A DNA stretch of 64,000 nt. Origin: Rhexocercosporidium sp. MPI-PUGE-AT-0058 (Eukaryota; Ascomycota; Leotiomycetes; Helotiales). Below, piece after piece: positions 1 to 64,000 of this stretch. Each line of letters opens with the position of its first letter. The first letter of the stretch is position 1. The notes beneath the pieces are model-generated. The model made no database searches. It was not told the DNA's origin and saw only the letters and a list, made by a program, of their open reading frames with translations. A program made the translations under genes and the position numbers. The stretch is taken from positions 463,501-527,500 of the forward strand of contig JAGTJL010000027.1 in NCBI GenBank assembly GCA_020746875.1. The letters are read 5' to 3'.

Positions 1-482
1 ATGGATAAAGTCAGTCGTTCCAATTCCCATCTCTTCTCAAGAGGGAAGGGGGTAACTGGGATAAAGAGCACGCTCCTCATTCTAATCATCACTCCATGCG
101 AACGAGATGCAGATAAGTCCCCTGTGAGCTGACCGCAACTAGAATGTGAGCTGATTTGAGTCATGAGAGCAGTTCATTTTGAGTTCCGTTACAGTGAGAA
201 TATTCTCCACCTCAATAATGTGATTGTCTCGACTCAATCCAGTATCATCCTCGATCTGTGCAACGGATAGGCATCCCGAAAGAACATGAAGAAAATCAAA
301 AGTGAGAGATAGCGTACCCAGCTCCAAGTGACGTGACGGTGTTGTTAACGAAACCACTTGGCTAAAAGGCAACTCCTTATGTGCGATGGTAAGAAGAGAA
401 ACATGGTCTGGGATAGGTGCACACTCTGTTTTTAAGTCGCTTTCGTCAATGTGATCAGGTTGCGAAGGCGAGCTCGGGGGAG

Positions 483-899
483 TCAAAGGCACTGTTTGTA
501 TTGGAAGGGATCTTCGATTGGATACCCGAGGACAGATCGCGACTGAAATCGGGTTGGAGATATGGAAGCTTGGGCTAAAGGTGTAGCAGAAATGCCTGAG
601 GACGGCCAAGATGCGAGTGGTAGCAAGACACTATCATTAGGGAATTGATATCCTTTCTTCCTCTTCGATCTCGATGCCCATTGGGTCCTACCATCTACTG
701 TCTCTTTCAATAGCATAGAAAGGCGACCGAGCTCCCCGTATCGGTCTGACGGAACGTCGACCCAGTCTGGCAAGATCCAACGGGCGTAGAGCCTGCCGTG
801 AGTCCGGGGCATATAGAAGCCGCCGTGGAGGGAGAAGAACAGATTAGTGATCTGGAGTGAGTTGCGGTCAATCAACTGCCTGATCCCTTCGCTCTTCAC
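483..899 (-). CDS. Unrecognised open frame, possibly chance or a gene remnant
   Basis: An open frame of 138 codons on the minus strand. Its first 70 residues (around GGFYMPRTHGRLYARW and DRYGELGRLSMLLKE) look like ordinary protein sequence. A second minus-strand frame, from 609 down to 139, overlaps its end by a frame change and could be its continuation after an intron or an indel. I recognise no family. Its start overlaps, antisense, the beginning of the DUF3723-like frame on the plus strand, so at most one of the two is genuine in the overlap. Low confidence. Confidence 0.2.
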   Translation of the reverse strand: MKSEGIRQLIDRNSLQITNLFFSLHGGFYMPRTHGRLYARWILPDWVDVPSDRYGELGRLSMLLKETVDGRTQWASRSKRKKGYQFPNDSVLLPLASWPSSGISATPLAQASISPTRFQSRSVLGYPIEDPFQYKQCL

Positions 900-2416
900 C
901 TTCTTTGAGGATCTTAAATATCTACAAGCGTTTGCCGACTGCCTGAAGCTTCTGGTGAAGCTGCCGAGCGGATGTACAGTTCGCCGGGCTCTGAAGCAGA
1001 AGTTCCCTTATATGGAGGAGGCAAGCAACCAATATGTTCTCGAGATTCCCGAGTCTACTTTCGTGGCTAGATCCCAGCGGACTGTGGATCGCTTTGATAT
1101 AGGATACCAGCAGTATGGCTTTTTGCGATGCGACACTACAAGGAGATGCCGTCCGAGTCTAAGAAGTCGACCAAAGTCTTGCTCGCCAAGGCTCGCGTCC
1201 AGAAAGCCGACGAGGAGGTCTCATCAAGAGCAGTTCACTTAGCCGATCGGGTAGGGTTTGCATCTGACGAGCTTGAAGCCTTGAAACAACGGTCGCCGGA
1301 CAGGGAGATTGCACGCAACGCTCTGCTGAAGGCTCGGAAGCCTGACCTCTACCAGTACGACGAGGCGGCCTTGGAAGCCCACGTAGCCCAGATCGCGAGA
1401 TTGTTTACAACTGCTACTCTAATTCCTTGGGAGTATTCGGCCCCAGCTCTCGTATCTGACGATCCCAAGGCGGCGGGAAAACGGTGCGGATTTCCAGACG
1501 AGGATGCTCAACAACAGGACAGAAAGCACTTCTTCATACTATACCCACATGCTGAGAGTGAGGAGCAAGGCAAGGAGATCACGTCGTTCTTTGTGCGTCG
1601 ATCTGTCTACTTGGCCTTTTTCGGTAATTCGGCGGACCTCGGTTTGGACAATGGTTTTGGTTTCTCCTCCCCCCACCAAGCGAGAATGAGGAGATGTTAG
1701 AGCGGGAGGACTTGCAAGAAAGATTGGGACAAGCTTTCAAGGCCCAGCAACACTTAGAACAAGAGGAGCAACGTCAGCAGCAACTCAAGGAGCAAAAGCG
1801 AGAAAGGCTAGATGAGGAGAGACAATGACGAGAGACTCGGGAGCGAACGAGGCGGGAGCAAGAGGCAGGGATACAAGGTAACTCCGAGCGGGTCAGGAAA
1901 CGTCACGCGGAAATTATCATGGAGAGTGCTATTGGGAATCAGAGGGGTCTTTCTGCTGCAGCCTTGCAGTCAGGAGACCTTGGAGCAGAGACCACTGCAC
2001 CAAGACCCAGAAGGCGACGGGTAAGGCTATAATCTCTACCATTCATTTCAGCGAGCTCACTTCTGTAGGATTCAACTCCCGTGACTCAGACGCCTGACTC
2101 GGTCTGGATCACGTTCAAGGTCCGGGAACGAGGCGTTAAAAGGACCGCTCAGAGCCTCTATATCCGTTCCTCAGATCCGTCCGAGGCCGAGCGAATAGCA
2201 GTAAAGTACATAAGGAAGAAAGAGCAGATACGTGTATATAATAATGATTTGAATATTTTGACTCCAGATATGTGTTAGCAAGCTGCAATGGCGAACAGAT
2301 GCAACATACTTCTTTTGATACCGGGAAAGCAGCTCGACATCAGAGAAGAGCTAGAGGCCTTTGTCTTACAACTGTTATCTGAATCGGAATCATCAATGGG
2401 GGCCGGCATTAAGTGA
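817..2416 (+). pseudogene. Broken DUF3723-family gene (C-terminal two thirds)
   Basis: I recognise this as a fungal DUF3723 protein from three landmarks: IPSLFTFFEDLKYLQ near 890, WLFAMRHYKEM near 1115, and the C-terminal NILLLIPGKQLDIREEL near 2305. The function of the family is unknown; it is common in accessory regions of filamentous fungi. The reading frame is broken by a one-base shift near 1110 and another near 1690. It also has an in-frame TGA at about 1826 (a CGA-to-TGA change would explain it) and an in-frame TAG just before 2279. A plausible intron runs from about 2021 to 2068. A Gln/Glu/Arg-rich coiled-coil segment spans about 1690-1900. The N-terminal third is missing: the frame is closed just upstream of 817. 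The family call rests on remembered motifs and needs a profile search. Confidence 0.6.
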
Positions 2417-2798
2417 ATGTATCTGTAGTATTAGGTAGAGCATCTCTTGTCAAGACACTATATTTATCTTACATAATATCAATAGATATCCAATCACTTC
2501 TGAATATCTAAACCCCGAGCTAATTAAGACGACATCGGCTACGTCCGCGCTCGAATTTACAAACTGTATAAAGCTCCTTTTCCTAGCAAGAAAAGGCCGA
2601 CGGTCTGGGCATTTATTATTAAACAGTCGTCCCCGGAGGGAAGATCTTAAAGGTTTGATATTTTCACCTGAAGTCTCGGCTCCGAGAATTTATTGATGCT
2701 CGTTTACTGGCATTCTTTGGCGACCCTACCGACGTCGAACCTTGGCGGGCTGCTACGGCAAACATCCCTCCCTTTCCCCCTCCCATCCCCATCCCGTT
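2417..2798. other. Intergenic stretch without recognised genes
   Basis: AT-rich sequence between the DUF3723 remnant and the piggyBac-like element. I see no coding signal or RNA gene in it. Confidence 0.5.
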
Positions 2799-2880
2799 TT
2801 TCAATTCCCTTGTCCTCAATTCCCTTCTCCTCAATTCCCTTGTCCTCGATATCCTGGTCGCGAACTCTCTTGTCCCTGGA
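2799..2880. repeat. 15-bp minisatellite (CAATTCCCTTGTCCT-like)
   Basis: Three clear and about two decayed head-to-tail copies of a 15-bp unit, CAATTCCCTTGTCCT, lie just outside the left end of the piggyBac-like element. Pyrimidine-rich plus strand. Open frames on both strands here follow from the low complexity. Confidence 0.6.
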
Positions 2881-2902
2881 ATATCCTTGCCCCCAAATTC
2901 CT

Positions 2903-4943
2903 TTATTCCATCGTGTGGCAGTCCGACTTTTAGCGCCTTGGCGGCTACCCCACCAAGGTACATGTCAACAAACTATGTAAACAAACGAAATAATTATCAT
3001 TGAATCTCTACCAAAATGCCTCCTAAAGCTGTGCAACAAGTTGTTGCAGATTCCACCGATCCTGCGACTACACGGCCTAACTTAGCCCTAGTCGAAAAGA
3101 CCGGTTCTGGCTTTATACTTATGGATTTACCTCCCTTTTCATCGACTGTTAACTTACCACCTCATATCAAACTTATTGACGCCTGGGAATTATTTTTATT
3201 ATTCTTTCCTGAGGACCAGATCCGGATCATATGCGATAACACGAATGCACGTAAAGATAGGGAGTTTCAGGACCGAATGGAGGCAGATGAACTACCTAAG
3301 CAAGCCCGGATCAACGATTGGAGACCGATAACTGTTGCCGAAGCTTACGGATATATAGGAATACGTATGTATATTGGAATCCATAAAGAAACAAGGCGAG
3401 GCATTATTGGAAGCCAGGTGCTCGAGCGTGGCCGGATCAGAAGGTTGCACCTGTCATGAGCCTTCGAAGGTTCGAGGCTCTGTATACCTCATTCAGGCTT
3501 TGTACTACGGATCCGAACCATGAGTTTGAGGCTGTTTTTGACCGGGTATGCCCTCCCTTTAATAATCCGGGATCTATTCTAATAATTCTTTAGCTAAAAC
3601 CCCTTAATACCCATATTCGAGAGACCTCTCGTAAGCTCTGGACTCCTGGGAGGGATATTACTGTGGATAAAGCTATGGCTCGCTTTCAAGGCTGATCGAA
3701 GGACACATTAAAGATCCTAGGCAAACCGATTGATAAGGGTTATAAGTTCTGGGTCTTAGCAGATCAGGGCTTCTTTTTCGATTGGGTTTTCCACCGAAAA
3801 GGTACAAAAGTGACTGATCCTGCGCGAGGTAGGCTCGGTCCATGGAAAATTACCTAACCTAAAGCACTCGGCACTAACACCTCTTCAGCTGTCGTTGCGC
3901 ACCTTATAAAGAGGCTCCCGAATCATGGTAAAGGCAACATAGTCTACCTTGATAACTTGTTTACGAATATCAAGCTCTTACGATATGGAAGAGAGCGAGG
4001 TTGGGGAGCCACAGGCACGTGCACAGCTAAAAGTAGTATTCTAAAGCGTTTTACTCAAATAAAAGCTGAGGATTCAAAGAAAGACTCGATCTCCTGGGGT
4101 ACCCTCTACACGGAAGCCACCGAAGACAACTTGATTAATATGATGGCCTGGAAAGATAATGCTTTAATACTATCGATGTCGATACATTCTGATGCGAAGA
4201 GGAAGGTCAAGAGGCTACGCAAACGGCCTTTTGAGACCTCTTCTTCAGCTAAGATAGCACGTGTACCTTTTGGGAAATATACTCGTGCCTGGCTTGAGAT
4301 TCCTGAGTACGAAAACGATTTCAACCACCAAATGGGCGCTGTGGATCGAGGGAATCAACCCAAGGCAACGAATACCTTAGAGCGAGTCTGTCTAATGGGT
4401 GGCCATCAATCTCTAGTTATATGGATAGAAGATACAGCGATTACAAACGCTTATAAGCTCAGTTATCATTTTCAGGTGCCGCCAGAAGAGAGGTGGACTG
4501 ACCAAATAATGTTCAGAACAGCGATTATTGACAAATGTTTCGCTATTGCTACTGAGGGCCGCCTAAAACGCAAAAGATCTTTAATATTCGTTGTTGAAGA
4601 TACGCTAGAAAAAGAAGAGCACTCTTTAGAGCGCATAGAGTACAAAAGAGAGTGTGTTATGTGCTTAAAAAAGGGTATATCCCGGGTAGTACGGAGGAAG
4701 GTTTTAGGGGAGCTTTCGACAAATATCCCACCGAATGTGACAGGATCCGGATGCAAGAAATCGTCAATATTTGGCTGTAAAGTCTATATGGTCTCACTTT
4801 GTAAGGACAGCAATTGTTTTACCCGGTATCATAGCAAATAATAGAGATGTTGTGGTTATAGTCTGAATGCCCTCAATTTTTGGTGGGGGATTTGCCTGCC
4901 AAGGCGCTAAAAGTCGGAAGCGAACTGCCACACGATGGGATAA
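2903..4943 (+). mobile_element. piggyBac-like DNA transposon, RIP-damaged, with terminal inverted repeats
   Basis: Inverted ends enclose a piggyBac-type transposase. The left end (about 2903-2943) reads CCATCGTGTGGCAG and continues to CCGACTTTTAGCGCCTTGGC. The right end (about 4900-4943) is its reverse complement with about seven extra bases in the middle. I could not identify the TTAA target duplication usual for the family; the flanks read TTAT-like on both sides. Confidence 0.7.
3016..4841 (+). pseudogene. piggyBac-like transposase (DDE_Tnp_1_7), inactivated
   Basis: The transposase reads in pieces. An N-terminal part (from MPPKAVQQ at 3016) ends with the family-like WRPITVAEAYGYIGI. A frameshift near 3410 follows, then MSLRRFEALYTSFRL. 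The catalytic part has TVDKAMARFQG and GYKFWVLADQGFFFDWVFHRKG, then IVYLDNLFTNIKLLR, and finally YENDFNHQMGAVDRGNQ. Probable introns lie at about 3546-3594 and 3829-3888. An in-frame TGA near 3694 replaces what should be CGA after FQG. A cysteine-containing tail (CVMCLKK) ends at 4841. With a frameshift and a nonsense codon the copy cannot encode an active enzyme. Confidence 0.75.
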
Positions 4944-5449
4944 GGATAGAGTCGCAAAAAATTATCAAAGGCCACGATCTTGATAGTTCTTACGGGTAGG
5001 CTATTCTGGCTCCCACACCTGCCCCACTGGTCACCGACCTCAACCCTCACTTTTGTGATGGCCATCTGTTTAATCTGGCATATACTTAAACACTTCATCC
5101 ATTACTCACCGCTCTTCCCTCCAAATCGACGCAGCGTAGCCATAGTTATGATGTGTTGAAGTTGGGATCACGTTGGGAGTTGCATAGTGGGGTCGGCTTG
5201 ATATTCCAAACTTTTGAGCTAGTACTATTCCTTCACCCTCCTGAAGTCGGTAGAGACTGAAACCCGCGGACGATCGGCCGAGCTTAAACCCTTAGGAACT
5301 CCATACAACGACCGAGCGCTTACTGTCCTTCAGAACCCTCGAAGTTGTGCTGAAGCAGTTAATCACCGTTAAAACTACGTTGGGGTCCCTTACCTCAGTG
5401 GCCATCATTGGCGGCGTCCCTCTTTCACGTATATCAGCATCTCTGGTAA
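4944..5449. other. 3' flank of the micro-exon gene
   Basis: No further gene recognised. This stretch is downstream of the minus-strand secreted-peptide gene and probably holds its 3' untranslated region. A minus-strand open frame covering 5292-5516 only reads through the gene's last intron and terminal exon. Confidence 0.4.
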
Positions 5450-7751
5450 TTACCAGGAATTCAGTGAAATATTTACCTTCTGGAAGCGCATTAGCATAAT
5501 CACGGCCAGCCAGCACTTGGAATTTAGAGGGGAGAACACTTACAGCCTATAAGGCGTATTAGTAATGTGATAGCTAGCAAGCACCTAGAATTCAGAGGGG
5601 AGAACACTTACACACTACAAGGCGCGTTAGTAATATAATAGCTAGCAAGCACCTAAAATTCAGAAGAGAGAACACTTACACCCTGTAAGGCGCGTTAGTA
5701 ATGTAATAGCTAGTAAGCACCTAAAATGTAGAGGGGGAGAACACTTACTGGCTACAAGGTGCGTTAGCATTGTTATAGCTAGCAAGCACTTGGAATTTAG
5801 AGGGGAGAACACTTACATCCTATAAGGCGTATTAGTAATATAATAGCTAATAAGCACTTAGAATTCAGAGGGGAGAACACTTACACCCTATAAGGCGTAT
5901 TAGTAATGTGATAGCTAGCAAGCACCTAGAATTTAGAAGAGCAGAACACTTACTGGCTATAAGGTGTGTTAGTAGTATTACTGCTAGCAAGCACTTGGAA
6001 TTTAGAAGGGAGAACACTTACAATCTATAATATACGTTAGTAATATAATAGCTAATAAGCACTTAAAATTCAGAAAAGAGAATACTTACGCACTATAAGG
6101 CGCGTTAGTGATGTAATAGCTAGCAAGCACTTGGAATTTAGAGGGGAGAACACTTACACCCTATAAGGCACGTTAGTATTGTAATAGCTAATAAGCACTT
6201 ATAATTCAGAAGGGAGAATACTTACACACTACAAGGCGCGTTAGTAATGTAATAGCTAGTAAGCACCTAAAATTCAGAGGGGGGAACACTTACTTCCTAT
6301 AAGTAGTATTAGTAATAAAATAGCTAGTAAGCACTTGGAATTTAAAAGGGAGAATACTTACAACCTATAAGGCGTATTAGTAATGTAATAGCTAGCAAGT
6401 ACTTAGAATTCAAAGGGGAGAACACTTACACACTATAAGGTGCGTTAGTAATATAATAGCTAGTAAGCACCTAAAATTCAGAGGGGAGAACACTTACAGC
6501 CTATAAGGCGCGTTAATATTATAATAGCTAGTAAGCACCTAGAATTCAGAGGGGAGAACACTTACACACTACAAGGCGCGTTAGTAATATAATAGCTAGC
6601 AAGCACCTAAAATTCAGAAAGGAGAACACTTACACCCTGTAAGGCGTATTAATATTATAATAGCTAGCAAGCACTTAGAATTCAGGAGAGAATACTTACT
6701 CGCTATAAGGCATATTAGTATTATTACTGCTAGCAAGCACTTGGAATTTAAAAGGGAGAACACTTACTGGCTATAAGACATATTAATAATGTGATAGCTA
6801 ATAAGTTCCTAGAATTCAAATGGGAGAACACTTACACACTATAAGGTGTATTAGTATTGTGATAGCTAGTAAGCACCTAGAATTCAGAGGGGAGAATACT
6901 TACTTGCTATAAGGCATATTAGTAATGTAATAGCTAATAAGTTCCTAGAATTTAGAGGAGAGAACACTTACACCCTGCTGTAAGGCGTATTAGTAATATA
7001 ATAGCTAGCAAGCACTTAGAATTCAGGAGAGAATACTTACTCGCTATAAGGCATATTAGTATTATTACTACTAGCAAGCACTTGGAATTTAAAGGGGAGA
7101 ACACTTACAAACTATAATATACGTTAGTAATGTAATAGTTAATAAGCACTTAAAATTCAGAAGAGAGAATACTTACACACTATAAGGCGTATTAATAATA
7201 TAATAACTAGTAAGCACTTGGAATTTAGAGGGGAGAATACTTACAATCTATAATATACGTTAATATTATGATAGCTAGCAAGCACTTGAAATTTAGAGAA
7301 GAGAACACTTACTGGCTAAAAGGTGCGTTAGCATTATTATAGCTAATAAACACTTGGAATTCAGAGGGGAGAATACTTACACGCTATAATATACGTTAGT
7401 ATTATAATAGCTAGCAAGCATTCGGAATTTAGAGGAGAGAATACTTACAGTCTATAATGTACGTTAATATTATAATAGCTAGCAAGCACTTGGAATTCAG
7501 AGGGGAGAACACTTACACCCTATAAGGCGTATTAGTAATATAATAGCTAGCAAGCACTTGGAATTCAGAGGGGAGAACACGTACACACTATAAGGCGTAT
7601 TAGCATTGTTATAGCTAACAAGCACTTGGAATTTAGAGGGGAGAACACTTACTTGGCGCTTCGCGAGAGCATGGTTTTCCCGGTCCATTACGTTCGGAGA
7701 ACTAAAGGCTAGAGCACCTAAAGCTAGCGACAAAACGATGAAAAGCTTCAT
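5450..7751 (-). CDS. Secreted cysteine-rich peptide gene with 31 single-codon exons
   Basis: Exon 1 (7653-7751) starts MKLFIVLSLALGALAF, a signal peptide, and ends ALAKRQ, a Lys-Arg kexin-type site; it closes in phase 0 before GTAAGT. Then come 31 units, each an intron of about 65 nt (GTAAGTGTTCTC donor, TACTAAT/TACTAAC branch site, TATAG-like acceptor) followed by exactly three bases. First bases (plus coordinates) of the triplets: Cys 7585, 7177, 6836, 6566, 6430, 6226, 6090, 5612; Gly 7517, 6972, 6634, 6158, 5885, 5680; Pro 7313, 6768, 5954, 5749; Arg 7381, 7041, 6700; Ile 7245, 6022; Ala 6498, 5544; Thr 7449; Phe 7109; Gln 6904; Val 6362; Glu 6294; Asp 5817. No triplet is a stop. Cys spacing is C-x5-C-x4-C-x3-C-x-C-x2-C-x-C-x6-C. 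The last exon (5450-5479) encodes KVNISLNSW and TAA. Predicted total 73 aa, about 41 after kexin cleavage. It would be a secreted disulfide-rich peptide, perhaps an effector or antimicrobial; the function is unknown. No RNA evidence is available to me. Confidence 0.8.
5480..7652 (-). repeat. Tandem array of ~32 intron units, period ~68 bp
   Basis: Head-to-tail repeat of about 68 bp, AT-rich. On the minus strand each unit runs GTAAGTGTTCTC, CTCTAAATTCCAAGTGC, GCTAGCTAT, TACTAAT/C, then CCTTATAG. The most variable positions are the three bases between acceptor AG and donor GT. The 5'-most unit has the donor GTACGT (7579-7584) in place of GTAAGT. Several acceptors are in an alternative ATATTATAG context. 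The last unit (5480-5543) has a different 3' half, with branch-like GCTAATG and acceptor CTTCCAG. Confidence 0.9.
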
Positions 7752-7833
7752 GTTGAAAATATCTGAAAAAACGGTTGAATGATAGTTTGTAATTGTTGAA
7801 GTGAAGTTTGGAAGACACAGGCGGGAAGGTATT

Positions 7834-7846
7834 TCGTTTTCTATAG
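7834..7846 (-). promoter_or_regulatory. TATA-like motif upstream of the micro-exon gene
   Basis: On the minus strand CTATAGAAAA lies about 85-95 bp before the ATG at 7751, and a pyrimidine/AAC-rich leader runs up to the start codon. Position fits a core promoter; no direct evidence. Confidence 0.3.
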
Positions 7847-8034
7847 AGACGAAAAAAAGCTATGATACGAAATGTACATTACAAATACTTCAAAGAATAT
7901 GCCGAAAATGCCGGCCGTTACGCATGGGCACATTGTTACGTCTGTCCAAATACGTGCCATTCGCCCGATACGCCAGAAGCCTTGAGCGCTTTGAAGTTGT
8001 TAAATTCACCAATCGGATTGTTAGGAGTTTAGGC

Positions 8035-8182
8035 GTGTGAAACCGCCACATCCCTTTGATGAAACTTAAAACTCTATCCCCTTAAGCAAACTTTAGCTTC
8101 GGGCGTTTGAGACGTGTGAAACCGCCACATTCCTTTGATGAAACTTAAAACTCTATCCCCTTAAGCAAACTTTAGCTTCGGG
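8035..8182. repeat. Tandem duplication of a 69-bp segment (period 79 bp)
   Basis: Copies at 8035-8103 and 8114-8182 begin GTGTGAAACCGCCACAT and end TTTAGCTTCGGG; I see one difference (CATCCC versus CATTCC). The pair lies about 280-430 bp upstream of the micro-exon gene's start codon and could be part of its control region. Confidence 0.75.
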
Positions 8183-9176
8183 TTTCATCTGCTGACAATT
8201 GATCACTCATAGAGTAGCAGATCTTCAAGAGTATTTCGTTCAAGGCTTCATAGGGGAATGTCAGAACTGGCAGGAGTGCCTTGGTGGTGCAACGCAGCTG
8301 AGGGGTTGCACAAGGCATATTCCTACCATCGCCACCCAGCAGATGCGTAATCTGAAGACGGATGGCTCGGGGAGGGCATTCCATGCATCCGCTATGTATA
8401 GACCAGACATCCATGACCCTCAGAAACGAACATCCTTGGTATTCCCGGCCACAGCGTCACACCTGCCTGATTTGTGTCTCCGAAGCAGGAAATCGGTGCA
8501 TCTCGGCCCCCTAGAGGATCGAAATGCTCGCTGCGCTTGGCCCCCCTTTCCCTTCTCGCGACCGTCGATCAACCCACACCTCAAGCGTATGAAGGCGTGG
8601 TGCGGCAGCGTTAGTTCTGCGTGTAGTGATAGAGTTGGGCATCACTTCTTAGAGTGATGTTGAGAGGTGGATCAACTTCCTCTACGTGTTCTGTGTGGTG
8701 ATGTGTCGTGTGTCGAGATCGAGTGGTCTGGCGTTATCGCCGAGCTTGAAGCTTTAGGGGGGTTGGATGTTAAGTGAAGCTTTCGGTCTCTGGTGAAACG
8801 TGCTGTAAATGCCGTTTGCTGATGGCGTACCGCGGTCTCAGGTTCCTATGTTACTGTAGTACGGAGATTATAGCAAGTACAGAGCAATTTTTATCTCTAC
8901 TGGACAATGAAGGTTGGTGGTATTCCCGGGTCCCTGTGAGCGGGCGGTGTGGTTCTGTTGACCATCGTTCAAAACAAAGCTAAGCGAGGTGGTAAGGTGA
9001 CGACCAAGTGTGGGGATAAACTTCAAGCGAGGTGGTGATGGTAACCTCCCAAAAATCTCACTGTCTAGACTTTGCCTCTATTGCTAGCTACAGTGACAGA
9101 ATGTGTTCAGGGTTTTCTATTGCTAGTCATTATATCCGTAGCCTTTGAATAATATAGAATCTAAAATGTGCAAATA
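8183..9176. other. Stretch without recognised genes
   Basis: Open frames here (such as 8199-8657 plus) show no family resemblance and have antisense frames of similar length. I see no gene I can support. Confidence 0.4.
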
Positions 9177-11001
9177 ACGTCGGACCCCACCATTCCGGCC
9201 ACCCCTAGTTTCCGGCCACCTCGCTTAACCTCACCGCCCCTCGTACCTACCTACTTTAGTAATTAATAATTCTTTTAATTCTTTATCGATTTCTTTGAAA
9301 TTTTGAATCTAAATCGTTTTTATCATGAAGCGTCAATATACGGAAGCTGACGTTCAGAACGCCCTTCGGGAGATCGCAAATGGCAAGTCTGAGCGAAAGG
9401 CATCGCTAGAGTGGGGGGTTCCAAGGGCTACCCTTCAAGGTCGAATTGCAACCGCATCACCACACCGGGAAGCCGCTAGCTATTTGCAAAGGCTACCTAC
9501 GATATTAGAGGACAAATTGACCAATTGGGTACTTAATCAAGAGGCTATTGGTCGTGGAGTTACGCATGGACAAATCAGGATTTTCGCTCAAAGGCTTTTG
9601 ACGCTTCAAGGGGATCATAATCCACTCGGACGACACTGGATAGAGCGATTTTTGACACGGAATCCTGTTCTTAAGACTAAGAAGCAAATCTACGTTGATT
9701 CTGTACGTGTCAATAACGCTTCTTCTGAAGTTATTAAGCCTTGGTTCCAAAAATTAGACATCCCCGCTATTAGAGCAATTCCAGCCAACCACCGATGGAA
9801 TATGGACGAAACTGGTATTATGGAAGGCTGCGGTTTCAATGGACTAGTTGTTGGACACGCTGAAAAGCGTAAGGTTCAAGGGAAACAGCCAGGTTCACGT
9901 GCCTGGACGTCAATCATTGAATGTATCTCTGCAACTGGAGTTTCTATAGCTCCGGCTGTAATTTACAAAGGAAAGTCGGTCCAGCAACAGTAGTTTCCGT
10001 CTCAATTAGACAAATTCAATGATTGGTACTTCACTGCCACGGAAAATAGGTGGACGACTGACGAAACGGCTCTTGAATGGCTAGAGAAGGTGTTTATCCC
10101 TCAGACGAAACCACGTGATCCTTCAGCAAGACTCCTCATCCTAGACGGCCACGGGAGCCATGAGACTACGGATTTCCTTTGGAGGTGCCTTGAGCATGAT
10201 ATCTACGTCTTATTCTTACCTCCACACACGTCACACGTCTTACAACCTTTGGATTTGACGATTTTCTCTCCCTTGAAGCGTGCGTACCGGAAACACTTGC
10301 ATTCTTTGAGTTCTTTACTTGATTCTACCCCAATTGGCAAACGCAATTTCCTTCTTTGCTATCAGAAAGCACGCCAAGAAAGTTTGACAGCTTCTAATAT
10401 TAAGGCTGGGTGGAGGACCACTGGATTATGGCCGGTATCTATGGCAAAACCTCTTATGAGTCCATTACTATTGGAAAATAGCAATAATCCAACAACTGTA
10501 CCTATCCCAGACGTACCAACGACACCTCCAAAGGTTTCTGATAGCTTACCTGAGCTACGTACACCAAGAACTAAGAAAGAACTTCATTTCCAGCTCCGGG
10601 ATTTGGCCTCTGGATCACATGACTACCTTCCAGACAAACGTTTACGTGTCAGGAAGATTGCAAAGAGAATCAATGAAAACGACTACGAATTAGGACAGGC
10701 AAAGATGAAGATTTAAGAGTTGGAAACGAGATTAGAGCAATTACAGCCAAAGAAACGGAGGAAAGTACAAACTAGTCCAAATTCCAAGTTTGTGACAACA
10801 CGTGCTATTTTTGAGGCTCAAATTGCAACTAGGGATCGTCAAATTGTACCTATAGAATCAGAATCAGGAGGAGATTCAGATTCCACAATTTCATGTATAG
10901 AAGTTGAAGCAATATAGAGTTATTAAGCCTTGAATAGGAAGTAATGAAATTAAGCGAGGTGGCCGGAAACTAGGGGTGGCCGGAATGGTGGGGTCCGACG
11001 T
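9177..11001 (+). mobile_element. pogo/Fot1-like DNA transposon with 52-bp perfect inverted repeats and TA duplication
   Basis: The ends 9177-9228 and 10950-11001 are exact reverse complements over 52 bp, starting ACGTCGGACCCCACCATTCC. Each contains the sub-repeat TTCCGGCCACC twice. Both ends are flanked by TA (9175-9176 and 11002-11003), the usual target duplication for Tc1/mariner/pogo elements. Total 1,825 bp with one transposase gene inside. Related but diverged ends occur at 33938 and 47546. Confidence 0.9.
9325..10917 (+). pseudogene. pogo/Fot1-type DDE transposase with two in-frame stops
   Basis: From MKRQYTEADVQ the protein has a psq-type helix-turn-helix (residues about 3-40) and a CENP-B/Tc5-type DNA-binding region (about 65-125, including GRGVTHGQIRIFAQRLL). 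The DDE catalytic domain shows WNMDETGI, LLILDGHGSH and QPLDLTIFSPLKRAY, which give the expected acidic residues. The C-terminal part is basic and then Glu/Asp/Ser-rich. Only two changes stop it: TAG at 9991-9993 and TAA at 10714-10716, both explained by a C-to-T change of a Gln codon. There are no frameshifts, so it was probably inactivated recently. Confidence 0.85.
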
Positions 11002-11003
11002 TA

Positions 11004-11869
11004 ATATGAATCCATGTCATATCTGCGACATGAAAATACCAAGGCCACAGGGAGGTGAAATTAAAGTAGAAGCACTATTAAACCAAAAGTATAACAGAAC
11101 TAGAAGTACAACTAAGTTAGAAATACAATCAAATCAGAAGTACAATTGCCCTTTTCCTAATCAAATACCTAATTCACAGTGCTGTGGCGTCCTGCATCAA
11201 GTCTATCAACCCATAAAGTCTCATCGACAATCTCGTTTTCCACGCCTAGAGGAGGAGCAAACTAAAGGCGTCACGCTTCAGGGTATGAATTCGCTGCAAA
11301 CAAATTGTTGGTGGAAGTGGTCGGGCCCTCAGTATCTCGATGGTTATACTACCTAAACACCACTGATGTAGAAAGGCGGCTTGGCTAAGACGTCGAACTT
11401 CTCGGTCGACCTCCGTTCCACAATCCAAGTGGAACTCGCCCCTCAATGGGGAAGGTGGGGTAGGATTGCCGAGATTGCAACCATCAAGAATTGGAGGGGG
11501 ATAGCCGGCGAGGGCGTGCTCCAGTTTAGGCGATTGATTGATTATGCCAGATTGGTCCAGCTTCGGCGCAAGTTGCCGAAGTGCGCCATACCATATTGCG
11601 TAATCGCGACCTCACTTCATCACTGGACAGCTGGAGATGGATAAGCAGATGGATGAGTAGGCAGATAGGAAAATAGAGGAGTTATCAGTGTATCAAGCAA
11701 GACAACCACTGCCTCGTCCTTTCCCTCTGTTACTAGCAAGATACAACATTTGCATCACCATAGTAAGGTCTTACCTCCAAACATAGCATAAAGTTACTAG
11801 CAAGGTTAAAAGGAATCAAATCAGATAGGGATAGCAATTTAATGATCTATATATGAAATAGAACGCGAT
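11004..11869. other. Stretch without recognised genes
   Basis: Short open frames only, none resembling a known family. At 11050-11140 there is a run of AGAAGTA/AAATTA-type degenerate short repeats. Confidence 0.4.
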
Positions 11870-12103
11870 CTATTTTGACAGACGCACAAACCCTAGTTCC
11901 AGGAGCTTGATGCCGTACACAATCTGCACATGTCGTTTGAAATGCTGCAAGTGCTCGAGAACAAGCCCTTGAAACTCTTCTATTAGACGACAACACTCTA
12001 TAGTTGCTTTCGGATCTCGTCCTTTGAGGTTATTGCACTTAGCATGAGTAGCATGGTGAAGTGCGTAAGGATTACCATGCGAACAGCCCTGGGTTTTCGC
12101 CAC
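11870..12103 (-). pseudogene. FluG/DUF3435 C-terminal tail, second degraded copy
   Basis: The frame contains LKGRDPKATIECC and QGLVLEHLQHFKRHVQIVYGIKLLE. These match the C-terminal zinc-finger-like tail of the neighbouring copy at 12224-12751 (LKGRDPHAKIECHH, QGLVLKHVEHFKGHVETVHGVKLRK). Several ligand-type Cys/His are lost. It is a partial tandem duplication of the same gene end. Confidence 0.6.
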
Positions 12104-12223
12104 AAATCTTATTTATCCCGCCGCCTACCTTTCCAGGCAGTACAGTAAACTCCCACGAGAGTGGCTTCTTTGACATAGCAAACCTAAAAAAGAGGAGATC
12201 TATACATGAAATAGAACGCAAGT

Positions 12224-12751
12224 CTAATTTCTCGAACGCACAAACCTTGGTTTCCGGAGCTTGACGCCATGCACTGTCTCTACGTGGCCTTTGAAATGCT
12301 CCACGTGCTTGAGAACAAGCCCCTGAGACTTGCACGCTGGGTGATGACACTCTATCTTAGCGTGCGGATCTCTTCCTTTGAGGTGAATCCGTTCAACGTG
12401 ATCCATCATCTTCGCAGGGCGGCAAACAGAGCCCATCCGCTCCTCATAGCTCTTCGATTCGTTGCCAATGCAGATCGGGCACTGGCTCTTGGCAAGCTCA
12501 AGAGGGAATGGCTCGAAATCGGGTGACTCCTCCTTGATGAGAGGTGGCTGCGGTAGGGCAACCCGGAGTCGATACCGTCGGGGCACTTCGCGGCGGCGAC
12601 AGAGGGCGACCATAAGACCAGCAGAGTGGATCCGGCGCGCGACAATATCCTGTGGGGTGATATCCGCGACATAATTGCAGATAAGTTCGGCCTTCTGCGC
12701 CCGTTCGGGAATCTGATATTCAACCACAGGTTCGATAATCTGATGACTCAT
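12224..12751 (-). pseudogene. FluG domain (DUF3435) protein, C-terminal fragment
   Basis: A 175-codon open frame resembles the end of fungal FluG-domain proteins: VEYQIPERAQKAELIC, LMVALCRRREVPRR, then SQCPICIGNESKSYEERMG, CRPAKMMDHVERIHLKG and a final LKHVEHFKGHVETVHGVKL. The pattern CPIC...H...H and C...C...H...H suggests two zinc fingers. DUF3435 proteins are tyrosine-recombinase-like, but the recombinase core, which should lie upstream, is absent here: different frames begin at about 12797. So this is a truncated remnant. Family assignment is from memory of motif order. Confidence 0.6.
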
Positions 12752-12796
12752 TTATAACTCTATCTCAAGCCCCACAACTCTACTCGCCGTCTGACC

Positions 12797-13381
12797 TTAC
12801 ATTTCCATAACGTTCTGGACCTCTTCTTCACCTCCATGCACTCCCATTGGACCCTGTATTAGCCCCTCTAACGTACCACTACTCAAATGGCCGATCAAAT
12901 GCTTTGTTCCAGCTCCAGCAGTGACCTGTACTGCCGAAGACACATTCGCAGGTGCCACCGCGATTATTTGACAAGAACCCTGGGCTGCCAGCACATCCTC
13001 GAAGACATTTGTATCGACTTCTCCCGTGGCTTGACGAGATTGCATTTGGATTCATTCTTGCTTTGGGCTCATGTCCTCCCGATCTTGTTGTAGCTCAACT
13101 ACATCCTTATCTTCGCCACTAGCCGTTGCTCTGGGCTGCTCGTGCAATCTGCGATTGACATTCCTAGAAGCTTCTGCACATATCTTCAAGCACTGCTTCG
13201 CGCCCTCCTTCTCGTCCTGCAGCCGGTCATATTCTTGGTAGTCATTGTCCTCGTTGTCATCGCCTGATATCTTCATTCGTTGTAAGAGGACTTGTAATCT
13301 ACTGTCGATTTCTTTGAGGCGACCTTCGAAGTAGGAGGTCGTAGCAACGATATTGGCCATGTGTTCACCGATAGCTGTCAT
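12797..13381 (-). pseudogene. PigL_N-like (STAND-protein N-terminal type) domain remnant
   Basis: Two frames in the same phase, 13381-13052 and 13051-12797, are separated only by a TGA at 13052-13054. The first has a helical FEGRLKEIDSRLQVLLQ followed by LQDEKEGAKQCLKICAEASRNV. The second has FEDVLAAQGSCQIIAV and VTAGAGTKHLIGHLSSGTLEGL. This order recalls the fungal N-terminal domain annotated as azaphilone cluster protein L (PigL_N), often found alone or in front of NACHT/ankyrin modules. Its N-terminal start is not found. Read as a decayed gene or fragment. Confidence 0.45.
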
Positions 13382-13656
13382 TATGATGCGTTGGCTATAT
13401 GAAAGAGATGAATGTAAGATACACTTGAATTAAAGCAGGAAGAAGTTAGTTTATATCATCTCCCGTGTCTTCCAAATCATTAACTGCCGAGGGATAATGC
13501 TATTAGGTCTACCTACTCGTGCTCAACATCGGCATCTTAGCATTGTAGAGAGCAGTAAATGATCTTAAATTGCCGCAGCCTACGTGTTGAGAGCTATTCA
13601 CAATGCGGAACTAGATGTATTCGGAAATGGCAAGTAACGCTACTGCTAGCTAGAGC

Positions 13657-14359
13657 TTATGACTTGAGCAGACCAAAATGATCGAGTGGGATAACGTGTA
13701 GCACGCCTTTCCAGTCCAGTTCCAATTCTGTATTACCAGCCTTGCGTATCAGGACTCGGAAGGTTCGCAGAGGTTTAAAATTAGGATAGATGGTTACGAA
13801 GCGACCTTTAATAGTCAGCGCTATCTCAAATCTCGGAAACAAAGTACATACATTGGAAAGAAATCCAAACAACTCAAGTATGCGGTCATTTTCCCCTTCG
13901 GAGGGGTCTGTTTGCAAAAAACCACGAGTACTTCTGCATGAACTTGTCGATATTGGCGTGCGCTGCTGCAAGATCGCGCGTCTGCAGTTCGACCTCACCA
14001 ACAGAATGGCCAAAATCTGTTAAGTCTAACATGACCGAGAATCCATGATCTGCGAGGAAGGTTTCCCTCGTTGTAAGGTAGCGGCAGATGCTGCTCAAGC
14101 CGAAGTTGGCTTCTGGCTTTGGACCATGGCCTGCGGGCGCATACTTGGGAACAAGTCTCTTGATCCCGGCAACCTTGTTAGTCTCGTAAAACAAGGGATC
14201 GGACGTAGTCTCCGCCGTGGCGATGCTTGGCCTCCCGAGATTTTTTGCGTTTCCATATCCACACACCTGAGGCAAGCGAGCCTCCAAGAAATAATGCTTG
14301 ACGTAACATGCGCGTAGAAACCGGAGAAGTCGTAAATCATTCAGTAATGACTGGAGCAT
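13657..14359 (-). pseudogene. CYTH/thiamine-triphosphatase-like protein, frameshifted
   Basis: Two overlapping minus frames form one protein. The first (14359-13886) has FLTTRETF-like YLTTRETFLADHGFSVMLD, then TDFGHSVGEVELQ and IDKFMQKYSWFF. The second (to 13657) continues after a frame change with GFLSNVCTLFPRFEIAL. The GEVEL motif and the IDxFMxxYxWFF segment are typical of CYTH-superfamily phosphatases acting on thiamine triphosphate, where the acidic strand residues bind metal. The N-terminal ExExK-type motif is not found. The frame change near 13900 indicates a remnant, though an unusual intron cannot be excluded. Confidence 0.5.
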
Positions 14360-14484
14360 TTACATCTCTGTCTCACTCCTAGCCCTGACGCTAAGGTATG
14401 GGGCAATCAAAACTCATATGCCCAACGCCTTTGCCTAAATGTCCCAGAAAGCTCAGAGTATTAGCTCTCTTGTCCTGCAGTAAT

Positions 14485-15035
14485 AGTTGTAGGCCACAGC
14501 TAAATCCACTTATGGAAACAGCTAAATCAACTCATGCCAAGGATTTTAAAGGCACACCAGGCGCATCTATCACCCTTGCCCCACCATATTAATTTGTACT
14601 GTAGGGCAAGGGCCACTTATGCATTTAAGGAGTCCTGAGTTGCCCCAGAATCAACTTTGAAGCTATTCACACTTCCTGATTATACAACGATATATCAACC
14701 TTTACTAGCGAACCTTGCGGTCTTCCGTCATCTGCAGCAGTTTATAATGACATCGCCTCCTTTTTGCTGCTATTCAAGCGCATGCTAAGGCAAATAGCTA
14801 TGCTTTTATGTAGCGAGATACTCGACCGAATCGTGTAGTATTTGTCTGCGATTATGATGTAAATGAGTTAGCATAATTTAGTAGAATGCATAAGTGGCCC
14901 TTGCCCTACAGTACAAATTGATATGGCAGGGCGAGGTTGATAAATGTACCCTTCGGATTTCCCGGAATTCCTTGGCATGAGTTGATTTAGCTATTTCCAT
15001 GAGTGGATTTAGCTGTGGCCTAGTTGTACAGTGGC
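14485..15035. mobile_element. Foldback/MITE-like element with ~120-bp inverted arms
   Basis: The left arm (about 14496-14617) includes GGCCACAGCTAAATCCAC, ACAGCTAAATCAACTCATGCC and TACTGTAGGGCAAGGGCCAC. The right arm (about 14886-15030) holds the same blocks as reverse complement with small differences. About 265 bp of unique, AT-rich spacer separates them. No transposase is encoded. Terminal bases and target duplication could not be fixed by eye. Confidence 0.65.
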
Positions 15036-15072
15036 AAAGTAGCATCACAGAGCGTCTTCCATTGCTGCGTAC

Positions 15073-16100
15073 TTACATCGGTAGCACTGTGCTTTGGACA
15101 TCTGGATGAAGAGTGCCCGGTTTGTTGCACTCAGTACAGTTGGTTGTCGAGCGGTACTGGGGAGAACCAGCGGCTTGCCGGGGACGAGTGAGCCACATGA
15201 CGCCGAGGCGTGGTGCAATAGGAGAAGACCACACAGTAGCTCGTGAAAGAAGAGGAGCGATTGCCCCAGGAGGACGTTTTGAAGGCGTGAAGGGCGGTGA
15301 TTGTGGATAGGCGGATGACGGGGCCAGACCCGTTCCTGTTTGCGACGAGCCAGGGCGAGCCAGGGATATAGTCTGTTGATGGCTGTCGTCGATTGTTAGC
15401 AGGTTAAACGAGCTTGAGATCACGAGGTTTTCCTCCGGAAGCCGACTCTGTGTGCTGACAATATGCTGTGCCAAAGCCCATTCAAGGTAGCCAGCAGCAT
15501 CTCTAAACGTCCGAGTGAGCTTGTTCCTGTCGATTTTATAGACACCTCTGCCCTGGTACGTATAAGAGCTATCAAAGGCTGGCACCAGCTTTCAGAAACT
15601 GAGTCGCAAGTTGTAGTGGAACCCAGATTGGTGCGGGGATGGTCCAAGAGGGAGAAGGCTTTTAGTTAAACTAGCTGAGGTTAACTCTCCTTGCACTCCT
15701 TTCACGGTTTGTAAAGGTGCACCAGCTGCGCAGACAGAGCGTATGAACTCCTCGCATCTCTTCTCCAAATGCCGTCTCAGATCTCGCACATCGCACTGCT
15801 CTCGCTGGCGGAGCTACACCAACCCTTTGTTCTACAGTCGATCCCCTCCGCGTCCTCAAAGTTGATGATTTTGATGAGGAGCAGCAGACAGTCGGGAGGG
15901 AGGACGTTGTAACGCTTTTGCAAAGCGAGGTCGTAGAGCTCGTTGTTGGTTATGTTATCATATGCACTAGATTTTAGGGAGTCTAGTATCTCCGTTATCA
16001 TTCCTATGTGTGTATAGAATCGGTCAAGTTGAAACCCATGCTTAGTCCAGGTTGGCGGGACCAGCTTAGCTTGGTAAATCGACCACTTCCAAACCAACAA
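15073..16100 (-). pseudogene. Unrecognised fungal gene in several frames
   Basis: Minus-strand open pieces follow one another. Frame 16100-15777 starts MLVWKWSIYQAKLVPP and includes LALQKRYNVLPPDCLLLLI. A middle piece from 15789 reads DLRRHLEKRCEEFIRSVC. The piece 15585-15073 reads TYQGRGVYKIDRNKLTRTFRDAAGYLEWALAQH and then becomes Ser/Pro-rich, ending with a short TNCTECNKPGTLH knuckle-like motif. They look like exons, or a frameshifted former gene, of one protein. I do not recognise the family. Confidence 0.3.
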
Positions 16101-16304
16101 TGGCGAATGGTGTGAAGCCCAGACTGGTATGCTACGGTGGAAACGGATAATTGAATTTACATGATGCGGTGTTTGTAAAGTCCCATTCAGTATTGAACGA
16201 TCTCTTGTCTGCTTCTAAGTTTCACCAGTAGAACATCTCGATAACAGTAAAGTTTTCTATTCTAAGGGCCTTACGCAGTGCCAACTAGACCATGCCTTAT
16301 TGAA

Positions 16305-19300
16305 TCATTTATGAATCAATTCATGCGACTCATCTAGACAGAGGGCCTTCAACGCAAAACATTCTTCACAAATATCAAAATTCCCATGACTACAAACACT
16401 GCAACGAAAATAACTATCTTTCTCTGAGATTCCTAAAACGCAGACGTCGCACCATCTAGAGCTTTTATCGGCAAGGACTGAAATGGTAGTTTTAGGCAAG
16501 TCGTCTTCTTCAATCAACATGCCATATTCTTTGCACTTTTCCTGCAAGAGCTCAGCGATTTCGCGATGTCCTGTCATTCTCGCCCACCCTAAAGGCGTTC
16601 GACCGCAACTGTCTGGGGCATTCAAGGCATGGCTTTCAGTTAAGAGAAACGCAACTACGTCTCTGTGTCCCATCCTCGCCGCGATTGACAGAGGTGTCGA
16701 GTTATAATAGTCTTTTGAATTAATGTCAACTCCATTTGTGGCAAGAAGGAGTTTAATAGTTGGTTCGTTTCCATTCTTGGCAGCGTGCAACAGCGGCGTG
16801 CGTCGGGTATTATCCTTTGCCTCGACATCGGCGCCATTCTTGAGCAGCAACTTGACAACTTCGACATGGCCGCCGCTTGAGGCTGAATGTAATGGCGTTG
16901 AGTTGCTATCAGTTTCAACTGTCACGGCGGCCCCATTTTCGAGCAGTAACTTGACGACTTTGATATGACCGTTCCTTGAAGCTGTATGTAATGGTGTCCA
17001 TCTATTCTGGTTTGCGGCTGTTATGTCGGCCCCATTCTCGAGCAGCAATTTAACGACTTCGACATGGCCGTTGTTTGAAGCTACATTTAACGGCGTCCAT
17101 CCGTTCTGGTTCGCGACTGTTACGGCGGCCCCATTCTCTAGCAGTAACTTGACGACTTCGATATGGCCGTTCTTTGAGGCTGAATGTAATGGTGTCCATT
17201 TATTCTGGTTTGCGGCTGTCACGTCGGCCCTATTCTCGAGCAGCAATTTAACGACTTCGATATGGCCATTTTCAGACGCTGCATTTAGAGGCGTCCATCC
17301 GCTTTGGCTTGCAACCGTCACGGCCGCACTATTCTCAAGTAGTAATTTAGCCACTTGAACATGGCCGTTCCTTGATGTCGAATATAATGGTGTCCATCCG
17401 TCCTGGTTTGCGACTGTCACGTCGGCCCCATTCTCGAGCAGCAATTTAGCGACTTCGACATGGCCGTTGTTTGAAGCTACATTCAACGGCGTCCATCCGT
17501 TCTGGTTCGCGACTGTTACGGCGGCCCCATTCTCTAGCAGTAACTTGACGACTTCGATATGGCCGTTCTTTGAGGCTGAATGTAATGGTGTCCATTTATT
17601 CTGGTTTGCGGCTGTTACGTCGGCCCTATTCTCGAGCAGCAATTTAACGACTTCGATATGGCCATTTTCAGACGCTGCATTTAGAGGCGTCCATCCGCTT
17701 TGGCTTGCAACCGTCACGGCCGCACTATTCTCGAGCAGCAATTTAGCCACTTGAACATAGCCGTTCCTTGATGCCGAATATAATGGTGTCCATCCGCCTT
17801 GATTTGCGACTGTCACGTCGGCCTTATTCTCTAGCAGCAACTTGACTACTTCGATATGCCCGTTGTTTGAAGCCGAATTCAATGGCGTCCATTTATCCTT
17901 GTTTGCAATTATTACGTCGGCCCCATTCTCGAGTAGCAATTTAACGACTTCGACATGGCCATTATCTGACGCTGCATTTAGAGGCGTGCATCCGTTCTGG
18001 CTTGTTACCGTCACGGCCGCACCATTCTCGAGCAGCAACTTGACCACTTCGACATGCCCGTTGTTTGAAGCCGAATTCAATGGTGTCCATCCATTCTGGT
18101 TCGCAACCGTCACGTCGGCCCCATTCTCGAGCAGCAATTTAACGACTTCGACATGCCCGTTGTTTGAAGCCGAATTCAATGGTGTCCATCCGTTCTGGCT
18201 TGCAACTGTCACGGCGGCCCTATTCTTAAGCAGCAATTTAGCGACTTCGATATAGCCATTCCTTGAAGCTAAATTTAATGGCGTCCATCCGTCCTGGTTC
18301 ACAGCTGTTACATCAGCCCCATTCTCGAGCAGCAATTTAGCGACTTCGATATGGCCATTATATGACGCTGCATTTAGAGGCGTCCATCCGTTTTGGCTTG
18401 CAACCGTCACAGCCGCGCCATTTTCGAGCAGCAACTTGACCACTTCGACATGCCCGTTGTTTGAAGCCGAATTCAATGGTGTCCATCCATTCTGGTTCGC
18501 AGCTGTCACATCGGCCCCATTCTCGAGCAGCAATTTAGCCACTTGAACATGGCCGTTCCTTGATGCCGAATATAATGGTGTCCATCCGCCCTGATTTGCG
18601 ACTGTCACGTCGGCCTTATTCTCTAGTAGCAACTTGACTACTTCGATATGCCCGTTATTTGAAGCCGAATTCAATGGCGTCCATTTATCCTTGTTTGCAA
18701 TTATCACGTCGGCCCTATTCTCGAGTAGCAATTTAACGACTTCGATATGGCCATTATCTGACGCTGCATTTAGAGGCGTGCATCCGTTCTGGCTTGTTAC
18801 CGTCACGGCCGCACCATTCTCGAGCAGCAACTTGACCACTTCGACATGCCCGTTGTTTGAAGCCGAATTCAATGGTGTCCATCCATTCTGGTTCGCAACC
18901 GTCACGTCGGCCCCATTCTCGAGCAGCAATTTAGCGACTTCGACATGGCCATTATTTGACGCTGCATTTAGAGGCGTCCATCCGTTCTGGCTTGCAACCG
19001 TCACAGCCGCGCTATTCTCGAGCAGCAACTTGACTACTTGGACATGGCCGTTCCTTGATGCCGAATTCAATGGCGTCCATCCATCCTTGTTCGCAGCTGC
19101 CACATCAGCGCCGTTCTCGAGCAGCAACTTAACGATCTCATCACGTCCCTTTAAAGCAGCTGCTTGTAATGCGGTTCTGTTAGACTCATCCACATGATTG
19201 ACCCCTACTTTTCTTTCTTTAAGGAGGTATATGACAGTATCTCGAAGCCCAAGAAGTGAAGCGTAAAATAATGGGCTAATCGAAGCAATTTCTCTCTGAG

Positions 19301-21579
19301 ATTCAGGTGTCGTTGATTCGCTGTCGTCATCACCAAGCCACTTTTTCCATGGCTCCCAATATCCTTGCTCAGGATCGAAGAGCTTGTTAGTGAGCTCAAC
19401 TACTTCGTCATAGTTTGAACCATTCTCTCTAGTATGGTAGTGCCATAATTCCGCGGCATAGTCTCGGAATGGCCGTCTGTCTATATCGCTTTGAAACCGT
19501 AGAGATTCTTGCCATACGATCGGAAATTTTAGATAGCGGAGACACAACTTGGCTAACACGTTGCTTTGGAATGTCTCGTTAGAGACGCGTAGTTGTTTAT
19601 TGGCTGTAAACAGTCCTCCCAGGTCCGGCATGTTGGAAAGAACATATTGCTTCACTGAAAAGTGTGCCAAATGTAGTGTCATTGAGCCCAAATCCTGATC
19701 GGGTACTGCTTTCCGAGTCTCAAGGAAAGATCCACACAAACCTAGGATTTCGCTGCTAATATAGTCTTCGTCGATGGTATCTGGTAGCTCGTCGACTGGG
19801 AGATCTTCACAGCTGTCGTCATCCACGATAAGAAGAGCTTCAGTGATTTCGAGAATTGTGAGCGGACGTAAGGCCAACGCGGTCCATCGAAGAATAGAAA
19901 AAGCGCGAAGCCTGTCCTTGTCAGGCAGATGGAAAATCTTCGCCCAGTTTCGGTCGTAAAGATTGTCTAGTGCTGTAGGGGCTTGATCGATAGTTGCTTC
20001 GAGTTGCTTCTTATTCTTTCCACTACGTAATTGTCCCTCTAGCATCTTTACCCAGAGAAACATTCCGTCGCATCGGTCGGCCATCCTCTGTGATAGCTCC
20101 ATCCTAAGTGTTTCGCTCTTATTTGATAACTTGTTATCAATAACACTCCGAGAGAACAAGATAGTGTCGGGTCGGACATCCTCGGGATGGATTTGGTACT
20201 CTTTTAAACCTTGATTACTGTCGCCTTTCCAAAGAGCACGAAAGCCGCATCGAATTTCGGGTTCATCGCGGCTGAGAATCAAGATTCGAGTACTTGCATA
20301 CGCAACTGCTCGCTTAATTGACTCAAAAAACTCCACAGTATTCTCTTCCCATATACACTCATCAAGGCCATCTGCGACGAATGTACAGTTTGGTATATGC
20401 TGAACGATCGTCTGAAATAGGTCAACGATTTCAGTTTGAGATGCATTACGTCCGTCTGTTGCTTCCCTCTTGCCACAAGCTAATTCGAATGCATCTCGAT
20501 TGCGTGATATTATCTGAGATACCCAAGACCTTATTATGTTGAAGGGATCTCGTCTGCTTTCTAAGTCTGACGAACAGAAATAGTATGCAAGTGGGGATTC
20601 GAGCATCTCTGACAGATACTGAACCACCCGTGCACATAATATTGTCTTTCCGTGTCCTGCAGGACCGTTGATCCATAAGGGTTTAGCAGTTCCAGAGGGG
20701 AAATCGGGGGATACCCATTCCAGGAAGGCCTGTCGACTTAGAATCCAGTCGCATGTGCCGTCGAGCTTCCTTCGAATCAAGCTGTCATAAACATTGTTGG
20801 CCCATGACGCATTAAGCCAGATGTCTAATTCCTTCCTTATATCATCTTTAATCGTTAGCGAGGCTTTGTAAAAGGCGTGGAAGACCTACGTTCAGCCTGC
20901 TTTTCCAGCTTCATAAGTACTCGTTGAGAGTTAGAGAACCATGCATCCTTATCTTCACCCCGTAGGTAGTTAGACTCGTTTAACTATGAGGTTTAGAGAA
21001 GTACATACTGTTCAGGGTCAGACCGTCATCCCTTGTACCCTTATCCACATTCCCCAGTCCTGCCAGTCCGTCCGGTGGGACCAAGCTGTATAATCTCTGA
21101 ACCAAGGCTCCAAATTGTTGTACTTGGGAAATGAATATTGCTTTGCTCCTGAGAGACCATCCGATCTTACTCTTCTTCGAGATTGTCCCTTCAGGCTTTT
21201 GAGATTTTTGACGCGTGGTAAGGAAACGAATTCCGTCAGGAAAAGAGTTTGGGCCTGCTTCTACTACAGGCTGGAGATTGGACACCGTACCGTCCGCTTT
21301 GTTAAAGATCTCCTGAATACATGATAGAATCTCTTGCACGATCGAGTTTATCTCTTCATTATCGAAACGATTATGGCCGTTCTTCGGTGTATTTTTGTCT
21401 ATGCCGACACCTTGAGCCCATTTCATGAATAGAACCTTGTCAGCCTTAAATTGAGCAACAACCGATCGCGACTCTGACGAAAATTCCTTGTAGGAATCCA
21501 CTTTCTCAATGACATCTAGACATGCACTGAAAACGCCAGCTAAGCCTACGATTCCGATGGTGAAACTGATTGGTTCCAT
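16305..21579 (-). CDS. HeLo-NACHT-ankyrin-ZZ NLR-type protein
   Basis: Exon 1 (21579-21009) starts MEPISFTIGIVGLAGVFSACLDVIEKV, a HeLo-type N-terminal domain linked in fungi to membrane-active cell death. A short exon (20983-20890) carries NYLRGEDKDAWFSNSQ. After an intron at 20889-20846 (GTAGGT donor, GCTAACG branch) comes the long exon to 16305. That exon has NACHT with Walker A GPAGHGKTILC and Walker B TFVADGLDEC, then a linker with LDNLYDRNWAKIF. About 27-28 ankyrin repeats of 33 residues follow (GWTPLNSASNNGHVEVVKLL type), and a C-terminal ZZ zinc finger (WCDVC...CSVC...DICEEC...HELIH). The splice between the first two exons is one base out of phase as I place it, so either the donor differs or there is a one-base indel. 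About 1,730 aa. Likely an allorecognition or immune-type receptor that oligomerises on ligand binding by the repeats. Confidence 0.8.
16700..19200 (-). repeat. 99-bp ankyrin-coding tandem repeat
   Basis: More than 25 units of 99 bp encode the ankyrin repeats. Blocks of four successive units (residues following GADVTVANQNGWTPL) recur almost unchanged later in the array. The pair NKWTPLHSASKNGH / NGWTPLNVASNNGH also recurs. The outer units at both ends are more diverged, as expected if the inner ones are shuffled by recombination. Confidence 0.85.
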
Positions 21580-21903
21580 TGTTGTGAATCGAGATCTTTC
21601 TTCAATATTATTCCAAGATAAGATGATCGCCTATCTTGCTTGTTGAAGCCTGCTTGATGCAGAAGTGATGAAGCTCTCGTAAAATTTCAGGACTACTGGA
21701 ACATTTAGAAGAAGATGACAGTGAGCACTGATAAGTGGAAGGATGACTGGCATCTGAAGATTTTCTGCTTTTGCGCCTTCCATATGCTTAGCGTCTGACA
21801 CTGCCCCCGGCTTTAGCACTGCCACACATCGCTTGAAGCCCGGCAGCCGAAATTGAAAGATTGGTAGTGAAGATAACACGTGGCTGCCGATCATGAAAAT
21901 AAT
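21580..21903. other. Upstream region of the HeLo-NACHT gene
   Basis: Presumed promoter and leader of the minus-strand NLR-type gene. No distinct element recognised. Confidence 0.4.
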
Positions 21904-22167
21904 GCCCTATGGGGCTATCGGTCGGGTAGGAAATGGCCGATTGTGGCGAGGTGCCCAAACACGAGAGTATTCTGTTTTTGTGCACGATATTGTGATTAAA
22001 AATAAACAAGAAATCAATAAACGATTGTACTATTATTTTAAAACCAAATCCAAAGACCAATTCTTATTCTTATTATTGTGAGTTGTGCAACTTTTCCTTA
22101 AGAACTTCGACTTTAGTGTTCTGCACGTGCCTCAATCGGCCACTTCCTACCCGACCCGATAGGGGGT
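21904..22167. mobile_element. Small MITE-like inverted-repeat element (~265 bp)
   Basis: Ends of about 45 bp are inverted: left CTATCGGTCGGGTAGGAAAT then GGCCGATTGTGGC; right, as reverse complement, TATCGGGTCGGGTAGGAAGT then GGCCGATTGAGGC. The interior is AT-rich and non-coding. Structure is that of a miniature DNA transposon; the parent family was not identified. Confidence 0.65.
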
Positions 22168-22600
22168 ACATACACATGCGCGCTAGTGAATCTAGCTCCC
22201 GCTTCTGGCTCAAGGCTCACTCGGCGTCTTGGTAGGGCTTGCACCATTGAGCGCCCACGCTCAGAACCATCACCGGCAACAGCAGTCAGCTCGAGACCGG
22301 GAATGCCACTAGAGGCATCAAGCTCGAATCCTTACCAATCACTTACACGACCCGACCAGATCCTTACCAAACACAAAACCCAGATATCATCTGCGACGGT
22401 AATTATCAGCCTGTGTCTTTTATCGCCTTCACGTTCTGACTCTTTAAGTCCGTAGCGAAGAAGAGCTTAGCTGACGTAGCTATCGACGAGGATTATATTA
22501 TCGCGGATCGTACGGGTTAAGATATAAGAGATTAGGCAAAGGATAAAGAGCGGATTCTCCTTAAAGAAAAAGATCGTATTATAAGAGTTAAGTTAGTTAG
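22168..22600. other. Stretch without recognised genes
   Basis: A unique GC-moderate part is followed by AT-rich DNA just before the Gypsy LTR (a frame with DRTG and AKDKERILLKEKDRIIR), which may be an old transposon remnant. Nothing firm. Confidence 0.3.
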
Positions 22601-22802
22601 TGTCAGGAGTGGAATCTAGTATAAGGAGGGTCGGGGGTTCTACGGAAGGTTTGCAGGCTTGGCACAGATCACGTGTTAATATCTTTATTTATTTACTTCG
22701 GAGGGGAGTAGAGAGGATTTAGAAGGCTAGAGATCAGTCTGAATTACAGTTAATATACCCTGAACGTTTCGAATAGTAATTCCCTATCATTTAAACCTTA
22801 CA
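22601..22802 (+). repeat. 5' LTR of the Gypsy element
   Basis: Begins TGTCAGG and ends CCTTACA. Contains CACGTG and a run TTTATTTATTTACTTCGG. Solo copies of the same LTR family are scattered at 34086, 34459, 42259 (old), 46979 and 51042. Confidence 0.85.
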
Positions 22803-22868
22803 TTCTAATCTCTTTACCTACACGGAGATAGTTCGTTACTTATTCGAAGCCTTCACGAAACAATTACG

Positions 22869-24217
22869 ATGGCTGGAAACAAGAAGAAGACAGCTTCAGC
22901 GGCAAAGGGGATACCACGATCACCCTCACCTCACTCCATCGATCAACCATCGAACACCCTTCGAAATAACCCTGAAGATGGCTCGCCTACGCGCAGCGAG
23001 CAGTTCCAGCGCTCTGACGGAGGTTTGGAGGGTCTTACGGATGACGACGAAAGGGGCTCGGATGCCGAAGAAGCTATTGAAGCTGAGCGACGACGAATCT
23101 TGGAAATTCAAGCACAGGTTAAGCGGAAGAAGGAGGAGAAGGCAGTTCGGAACCGAATCGAAGAGTTAGAGGAGGTAGTGCGGGAGCGAAAGGACTTGGA
23201 GAGAGAGCTAGCGGACATAATGCAAAGGGAACAAGAAGAAGAGGAAGGCAGAGGATATATAGATGGAGGAAAGCGTCGACGCGCGAATACGGCCGGGGAC
23301 CGCTATCGTGACGAACCCACGGGACCCCTTCGAGATGACTTCGACATACGTCCGATGCCGCATCGACGAATCCCAAAGATGCGAGAGCTTCCGACATACA
23401 AGGGCAAGAGCGCTGAAGAGGCTCAGTCTATTATCCGAGGTGCTGAGCGGAGGTTCCGTCAAGACAAAGGGATAATATATACTACGGATGAAGACAAGAT
23501 CAATGAATGCGTTCTTGCTTTCGACGAGAAGGTAGAACGGAAGTGGACCGGGTTCGAATCGAGGGCCGGGACCAACTCACTTACTTAGGAAGGGTTTAAG
23601 CAGTGGATGCTAGACTCAATTATGGACCCGGAAATCGAGAGCTTGCGGTGCTCAATCGGTATGAGAACGCTCAACAGCGCGAGAACGAGTCGGTGGATGA
23701 TTTCGTGTCTTTTCTTAATAGCTTAGAGCAACAACTGAAGATCGGAGACGATACGGCGAGACGACGGACCCTTTACGCCAAACTAAAGCCTGAGTTGAGG
23801 AGAGAAATCACTAAACTTAGCACTACTGGAATTATTGGAACCCACGAAGAGCTGGTATCTCTAGCTCGTCGCATTGAAAATGCTAATAAAGTAAATGATC
23901 AGAACAAACCCCGAAAGGACACCGACAAGGCTCCGAAGAAGGACAACGATCGCCCTCGCAGTGACAAACCATCTTACATCTCCTCTTCGAACTCAGACCG
24001 AAGGCGAGACGAGTTCAGTAACACGAATCGGACCCTTATCGGTGCTAGGTCGGGGGCAGAAGGATCGAGTAGTAAGGAATGCTACCGCTGGAAAAAGCCA
24101 GGCCACTTAGCAGCAAAATGCCCGGAGGTTACGTGTTACAATTGTCAAAAAAAAGGACATGTTTCTCTAGATTGCACGGAGCTACGACGGACGGGAAACG
24201 GACTAGCCCGATCTTAA
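22869..24217 (+). pseudogene. Gypsy gag with zinc knuckles
   Basis: ATG at 22869 opens a gag frame (MAGNKKKTASAAKG) with a Glu/Arg-rich coiled-coil (about residues 60-135) and the capsid-like RELPTYKGKSAEEAQSII. It stops at TAG 23586-23588. After a frame change near 23630 the capsid continues (RYENAQQRENESVDDFVSFL) and ends with two CCHC-like knuckles. The first, CYRWKKPGHLAAKC, has Trp at its second Cys; the second, CYNCQKKGHVSLDC, is complete. Gag packages the RNA. The breaks make it non-functional. Confidence 0.85.
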
Positions 24218-24275
24218 TCTCTTCACTGTAACAAGATCGGGCGAGGAAGAGGAACGGCAGAGGATTGTAATACCG

Positions 24276-27200
24276 GTGGAGATTCGGACTCAAGACGGAA
24301 GGGTGCGGATCGAACGAGCACTTCTCGACAGCGGTGCCGAAGGCAACTATGTTTCTCAGGCGCTTGCAATCGAATGCGGATGGAAGCTTGTAACTAATCA
24401 AATTGAATTAGCCACAATCGAAGGAAGAGAAGTTACTACTTACGGCACTCATTCCTTACAATTGCATATCACTAATAGCGAAGGCACTACGAAAGGGCAT
24501 CGGCAGTCGTACATCGCCTGCGACTTCGAGATTCCAGGAGTTACTTTCATCTTAGGATTTCCTTGGCTTAAGGAAGTTGACCCTGCTATTAGCTTTCGAT
24601 CAAGGACCTGGCGGTTTCCCTTCGGAAGGAATCAGGTTAACGTTATCTCTGCCAGGAAGTTTGCGAAGAAAACTCGGAAGGATCAAGTGTATTGCGTCGT
24701 ACTTAACGCTAAGAATATCGAAGGTGCCGAGTTGCCTCCGAAATATATCGACTACCAGGAGATCTTCAGCGAAACAGGTGCTGGAACGCTACCTAAACAC
24801 CATCCGATGGAGCATCGAATCGACCTCGAACCTGGCAAGGAACCACCATGGGGACCCGTTTACCCACTCTCCGAGTCAGAGCTGACAGTGCTCCGAGAAT
24901 ACCTCGAAGCGAGTTTAGAGAAGGGTTGGATCCGAAGATCTACTAGCCCTGTAGGAGCGCCTATTCTGTTTGTGCCTAAGAAGGGCGGAGGACTGCGATT
25001 ATGTGTCGATTACAGAGGGCTTAATGCTGTTACGGTGAAGAATCGGACCCCTTTACCCTTGATTAGTGAAACCCTCGACCGGTTGAGACGCGCTAAAGTG
25101 TTTACAAAGCTAGACCTGAAGGATGCGTATCACCGACTCCGAATCAAGCAAGGCGACGAATAGAAGACGGCATTTCGGACCCGATACGGGCACTTTGAGT
25201 ATTGCGTGCTTCCTTTTGGGCTCTCGAATGCTCCAGCGACATTTCAAGCTTATATTAACCAAGCTTTAATTGGCTAGTAGACGTCACTTGTGTAGTCTAC
25301 TTAGACGATATTCTTATCTTTTCTGAGAGCATCGAAGACCATACGGAAGCTGTTCGAGAGGTCCTCGAAAAGCTTCGCACTCATAAACTCTACGCTAACC
25401 TCAAGAAATGCGCATTCGACACTGATACTGTGGAGTTTCTAGGGTTCGTAGTAGGCCCGACAGGTATCCGAATGGACCCCTCCCGAGTCGAGAGCATCCA
25501 GAAATGGCCTTTGCCTAAGTCGTGGCGAGATATACAAGTATTCTTAGGGTTTACTAACTTTTACCGCCGTTTCATTCGCAGTTATGCAAAAGTTACTCAA
25601 CCTATTACTGATTTATTAAAAGGGATGTAAAGAGGAAGGAAGACAGAACCTTTTCGGTTCTCTCGCGGAGCCACCACGGCATTCTTGATCCTACGAGAAA
25701 GATTCTCTCAGGCTCTAATCCTTCGTCACTTCGACCCTCAACTAAAGATTCGGGTAGAAACAGATGCTTCGAAATTCGCTATTAGTGGAATCCTATCTCA
25801 ACTATTCGGCAGCGGTACGGAGGCTCGATGGCACCCTATCGCATTCTACTCGAAGAAGCTCTCTCCTACTGAGCAACGGTATGAAGTTCATGACGGGGAA
25901 CTAATGGCGATAGTGCATGCATTTAAGCAATGGAGTCAATACCTCCGAGGCGCTTCCGATGTTATTACGGTCCGAACAGATCATCACAATCTCAAATACT
26001 TTATGACGAAACGGAGGCTTACCGGACGGCAAGCGAGGTGGGCCGATGAACTAGCTGAATTCGATTTTGTTATTGAATATCGGACTGGGGCTACAAATCC
26101 TGCTGATGGGCCTTCGCGAAGACCTGACCTCAGAGACTCGGAACCTAGTCGGGGTGAAGACGAAGAAGAGGAGCAGTTACCGACGTTGCATCGGAAGCTA
26201 CGCTTAGCTGCGATGTTGCAAAAGAGAAGGCCTCTGTTGATGGCATTTCTAAAGTCGGGGCTTAGACAACCCCGCACCGATGAGTTATCGGAGTCAGATC
26301 AAGGATCGTCCATGAAGGATTCATGGGGCAGCGAAGAGCAATCGAAGGGGGCACGAGGGGCCTCCGATGAGTCTATTGCTGGTGTTACTGGTTGCAAACA
26401 GTACATACCACGGCGAGTAGCAGTTATACTGTTACAAACCGAAACAGCAGGCAGCGAACCTTCGGAACCGATTCAAAGCATAATCCTTGATTTACAGAAG
26501 GTAGATCCTTTTGTGATGAATAGGACGTACGAATCGATTCCGAGGGGACGTCGAGCTGGGTCCGAAGGACACTGGAAGATGTGCGAAGATGGACTGTTAC
26601 GATATCGTGGCAGGACTTATGTGCCTGAGAAATCACTTCGGAGTGAGATCTTAAATGCTAATCACGATGATGCCGTGGCAGGACACTTCGGGTTCCGAAG
26701 AACCTTCGAATTGCTTTCGAGGAAATACTTTTGGCAAGGATTACGTACAGACGTTAAGAAGTATGTGAGCACTTGCGCAGAGTGTCAAAGAGGGAAACCA
26801 AGAAGGCACCGACCTTACGGCGAGTTAGCCCCGTTTCCTATTCCTTCAAAACCTTGGGAAGAGATAATTATGGATTTTATTACAGACTTACCGCCGAGTA
26901 AAAGGGTAGGTCGAGTGTACGATTCTATTCTCGTGATCGTCGATCGATTTACGAAGTTGGTTCGGTATATCCCCGTGACGAAGACGATTACTGCACCCGA
27001 GCTAGCCGAGCTTTTTATACAACATGTATATAAGGACTTTGGATGCCCTAAAGGTATTACCACCGACAGAGGCTCTGTCTTTACAAGCAAGTTCTGGTCT
27101 TCGGTAATGTTCTACCTTCAGGTTCGACGCCGACTTAGCACCGCATTTCATCCGCAAACCGATGGGCAAACCGAACGACAGAACCAAGACTTGGAATTCT

Positions 27201-27957
27201 ATTTGAGGACATACTGTGATTACCGCCAAGATAATTGGGCCTCTAAGCTAGCCTTAGCGGAATTCACATATAATAATTCGGTGCATGCATCTACCGGTTC
27301 GACACCTTTTCGGATGCTATACGGGTTTAACCCGGAGCTTGGTTCGAACGTCGAGGACGACGTCCAAGAAGGAGGGGCACCTGCTGCAGTTGAGAGAGTG
27401 AGACTCTTACAGCAGGAAAGAGAGTACTTGCGGAGAAGCTTCGAATTGCTTCCGAATCCCATAAGAAGTTCTACGATGCTAAACACAAAAAGACTAGGTT
27501 TCAAGTCGGAGACATGGTTTTACTAGCTACGAAGCACCTTCGACAGTTAAGACCTTCTCGGAAGCTTGCCGACAAATTTCTAGGGCCTTTTAAGGTCAAG
27601 AGGGTTGTTTATAGTCACGGTCAAGCATATCAGCTCGAACTGCCCCCGACTTACCGCATTCACGATACTTTTCATGTGTCACTTTTGGAACCGTAGCAAG
27701 GACGAAAGGGAGTCGAAGCCAGACCGGAGGCAATTCAAGTCCAAGAGCAAGAAGAGTTCGAGGTTAAGTCTATTCAGGCTCATAAGGATACGAGGCGAGG
27801 CCGCCTGTATTTAGTCCGTTGGAAGGGTTACTCTGCTGCAGATGATACTTGGGAGCCTATAAGTCATCTTGCACACGCTAAAGATGCATTGCAAGAATAC
27901 TTGAGGGATATACCAGGAGAAGGGAAATCGGAATCACGACGGAGCTCACGAAGATAA
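24276..27957 (+). pseudogene. Gypsy pol: protease, RT, RNase H, integrase, chromodomain
   Basis: In order: aspartic protease [12 protein letters not shown] (about 24325). Reverse transcriptase from [20 protein letters not shown] through [12 protein letters not shown], then YLDDILIFS near 25295. RNase H VETDASKFAISGILSQ to VRTDHHNLKYF. Integrase with the HHCC zinc module (AGHFGFRR, STCAECQRGK) and catalytic region MDFITDLP, TTDRGSVFTSKFW, GQTERQNQ. A GPF-like KFLGPFKVKRVVYSHG leads into a chromodomain (YLVRWKGYSAADDTWEPISHL). Breaks: TAG at 25161-25163 where the motif expects Trp, a frameshift near 25275, TAA at 25628-25630, a frame change near 27480, and TAG near 27694. Most of the nonsense changes fit C-to-T or G-to-A. 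No active enzyme can be made. Confidence 0.9.
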
Positions 27958-28065
27958 AGGGATCAAGAGCAGAAGTCTTCATAAGCCCCGAAGGGCGCCG
28001 GAGGCAAAACGAAAGAAGCCCGAAGGCACAAACCGCAACACAACAAAAAAGCCCGAAGGCGCTAT

Positions 28066-28736
28066 CTACAGCTCGAGGCTGCCGCTGGGGGAGCGGAGAC
28101 GGCGGGCCCGAAGATCCTCCTCCATATCCTCGTCCTCATCCTCATCCTTCTCCTCCTCAACCTCACCCTCGGGGGCCTATCGAAGTCAGTACGGAGGAAA
28201 TACGAGGGCACATCAATACTTACAGGGACACGACGCAACAACTCCGTGAGGAGGTCGTTGGTTCGGTTCTGCGCAGCGAGAAGCTGGCGGAGGAGGTCGT
28301 CGGTGGTAGTAGCAGCAGCAGCAGCGGCAGGAGCGGCAGCAGCAGGGCGAGGGGTGGCGGAGGCGGGACGGAGGGGAGACGAGGCGTTACCACCGGTAGA
28401 CCGGGCGGCCCGAGCAGATCGGTCCACCGCGGCCACCACGGCAACAGCCAGGTCCCGAACCTCGTCGGCCCAGGCAAAGCCGGAGGCGAAGTCATCCTGA
28501 GCTGCAAGCAGCTCTAGGGCAAGGTCGTGTGCCTCCTCGGGGAGCTATCGGAGTCAATACGGATGCTCTGATGTTTGTTGATAACGAAGGGACATCGGAG
28601 TACTTACGGCGACACACCGGGACTTCTGATCGCGGCAGCGATCACACTTGGTGCTGTTGGCCTTTGAAAAGGCACAGACGTGGTCTACCACGCCACTGGC
28701 GAGGTGGCGGGCGCAGCGGCAGCAAATCGAAGCCAT
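28066..28736 (-). CDS. Antisense accessory gene of the Gypsy element, cysteine-module protein
   Basis: Opposite to pol, between the chromodomain and the 3' LTR. Three exons, 28608-28736, 28224-28544 and 28066-28176, join in phase 0 through two canonical introns (both GTAAGT donors, CGATAG acceptors). They give a 186-aa protein without any stop or frameshift, although gag and pol are riddled with them. Residues 1-43 hold C-x2-C-x12-C-x9-C-x2-C-x6-C (MASICCRCARHLASG... KCDRCRDQKSRC), a possible zinc module. An Ala/Thr/Pro-rich linker follows, then a helix DDLLRQLLAAQNRTNDLLTE, then an acidic segment (EEEKDEDEDEDMEED) and a basic end. I chose the ATG at 28736 because upstream in-frame sequence is a CCATA microsatellite. 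The Copia element has a protein of the same design. Function unknown; nucleic-acid binding is an inference. Confidence 0.75.
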
Positions 28737-28747
28737 ATCGAAGGCAG

Positions 28748-28785
28748 GTCGAATGTATGGTCTGGTATGGTATGGTATGGTATGA
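28748..28785. repeat. GGTAT/ATGGT microsatellite
   Basis: Short run of GGTATGGTAT units just upstream of the antisense accessory gene's start, probably in its leader or promoter. Confidence 0.6.
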
Positions 28786-29113
28786 CGGGGGCGAGACGGA
28801 GGGACAGCGAAGCCAAATCGGAGGGGAGGATGATGGTGTTGACTGAAGGTTGGATTTGTTTGGGGGCCAAAATGTAAACAACCCACGGCAGAACTCGCCA
28901 CACCGCCTAACTACGCGAACCACCACTGATCTGGACCCGTCCACATTCCGATTTGGGTCCGCAACATCACTGTTTACTCTACTAATAGACTACTCCTGTT
29001 CCAAGGAGTCGAGTCCGATTTGGGTCCGTATGTATTTCGATCTACGTTCGCTATACTATGTTACTGCTACATTATCTCGTATCTTGAGGACAAGATTCTA
29101 GGAGAGGGGGTAA

Positions 29114-29315
29114 TGTCAGGAGTGGAATCTAGTATAAGGAGGGTCGGGGGTTCTACGGAAGGTTTGCAGTCTTGGCACGGATCACGTGTTAATATCTTTA
29201 TTTATTTACTTCGGAGGGGAGTAGAGAGGATTTAGAAGGCCAGAGATCAGTCTGAATTACAACTGATATACCCTGAACGTTTCGAATAGTAATTCCCTAT
29301 CATTTGAACCTTACA
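29114..29315 (+). repeat. 3' LTR of the Gypsy element
   Basis: Begins TGTCAGGAGTGG and ends TTGAACCTTACA. Near-identical to the 5' LTR. The antisense accessory gene begins about 380 bp inside it. Confidence 0.85.
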
Positions 29316-29384
29316 ATCTGTGTCAAGCCTGCAAACCTTCCGTAGAACCCCCCGACCCTCCTTATACTAGATTCCACTCCTGAC
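29316..29384 (-). repeat. Inverted partial LTR abutting the 3' LTR
   Basis: Directly after the 3' LTR, reading ATCTGTGTCAAGCCTGCAAA to CCACTCCTGACA, is the reverse complement of about the first 69 bp of the same LTR. The rest is missing. It suggests a second insertion in opposite orientation followed by deletion or inversion. Confidence 0.8.
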
Positions 29385-30037
29385 AGGCGGGAATATGAAG
29401 ATAACAAGAGTCTCTTAGAATTTATAGCTACGTAGGAAAGAAGGTATGGAAAGAAGTAGGTTATATACAAAGGTAGGCTCCACAGAGGCTCGTCTAATCT
29501 CGGCATCTTCCCAATTAGGAAGTGAATAGCCGAGGCTGGAAATGAGGCTCTGGAAGCTCTAAACCGTCACACTAACTAGCCCTTACTCAGCAACTATTCA
29601 GCGCTATTTAACTAGAATGGAATAATAACTTAATATTAGTTAAATAGAATAGAATAATCACGTGTTATTCTATTCTATTCTATTCTATTCTATTCTATTC
29701 CTTTGACACACTGTAAGTAGGTGTAGATATAAACATAGGGGTAGTTGGCCGTAGGTAAAGTTTAGTTATGTTATACAGAAAGTTTGGTTTGGATTATGAA
29801 ATAGTTTAAGATTAAATTAAGTCTGCAAACATGTCAGAGAGAGTTCACGGTAGGCAAAGCTTCGTAGAGGTTCAGGGAAAATATATTCAAAGAACTAATC
29901 TCTGGCCTTCGAAGAAACCCAGAGGAGAAGCGTATATATAGAGGGGTTACCCGTGAGGGGAAGCAAAACGCCGGCGTGACTAGATACACAAGTGGGACTG
30001 ATTCTACTGATGCCGTAGAAGCCTCGGCCCCCTTATG
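29385..30037. repeat. Gene-free stretch with an ATTCT microsatellite (29664-29702)
   Basis: About seven copies of TATTC sit in AT-rich, RIP-like sequence. TAACTAGAATGGAATAATAA-type sequence precedes it. Nothing else recognised apart from a possible short frame that starts further on. Confidence 0.6.
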
Positions 30038-30370
30038 CTACGGGTCCGATTCCATACAGATAGAATAGAAGAGCGTACACATGACAAAACACAATTTTAT
30101 CACTAGAAAAGTGTAATTGTCACAGGGTAACGGGACAAACGCAGGGAGCAATTGGTAGAATTGTGTATTGACTGAAACTTGGTGTTTCAGGAAGTCTACA
30201 GCATTCCTCTTAAGGAGGAATACGCTTGAGGAAGGTGCCACCCCTGACAGTAATTCCCTCGACATATATTGTACATGTTGTTTCCAAGATCGGAATGTCT
30301 GGTGAGACGAGAAAAGTATCCACGTTTCAATTAATATTGCTAGGATAATCACGACTAGAACAGGAAGCAT
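30038..30370 (-). CDS. Small hypothetical membrane protein
   Basis: A 110-codon open frame with an N-terminal hydrophobic segment (LPVLVVIILAILIETWILF) and a second one near the end (LVIKLCFVMCTLFYSI). No family recognised. It lies downstream of, and in the same direction as, the acyltransferase gene, and could also be chance. Confidence 0.25.
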   Translation of the reverse strand: MLPVLVVIILAILIETWILFSSHQTFRSWKQHVQYMSRELLSGVAPSSSVFLLKRNAVDFLKHQVSVNTQFYQLLPAFVPLPCDNYTFLVIKLCFVMCTLFYSICMESDP

Positions 30371-30550
30371 TGAGGTGCGGGGTTTTTGATTGACTTGTTG
30401 TATTAATTACAGTGGTTGTGCGATCTGCAGATACGCTCCTTAATGACTAGTGGTCTGACTAGCGTGGCAGAGTTTGCATCCGACTCTGTCCACATGACTA
30501 ATCCGTGACTTAAACCAGCATAAACCTGCAACAATTAAAATTTATGCTTC

Positions 30551-31895
30551 TTACTGCTTAGCGTACTTCCTGAAGTAGCTAAAGTCATAAGGAATAAACT
30601 TGCCCTGCTCCTCCCGACCCACGTTCATCGCAGCAGTAGGATAGTACCAGCCGGGAGTAGTCCAGAACAGGAGGAAGAAGCCCACCCAAACGTAACCCAA
30701 CATTCTAGTCCACAGTCGAGGAGGATCCTTCAAGTCCCTTCCACTGATCAGGCGGTAGATAAGCTGCACGAAATCCTCGACCACGATTCCCGCGGCTTGG
30801 AAATAGAAGAACTTGAGAGCGCCTGATTTGTCCCAATCCATGCCGTTCGACCAGTCGGCAATAGCGTGCACTACTCCTGACATGAAAAACGTAACGAAGA
30901 CCTTAGAATACGTCGCTGGTGGGGAATATTTCTGGAAAACGAACCATTCGTCAACAAAGTAATTAGCAGGTGCTGCAAAGATCTTGCGAGTTGCTTGATG
31001 CCAAGCGTGTCTGTTGGAAGTCTGTTAGTGGTGAGCTGGAAAGCGGACTACTGATTGATGCTTACCCCCAGAATCCTCGCACGGTGTAGGCTTCAGACAT
31101 AGGTCCAAGAAGTGATTTGCAGTTTTCCACCTTATTGATCCTTAGAGTAACGCAAAGAATGTTGAGAACGGAACTTGTGCCCATCATCCACGAGCTCAGA
31201 AGCACCCAGAATCCACACGAAACTGCAATCCTGGTCACGGCTTCTTGGAGAGTGATATCCCGGAGACGCAGGAGGACCGAGACCTTCTCCTTAGCAAAGA
31301 TCTCTGCACCGTTGGGTGGAGGCGGCTGGCTCTCGATGAAGTCGATGACGAAGTAGCAGATGATAGCTGTTACTGCCGAACGAAGGACAAATGCTGCTGC
31401 TGAGGGGACGAAGCTTAGGTCGTTGTAGATGAAAGGAGGGACATTCTTGACTTCGAAAGGAGTTCCAGCATCTCTGAATGAGAAAATGCGCTGGAAGCCA
31501 AAGACGAGCCGCTCCAAAGCCGATCCAGTCTTCTTCTCAGCTTTCATCTCCCAGTCACGTGGGGTGCTGTCAGCAGCATCCTTTTTGGTCTTGGCGAGCT
31601 GCGACGCTGGGCCTCTGGCTTCGAAACTCCATCCGCTAAGGATAGCCATGGAGACATAAGACAGGAAGAAGCACCACATGAGCGAAGAGGATATCGCAGC
31701 GTACGGTAGGGGGATGTTCTTTCTGGCGTACATCAGGAAAGAGTACGAACAGGTGAATAGGACGGGCACGACGGCATGGCGGAGGAACGACGATGGCGCC
31801 GTGAACCCGATCACAGCAGCTGAGGCGAACAGCTGTGTCCCTGCAAAGATGATGGGGTCCAGACGCGGGTCCAGACTTGCTGAAATAATTGACAT
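30551..31895 (-). CDS. Wax-synthase-domain membrane O-acyltransferase
   Basis: Two exons, 31066-31895 and 30551-31010, joined across a 55-nt intron (GTAAGC donor, CCAACAG acceptor), encode 429 aa without breaks. The start MSIISASLDPRLDP at 31895 is preferred over an upstream in-frame ATG because it begins the conserved hydrophobic region. Several membrane segments are visible. The junction restores RGFWGHAWHQATRK, the wax-synthase/MBOAT signature, and FMSGVVHAIADW holds the candidate catalytic His. Such enzymes transfer acyl groups to alcohols or secondary metabolites in the endoplasmic reticulum. The substrate cannot be read from sequence. Its clean frame contrasts with the surrounding transposon debris. 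Confidence 0.85.
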
Positions 31896-32015
31896 CGTGG
31901 GCGGTCGAATGGTTGTTGTGTTGATGAAGTGAAGTTGAAGATGATAGAAAATTGGTCCAGAGGTTAATTTATGGCGGATAGGGGCGATTGCGATGCCCAC
32001 TCCACATATCTCCAT

Positions 32016-32709
32016 GCCCAGACGGCCAATCCCTACACGAATACTGTTTGGGTTTAGCCCCGTCCGAAAGGGGCGTCAAGCATCGAGATAGGCAGGTCTC
32101 AATAGTTTTCTTTCCACAGCCTCGGGATAAGGGATCTGAGGCTACATTATTGCCTCTGCATCTGCATTACAGTTGAATGTATTGAAGTCGCTATGATAGA
32201 GGCTTGAACGCGCCTTAAAATAGCGTGACGAGAGCCGGAAGTTTTCGACTCCCCTCATACCAGATTCCACTCCTGACAAGATTACACTAAAGGATGCTTA
32301 GATCGATGTCAAGGTCTTGGTCGCGGGCAAACCCCCATCCTCGGTTCAACTATTTCTCGGACGATTACATGCAGTCTCTCGGTCGTTTAACTCAGCAGTG
32401 AAATGTTGCTCGTTCTCCGAGACCGGTCAGGACAAGAGCTGACTCTTCAACTACGTCTGCATTGTCAGTAGCCTGTCACAAGGTCAGAACAGCCACATCG
32501 TCAGCAGTGGAACATCACTTTCCAAATGTGTTCTGCTAATGTTGGACTAGAACGAAGCCCGCGATGCTCTCCCTTACTCTTCGATCCAATCCGGTGGTTG
32601 GATCTTATCTTGGCTTGCAGGGCTTTCGCGCAACATGAGGTAATCGGACCCCTCGACGGCGATAAAACCTTCACCATGCCGCCGTTTTCTTTCGCCCTTC
32701 AACGGCACC
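32016..32709. other. Intergenic region with an LTR tip (32254-32278)
   Basis: Contains about 25 bp matching the inverted end of the local Gypsy LTR (CAGATTCCACTCCTGACA), and presumably the divergent promoters of the acyltransferase and the hypothetical gene. Frame 32526-32816 overlaps the next gene's start in another frame and is probably a shadow. Confidence 0.5.
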
Positions 32710-33647
32710 ATGTTAGAATTGAGGGATCGCATTGCGGCCATGGAGTCTGCGCTGCTGAACTCCCAGGAAACAGAGATACCAGGACCGGTGCGACAGAGTA
32801 TGGATCATCGATTTGACAAGACAGATCCCGAAGTCGAAGCTGCGCCAGCACCCACTCCAGCACAAGAGAAAGGCAATCCGTTCGAGACGGTAGACCAGGG
32901 GACTCCGTACTACGACAGTATCGCTGCGAAGTTTGGACTTGGGATTCTTGACAAGGAGAACTTCAACGAGTATATTGTATACAATGCCTTTGTGACGAAT
33001 CTGCGAATCTGCCCAGTACATCTGGGGGATGGCAAACAGTACTACGTCGAACACAGGTCATTTCTGCCGAATACACCAGGTGCGATACTGCGAGAGGGAA
33101 TTGATAAATCTGGGAAGAGTCTTGGGGCAGCACATCTCCCGTTGACGGGCCGGAATAGTATTGGTGTGGGGAATTTCGATTCGAGACCGCAGGATGTTGT
33201 GTGGGAGAGAATGGGGAACGCCGGATTCTGGACCCACATGAAATACGAATTTGAGCATGAAGTACATGGAGTCAGGAAAACCTTTCATTGGATAAGGACG
33301 AGGAATAATGTGTTGGATGACCAAGGGGACTTGGTGCTTGTTGAAGATAGAAAGGAGGATTTGATTTTGTGAGTGTTCACTGGTTACACCATCGACCCGC
33401 GCTAATTCATGTAGAGCGGAATATGTCGGCAAGGGATTGATGAAGTGGAAGAAGAGGGGAAGGCTAAGGATCAGGGTAGTGGATTTTGGAAATAGTTGGG
33501 AGTTGGTGGTATTGTTGAGTTGGGCATCAGTTATTGAGGTATGTTTCTTGACAACACTTGCAGAAGCATGTCTAACGCCAGCTCTAGCTTTCCAGACGTC
33601 GAGCAAGGCTTCGGAGATTCTCTCCCACTCATCTCATTGGCATATAA
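32710..33647 (+). CDS. Conserved hypothetical protein
   Basis: Three exons, 32710-33368, 33415-33538 and 33588-33647, with two short canonical introns (GTGAGT...GTAG and GTATGT...TCTAG) give 280 aa. The frame holds across both junctions. Residues about 95-230 are well structured: FVTNLRICPVHLGDG, HRSFLPNTPGAILREGIDKS, FWTHMKYEFEHEVHG, RKTFHWIRTRNN, DLVLVEDRKEDLILAEYVGKG. The end is Arg-rich (SRRRARLRR). The organisation reminds me of conserved fungal proteins with a tubby-like or LURP1-related fold, but I cannot name the family. No signal peptide or membrane segment. The start could also be the Met at codon 11. Confidence 0.6.
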
Positions 33648-33937
33648 GGCTCAGTAGATGGATATTGAAGGTCGTTTATGCCGCATTTCTAGCATTGGAC
33701 TGTGGTACAGAGGGTAATTTTAATATGTAATATTAAATCACTACATACATACTGCGTCTTCGGATATTTGGACTTAGTTCTTTCCTATGCTGGGAACATG
33801 AATCACAATACAAGGAAGTATTCTATAAGTATGGGTATCGCGTCACTGTGTAAGCTTGGCATCCTCTGTCACTCTTTGTTGACAGTTTTGAAGCATTTCA
33901 ATTTCTTGTCAGCCAGCCCTCCTATCGAGTATGATTA
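33648..33937. other. Stretch without recognised genes
   Basis: Non-coding sequence up to the left boundary of the TA-flanked inverted-end block. Nothing recognised. Confidence 0.4.
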
Positions 33938-34085
33938 ACGTCCCACCCCACCATTCCGCCACCCCTTTTGCACCAAAGCTCACTACTTTTAATAATTAAT
34001 ATTTCTATGATTTGTTAATAGAATAAGGTAAAACTAAAGATTAACAATATTTTTTATAAGGATATTCATTTTGTATTACGTTATA

Positions 34086-34287
34086 TGTCAGGAGTGGAAT
34101 CTAGTACAAGGAGGGTCGGGGGTTCTACGGAAGGTTTGCAGGCTTGGCACAGATCACGTGTTAATATCTTTATTTATTTACTTCGGATGAGAGTAGAGAG
34201 GATTTAGAAGGCTAGAGATCAGTCTGAATTACAGTCGATATACCCTGAACGTTTCGAATAGTAATTCCCTATCATTTGAACCTTACA
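34086..34287 (+). repeat. Solo LTR of the local Gypsy family
   Basis: Begins TGTCAGGAGTGG and ends GAACCTTACA. The flanking five bases do not match, so its target duplication is decayed or it arose by recombination. Confidence 0.85.
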
Positions 34288-34458
34288 AGTATTATGGCTT
34301 AGATTGCTGTCCTGCGACTTTTTTAAACTCTTTTTAGCGTGAAGGATTAGGCTACTTTTGGGCAGTAGAGTCGAAGTTCCTTACCCTAGCGAATATGGAG
34401 GCTCGAGAGAGCTTTTGCCTGACTTTGAAGTACGAGAAGGGTTAGAAGACTCTACAAT

Positions 34459-34665
34459 TGTAAGGTTTAAATGATAGGGAATTACTATTTGAAACGTTCA
34501 GGGTATGTCAACTGTAATTCAGACTGATCTCTAGCCTTCTAAATCCTCCCTACTCTCATCCGAAGTAAATAAATGAAGATCTTAACACGTGATCTGTGCC
34601 AAGCCTGCAAACCTTCCGTAGAACCCCCGACCCTCCTTATACTACAGTAGATTCCACTCCTGACA
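34459..34665 (-). repeat. Solo LTR, inverted, with ACAAT duplication
   Basis: Starts TGTAAGG and ends CTGACA (reverse orientation of the Gypsy LTR). Flanked by ACAAT at 34454-34458 and 34666-34670. Carries a small CAGTA insertion near its end. Confidence 0.9.
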
Positions 34666-35070
34666 ACAATATAAGAAGGTATTCTATTCGGACGCCTCGT
34701 ACTTTGTAGTCAATTAATAGAAGAAGTGTAAGGCCTGGCGCCGTCGAGGACGAGATAAAGAGACAGGGAAACTCTATCGAAATCGACTTAATAAGACACA
34801 AGAAGTTTAAGGTTAAGAAGGTCTCTACTACGATTGCGGCGATAGTTAGATAAAACTATAAATTGAAGCTTGCTTTCCTTCCTCGACATATTAATAGAGA
34901 CAGCTACGTAAAACACTTCTTAAAGCCAGTTGTTAAGCCGTTCTTTAATATTCAACGAAAGGAGGGTGTTTTTAAATGGATTTTCTAAGAAGATAACAAG
35001 GGAGCTCATAGTACTAAATCTATCTTAAATGCGCCAAACGACTTCAAAAACGAGTATAGGATTCGACAAT

Positions 35071-35259
35071 TGACGTACAAAAATGGAGCAGGCTTTTAGT
35101 GGTTCAAGAGCTCTACGATCAACGTGGAGAGCAAGGGTTCAAAAGATGTATTGAAGTGAGCGTTACCCTCTGTAAGAGAGGACTGTGACCCGAGTATATA
35201 TACACGTGAGTGCTTACGAGAGCATACACATGACCAGTAGACTGCGCTAGGGCGCGACA
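35071..35259 (-). repeat. Solo LTR of a second family (189 bp) with ACAAT duplication
   Basis: On the minus strand it begins TGTCGCGCCCTAGCGCAG and ends near GTACGTCA. Flanked by ACAAT at 35066-35070 and 35260-35264. A second copy is at 45941-46128 in the opposite orientation. The full-length parent element is not in the window. Confidence 0.85.
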
Positions 35260-35593
35260 ACAATTAAAGCCTCGCCACCTAACTAACTCTCCTAATCTCA
35301 ATCCTATTAAAGGAGTTCAGCGTATAATTAAGCAACGAGTTAAGAGAAGGAAAGCAAAGAATAAGCAAGAGTTGAGGCAATTTATTGAGGAAGAGTAGGA
35401 CAAATTAACGATTCAAAAGATAAATAATTTGATTATTACTATGGAAGATCGAGTAAATTAGTGTATTAAGCGCGAGGGAGATGTTACTGAGTACTAAATG
35501 TATATTATAAATTATTTGTTATTGAATACATCTTGTTTTGGTGCGCGGTGCAACCGGCTCTTCACCGGTCACGAAATTTTTCCGCCTCGATCT

Positions 35594-36040
35594 GTACGAG
35601 TAACGTGCATCCCTGCGTGCCGGAAAACCCTCCGTGTCGGAAAATCTAGCAGGTACTTTGACTTTAGGCATTATAAAGCCTACGTAAAATATAATAATTC
35701 TCTATAATGTTTTGGAAGTTATATTCTATGGCTATTTCAGACACCTTCAACCTCTTTTACAGGAAAACCATTATCATATCGTCGCCGCTACGGTTGATTT
35801 ACAAAGGGTCTCATTCTGTAGCGAAACGAATTTTCTCTTATGATCGCTTTATAATTTGGCTCTTAGTACTTTTAATACCTATAAAAGGATCTCATTGGAG
35901 CTCTTAGGCCCCCTAACCATATAGGAAGTCGTTGTCGGCCTTGCGGCTGCTGTGGCGTGGAAGTCTATGCACGATAGTCGCGCGATTCGGTACCTCGGAT
36001 CGGAGCGACTCGTCGACGATCTTGGTGGTGGACCCGCATA
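35594..36040 (+). repeat. Left long inverted repeat flanking the HET-NACHT-WD40 gene
   Basis: From TAACGTGCATCCCTGCGTG through GGTACTTTGACTT to CGGTACCTCGGATCGGAGCG and GACGATCTTGGTGG. The same order of blocks occurs, as reverse complement, at 41085-41520. Conservation is patchy: about 50 bp at each end is strong, with recognisable islands (TTTACAAAGGGTCTC versus TTTGCAAAGAGTCTC) between. Confidence 0.65.
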
Positions 36041-36376
36041 GTAACTTGTTGCCTGAGATTCAAGGCTACAAAATCGAAACTACAAAGATTGAAGGTAAAT
36101 TCAGAATCCTAGATTTCTGTTTATATCATCCACTCTCTATTCCTTCAGCTTTCTTTGCAGGGGCGAAAAAAATTAAGCCCAATCGATATTGACTTCGAAT
36201 ATGATATCCTATGGCTTCCAGAATGCCAGCCTAGGCGACTGCGCGGCTGCCCCTCAGCTGAGTCCGCCAGCCTCAACACGACGTTTTCTCCAATTTCACT
36301 CCGCATCTCTATTGATTCGACGGCTTAACAACTAACCGAAACCCTGCCCTACTGCGACCCTCGAACCTTACGAACA

Positions 36377-39300
36377 ATGCGTCTGCTACAGTCTGACAGC
36401 AATGGCAACCTCAGCCTGACCGAGTTCTTTGAAAGCGCCATACCCAACTATGCTATACTCTCACATAGATGGGGAACGGACGAGGTTACCTTCAAGGACC
36501 TGACAGATGGTACGAGCAAGAGTAAAGCTGGCGGCTATGGCAAGATACAGTTCTGCGGAGAACAGGCTAGGCGTGATGGCTTGGAATACTTCTGGGTGGA
36601 CACATGCTGCATCGACAAATCGAGCAGCACCGAGCTCTCAGAAGCTATCAACTCGATGTTTCGCTGGTATCAGAAAGCGACCAGATGCTACGTCTATCTA
36701 TCCGATGTTTCGATACGGAAGCGGAAAGCAAGCGATGGATCTGCCGAGTGTACTTGGGAATCTGCTTTTCGAGCAAGCAAATGGTTTACACGAGGCTGGA
36801 CCTTACAAGAACTCCTTGCTCCAAGCTCAGTTGAATTCTATTCCCGGGAAGGCAAGAGTCTAGGTAATAAGAGAACTCTAGAACAACAAATCCACGAGAT
36901 TACAGGAATCCCTGCCACGGCGCTTCGAGAAAACGCTCTCTCCCAATTCGACGTCGATGAACGATTCTCATGGGTAAAAAATCGACAAACCACACGTAGG
37001 GAAGACAAGGCATATTCGCTTTTTGGCATTTTTGATGTCCAGATGCCACTTCTCTATGGCGAAGGAGAAGTCAAGGCGTTTCAGCGGCTCCAGGAGGCCA
37101 TCGACAAACCTCTAAAGGGTAAGCGTAAACCTTTCTGTTCAGTAACTTCTCAAAAACTCGAAGTAACTGCTGACTAGTAATACAGAACAGAAACTCGTTC
37201 TTAGCAGACTACGATTCGCCGGTAATGCAACATTCGACTCCCACGATGAAGAACATAACGCCAGATGTTACCAAGGTACTCGAGTGGAACTACTTCGGCA
37301 CATAGAAACTTGGGCCGGCGATCTTCGCAGTGAATGCGTATTCTGGCTAAACGGTATGGCTGGCACTGGCAAGTCCACGATCTCGCGCACTATAGCCCAG
37401 AAACTTGACGATAAGGGTGATCTCGGCGCCAGTTTCTTTTTCAAAAGGGGCGAAGGTGACCGTGGCGACGCAGGAATGTTTATTGAAACGATTGTTATCC
37501 AGCTCGTCCAAAAACTACCCTCTTTGGCACGACACGTCCAAAAAGAGATCGAGGACGACCCAGGTATCTCGCGCAAAGCTTTGAAGCTCCAATTCGAAAC
37601 TCTCATCTTACAACCATTGCGCAAGATGTCCAAAGATCCGCAAAAATCTTCTAGGGCTATAATTGTCATCGATGCCCTTGATGAATGCGATCAGGAAGAG
37701 GATATCGGGATCATTATCCGCCTACTGCCACAAGTACAACGTATTGCCTCAGTACAAGTCAAGTTTTTTCTTACCAGCAGGCCAGAACTGCCTATCCGCC
37801 TCGGTTTCGCAGACATAAGCGGTGCATATGAAGGGCTAGCTCTCCATCAAATTGCCGAATCAATTATCAAAGAAGACATCTCTACCTTCTTGGAACACGA
37901 CCTAGCGACGATCCGACATGATTACAACAAATCAGTGCTAACGAACCGACAACTACCTGCCGACTGGCCTGGACAGCGGAACGTCCAAGTTCTAGTTGAA
38001 ATGGCGTCGCCCTTGTTCATTTTTGCTGCAACTGTCTGTCGGTTTATTCGTGACCGAAGATGCGGACGACCTAACGAGCAACTTGCTAAGGTTTTGAAGT
38101 ATCACACCCCAAGCCAAGCATCTAAGCTTGATGCGACATATCTCCCAGTCCTGAATCAGCTGTTATTCGGACTTACTACATTAGAAAAACGAAGCGTCTT
38201 GGAAATTTTCCAGCAAGTCATCGGCTCGATCATCATTCTGATCAGCCCTCTTTCCGCAAATTCCTTGGATCGACTACTTGGGATCGACGAAGGCACAGTC
38301 GAGAGTAGTACAGATCTTCTCCATTCGGTTCTAAGCATCCCCTCTTGTCATGATCACCCAGTGCGGCTTTTTCATCTGTCATTCCGGGATTTTCTGGTTG
38401 ACGATGAAAAATGCGAAACAAACCCTTTCTGGGTAGACGAGACGCAGGCTCACCAAAGAATGGCTGACCACTGTATCCGTCTCATGTTTAAAACTTTGAA
38501 GCAAGACCTCTGTGGTTTGAAAGGTCCTGGTGTGCTTGTAGCAGATGTCGAAAGAAGCCGGGTGGACAAGTGTATTTCCCCAGAGGTTCAATACGCATGC
38601 CTCTACTGGGTCCAGCATCTGCAAAACAGTGGTTCCCAGACCTACAATAGCAATGAAGCTTACCGGTTTTTACAGCCTCATTTACTGCACTGGCTTGAGG
38701 CACTTGGGTGGATGGGCAAGATTTCGGAAGGAATTCAAGCAATATTGTCCTTGGAGGCTCAAATTTCAGTAAGCGCTTTGCTTATTATTTAGAAATTTCT
38801 AACTTGTCCTTAGGCTAATATAAGCCCCGATTTGCATGCATTTATCTATGATACAAAGCGATTTGTGTTATATAATCGACTAGCGATTGAACAGGCACCC
38901 CTGCAACTATATTGCTCTGCTCTCGTCTTTACCCCAGGAAATAGTATTATTCGAAGGAACTTCGAGGGATATATTCCAGATTGGATTCAACTGAGACCAA
39001 AAGTGCAAGCACACTGGAGCGAGGCACTGCAGACGCTCGAGGGCCATTCGTCCTCGGTCTCTTCAGTCGCCTTCTCGCCTGACGGCAAGCAGGTAGTCTC
39101 TGGGTCTGGCGATAAGACAGTCCGGCTCTGGGATGCTATAACAGGAGCAGCTCTGCAGACGCTCGAAGGCCATTCGTCCTATATCTATTCAGTGGCCTTC
39201 TCGCCTAACGGCAAGCAGGTAGTCTCTGGGTCTGACGATAAGACAGTCCGGCTCTGGGATGCTATGACAGGAGCAGCTCTACAGACGCTTAAGGGCCATT

Positions 39301-40781
39301 CGTCCTCGGTCTCTTCAGTGGCCTTCTCGCCTGACGGCAAGCAGGTAGTCTCTGGGTCTGGCGATAACACAGTCCGGCTCTGGGATGCTGTGACAGGAGC
39401 AGCTCTGCAGACGCTTAAGGGCCATTCGTCCTCGGTCTCTTCAGTCGCCTTCTCGCCTGACGGCAAGCAGGTAGTCTCTGGGTCTGACGATAACATAGTC
39501 CGGCTCTGGGATGCTGTGACAGGAGCAGCTCTGCAGACGCTCGAGAGCCACTCTTATTATATTTATTCAGTAGCCTTCTCGCCTAACGGCAAGCAGGTAG
39601 TCTCTGGGTCTGGCGATAAGACAGTCCGGCTCTGGGATGTTGTGACAGGAGCAGCTCTGCAGACGCTCGAGGGCCATTCGTCCTCGGTCTCTTCAGTCGC
39701 CTTCTCGCCTGACGGCAAGCAAGTAGTCTCTGGGTCTGGCGATAAGACAGTCCGGCTCTGGGATATTGTGACAGGAGCAGCTCTGCAGGCGCTCGAGGGC
39801 CATTCGTCCTCGGTCTCTTCAGTGGCCTTCTCGCTTGACGGCAAGCAAGTAGTCTCTGGGTCTGACGATAACACAGTCCGGCTCTGGGATGCTGTGACAG
39901 GAGCAGCTCTGCAGGCGCTCGAGGGCCATTCGACTTATGTTTATTCAATGGCCTTCTCGCCTAACGGCAAGCAGGTCGTCTCTGGGTCTAGTAATAAGAC
40001 AGTCCGGCTCTGGGATGCTGTGACAGGAGCAGCTCTGCAGACGCTCGAAGGCCATTCGTCCTATGTCTATTCAGTGGCCTTCTCGCCTAACGGCAAGCAG
40101 GTAGTCTCTGGGTCTGACGATAAGACAGTCCGGCTCTGGGATGCTATGACAGGAGCAGCTCTACAGACGCTTAAGGGCCATTCGTCCTCGGTCTCTTCAG
40201 TGGCCTTCTCGCCTGACGGCAAGCAGGTAGTCTCTGGGTCTGGCGATAACACAGTCCGGCTCTGGGATGCTGTGACAGGAGCAGCTCTACAGACGCTCGA
40301 AGGCCATTCGGCCTATGTCTTTTCAGTGGCCTTTTCGCCTAACGGCAAGCAGGTAGTCTCTGGGTCTGGCGATAACACAGTCCGGCTCTGGGATGCTGTG
40401 ACAGGAGCAGCTCTGCAGACGCTCGAGGGCCATTCGTTCTATATCTATTCAGTGGCCTTCTCGCCTGACGGCAAGCAGGTCGTCTCTGGGTCTGGTAATA
40501 AGACAGTCCGGCTCTGGGATGCTATAACAGGAGCAGCTCTGCAGACGCTCGAGGGCCATTCGTCCTATGTCTCTTCAGTCGCCTTCTCGCCTGACGGCAA
40601 GCTGCTACCGTCTTGGAATATATCAAATTCTTGGATCGCAGAGGGCGCTATAAACATTCTCTGGCTGCCTTCTGATTATCGAGCTACTCGTATAGCTGTT
40701 TGGAAAGAAAATATTTCTTGGGCACAATCCTCAGGGAGAATTTCGTTCATTCGGTTTAGACAAGGGCCAAAACTTATATAG
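36377..40781 (+). CDS. HET-NACHT-WD40 protein, HET-E/HET-D-like
   Basis: Three exons, 36377-37118, 37186-38768 and 38814-40781, with canonical introns, join in frame to 1,430 aa. The HET domain (residues 1-250) shows YAILSHRWGTDEVTF, YFWVDTCCIDKSSSTE, RGWTLQELLAPSSVEFY and EDKAYSLFGIFDV. NACHT has Walker A WLNGMAGTGKST and Walker B AIIVIDALDECD. Then come 13 WD40 units of 42 residues (GHSSSVSSVAFSPDGKQVVSGSGDKTVRLWDA), the last incomplete, and a short tail. The order matches the Podospora HET-E/HET-D vegetative-incompatibility proteins, in which the WD40 face binds a partner (a glycolipid-transfer protein) and HET triggers cell death. No frame break despite RIP-like damage around it. The gene lies between long inverted repeats inside a transposon-bounded block. 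Confidence 0.9.
39020..40600 (+). repeat. 126-bp WD40-coding tandem repeat (13 units)
   Basis: Units of 126 bp with long identical stretches (TCTCGCCTGACGGCAAGCAG, GTCCGGCTCTGGGATGCT). Variation concentrates in the codons after GGCCATTCG and at the two residues after TCTGGGTCT. This is the pattern expected of concerted evolution with selection on surface residues. Confidence 0.9.
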
Positions 40782-41084
40782 TAGAATTGACTATAGTTCT
40801 ATTATATATCTCTTTTTTCTTTTCTCTGTGTTCTATGGAAGGTCCTAGGGGAGCTCGTTACTTTGTAGTAGGTAAACATTACCTCTTGGTTTCTAGTATT
40901 TTCTTATCACGTAGTACAAAATTAGGCAATTTCTCTTAGACCACGTAGCTGCTTATAGAAAATTCTAGAACAACTCTATACTTCACCTGAACTCTAGGAC
41001 CTATAGGACTCTAACCAAAAGGCGTTAGCTAATTTGCTAGTTCTAGGGACCAGTAGATCCATTTAAGGATTACCTAATTGTGGC

Positions 41085-41520
41085 ACGTGCGGTGCTTCTC
41101 CCCACCAAGATCGTCACTCGCTTCGATCCGAGGTACCGACCTAAGTGGCGATCTTATATAAATTTGCGCGCCATAGTCGCCATAAGGGTGTTAACGATCT
41201 CTCGTATAGTAGGGAGCCCTAAGAGCTCGGTCAAGACATTTTTATAAGTTTTAGGGACAGTACAAGCTCGGTGGTATAGCTGTGGCAGACGAAGTCTATT
41301 ACGCTATAAAAGGAGACTCTTTGCAAACCAGGCGTGAGAGCGACGACGTAAATGTTATTTTCAGTAGGAGGGTCTCAGTGTGTCCGGGAGTGATCACGGA
41401 ATATGCTTTTTACGAAAATATAGAATATTCCAAGATGTGTATAGATCTTAGTGTGCTTGAAGTCAAAGTACCTATTATTTTTTCCGGCACGTAGGGTTTT
41501 CCGGGACGCAGGGATGGACG
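41085..41520 (-). repeat. Right long inverted repeat flanking the HET-NACHT-WD40 gene
   Basis: Reverse complement of the 35594-36040 repeat. The inner part is CACCAAGATCGTC and CGATCCGAGGTACCGACC. The outer part is AAGTCAAAGTACCTATT and TTTCCGGCACGTAGGGTTTT. Two further copies of the outer tip motif (CGGCACGCAGGGAC, CAGCACGCAAGGATG) lie at about 42955 and 43045 in the same orientation. Confidence 0.65.
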
Positions 41521-42258
41521 TTATTCGGAAGGTTACGAAGGCTATAAGTTCTAAAACGTTGGAAAGTAGTTCCCTCGCCGGAGTTGATACTGCTAAAGAC
41601 AAACTACAGGAGATCCTACATCCCTTTAAAGCTTCTTTAAAGAACATAAAAACTACGACAGATGACTTTCGAACAGAAGTCATTTGAGAGCTTCGTCTGT
41701 TACGTTTCCCGCAAGTATTTTTTAGAGGACCTTGATCTTGAAGATATTTGGGAAATAGATGGTAAGAAGGAACGTGAAGTCATTGATCCTATGTCGTACT
41801 GGTATGACCTGCAAGCCACCTCGTCCCCTTCCTAGCACCCCTCACACACCAGCACGTCTTGTTAAAGTAAATCTTTTTGCACATAACTAATCCGACAGGG
41901 GGGCAGAAGGAGATTGTGACGATCGACTCACATGTTACAGCGCCAAGGAGATTTAGGGTTTTGGGCTAGGTTTCACTAAGGACCACATTCGGTGGGGTTT
42001 CGGAGGTGGTTCGCATATTTAAGGAGGTCTTCCCTCAGACTCCTTGAATTTTGTATCTTCTTTGTTTCCTCCGTACTAGACCTATAATACTATTGTTTGC
42101 CTCTCCCTCGTACTCCCATATACGAGCACCGCTTACTACGTGTTGCGTCGTTACAGAGATACGATCGATAGATATATGAGGTTAAAATAGACTGTACACA
42201 GGGTACTTTTTAAACAATAAGTCACTACCTAACGGCCCCGGGACTATGAATTCGTAAC
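41521..42258 (+). other. Unrecognised coding-like fragment and AT-rich sequence
   Basis: At 41511-41680 the plus frame reads DVIRKVTKAISSKTLESSS and KDKLQEILHPFKASLKN. A neighbouring frame (about 41687-41815) continues with YFLEDLDLEDIWEIDGKKE. These may be two exons of a lost gene. No family recognised. The rest looks non-coding. Confidence 0.3.
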
Positions 42259-42432
42259 TGTAAGGTCCATAAGGTAGAGTGCCACGACAGTTGTAATTCA
42301 AAACTGATCTCTAAGGAAGTAAGAGGGGACTAGGAGTGATTTCCCTCTAAGTACATGAGTCCCCAGCCTCCGCCAAGCCTCCGCACTAGGCCCGATTAAG
42401 CCGTAAGCCTACCCTCTATTCTGCTCCTGACA
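42259..42432 (-). repeat. Old, diverged solo LTR with GTAAC duplication
   Basis: Starts TGTAAGG and ends TGCTCCTGACA like the inverted Gypsy LTR, but the interior is diverged. GTAAC is present at 42254-42258 and 42433-42437. Confidence 0.75.
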
Positions 42433-43155
42433 GTAACAAGAACTACTAAGTGTCACGGTCCGTGTATTTACTCGGTGTAGATACGGGGGTTTGTGTTGAT
42501 CTCAATGATCGAGAAGTAGGTGTATCACGCACGGGGGAATAGACAATGACTAGTATGGTTGGGATACTATTTTCAGTTGAGCACTAAGCTCCTATCTAAT
42601 GGCAGACGTGCCAGTCTTTTATAGAACCTCTCGTGCTTCCAGGACCGCCAGAACTCAGCGGTATCGTCGGTCCACCATCACGTGATGAGGTCGCGTAATC
42701 CAGGGCCCCATCTGCCCTCTGGTTGTTTACCGATAATAACTGTTATGTAACATGTGACTTATGAAATCCTAAGTATCAGGGTCTCCTAGAGGGATGCTTT
42801 CAGGAGCGATACTCTCCTAGTATACTTCTCCTGGAACCCCTACCCTGAGCCTATGGTCCTGAGTACTACGCTGTCCCGGGGTCAAGCGTCACGGGACGCG
42901 GGGCGTTCGTAACACTAAGTTACGTATCATTTTTATCGGCACGGTATGCTTCTCGGCACGCAGGGACATACGTTGACTATGACTTATATATTTACGTGGC
43001 GGAGATTTAAAACCCCCAGACTATGAAGTCTTTTCGGCACACAGGGCTTTTCAGCACGCAAGGATGGATGCTATATAGAGTTAACATAATTTTATTTAGT
43101 CCGATTTCAAACTTCCACCTCCTTAACCCCACTCACTCCTCATCAAGATTGCTTA
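42433..43155. other. Stretch without recognised genes
   Basis: Mixed composition, with two copies of the inverted-repeat tip motif (about 42955 and 43045). No coding signal. Confidence 0.4.
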
Positions 43156-43668
43156 TTATTTTTCTATTGTATATTTCCATAGGATTGTGTATTTTATACT
43201 TATCCGCAAGACAAGTTTCCCAAATATCCTCCAAAAAACTGATTTTGCGGGAAAACGTACCAAGTAGTTTACGAGAGCAGAAAAATTCGACCGACAGAGA
43301 GTCATTCTCTTGATATTTAGCTCCTGTAGAGAATCACTGAAAGGAAGGAGAATTTCGTTCCTCTGCCAAGATGGGATCTCGATTTCAGTAATTGTTAGAC
43401 TTCTAAATGCTTTTGAATTAACATTTCTGAGAAGTCGCAAAGTCACCTGTCCTTTCAAGACTTTCTCTGTATCATTAATTAAAGATAACTCTTCCAGGTT
43501 CTCTGCATTTGATATAGCCTCCTCCATTTTGAAAATACGGTATGAATCTTCATCACCGTGGATTTGGATATCGATGGATTGTATTCGGCGAAAGAATATC
43601 TCCCCCACTTTGAGTAATTTCTTACTGTTATTTAGTTTTAAGTTTTGTTCGAGCGATGAGGCAACCAT
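43156..43668 (-). CDS. Unrecognised open frame, possible leucine-rich protein fragment
   Basis: A 170-codon open frame with spaced LxxLxL patterns (AENLEELSLINDTEKV, AFRSLTITEIEIP, DSLQELNIKRMTL), as in leucine-rich-repeat or F-box-associated proteins. It follows directly on the WD40 remnant in the same direction, so it may be the 3' part of that pseudogene or of a neighbour. No firm family. Confidence 0.3.
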   Translation of the reverse strand: MVASSLEQNLKLNNSKKLLKVGEIFFRRIQSIDIQIHGDEDSYRIFKMEEAISNAENLEELSLINDTEKVLKGQVTLRLLRNVNSKAFRSLTITEIEIPSWQRNEILLPFSDSLQELNIKRMTLCRSNFSALVNYLVRFPAKSVFWRIFGKLVLRISIKYTILWKYTIEK

Positions 43669-43670
43669 TC

Positions 43671-44450
43671 CTATTTGTCATAAGACCTAGACGCAATAAG
43701 CTGCCCGTTAGGGGAAAATGCTACTGCATAAACGCAGCTCGAGTGCCCCTCAAGCGTCTGCTGGAGTACCCCAGTCGCTGCGTCCCAGAGCCGTATAGTC
43801 TTGTTGTTAGACCTAGATGCGACAAGCTGCCCGTTAGGGGAGAATGCTACTGCATAACACAACTTAAGTGGCCTTCGAATATCTATTGCAGCGCCCCGGT
43901 CGTTACGTCCCAAAGCAGTACAGTATTATCCTAGGACCCAGACACGACGAGCCGCCTATCAAAAGAGAACGCTACTGTATCAACGAATCCGGAGTGGCCT
44001 TTCAGCGTCTGCTGTAGCTCTCCAGTCGCTGCGTCCCAGAGCCGTACGGTGTTACTAAAGGACTCAGACGCGACAAGCTGCCTATTAAGGGAGAATGCTA
44101 CTACCATAACAGATTTCGAGTGGCTTTCGAGGGTTTGCTCTAGCGCCCTAGTCGCTATCTCCCAGAGCCGTACGGTCTTATCCCGGGACCCAGACGCAAG
44201 AAGCTGTCCGTTAGGGGAGAATACTACTGCCGCGACCAAGTCCGAGTGGCCTTCGAGCGTTTGCTGCAACACCCCAGTTACTATATTCTAGAGCCATATC
44301 GTCTTGTCGTCGGGCACAGACGCGACGAACCGCCCGTCAGAGGAGAACGCTACTGTATTAACCTAGCTCGAGTGGCCTTCGAGGATCTGCATTTCCGCGT
44401 TCCAGTGTGCTTGTACTACCGGTTTCAATGGAATCTAACGTGGGATACAG
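43671..44450 (-). pseudogene. WD40-repeat remnant of a second NLR-type gene
   Basis: Five to six decayed WD40 units (LEGHSDLVAAVVFSPNGQLL, SRDKTVRLWEIATRALEQTL, LKGHSGFVDTVAFSFDRRLV, VYAVAFSPNGQLIASRS) are interrupted by stops. Upstream of the first unit a linker reads CSALGFAPKNSTIRKEFESC and VQAHWNAEMQILEGHSS. This corresponds to CSALVFTPGNSIIRRNFEGY and VQAHWSEALQTLEGHSS in the intact gene. So this is a diverged paralogue of the HET-NACHT-WD40 gene reduced to its 3' part, in opposite orientation. Confidence 0.8.
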
Positions 44451-45272
44451 CTTTCAAATTCTTTACGAATAGTACTATTCTTCGGAGCAAAACCTAAAGC
44501 CGAACAATATAGTTAAAGAGGTGCCTATTCAATTACTGATCGGTTACGTAAGATAAATCGCCTTGCATTATGAATCAATGCGTGTAAAATTGGGCAAGTA
44601 TTAGACTAGAGATAATTTAGCTAGGTTCTGTTATATCTTTAAAAAGTAGCTTACCGAGATATAAGATTCTAATGACAAAATTACGTGAATTCCTTCTGAC
44701 ATTTTTCCTATCCATGAAAGCGCCTCGAGCCAGTGAAGAAAGTGTACCTAGAGGAACTGATAAACTTGACAGTGGTCGTAACGCTGAGCACTACTGTGGA
44801 GGGGAAAACACCAAGCACACAACAAGAGGGTAGCAAAGCAAGTGCCGGAGGGTAAACGTAGGAATTACCCATTTGACGAATACTAGAGATATCACATATC
44901 TAAGGAGTACAATTTGTCAAGGGAGGGGAGAGGTATAGTTTGAATAAGAAGGAAAAGTTGTAGTGGTAAAAATCGTTGTTTTCCTTGAAGGATGTTGCCC
45001 TAGAGGCTATCTTAAATACAGCAAGAGGCAGCTCAATCACGTGACAACTGGACTTCTGAGGTCAACCCCACCACACTACAAATTCGATATGGTAGCATAA
45101 GGTAGAGCCTCTTGCTTCAGAATTACAAGCTTCTTGTCAGAAGTACTATTCCCCTTCGTCAAAAGTTAGTATTAACGAGCTTATGGTACGATTCTTTAGT
45201 AGGTAAGTTACCCCTTTTTCTTTAATTACTTTACAATTAATAATTTTTATTAAATCTTTATACACTTATAAA
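44451..45272. other. Stretch without recognised genes
   Basis: AT-rich, no supported coding frame. May contain the border of the following piggyBac-like remnant. Confidence 0.4.
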
Positions 45273-46318
45273 ATGCCGAATAAACTAATTAAGTAAGGGT
45301 ATAAGATATTCGGAATCGCAGACCATAGCCTACACTTACAACTGGATTTGGAGCTCTCGAGCGAAGGGATTACAGGCTCTTTTGAGGCATCCATAGCTTA
45401 CAACTACTGGTTCTCTCGTACGGTCTCTTGCATTCTCTTTACCACGAAAACGACTCGCTATTTACCTCGACAACTACTTTACCTCTATTCCTCTTTTTGA
45501 AAAGCTCCGAATGTGTGGTTATGGTGCTGTTAGTATAACTCGCCCGCACTCATAACTACCTACGAACCTAAAGACCTTAAAGACCTGATATGTAAACGCT
45601 TTAGCATAGAATACCTTAGTTGCTAAAGTAGTAAATAATACGCTGTATTTAGCTTAGCAAGATAATAATATTATTTTAGCTCTAAGTAACATACATACGG
45701 TACATTAAGTAAACGATTTCAGAGCCAAAGTACGGAAGCGCCCTGCAAAGACATTAATAAATAGTCGTATCGTCAGACATATCTTTAGGGATAACCATAC
45801 AAAAGAGCTGCATATTCCGCGCTTTATTAATGACTATAACCATTATATAGGGGGAGTTGATTTAGCAAGTCAATCTAAAGAGTCGTACGAGACTCATCGG
45901 GCTACACGACGAAACTAATGGCCTCTTTTTTATTAATTAATGTCGCGCCCTAGCGCAGTCTACTGGTCATGTGTATGCTCTCGTAAGCACTCACGTGTAT
46001 ATATACTCGGCTCACAGTCCTCTCTTACGGAGGGTAACGCTCACTTGAATAAATCTTTTGAACCCCTGCACTCACGTTGATCGTAGAGCTCTTGAACTAC
46101 TAAAAGCCTGCTCCATTTCTGTACGACAGTTAGTAAATATGGCTTATATCAACGCATATAAGTTATCTCTTTTTCATACTAACGTACGGCGGCCATTAAG
46201 TCACGTACAATTTAGAACCAAGCTATATAAGACGTTATTAACGTATTCTAAGAAAGTACAATTGACTCAATTATATAGAGATTTAAGAGGAAAGAGGCTC
46301 TTTAATTCTGACTTATAG
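45273..46318 (+). pseudogene. piggyBac-like transposase remnant, split by a solo LTR
   Basis: Pieces in order: GYKIFGIADH, YLDNYFTSIPLFEKLRMCGYGAV, DNNIILALSNIHTVH, FRAKVRKRP, LHIPRFINDYNHYIGGVDLASQ. Then the LTR at 45941-46128 intervenes, and the frame resumes as LVNMAYINAYKLSLFHTNVRRPLSH. The order matches the DDE_Tnp_1_7 family. Numerous in-frame stops of TAA/TAG type are consistent with RIP. It belongs to a different piggyBac-like lineage from the one at 2903. Confidence 0.75.
45941..46128 (+). repeat. Solo LTR of the second family (188 bp)
   Basis: Begins TGTCGCGCCCTAGCG and ends TGTACGACA. Inverted relative to the copy at 35071-35259. Flanks are ATTAA and GTTAG, a target duplication if G-to-A changes are allowed. 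Sits inside the piggyBac-like remnant between WPLFY and NMAYINAYKL. Confidence 0.85.
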
Positions 46319-46978
46319 CATATACACTTTTGGGCAAAGCTATCTTTACGTAGTATTTATATATAATGCGTATATGTAAAAAAGCGTCAAAAACTCCTTG
46401 GAAATTTAATAGAAAAGCCTCCCAAAAGGTCGTACGGAAGATGCACATTTTATATAGTAACTTTGTATTAAGAGGGGGAGTGTTAAGAGCATTTTCATCA
46501 CCACTATGTACCTTACTAAGTAATTTATACGTAAAGGTACATAAAATAATACATGCGCACTCCTCCGCCCCCTCCCTCGCTTACCCCTACTAGCGTGGGT
46601 AATGTCTCAGCGGACGAAGGGATAGCTTAAAAATTTTGCTCTCCGGGCAAATAATATCTAGTCGACAGGCTCAATTCGAGCTTGGGCTGGAACGCTTCTT
46701 ATATTTCTTTGTGGAGGATTATCGCCGAGCTTCGTGTGACGATCCACTAGATCACGTGTTAGTCATATGGTGGTCACCTGAGTTAGGCAACCGAGGCTGC
46801 AGATGCTAAGCCGCATCGGGACTGGTTTTGTCGCAGCACGTCGCAGAGCCTCACGCTAGCCGGCTGGCTTCACTTAGCCTAGCGCGGCTCTCCGCACTAG
46901 CGCCCCCTCCACATGTATTTATACTCGGGGATCCTTACGATCCTCTTCCTTCTGCGTCTTTAGTCTTTTGTTAGTAGC
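46319..46978. other. Stretch without recognised genes
   Basis: An AT-rich part to about 46540, then more GC-rich sequence up to the next LTR. No supported frame. Confidence 0.4.
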
Positions 46979-47180
46979 TGTCAGGAGTGGAATCTAGTAT
47001 AAGGAGGGTCGGGGGTTCTACGGAAGGTTTGCAGGCTTGGCACAGATCACGTGTTAGAATCTCTATTTATTTACTTCGGAAGGAACTAGAGAGGATTTAG
47101 AAGGCTAGAGATCGGTTTGAATTACAGTTGGCATACCCTGAACGTTTCGAATAGTAATTCCCTATCATTTGAACCTTACA
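46979..47180 (+). repeat. Solo LTR with GTAGC duplication
   Basis: Begins TGTCAGGAGTGG, ends GAACCTTACA; GTAGC at 46974-46978 and 47181-47185. Gypsy family. Confidence 0.9.
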
Positions 47181-47548
47181 GTAGCAATGCAATAGGTTTC
47201 TATTCGCGCCGTCACAACAACTACTAATACAATTGCTTTAAAATTCTTATAACTTTAAGATTTATAGATAATCTTTACGTATTTTAAGTTTTATAAATTT
47301 ACATCAATTGTTAAGGAAGTTATCAGTAAGTGATTTTTGTTTTTTGTATGCAAAAACTTAAATTTAATATTACGTAATAATCTATGATCCAAATTACATT
47401 TGTCTTTATAAAGTCACTTAAAAAGCGTTAATAAGTACTGATATAAAAAAAATTATAAAGTTTTATTAATTAGTTATAAAGATATTAATACCTCAAAATC
47501 GCTGTTTTTGGTGTAAGAGGGTGGGCGGAATGGTGGGGTGGGACGTTA

Positions 47549-48716
47549 GACCCCGCCCTTAAGCACCGACCACGGCTTAGCCTTTCGAGTAGTGACATTG
47601 CATTATTCGAGGACCAGGGAGAGCATACCTCCAAAAATTCGTGAACCACCTTACAAATTCAATCACTTTCAACTTTATAATATTCACCCCAATTGCTTCA
47701 AACATATACCATTATGGTCACAACTCTTCGTTTTATCCAAAATGAAAATCAGTAGTCGCTTGGATTATGTTCAGGTATGTAATTGTGATAGCAAGGTCGA
47801 GAGGGTGTCCACGCATTCCTGTATCCCCTGGTCAGGACACGACTCTTGATAGCGGCCTGGAGAAACCCCGCATTTACAGGGTTGAATTGCATATCCTTTT
47901 CCAAAATTCAAGACGACACAACTAAACCTTGTGGCTGACCCCTTGTCGAACCATGCGACATGCGACATACTCCGTACATCTGGACCTCATGACGTCAATA
48001 GGAGGATCAGTTATTTGCTGTAAGGGCTCCTTCTATTGGCCTGGTTTCGGTATATGCCGTGTGCCTGCTGAGCCGTGCCGTGCCGTGCTGACAGGTGCCA
48101 AACACCTCACAAACTTGGCTGGCTCCTTGCAACTCCCCATTCAACTTCTAAGAAAATGGGCATTACTCTCCTCTCCAGGCAATTTGTCTCCCTTTACTAG
48201 CCTTGAATTTTGTTACTTCCTGCACCCAGCAGATGCCCTGCGAGAAAGCTTCAAACTCGTAGCGCCTAGGGCAGTTAAGGATGGAGCTGTGATCCATCGA
48301 ATAATCCTCTGCTCGGACCTCCCCCTTATCTTGAATGGGATCCCCAATCATATGTCTGCCGTCAAATGGAACCGAGCAGTTGTTGCTGCAGGTAAAAACC
48401 TTAAAACGAAAGTTGTTCTATATGGGATTGCGTTCTATTGGCTGGGATGGAACAGGGCGTCCAATAATTCCCAAGCTTCACAACCGTTTGACCTCTGGCG
48501 TTCATCGACTGAAGTATACCAATTCGATAGTCAATGCCTTCAAGCACTTGCAATAGAGACTCCCCAGAGCGGCCATGATAAATATCTGTAGGTTGAGGCG
48601 ACGACACCCTCTCTCTATTGTCAATCGATTACTCCTCCATGTTACTTTCGTACCTTCCTAGGTTTGCTAACTAAATTGTCAATTGTTACTTCGCTCTTTC
48701 GTTCAGCAACTCCACG
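47549..48716. other. Stretch without recognised genes, upstream of the DUF7703 gene
   Basis: A 220-codon plus frame (47929-48591) resembles no family and is crossed by antisense frames. It includes a small GCCGT repeat near 48070. Probably non-coding and promoter sequence. Confidence 0.35.
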
Positions 48717-49605
48717 ATGTCACAAAACAACAATGGCATCACGGGCGGGTTGGAGAACACGACACTACCAGTTGCGATGACCCTCAGCGCTTTCACAGCG
48801 ATAGCATGGTACAATGTCATCGATCTTAACGTCGTGATCTGGATAACTTTCAAACGCCGCCATGGGCTCTACTTCTACAGTTTACTGGCATCCTCCTGGG
48901 GAATCTTTGTCTTCGCTCTGGCATTTCTGATGAAGTTCTTCCAAGTGTGGAAAAATAATTATGTTTCTTGCGCTCTTATCACTATTGGCTGGTATGCCAT
49001 GGTTACTGGTCAATCTCTTGTGTTGTATTCGCGGCTCCATCTTGTAGTTCGGGACAAAAGGAAGGTTAGATGGGTTCTATATATGATTATCATCGACGTG
49101 TTCCTCTTCCATTTTCCCACAACGGTTATGACTTTTGGGGTAAGTGTAATCTAGATCCCCATATCTCCGAATCTCAAGTACTAACAATCTATAGGCGAAT
49201 TCACCGGCAGCGGACATTTTCTCCTACCCCTACTCCCTCATGGAAAAGATCCAAGTCACAGCCTTCTGTATCCAAGAATCCATAATCTCGGGCCTCTACG
49301 TCTACTACACGCGCCAAATCCTCAAACCTGGCGAATCCTTCCAAAAGAAACGCACCCGCACAGTCATGCTGCACTTAATCTACGTCAACATTCTCGTCAT
49401 ATTGATGGACATCACGCTTCTCTGTACCCAATACGCGAACCTCTACGAAATCCAAATCACTTTCAAAGGTGCTCTCTACAGTATCAAGTTGCGACTCGAA
49501 TTCGCTATTCTCAATGATTTAATGTCCATTGCAGGTCCTGCCGATACTTCGCATGAAAATCCGTATTCGCTTTCTGGGAGGGGGATATTACGTTGGGAAC
49601 GTTGA
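48717..49605 (+). CDS. DUF7703-type integral membrane protein
   Basis: Exon 1 48717-49139 and exon 2 from 49195 are joined over a 55-nt intron with GTAAGT donor and GTACTAACA branch site. The product has about seven hydrophobic segments. Recognisable fungal DUF7703 motifs include LYFYSLLASSWGIF, GWYAMVTGQSLVLYSRLHLVV, FHFPTTVMTFGANS, MEKIQVTAFCIQESIISGLY and YANLYEIQITFKGALYSIKLRLEFAILNDLM. The function is unknown; it resembles receptor-like plasma-membrane proteins. The end is uncertain. The frame closes at 49605, but a Ser/Glu-rich frame to 49910 could be its true tail after another intron or a frameshift. Confidence 0.75.
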
Positions 49606-49910
49606 ACAATCGGAATCAAGCTACTCGGGGCCAGGGAAATGAGGAAGCGAGAAATTATTCTTGCACTGCGAGTGGGCAGCATACCTCGCCGTTCTCGGGC
49701 AAAGAGGATAACAATTGCGTTGTGATGACGACAGAGGTGTTTGTGAAGAATGAGGAGCGCGGCGGGATAGGAAGTGAGAGTGAAGATACTATATCAAGGG
49801 CTAAAGCAGCCGGAAGTCGTACACACCCCGGGGCGAATGGGAGGGGCGGTCAACATAAGGCTCATTCTCCGAATTCGTCGGAGGTGGAATTTGCGGAACA
49901 AGGTTATTGA

Positions 49911-51041
49911 GGGTGATGCAAGGAATTTGCTAGATCGTGATCGCCATTTGGTCTCGATAAATTCTGGGAGAACGTTGTACACTGTAAGAAGATGTTTCTA
50001 GTATTGAAATTTCAGGCGAAGCAGAATTGCAGATTTAATTTTCTAGTACTATATCAACATTGATTGTACGACCAAGTAACTAGCCCCTCTGCCTCTGGAT
50101 ACACCAGTCAAGTCAAGCTATCCGATTTGGTGGCGCTACGACTTTTAGCGACTTTTGCAGACGAGACCTCTTTGCGACGTCACCAACACAATTCCACAAC
50201 GTGCTCAAGAAGAGATAATCTGACTAAGTTCTCTTACTTTGAAGGAGCTCTATTGACTTAAATACTTTATTTCCTTATATCTGTGATGTCATACGTGAAG
50301 TCGACCCAAGGCCGAACGCCCTCAATCGGAATCCATCTATCGATCACGGTAAGCGTACCAGGTCCGCTGGACCTACTCCGGAGCCTTGGCTTGGGGCGTG
50401 AGAGATACTCTAAGATCGTACACGTGGGGGCCATTATGCATAGCCGAAAGTTGGGTTCTGGTGCGGCTGGGAAAAGGGAGAAACTCGCAGCATGGCCACA
50501 TCTTTATACTGATACTCAGCATACCCACCTTGTCGTAAACCTTCTTCCGTTGTCTACCATAGTGTAAACCCAGCTGGGCGCCGACACAAGCAACCACCAC
50601 TACGTCCAAGAGAGTACAGCTCGGGACTCACATGTGCTTGGTTGGAGTGCCAAGAGCACAGGATTTCGCTGCCAGTGAGGGATGCATAAGAAACGTGCCA
50701 GTGATCTTTAAACTCGCGCTTAAAGGAGAAAAGGTCTAGCTACGGCCAACGCAGTGTACTTGCATGAGGAAATGCTTACTGACGATGTTCTGATTTCCCA
50801 TGACCAATCACTTGATAAGACACCGATAGCTTTTCTTAGCGGAAGTACCCCTCAAAGGCACGCCCCAAGACGAACCTACACCATTATCATCACCGTCCTC
50901 GACCCAAGAACGGAACGTATTAGTAAGTCAACCTTTGGCAATTTCACGATGTCACTAATATATTGCAAGGTCAACCAAATCAAACATCATTTACAAAGCT
51001 TACCCTTGGGAATATATCAGCAAGCGCAAGTAGTCCACGAT
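49911..51041. other. Stretch without recognised genes
   Basis: Only short frames without family resemblance. Confidence 0.4.
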
Positions 51042-51243
51042 TGTAAGGTTCAAATGATAGGGAATTACTATTCGAAACGTTCAAGGTATATCAATTGTAA
51101 TTCAGACTGATCTCTAGCCTTCTAAATCCTCTCTACTCCCCTCCGAAGTAAATAAATAAAGATATTAACACGTGATCTGTGCCAAGCCTGCAAACCTTCC
51201 GTAGAACCCCCGACCCTCCTTATACTAGATTCCACTCCTGACA
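51042..51243 (-). repeat. Solo LTR, inverted, with ACGAT duplication
   Basis: Starts TGTAAGGTTCAAATG, ends CCACTCCTGACA; ACGAT at 51037-51041 and 51244-51248. Same Gypsy family. Confidence 0.9.
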
Positions 51244-51248
51244 ACGAT

Positions 51249-51862
51249 GACCGCTTCGAACCCACACCGAAGTCCTCCATTTTACCGTGAATAGTCTTCT
51301 CGTTGATACCTCACAGACTGATATTGTCTTGCTTAAATATCAACCGATAAATGAAAGCATTAATTTGAAGCGCTCCGAGAAAAAATAGACATGGAAGGAA
51401 AGGAGAGTTGCTGAAGTGCTTTAAACCAAGGCCGCAGTGCTAACAAAGTAAGCTCCAAATACGAGCCAAATTTGGATCCAGCAAACCAGAGTCAGGCACG
51501 ACCTAACGGGTGCCTTCCGCAGAGAGCTCCATGTGGGGGCCAGGCGTACCTTATCTGCTCAGGCCTCCATATCAAAGCCTCTACCATCCTCTAACCATCC
51601 TTCTGTCCTCCGTCGCCCATCCGCTTCTCCTTTATGGAATTTGACTACACTGCGTCTGGTATTACAATAACGCAATGCTCAAGCTGGACACCAGATCAAA
51701 ACCTCCTTGACTTGCAGTCTTGACGACATGGCAACCCTTGTTGCTACTCCTTCACGCATTCCGGGTGTCGACAGCGCCTTGGGGATCAAAGACTTACAGA
51801 AAAGTCGCGATGCGGGAGCGTGAAGTCTCGACTTGAAGTCTACATATTTAACAATTGCTAGC
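51249..51862. other. Stretch without recognised genes
   Basis: Unique, moderately GC-rich sequence. No supported coding frame. Confidence 0.4.
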
Positions 51863-53401
51863 TATCCCCTTAACTGCCATTCCCCGCACAGCCTAAAATA
51901 CGCTATAGCGACTCACTAAATTAAGCGAGCCTCACGAAACTTCAGGCTTCTCAACCCCCTTGTTTCCCTATACAAAATCACACTTTTTAAAAGATATTTG
52001 TTTTTTATTTATAATGGTATTTAGGAAAGCACTCTTTATTATTACAAAAGTGCACTTCACACTGTTTACAACCAAAAGTAGTCGCACTCCGACGACTAGT
52101 ACGGCCAGAATTAAGTGTAATTTCCTCTATAGCAACTCGTTTTCGGGGTATAAGGTCCCAAATCCTTGCTCCTTTATAAGAGTGGCAATCGGCTCTTATA
52201 AGCATCTTAATAAGCTCGTGACGATGAGCAGGTACTTCAATTCCGTCTCCAGAGATACATAAATGTGCCCTTTTGCGAGGTCCTTTTATATCTTTCCCTA
52301 TAGCTATTAATGACTCAACAAGCTGGATTCGGAAATCGTCTTGAGATCGAAGGTTAATAGAGCGTTCTTCTTCGTAATCGAAGTGACAGAGAATTAAATA
52401 ATAGTTGGAAAGTACCATAATTAAAAGGAATTAAATAAGTCCTTAAATTAGGCCCCGGCGAAGACGACGCTCTCTATTCATGTACGCATATAACTAATCT
52501 CTTAAATTAATAGCACTTATATTCTGATTATACGCGTCGTATAACTATAGAATCCAAAGCTTCTTCGTAGCTTAATTCCCAAAGGGAATACGTGAGGTGC
52601 GAGCATTAAATGCTGATTCCTTCGGCCTTTAGCGTAGTCGTAAAACCTTCTTAATTCCGTCTTAAACTATCGACATAGCAAGAGCGAAAGCACTGTCTTT
52701 AAAACCTGTCTAATTGACCATATTCGATTCCGTTGGAAAGGCAAATACCGTCCCTTAAGGCATAGCGTTAGCCCCGTAATCTCCCTTTTTTAAATCAATA
52801 AGATCTTAAAGGATTCCAGAAGAAGTACATGCTATACTAGTAGCACTAAAACCAAGGCGGCGAAGGTACTCAAAAAGCTTAACGTTTGTAAATAAGTTAT
52901 CGAGGTAAACGTGATATCGTCGTTTTAGTAAGAGGTTCAATAAGTGAGGAACCACAGACTAAGTTTTGTTTAAGTCCTTTGGCTTCGATACCCCAATTAA
53001 GCCATTACCCCTCCCTGGCCTATGGAATACCTATTGAAGGAAGAATCCTCGCTGTGCAATTACTTAAATCTTTAGTCCCGTTAATATAAGTTTATTTGGA
53101 ATTATTGTTTTCTCCTTCAATCTGCCTTAATATCGCTAAATAGCTTCGTCGATAGCTAGGTCTCGACCAGGGATCCAAAATCGACAATTGACGTCTTAAA
53201 TATAAGTATTTAAAGGCTCGGTCTTCTCGTACAGGTCTTCGACATGTGGCATATGAAGCCTAAATCTAGTTCGGAGCTCTTAGAATCGATTCTTTGAAAA
53301 GCACTTCGTAATTACGTAAAATAGCGTAATAAGGTGTGTGCTCTAATAATCAGCGATTTAATTCATTAGTACCACGGTTATGTAAATATAAAATACGAGG
53401 T

Positions 53402-53585
53402 TGTGGTGTAAAAGTGGATTAAAGCGCTGTGAGCAGTTGTAGTTGAATTGAAGTGATTAATTCTCCTTCTAAAAGCTCTCCGAATCAGGAGAAGACAGTT
53501 GTTCTCCTGAAGGCGGTCTACAGTAGCAGAACCTAATTAGGTCACGTGCAGTACCAAGAGAGCAGCTGCCCGTGCCTATACGACA
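53402..53585 (-). repeat. 3' LTR of the Copia element
   Basis: 184 bp, same sequence as the LTR at 61187-61370. Contains a 15-bp-scale inverted TTCTCC/GGAGAA pairing and CACGTG. Confidence 0.9.
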
Positions 53586-53845
53586 CACCCCCCAGGCAAT
53601 TGACAGTAGTAAGCTACTGCTATTGTGATTGGCTGTATTAAGCGAGAGCAAACAATAGGAAAGAATTAGGCAAACAAATTCACCTGTATGCGGTAATCAG
53701 GCAAACAACCTGACTACATGAACCAACGATTTTCCCACTAAACCTGAACCTGTAAACACTCGACAACACACAGATCGACTGCTCTCGATCTACCACTCAA
53801 TCAATCCATCAATCAATCAACCAATCAACTGCTCCCTTCGACACT

Positions 53846-54976
53846 ATGGGTGTCTCCAAGCGCTCCGCCAGAATCGTCATGGCAGAACGACGATCTGCTC
53901 GCCAGAGCAAGGTGAGTGGCTCGATTTTCGATCTATTGGTTTCGATCTACTAATCGGAGATCGACTGATTGAAGATCAATTGATTAAAGAACAACCGCTG
54001 ACTTGTAATAGGTCAAGGCTATCATTGATAGCAAGAAGAAAGTCGTCGCCAAGGCACGACTGTCGGCTGCTCCCGTCCCCGCCCCCGCTCCTCGCCGTGC
54101 CGCTGCTGCTCCCCGGGCTCCAAAGCAGCCAGCAGGTGCTCGCATAGTGGTCTGTCTGGGCTGCATCAATAGCGCCCTCCAAATGAAAGGTAGCGGTCAA
54201 TGCTACGATACCGTTGGAAAGGGTGCTCGCTGCTTCGCCTGCTCGTCCGGCCACAAGTGCGTAGTTGCTCCCGCTGCTGCCCAGGCTCCTTTCCTCGCAT
54301 ATCGTAATGCGTTGGAGAATGAAGCTGGCAAGAAGGTAAGTCGATTCAGCTGCTCCTTTCTCGCTTTTTGATTTATTACTGATTTTTCTAGGAGCTGGAG
54401 CAGTTGAGAATCCCGGTCCGTGCCGCCCTTAAGGGTGGTAATGTTGGTGGAGCTGCTGCTGCTGGCGCTGCTGTTGGTTTTGGTGGTGGAGTTGCTCCAG
54501 GAGCTGCTGGTGGATTTGGAGGTGATAATGGAGATGACGATGATGAGGAGAACGGTGAGTTGCTCGCTTTATTTCCAGAAAATCGAACTAATTCAGTTGA
54601 TCTCTTAGAAGAAGAAGAAGAGCCTCTGGCTGCTTTTGCAGCTCATGCTCGTGTTGCTGGAGAGAAGATTGCTGCCGCTGCGGGTGCTCTCTTCGTTGAG
54701 AAGGGTGGTGAGGGAGCAGCTGATTATCCTGCTGCTGCTGCTACTGCTGAAGCTGCTCGCGCTGCTGCCGCTGCTGAGGCTGCTACCGGAGCTGCTCGCG
54801 CCTATGGTCCGGGCCCTAGTGTTCTGGCCTTCCAGGCTATGTCTGCTCGTGGAGTTGTTCTCACTCCTGAGCAAGAGGCTCAAGCTGCTCGCGTTGAGGA
54901 GCTGGTTGGTGTGATGACTAGTGCTTTGGGCGAGCTAGTTCGGGAGGTTTTGGGCCTTCCACCTTCTGATAGATGA
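53846..54976 (+). CDS. Antisense accessory gene of the Copia element, cysteine-module protein
   Basis: Opposite to the polyprotein, between its end and the 3' LTR. Four exons, 53846-53911, 54012-54335, 54392-54554 and 54609-54976, join in frame to 306 aa. The third intron is 54 nt and also open, so it may be retained. The N-terminus is basic (MGVSKRSARIVMAERRSARQ), followed by an Ala/Pro-rich stretch. The cysteine module C-x2-C-x12-C-x9-C-x2-C-x5-C comes next (VCLGCINSALQ...CYDTVGKGARCFACSSGHKC), then a Gly/Ala-rich part, an acidic cluster (GDDDDEEN/EEEEE), Ala-rich helices and a final helix VEELVGVMTSALGELVREVL. The spacing of the Cys residues is that of the Gypsy accessory protein. No stop or frameshift. 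Role unknown. Confidence 0.75.
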
Positions 54977-55305
54977 GCTGCTCTCTTGTTTTCTGAGGCT
55001 TGGGAACCTCTTACTCTTCAAGTGTCCCCTTGTATTTTAGAAACCAAAGCTTGCGTTTGCCTTTGAATTGAAGAATCGTTGAGAGCAATTGACTCTTCAA
55101 AATGCAGTGATTTACACCCCCGAGCTCAGTTGATCTCCAATAAGATAAAATTACAAATGGAAATTTACAAAAGAGAATTTTACAAAAGAATACACAGTAA
55201 TACAAATAAAGCTCTTCAATTAGAAGGTAAGCTTATTATATAATCACTTTGAGAACAAATGAAAAGTAAAGAATGCATATAAAAAACTGCTTTAAAGCGA
55301 GTCTC

Positions 55306-58300
55306 TTAAAGGAGTTGCTCCAGTTGAGCACGAACATCCACCAAGTTAATAAGCGCAACAAATGCTTCAAATTTCTGCCGAGAAAGGTTTTTAGTGAGTC
55401 CGTCAGCTGGCATATAGCCTGTAGGAAGATATTCCACTGTAAAAGTGCCCTTCTGAAACTCCTGGCGCAACCACATATTCTGAATATCAACGTGGCGCAA
55501 CTTAGTGGAAATACGCTGATTTTCCCCAACGATCAACCGAATCGTCTGTTGATTATCACAGAAAATTGTCCAAGCTGCTCCTACATCAAGGCGTAATTCT
55601 TGAAAGAATCGCTGAAGTGCCATAAGTTCCTTGCCGGTGCGCTCAACTCCAAGAAGCTCTGCTTGTGTTGTAGACGTGGTAATTGTATCTTGTAAAGCTG
55701 CTCTCCAAAGGATTAAACCTCCAAAAAGTATGAAGATATATCCATTAGAAGATCGCCTTGTCTCGATATCGTCCGCAAAAGAAGCATCTGATGCTATTAT
55801 AAGGTGGGAGTCGCGCAGCTTATAGCTGTAAGTGATCGCTAAGAAACGAGTGCCGAAAAGGTAACGAATTGTCCAGTTAACTGCAGCCAGGTGCTCCCGG
55901 GAAGGATTAATCAAGAAGTGAGAAAGCCTTGAAGCAGCAAAAGCGACGTCTGCGCGCAACATGATTGCAGTATAAAGCACTGATCCAACCTTCTCTTGAA
56001 ATTCCTTAATTTGAGCTGGAGTAGCCTGTTCTTGATTCTTTAGTAGCTCGACTTGAGGTAATGGTGTACTTGGGCAATTTCCATCCACTAACTCAAATCG
56101 AAGAGCAACCTTTTGAATATAAGTGTCGTGTACTAGAGAGATAGTCTTCGCTAATCGATCTCTAATAATACGAACGCCTAAGAACCACTCCGTTTGCTCT
56201 CCTCCGGTAAGCTCATATGCTGTATTCAAGCCGTCGATAATTGGTTTGGCGTCTTTGAAAGCCGAACTGTGATAGAGCACCTGAATATCGTCGACATAGA
56301 ATATCACAAACACCGTACGTTGCTCGTTCATGAATATACAAGGCTCCTCTTTACAAGCGATCAACCCTAAAGTTGTCAAAGTATAAGTGAAGTCACCGTA
56401 CCATAGCGCCGGTGAGTCCCTGAGTCCGTAAAGTGCGCGATCAACCTCTACTACCTTTCCGTCTTGTTTAAAACCGTCCGGTAGATAGCAGCGTACGCGA
56501 GCACTTGTCTCACTTCGTTTGGCGTTGATAAAGGCATTTACCACATCAAATTGAATCATTTCTAAATCAAATTGAGCTGCAATAGCCATAGCGGTTCTGA
56601 AGGAGCGAGCAGCTAAAGTAGCTGCATATGTTGACAAAATTGACGTTTCAGGCTGTAAGTCTCCTCTCACAACGATTCGGGAGCGACAGCGGGTTAAATA
56701 CCCTGACGAATCGACTTTGGCGTGAAATACCCATTTCAAGGGAATTGGTTGCTCGGTAGCAAAGGTGTGTTTGACGACTCTCCAGCAGTTGCGCGACTCA
56801 AGGTTGGTGATCTCCTTAATAGCGTCGGCTCGGAAGTGCTCTCCTAACGGGTGGTCCCTAAGGTCTCTCCAATTTAATGGGTCCTTAGGCATTTGTGATT
56901 GGTGAATCCGTGGGAGCTCAACTGGTTGTCGAATTTCGACATTTTTAAGTACAGACGCTGATATAATAGCGTGAACTGCGCTCAGGTCTTTTCCGTCTCT
57001 TCGCACTGGTTCTTGACTAGGCCAGAAAGTCCCTAGAAAATCCTCCAAGTGCTCGCGGTTGCTTGACGGTTGTAATGATTCCGTAATTAGCTCTCTAACA
57101 GTTGCTGTATAGACGCTTCGATTCGGTTTCGTTACCTTGCTGCTGACTCGAGTCTTTCGACCTTTATCAGTTGCTCGGTCTTCTACTCTTTTCCTCCTAA
57201 GAGGTTTAGGTAGGCCGGAATTTGATTCAGTTGGAGCCGGGAGCAACAAGCGTAAACCTGACTCTCCGTCTTCTTCTGATTCCGATGATTGCGGATGCTC
57301 CTCGTACTCAGTTGCTTGAGGCAGAGCTTCCAATTGCTTAGGGCCGACACTTTCTTCAAGTGCTCCCCGACGCTTGAGACCGCGCTCTCGGTCGTATGGC
57401 CCTCCAGAGTAAATTACAACTTGTGGTGTCGACTTCCGCTCAGGGCCCACATCACTCTGGAAGTTTGATATACCACGTAAGACACCTCTCCCAGTTGCGC
57501 TCTCAGACGCTAACTGTCTTGAAGTGTCGGCTCGTTTTGAGACCTGATCAAGGTGCTCGTGAGTAAGAAGTCTAGCACTCTTTCTTGGCTGAATCACCCC
57601 CGAGTTCTTGCTGACGAGCGGCTGAATAGAGTCAAGAGCTGTTGAATCAGCTGGAAGTGGCGTATCTACTTCCATTGACTCAGCTAAAGGGGGAGCAGAT
57701 GGCTCCACCCCCGAGCTTAAAAGCTCAACCAGAGGTTTTAACACCTCCGAGCTCACAGGCTCGTCGACTTCCATAGCGCTCATTGCTTCGCTCAGTTGTT
57801 CTCCGTTCGGAGTAATAGACGGTGTTTTTGATTCCAGTGTGTCAAGTGCGCTCAGTCGGTTGATTATAACAAAACCAGCGTCCTGATCTCCCTCTTCTTC
57901 TTCTAGTATTTCCGCAAGATCCTTTAATGTTGAGCGCGGCTGGCCGACCGCTCTCTCCATATTCAAAGAGCCTGAATAAAAGAGGGTTTCGTTGAAAGTA
58001 ACATTCCGAGTCACTATTACACACTGTAATTGAGGCACCCAGATCCTATAAATATTGGATGAGACGTATTCAACTAAGTAACCAAGGTGCGCTCGCGGGT
58101 TGACTTTAAAAGCTCTCTTTTGGCGGAGAGCTTCTCGGTCTTTAACCATAGGGTAGGCTCTACAGCCGTACGCATATAGGTTGCTCCAGTCAGGCCGTAA
58201 ATCGGTTGTCAGCTTCAGCGTGAGCTTGGGGTCGTAATACCGAAAATACTGCTTAAACCAGGCTTGGAACACTTCGTTAGGACTCTTGAAGCCTTTGCGA

Positions 58301-60906
58301 GCAGATGGACTCATGTTATAGAGAACAATTGCCGCCATTGCTGATTCCGTCCAAAGCGCCCGGGGTAAATTGGCGGAGAGGCGCATCTTGATCGATTTAT
58401 CGATTATTTCTTTGCCTGCGCGCTCAGCTCCTCCATTGGGTTGGTGTGTATGTGAGGGGGTAGATTCAATATCAATACCACTCTCCTTACACCACTTTTC
58501 ATACTCAGTTGATCCATTGATCCCTATAACTGAGGTGTCGTTATCTTGGCGTATTTTGCAAACCGAGAGCCCGAATTGACGTCTCGTCCACGCCTCAAAC
58601 GGTTTGAGAGCATCTAAGACGGCGATCAACCCTTTGGTTTTCAAAAGCCGCCCGTAGAATTTCCCATCGTATTCGTCCTTGATCAACAGAAGCCAGCTGT
58701 TCCCGTCAAACCCTACTGGAAAATCGAATAAATCCCAAGAAATGCGGTAAAAAGGACGGGTAGCTGCTCTCTCTGATTGACGACGACTTGTCACTTGCTG
58801 TGCTGTAGCCACTGCACAGTGCTCGCATTCCAACCGAGTTAAACCTTGAATCTCGACGTTGCGCGCATTTTTCACTAGGTTTTCCAAGGCTTCCTTTCCT
58901 AGGTGACCTGCGCGCAGATGCCATAAGTAGGCTTCGTCGACTCGTGGCTTTAAATATCGTCTGCTCGACTGAAAGCCTTGGCGGATGCTCCTCTCTAGCG
59001 TTGGAAACATTAAAAAGCTATGATTTGGGCGAGTCAAAATGCGGCGAGCAGTTGGAGAAACCGAAGAGTAGTTGAAAGGCTTGTATTCAAAGAAAGCTAA
59101 GTTAAACTGTCGCTGTAATTGCTTCAAAACCAGACTGTCCTCAGCTGTTCCCGTGCGCAAAGTGCAATCTAAACCATTATACCAAACTCCTGCTTGCAAA
59201 AGGCGAGCTTCTGAAATGATATTGACATTAAAGCCTTCAACGACAGCGACGTTCGAGAGGGTTAAATCGCCTGTATTCGGTCCGTTAGGGCCGTGGAGAG
59301 CACCTTTAAAGACTCGAGTACCGCGGCCTTTAATCATTAGGCTTGACGTTCCGGCCTCAACGCTGTCGTCCGCAGTGGATTTGATAAAGCTTCCGGGGAC
59401 GAGGAGAGCTTCTGAATTTACCAAATGAGTGGCAGCTCCGTTGTCGAGCAAGGTGCTCTCTGCGAGCGGATGACGATCCATATCCATAGTAGCGTACACC
59501 CCCGCAGCAGCGAGAGCTTCGTCGAGAAATTCAGGGCTTATAAGGCAAGCCTGAACGTTTCCAGGGTATCTTGCTTTTGCTGGAGCAGCTGGCCTTAGAG
59601 CCACAGGAGCTGCTGGTGCCTGAGTAGAAAAGGAATTACCGGAAGGTGGTCCGGAAGCCAGTTGCGCTACTGGTAGCATATTCCCGCTGAGTTTGGCAAT
59701 TTCTCGGCGGAGGTCAGGGAAGTCGCTCTCTAGTCGGAGTCGAGTCTCCTTAATTTCCTCTACTGATGGTAGGTTCCTGAGGTTGCTCGCCGTCGAGCCG
59801 TCGTAGCAATACCGAAGTCTGTGACAATTGATAGCCTTATGACGGTGAAAGCGATGCTTGCATGGGCAGGTATTTGCTCGCGTGTTTGGCGACTGGTTTC
59901 GTTGAACCGACGGGGTTGCGGGAGCATCTGATCTTCCTCCAAGAGTGGCATACAGGCCTACTGTCTTTTGTTGTCCAGAGGCTGTAAGTGATTCCTCGTT
60001 GAGAGCAGATAACCAGTTGACGTAATCAAGTAAAGAGTACTGGTTTGCTACCCCGAGAGCATCATCTCTCAGTAATTCAGAGTGCCGTTCGCGCGCCCAT
60101 TCCGGTGCGAGCTTCTCTTGCACCGCCTTGATAAAGTCAAGCACTGCTAGCGGTCCTTTGACGTCCGGTAAGTCGTACAAGAGAGCATCTTGATAGGCCG
60201 CTCTCCATTCTTGGAGCCACTCCTTAGGATTAACTCGCCCTGCTTTAACAACAGCGAGCTTCTTCCTGTAAGTAGACTGTGCCAGCGTGCGAGCACTTGT
60301 TTCCGAAGGGGCGTAATCTCTCTTGAGGATCCGGAGGAGCAACTGAAGAGTCCATGACTTTGATTGAGGGTCTCCGTCTATCATCTCGGTCAACTGCTCC
60401 TTTTCCATACGAGCTTGCTCGTTCTCGCATTCCCTAACTGCTCCTTGGTAGACAGAGGGATCAACTGTCTCCTGAATCCACTTATAGGCTGCCTTATAGG
60501 CTCGAGCCTTTTCCGTCCATTGTGCGAGCTTCCCTACGTGTTCCCTCATGAGAGCAGCATGTGTTGAAGCCACATTCTCAATTGTAGCCTTTGCCGGTGG
60601 TGATGCGCTCGGCTTAGGGCCTTTCTCTGCAGGGTCGCGAGCATCTTCGTCCCACTTCGCCTGAGCCTGGAAGTTGTGCTCAATAGCTTCTTTATCCCAT
60701 TGCACTCTCAAATCGTCTAGCGATAGGGGTTTCGGTTCGGCGTCGAGAAGGTTGGGAGCAACTGGCAACGCAGGGTTTACTGAATTCCATATCTTATGAA
60801 AGACACAGAAGGATTTAAACGCCTGATACCAAGGAGTCCAAGTGCGCTTGTCGTAATTGAGAGGAGTTCGATTGTTTGAAGAAGAAGCTGAAGTTGAGTC
60901 TGTCAT
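55306..60906 (-). CDS. Copia gag-pol polyprotein, intact
   Basis: One open frame. The start MTDSTSASSSNNRTPLNY at 60906 is preferred to the upstream in-frame ATG at 61131, whose extra 75 codons lie in the leader. 1,866 codons. Gag region: KRTWTPWYQAFKSFCVF to LLDYVNWLSAL, then a Cys/His-rich CPCKHRFHRHKAINCHRLRYC-type knuckle. Protease LLDNGAATHLVNSEALL. Pre-integrase HLRAGHLGKEALEN with CEHC. Integrase DLFDFPVGFDG, RQDNDTSVIG and GGAERAGKEII. Reverse transcriptase KWVFHAKVDSSGYLTRCRSR, QFDVVNAFINAKR, LYGLRDSPALWY and IFYVDDIQVLY. RNase H ASDASFADD, CDNQQTIRLI and LRHVDIQNMWLRQE. All catalytic motifs are present and no frame is broken, so the element may be active. Confidence 0.93.
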   Translation of the reverse strand: MTDSTSASSSNNRTPLNYDKRTWTPWYQAFKSFCVFHKIWNSVNPALPVAPNLLDAEPKPLSLDDLRVQWDKEAIEHNFQAQAKWDEDARDPAEKGPKPSASPPAKATIENVASTHAALMREHVGKLAQWTEKARAYKAAYKWIQETVDPSVYQGAVRECENEQARMEKEQLTEMIDGDPQSKSWTLQLLLRILKRDYAPSETSARTLAQSTYRKKLAVVKAGRVNPKEWLQEWRAAYQDALLYDLPDVKGPLAVLDFIKAVQEKLAPEWARERHSELLRDDALGVANQYSLLDYVNWLSALNEESLTASGQQKTVGLYATLGGRSDAPATPSVQRNQSPNTRANTCPCKHRFHRHKAINCHRLRYCYDGSTASNLRNLPSVEEIKETRLRLESDFPDLRREIAKLSGNMLPVAQLASGPPSGNSFSTQAPAAPVALRPAAPAKARYPGNVQACLISPEFLDEALAAAGVYATMDMDRHPLAESTLLDNGAATHLVNSEALLVPGSFIKSTADDSVEAGTSSLMIKGRGTRVFKGALHGPNGPNTGDLTLSNVAVVEGFNVNIISEARLLQAGVWYNGLDCTLRTGTAEDSLVLKQLQRQFNLAFFEYKPFNYSSVSPTARRILTRPNHSFLMFPTLERSIRQGFQSSRRYLKPRVDEAYLWHLRAGHLGKEALENLVKNARNVEIQGLTRLECEHCAVATAQQVTSRRQSERAATRPFYRISWDLFDFPVGFDGNSWLLLIKDEYDGKFYGRLLKTKGLIAVLDALKPFEAWTRRQFGLSVCKIRQDNDTSVIGINGSTEYEKWCKESGIDIESTPSHTHQPNGGAERAGKEIIDKSIKMRLSANLPRALWTESAMAAIVLYNMSPSARKGFKSPNEVFQAWFKQYFRYYDPKLTLKLTTDLRPDWSNLYAYGCRAYPMVKDREALRQKRAFKVNPRAHLGYLVEYVSSNIYRIWVPQLQCVIVTRNVTFNETLFYSGSLNMERAVGQPRSTLKDLAEILEEEEGDQDAGFVIINRLSALDTLESKTPSITPNGEQLSEAMSAMEVDEPVSSEVLKPLVELLSSGVEPSAPPLAESMEVDTPLPADSTALDSIQPLVSKNSGVIQPRKSARLLTHEHLDQVSKRADTSRQLASESATGRGVLRGISNFQSDVGPERKSTPQVVIYSGGPYDRERGLKRRGALEESVGPKQLEALPQATEYEEHPQSSESEEDGESGLRLLLPAPTESNSGLPKPLRRKRVEDRATDKGRKTRVSSKVTKPNRSVYTATVRELITESLQPSSNREHLEDFLGTFWPSQEPVRRDGKDLSAVHAIISASVLKNVEIRQPVELPRIHQSQMPKDPLNWRDLRDHPLGEHFRADAIKEITNLESRNCWRVVKHTFATEQPIPLKWVFHAKVDSSGYLTRCRSRIVVRGDLQPETSILSTYAATLAARSFRTAMAIAAQFDLEMIQFDVVNAFINAKRSETSARVRCYLPDGFKQDGKVVEVDRALYGLRDSPALWYGDFTYTLTTLGLIACKEEPCIFMNEQRTVFVIFYVDDIQVLYHSSAFKDAKPIIDGLNTAYELTGGEQTEWFLGVRIIRDRLAKTISLVHDTYIQKVALRFELVDGNCPSTPLPQVELLKNQEQATPAQIKEFQEKVGSVLYTAIMLRADVAFAASRLSHFLINPSREHLAAVNWTIRYLFGTRFLAITYSYKLRDSHLIIASDASFADDIETRRSSNGYIFILFGGLILWRAALQDTITTSTTQAELLGVERTGKELMALQRFFQELRLDVGAAWTIFCDNQQTIRLIVGENQRISTKLRHVDIQNMWLRQEFQKGTFTVEYLPTGYMPADGLTKNLSRQKFEAFVALINLVDVRAQLEQLL

Positions 60907-61164
60907 AGCGAAGGAGTTGCTCTCGTGAGCTCCGAGTATTCGATAAGGGAGGAAGGACTGGAGAGGTATCGAGTCCAGTTGCTCGGCTTTTATACTCGTC
61001 CAGAGTGGAATCGAAGAGTTGGTGGAAAAACAGCGGTGTGAATTACACTCTGTAATAGGGTGGAAAACTCTGCAACGTACAGCAGATGCTCTCCCCCCAT
61101 AAACTTGCTTCACAGGCTTTATCCAAATCAACAGCGCACAGAGGGAAGAATACTAACTTAATAG

Positions 61165-61186
61165 CTTCGTCAACGGGGCTCATAAC
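61165..61186 (-). promoter_or_regulatory. Putative primer-binding site, half-tRNA-iMet type
   Basis: Next to the 5' LTR the minus strand reads GTTATGAGCCCCGTTGACG. Its complement contains GGGCTCATAAC, the anticodon-arm sequence of initiator methionine tRNA. Priming by a cleaved tRNA-iMet half is known for Drosophila copia; here it is an inference from sequence. Confidence 0.55.
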
Positions 61187-61370
61187 TGTGGTGTAAAAGT
61201 GGATTAAAGCGCTGTGAGCAGTTGTAGTTGAATTGAAGTGATTAATTCTCCTTCTAAAAGCTCTCCGAATCAGGAGAAGACAGTTGTTCTCCTGAAGGCG
61301 GTCTACAGTAGCAGAACCTAATTAGGTCACGTGCAGTACCAAGAGAGCAGCTGCCCGTGCCTATACGACA
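61187..61370 (-). repeat. 5' LTR of the Copia element
   Basis: 184 bp; same as 53402-53585 base for base as far as I can read. Confidence 0.9.
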
Positions 61371-61836
61371 GAGGTATAAATAAATCTCTTTACGTATAGT
61401 ATTATACTATTTTAAAGCTCGAGATGCAGTTGTTTCCTTAGGAATAGGCCTAATATATGCGTTTATAGCTTTAACCATTTAATTAATAATTTCTAGCGTA
61501 TAATACTAAGTAAACAAAGTAATAAGGTCATTAATAGAGACCTCCTCTAGTAAGTGAAGCTCGAGATCAAAATCAAGGCAATCCATAGCCTTAAAATGCG
61601 TTCCCTTAGCTGTTAATGGAGGTTCAGCAGGCCGAAGGGTTCCTGCATTAGTAAGATCTTAAACCACTAGGGCGGGCATCTTAGTAAGAAGCAAAAAGTG
61701 ACGATTTTAGGTGTAAAAGTAGGTTTGTTTACTTCCTTTATTGATGCCCGGCCCGTAACGCTAAAGAGCCTAAAGTGCGGGGCTCCTTACAGGGGTCACA
61801 CCCTGGAAAAGTGTGCGTGCGGCAGTTAAGGGGATA

Positions 61837-64000
61837 ATGGGCTGCTCGACGATGCGGAACAGCCATATACAAGCATATACAAAAGCTTGCAGCTCTCTTC
61901 GTCCGCCATAACGCTCACAAGACTCTTGGTGTCCATTTGGCGACTTGTGATTGCGGCTTGCGTGATAGTGCTGGTACTCTGTTTGTCATGTGTGCGAGAG
62001 TGTGGCTGCGAAGGACGTCCACACTACGAGACATCGATGCGACAAAGGATGGAGGTCATGGGCGCACTCGTTGGGTGGATATCTGGCAAAGTAATGTTGT
62101 TGAGTATCTCTAGTCCATAATGGCGCTGGGTGACCTACCCTTTGGTCAAGAGGTTTGTTGCACGTCGCAACTTACAGGGATACTACAGCGTGCGCTCCAG
62201 GGCAGCCATCGCTAAGGGGAGACTTATAGGGTGTACCTACAGGGCATCATAGCCTGTAGCGATACGCTGTAAGGCACGTGACCCACTTATAAGGATTTCT
62301 CCAAAAAAATTCTCCAAGTACTTCTCCCCTCACACTTGACCTACCCTTTGATCCCACAGCGTACCTCTCCAGCGTATGATACCCTGAAGCAACACCCTGT
62401 GCACAACTCACCTACCCTTTGCTCAGGGTAACTCAATGGTGAACCCTCACAGCTGGCCTACCCTTTGGGTCACAACCGACTTACCCTTCTACCATCCACA
62501 GGCTACCTTAACAGCGTGTGTACCCTATACGCATGCCTTGTACACAACTCACCTACCCTGAGTGTCCCTACAGGGCATTATAGCGTCTACACCCTGTAAC
62601 ACTACCCTGTACACAATCGACTTACCCTTTGCACAGGGTAAGCCAGATGTGAAGTCACAATCCACCTACCCTGAGAGCTTGCTACCTTGGAATCCTCAGG
62701 AACTCCTCACAACTAGCCTACCCTGGGGTGTTTGTATGACAAGATAAGGCCCGAAGATGCAGAAAAGAGGAGGGAGGAAGAGAAGAAAAAGGTAAGGCGA
62801 GGGGAAAAAGAAAAAAAATCCTAAAGAGAAGAAATATTCGAGACAACCCGGAAATTTCACAACTCACCTACCCTATGACCAAAAAAGACGTATGGCCCTC
62901 CCAACCAGACCTTTTGCCTTCCCGGCGAGGGCGGTCTGGCCCTCTCCCCCCACCCTCAAGGTAGAGTGGTCATCTCTACCCCTCAGGTCGAGGGTACCCC
63001 CTGAGCCCACCTAAGTCCCCAGGCTCCCGCCGCCCCAATACCCACGTAATATAAGCCCTCGCGAGTCGTATGCTACTCGTATCCAAACACATTATTCCTT
63101 GTAGCGACAAAGCCCCTCTAAATCACTCGTATAACATCCTCTTAACCCTGATAATACTTTAGAATAAACCCCTAAACCCACATTTATAGTGCCAGCATCA
63201 CCATAATAATACCCCAAAGCGTCACTTCTCGCCCCCGACTACCCTACGGTCCTACCCCGAAGAGCCTCAAAAATATCTAAAAGTACTTGGTCGTTTTTCA
63301 CTTGACCTTTAAGGCGACCCCCTCTATATACCCACCGACTTCCTTTGTCCTTAGAAATCGTCTGCAAATGCCTTTGGTCGGAAAAATATTTTCCGACAAA
63401 TGATTTGTGTGTATATTGGATTTCAATCCCCCCCACTCACCAAATTTTTTTTCACCAAGTACTCTCCCCCTCACACTTGACCTACCCCTTGGTTTTTGCC
63501 TCCAGCGTGCGTTACAGGGCTTATAAGCGCGCTAGCAAAACTAGCTCTTCGTATAACGTATGTTTATATGCTAGCGTATATGCTCCCAAGAGGGCTAGAT
63601 CACCTGTTCACTTATAAGGGAGTACGATTTTCCCACCACACACTTGACCTACCCTGAGAGCCAGATTTTTTCTGCTCTCACATTTGACCTACCCTGTGAA
63701 AATCTTCTCAGGGTAAGTCAAGTGTGAAAGTAGAAATATCTCAGGGATGAGGGTAGCCTAGGGGGGTAAGAAGGGTTGTAACTAGTCTATTTTATATGCT
63801 CTATCAGCGTAACCGAAAATAATTTTCGGTGAAATAATTCCTTTTTCACCAAGTACTTTCCCCCTCACATCTGGCCTACCCTTTGCACATTCGACCCTCA
63901 GGGTGCCTTATAGCGTGTTGAGCCTATAGTGTGCACCCTATAGAATATTACAGCGACCTGCTACAGGGCGTGACACGCTGAAGGCATAGCCTAACGCCGG
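61837..64000. repeat. Gene-poor region with recurring CTACCCT/ACAGGG motifs
   Basis: The motif CTCACCTACCCT or CACTTGACCTACCCT occurs at least a dozen times (for example near 62130, 62340, 62410, 62457, 62549, 62657, 62714, 62868, 63647, 63687, 63870), some with an inverted partner (CAGGGTAAGTCAAGTGTGA at 63715). Blocks such as CTACAGGGCATTATAGCG recur too, and are near-palindromic. A (G/A)AAGAGGAGGGAGGAAGAG purine stretch lies at 62765-62830. The frames at 61887-62120, 62562-62747 and 63345-63617 show no family resemblance. I see no gene. Confidence 0.6.

Follow-up and report, generated by a model that had tools for sequence, protein, structure and literature searches.

Putative tandem rows of single-codon exons in secreted-peptide and immunity-type genes of a Rhexocercosporidium fungus, with a gene whose mature peptide is probably written one codon per exon

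A 64,000-nucleotide stretch of DNA (the window) from Rhexocercosporidium sp. MPI-PUGE-AT-0058, a root-dwelling member of the Helotiales, holds what we take, with good probability, to be a protein gene with its mature peptide written one codon per exon, the tandem array of these exons serving as a cassette for codon-wise diversification. Several secreted-peptide and immunity-type genes of this fungus appear to hold long tandem rows of such exons. An earlier sequence-only reading of the window had treated the gene as a single case, and this view had to be given up, as a genome-wide scan for two adjacent units returned 144 pairs and the reversed control pattern none. Its proposal of in-frame single-codon exons that encode a Cys-rich secreted peptide is well supported by features of the DNA, i.e., kept splice sites, variable triplets and phase-0 flanks, and has a further basis in Cys codons confined to the secreted gene and in a paralogue, L037, with a contiguous Cys/Gly/Pro-rich peptide.

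The window gene runs on the minus strand from 7751 to 5395 and consists of a signal-peptide exon, 31 tandem units, an AAG between splice-like sites and a short final exon. Exon 1 (7653..7751, minus strand) reads MKLFIVLSLALGALAFSSPNVMDRENHALAKRQ and comprises a putative signal peptide, assigned by eye, a short propeptide, a Lys-Arg pair which we take to be a Kex2-type site, and a Gln codon, after which it ends in phase 0 at GTAAGT. The ending in Lys-Arg-Gln is as first proposed. Behind it lies a 68-bp tandem array (5508..7652, minus strand) of 63-66 nt introns alternating with 3-nt exons, seen by TRF as a single array of 31.5 copies. The first single-codon exon is TGT (Cys; 7585..7587, minus strand), and the 31 exons of the array (5544..7587, minus strand) together read CGTRPICFRGQCPRGCACVECGCIPGDPGCA. 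Their first bases on this strand are 7587, 7519, 7451, 7383, 7315, 7247, 7179, 7111, 7043, 6974, 6906, 6838, 6770, 6702, 6636 and 6568 for the 1st to 16th exon, and 6500, 6432, 6364, 6296, 6228, 6160, 6092, 6024, 5956, 5887, 5819, 5751, 5682, 5614 and 5546 for the 17th to 31st. Unit-by-unit reading bears out the original count of 31 three-base exons without a stop and with eight Cys codons, preceded by the Gln after Lys-Arg.

The AAG (Lys) at 5477..5479 (minus strand) is probably a 32nd single-codon exon, or else the start of an alternative last exon (5479-5450, KVNISLNSW*). The latter was the last exon originally proposed and is possible, but the likeness to L037 and its database protein P0001 (BKA65DRAFT_601487, Rhexocercosporidium sp. 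MPI-PUGE-AT-0058) favours another. Because both of these end in RGAANYYGY*, we prefer a model in which AAG is followed by a probable last intron of 55 nt (5422..5476, minus strand), whose end aligns to L037 together with the next exon, and by a probable last exon RDAANDGH* (5395..5421, minus strand). In the preferred model the 32 single-codon exons supply 96 of some 222 coding nt, so that, as in micro-exon genes, much of the coding sequence would lie in tiny symmetric exons behind a signal-peptide exon.

The units of the window array follow the pattern YAG-NNN-GTANGT, with 30 GTAAGT donors, one GTACGT donor and a unit spacing of 66-69 bp. A branch-type motif, CTRAY, is found in 26 of the 32 introns, in 24 of them at the identical place 16 nt from the intron end; the scanned motif is absent from the other six. 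The unit at 6974-6977 has a second acceptor 3 nt upstream, the use of which would add Gln. Splicing of the array by intron definition is plausible: the introns would be recognized as such and removed one after another, each step extending the frame by three bases. Once the product is secreted, cleavage of the Kex2 type at its Lys-Arg pair would free a peptide that starts with Gln and carries eight Cys. A unit gained by duplication, or lost, would change the peptide by precisely one residue, and the reading frame would survive the skipping of a damaged unit.

The same layout could also serve combinatorial splicing, in which random exon skipping would give many in-frame peptides per gene. All exons are 3 nt long and the flanks are in phase 0, so any subset of the exons stays in frame, and schistosome micro-exon genes are likewise described with symmetrical exons that can be dropped without loss of the frame (PMC4015677). 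The donor and acceptor signals are nearly uniform, however, which speaks for constitutive exon use. Random skipping is compatible with a peptide written codon by codon, and we regard it as possible, if on the unlikely side.

The 144 pairs of adjacent units fall into the window (29), loci L019 (41), L020 (1), L021 (10), L022 (20) and L023 (35), and the loci on C23 (7) and C16 (1). Besides that of the window, the arrays are L019 (C1) with 48 units of 73 bp, L023 (C12) with 36 units of 67 bp, and three with a 74-bp basic unit, namely L022 (C12) with 27 units, L021 (C4) with 15 and L026 (C23) with 8. Decayed relatives of the arrays are found at L036 (C58) and L038 (C16). The inner units of L022 measure 74, 81, 83 or 90 bp while the exons are still 3 nt, and one further L022 unit has no GT donor. 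The genome thus holds at least six arrays, a lower bound, since arrays with further kinds of donor, with introns of greater length or with stronger divergence would have escaped the scans. Five of the six look intact; the gene of L026 may be broken, because its HET-side exon match contains a stop.

A version of the unit pattern with a 6-nt exon gave no match genome-wide, and versions with GTATGT or GTGAGT donors gave three matches each (simple repeats or a chance-like match), as did their controls. When the unit spacing was varied, the scans returned 7, 17 and 4 matches vs. 4, 8 and 1 in the reversed controls; they fall on arrays already described, on the loci of C23 and C16, on simple repeats, on an element repeated on C17, C46 and C56, and singly on C1, C21, C34 and C60. 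Like sequences from the wide-gap scan, at C17:46647, C17:288597, C46:6490, C56:2694409 and C56:2857039, are probably a dispersed repeat, and in the one on C17 that was examined (L028) the unit scan gave no run. When AAGCGNCAR followed by a unit was searched in the genome, only the window gene was found.

The host genes suggest where such cassettes would sit: in the secreted mature peptide of the window gene, in a stretch between ankyrin repeats of an NLR-type gene, and in an N-terminal stretch of HET-type genes. L019 is an ankyrin-repeat NLR-type gene (Ank_2, E 3.5e-69; NPHP3_N, E 2.5e-8, the latter match covering the end of the domain model only, as the fetched locus starts there), and its array lies between ...EVEYWYNP and TPLMRAVERGN..., beside ankyrin repeats. 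Its paralogue L020 also has ankyrin repeats and holds two 3-nt exons only, GAT (Asp) and CGG (Arg), at the site of the L019 array. The HET domain PF06985 was detected in L022 (E 4e-31) and L023 (E 1e-30), and also in P0002, the database model on the contig of L021. L021 and L026 are close to L022, with 86% and 87% identity over one exon, and the HET assignment of L026 rests on this likeness. Exons flanking the arrays are in phase 0 in all four gene types, with the start codon of L023 chosen to read in phase.

Residues 21-41 of P0003, a Leptodontidium HET protein, read EVSSSNIENRKKRVADRRRLG, the translation of an array-type intron; the stretch scores 82-91 against the best units of L021, L022 and L026 and at most 17 against L019 units. 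The protein probably reflects a faulty annotation, and it places the unit in a second genus at the corresponding site, giving its presence there and not its copy number.

Diversity within the arrays was compared among units of the commonest length (26 in the window, 43 in L019, 10 in L021, 14 in L022, 7 in L026 and 35 in L023). A triplet column ranked first or joint first of 67-74 columns in five of the six arrays and second in L026, and the count of distinct triplets was equaled by no other block of three columns in five of the six arrays and by three in L026. Relative to the intron interior, triplet diversity was 11-21 times as high for transversions and 0.9-2.7 times for transitions. Intron interiors vary mainly by transitions, which is what repeat-induced point mutation would give. 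Triplet positions 1 and 2, pooled over five arrays (L026 left out), differed from 296 intron columns with P = 4e-15, and this value, as the other P values given here, is indicative because units are not independent. Against this, individual intron columns show as many transversions as triplet columns, or more, in L021, L026 and the window (in the last when compared with position 2). In the ten rows of L021 only position 2 varies, positions 1 and 3 being fixed.

None of 168 triplets is a stop, with about four expected from the composition of the positions, i.e., a modest effect. Both this expectation and pN/pS were computed on 166 triplets; one of them is false (AGA, where exon 1 of L026 ends), and two GTAAGC units of L019 and the window AAG are lacking. 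Among the 166, and counting against the codon-wise reading, pN/pS was clearly high in L019 only (7.6), with 2.1-2.4 in L021 and L026, 1.24-1.25 in L022 and the window, and 0.79 in L023. Cys accounts for 8 of 32 triplets in the secreted window gene and for 0 of 136 in the other arrays (indicative P = 8e-7).

The reason we favor for the variable triplets is diversifying selection on the residues, as opposed to drift by transitions in the introns. The main alternative is a local mutation bias, in which the exons are included and a mutation process at AG-NNN-GT makes the triplets vary. The effect is strong even in the young array L021, where 25 unit pairs with at most seven differences in 142 flanking bases carry different codons in 18 cases, as a local process might produce. 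Position 3 is raised too: its transversions exceed those of the intron (indicative P = 2e-4, L026 left out), driven by L022, the window and L019. On the other hand, transversion diversity at position 3 is lower than at positions 1 and 2 in the window and L019, and L023 has none there (transitions only), with L022 as the exception, position 3 exceeding position 2. The lack of stops and the way in which Cys follows gene type also speak for selection on residues and against mutation bias, which we consider unlikely as the source of the variability.

Whether the triplets are exons in the first place is bound up with the conservation of their splice sites. Units were located via a core in the intron interior, after which donors and acceptors were scored in the window, L019, L023 and L021, with L022 and L026 left out. 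A GT donor is kept in 28/28 units of the window (28 of the 32 introns were found), 47/47 of L019, 35/35 of L023 and 11/12 of L021, and YAG before the triplet in 27/28, 47/47, 35/35 and 11/12, respectively. The one exception among the window acceptors corresponds to the end of exon 1, a place at which no acceptor would be expected; the exception in L021 is probably due to a unit that differs in length, so that the fixed offset fails. Interior G/C columns of the same units deviate by 3-23%. In the decayed L038, acceptors are lost in 7 of 10 units and donors in 2 of 10, and 2 of 10 triplets are stops; the pattern that listed these units required TAAG at the donor, and more decayed ones may have been missed.

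These data bear on a further alternative, in which the array would be a minisatellite lying within a single large intron, with exon 1 joined directly to the last exon and the triplets untranslated. Phase-0 flanks are compatible with this too. P0002, as modelled in the database for L021, has its start on the downstream side of the array, and neither a protein with the window array peptide nor a homologue of the spliced window peptide was found in the database. However, inner sites should decay if an array left as one big intron, as they have in L038, whereas those of the four arrays are kept. The triplets are also more variable than the intron interiors, chiefly by transversion, and Cys is confined to the secreted gene. 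A single large intron is in our judgment improbable.

For the origin of the array, the sequence-only reading had offered intron propagation or unit duplication, which either split or built the peptide. Duplication that built it is the part favored by the evidence, and propagation or splitting is less so, because paralogues differ in unit number at the same site and the triplets cannot be aligned to the contiguous paralogue beyond what shuffling gives. L020 has two units where L019 has 48, and L026, L021 and L022 have 8, 15 and 27. Such paralogues, with two units or none, point to growth of the arrays by unit duplication. Traces of block duplication are seen in L019, where adjacent units reappear three positions further along with identical codons (GAA CGT GAT), and in L023, where several do so six positions further along.

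Comparison of intron interiors gave z values of 15.3 for L021-L022, 6.4 for L019-L020 and 6.1 for the window and L037, and -1.8 to 3.2 for the other pairs. The values of L023 against L021 (2.5) and L022 (3.2) are no higher than those of several other unrelated-looking pairs. A common ancestor for all arrays was therefore rejected, as only paralogous introns are clearly alike, and the founder introns would differ between gene types. For the window array the founder intron can be named, namely that of L037 (C19). This paralogue was picked up via a weak protein match (E 0.23), and its DNA is 73% identical to that of the window gene over 82 nt of 5' UTR and signal peptide and 78% over 111 nt of 3' flank, with up to 25/25 bases identical at the intron start. 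Its peptide is contiguous and Cys/Gly/Pro-rich (RCANGGVPPACGCPNGGVPPGCESPP...). At L037:3188-3378 the contiguous peptide is a 102-bp tandem duplication, 96% alike, of which P0001 carries one copy. Homology codon for codon between the window triplets and L037 was rejected, as 559/5000 shuffles reach the score; the two peptides are alike in flavor only (Cys, Gly, Pro, Arg). To look for a knottin or another disulfide-rich fold, the mature window peptide, with its 8 Cys, was compared with PDB sequences; the best match had E = 2.

Introner-like elements inserted at every codon of a pre-existing coding sequence are a very improbable source of the array: near-identical introns between diverse codons, a contiguous paralogue and introner-like elements in other Ascomycota (PMC4457414) would fit, but codon number differs among paralogues at the same site, runs of neighboring units are repeated together in L019 and L023, different gene types show no clear sharing of array introns, the triplets match the contiguous paralogue no better than composition does, and a 19-mer of the window intron, searched in the genome with up to two mismatches, was found in its own array and in one two-mismatch match on C56 only, its one known relative being the L037 intron. 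Alike introns dispersed in many unrelated genes were thus not seen for the window array. Introner-like elements resemble the arrays in that alike introns multiply in Ascomycota; they do so between genes, whereas the arrays are tandem and local to one gene (PMC4457414).

In a PMC full-text search on microexons (single-codon, 3-nt or in tandem) and on introns in tandem arrays, none of the matches listed described such an array, and a long run of 3-nt exons was found to have no precedent there, most subscription papers lying outside the scope of that search. The nearest systems differ in several respects. Schistosome micro-exon genes share with the window gene many tiny symmetric exons and, mostly, a signal peptide, and vary by splicing, but they are animal genes for which the cited passages describe no uniform one-codon exons, whereas here exon and intron form one tandem unit (PMC4015677). 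As for homology to MEG proteins, no database candidate had three five-residue words in common with the spliced window peptide, a weak test at such a short length. Aphid bicycle and megacycle genes also encode fast-evolving secreted proteins by many small exons, more than 100 microexons in one gene; their internal exons, however, are almost all in phase 2, and tandem codon-plus-intron repeats do not figure in the passages cited (PMC9168663). Podospora het-d and het-e are fungal NLR genes with hypervariable repeat sites, in which the unit is a coding WD40 repeat, whereas the array unit is mostly intron and its variable part a whole exon (PMC12222747). A 3-nt microexon of Drosophila homothorax shows that an exon of this size can be spliced, although it is one exon, alternatively spliced from a longer one, and the arrays hold dozens (PMC7392893). 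Trichoderma Xlr2 provides a microexon in a filamentous fungus, a single regulatory one and not an array, and by that paper's account functional microexons had not previously been described in filamentous fungi (PMC11121469).

On balance we lean toward a general fungal system of codon-wise diversity, in which immune-type and secreted genes would edit a peptide residue by residue without risk to the frame, possibly with many isoforms by single-codon skipping. If so, the spliceosome could build a protein segment codon by codon, with introns forming the constant framework of a cassette for diversity, and the arrays would offer a clean test case for intron definition, minimal exon size and the diversification of genes of the nonself-recognition type. 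Automatic annotation could miss such genes: the array is absent from P0002, and in P0003 an array-type intron has become protein. Plant studies state that annotation often overlooks the smallest microexons (PMC8831610; PMC12409088). Forty-one genomes of Arabidopsis root fungi were assembled from PacBio reads with transcriptome-supported annotation (PMC8664821), and MPI-PUGE-AT-0058 may be linked to that set.

The surroundings of the gene contain other repeats. Two 79-bp copies, 96% alike, lie at 8027-8182 of the window, about 280-430 bp upstream of the start codon of the window gene. An NLR-type gene at 16305-20885 (minus strand) is one open frame of 1526 codons that matches NPHP3_N and, below the threshold, NACHT, and that carries two dozen ankyrin repeats as a 99-bp tandem repeat. 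At 37167-40781 (plus strand), a NACHT-type frame precedes one in which a 126-bp WD40 unit is present in 12.5 copies, 91% alike, and less alike 126-bp repeats are found at 43684-44383. Retrotransposon polyprotein frames lie at 25631-27526 (plus strand) and 55306-61152 (minus strand), with integrase, RNase H and RVT_2.
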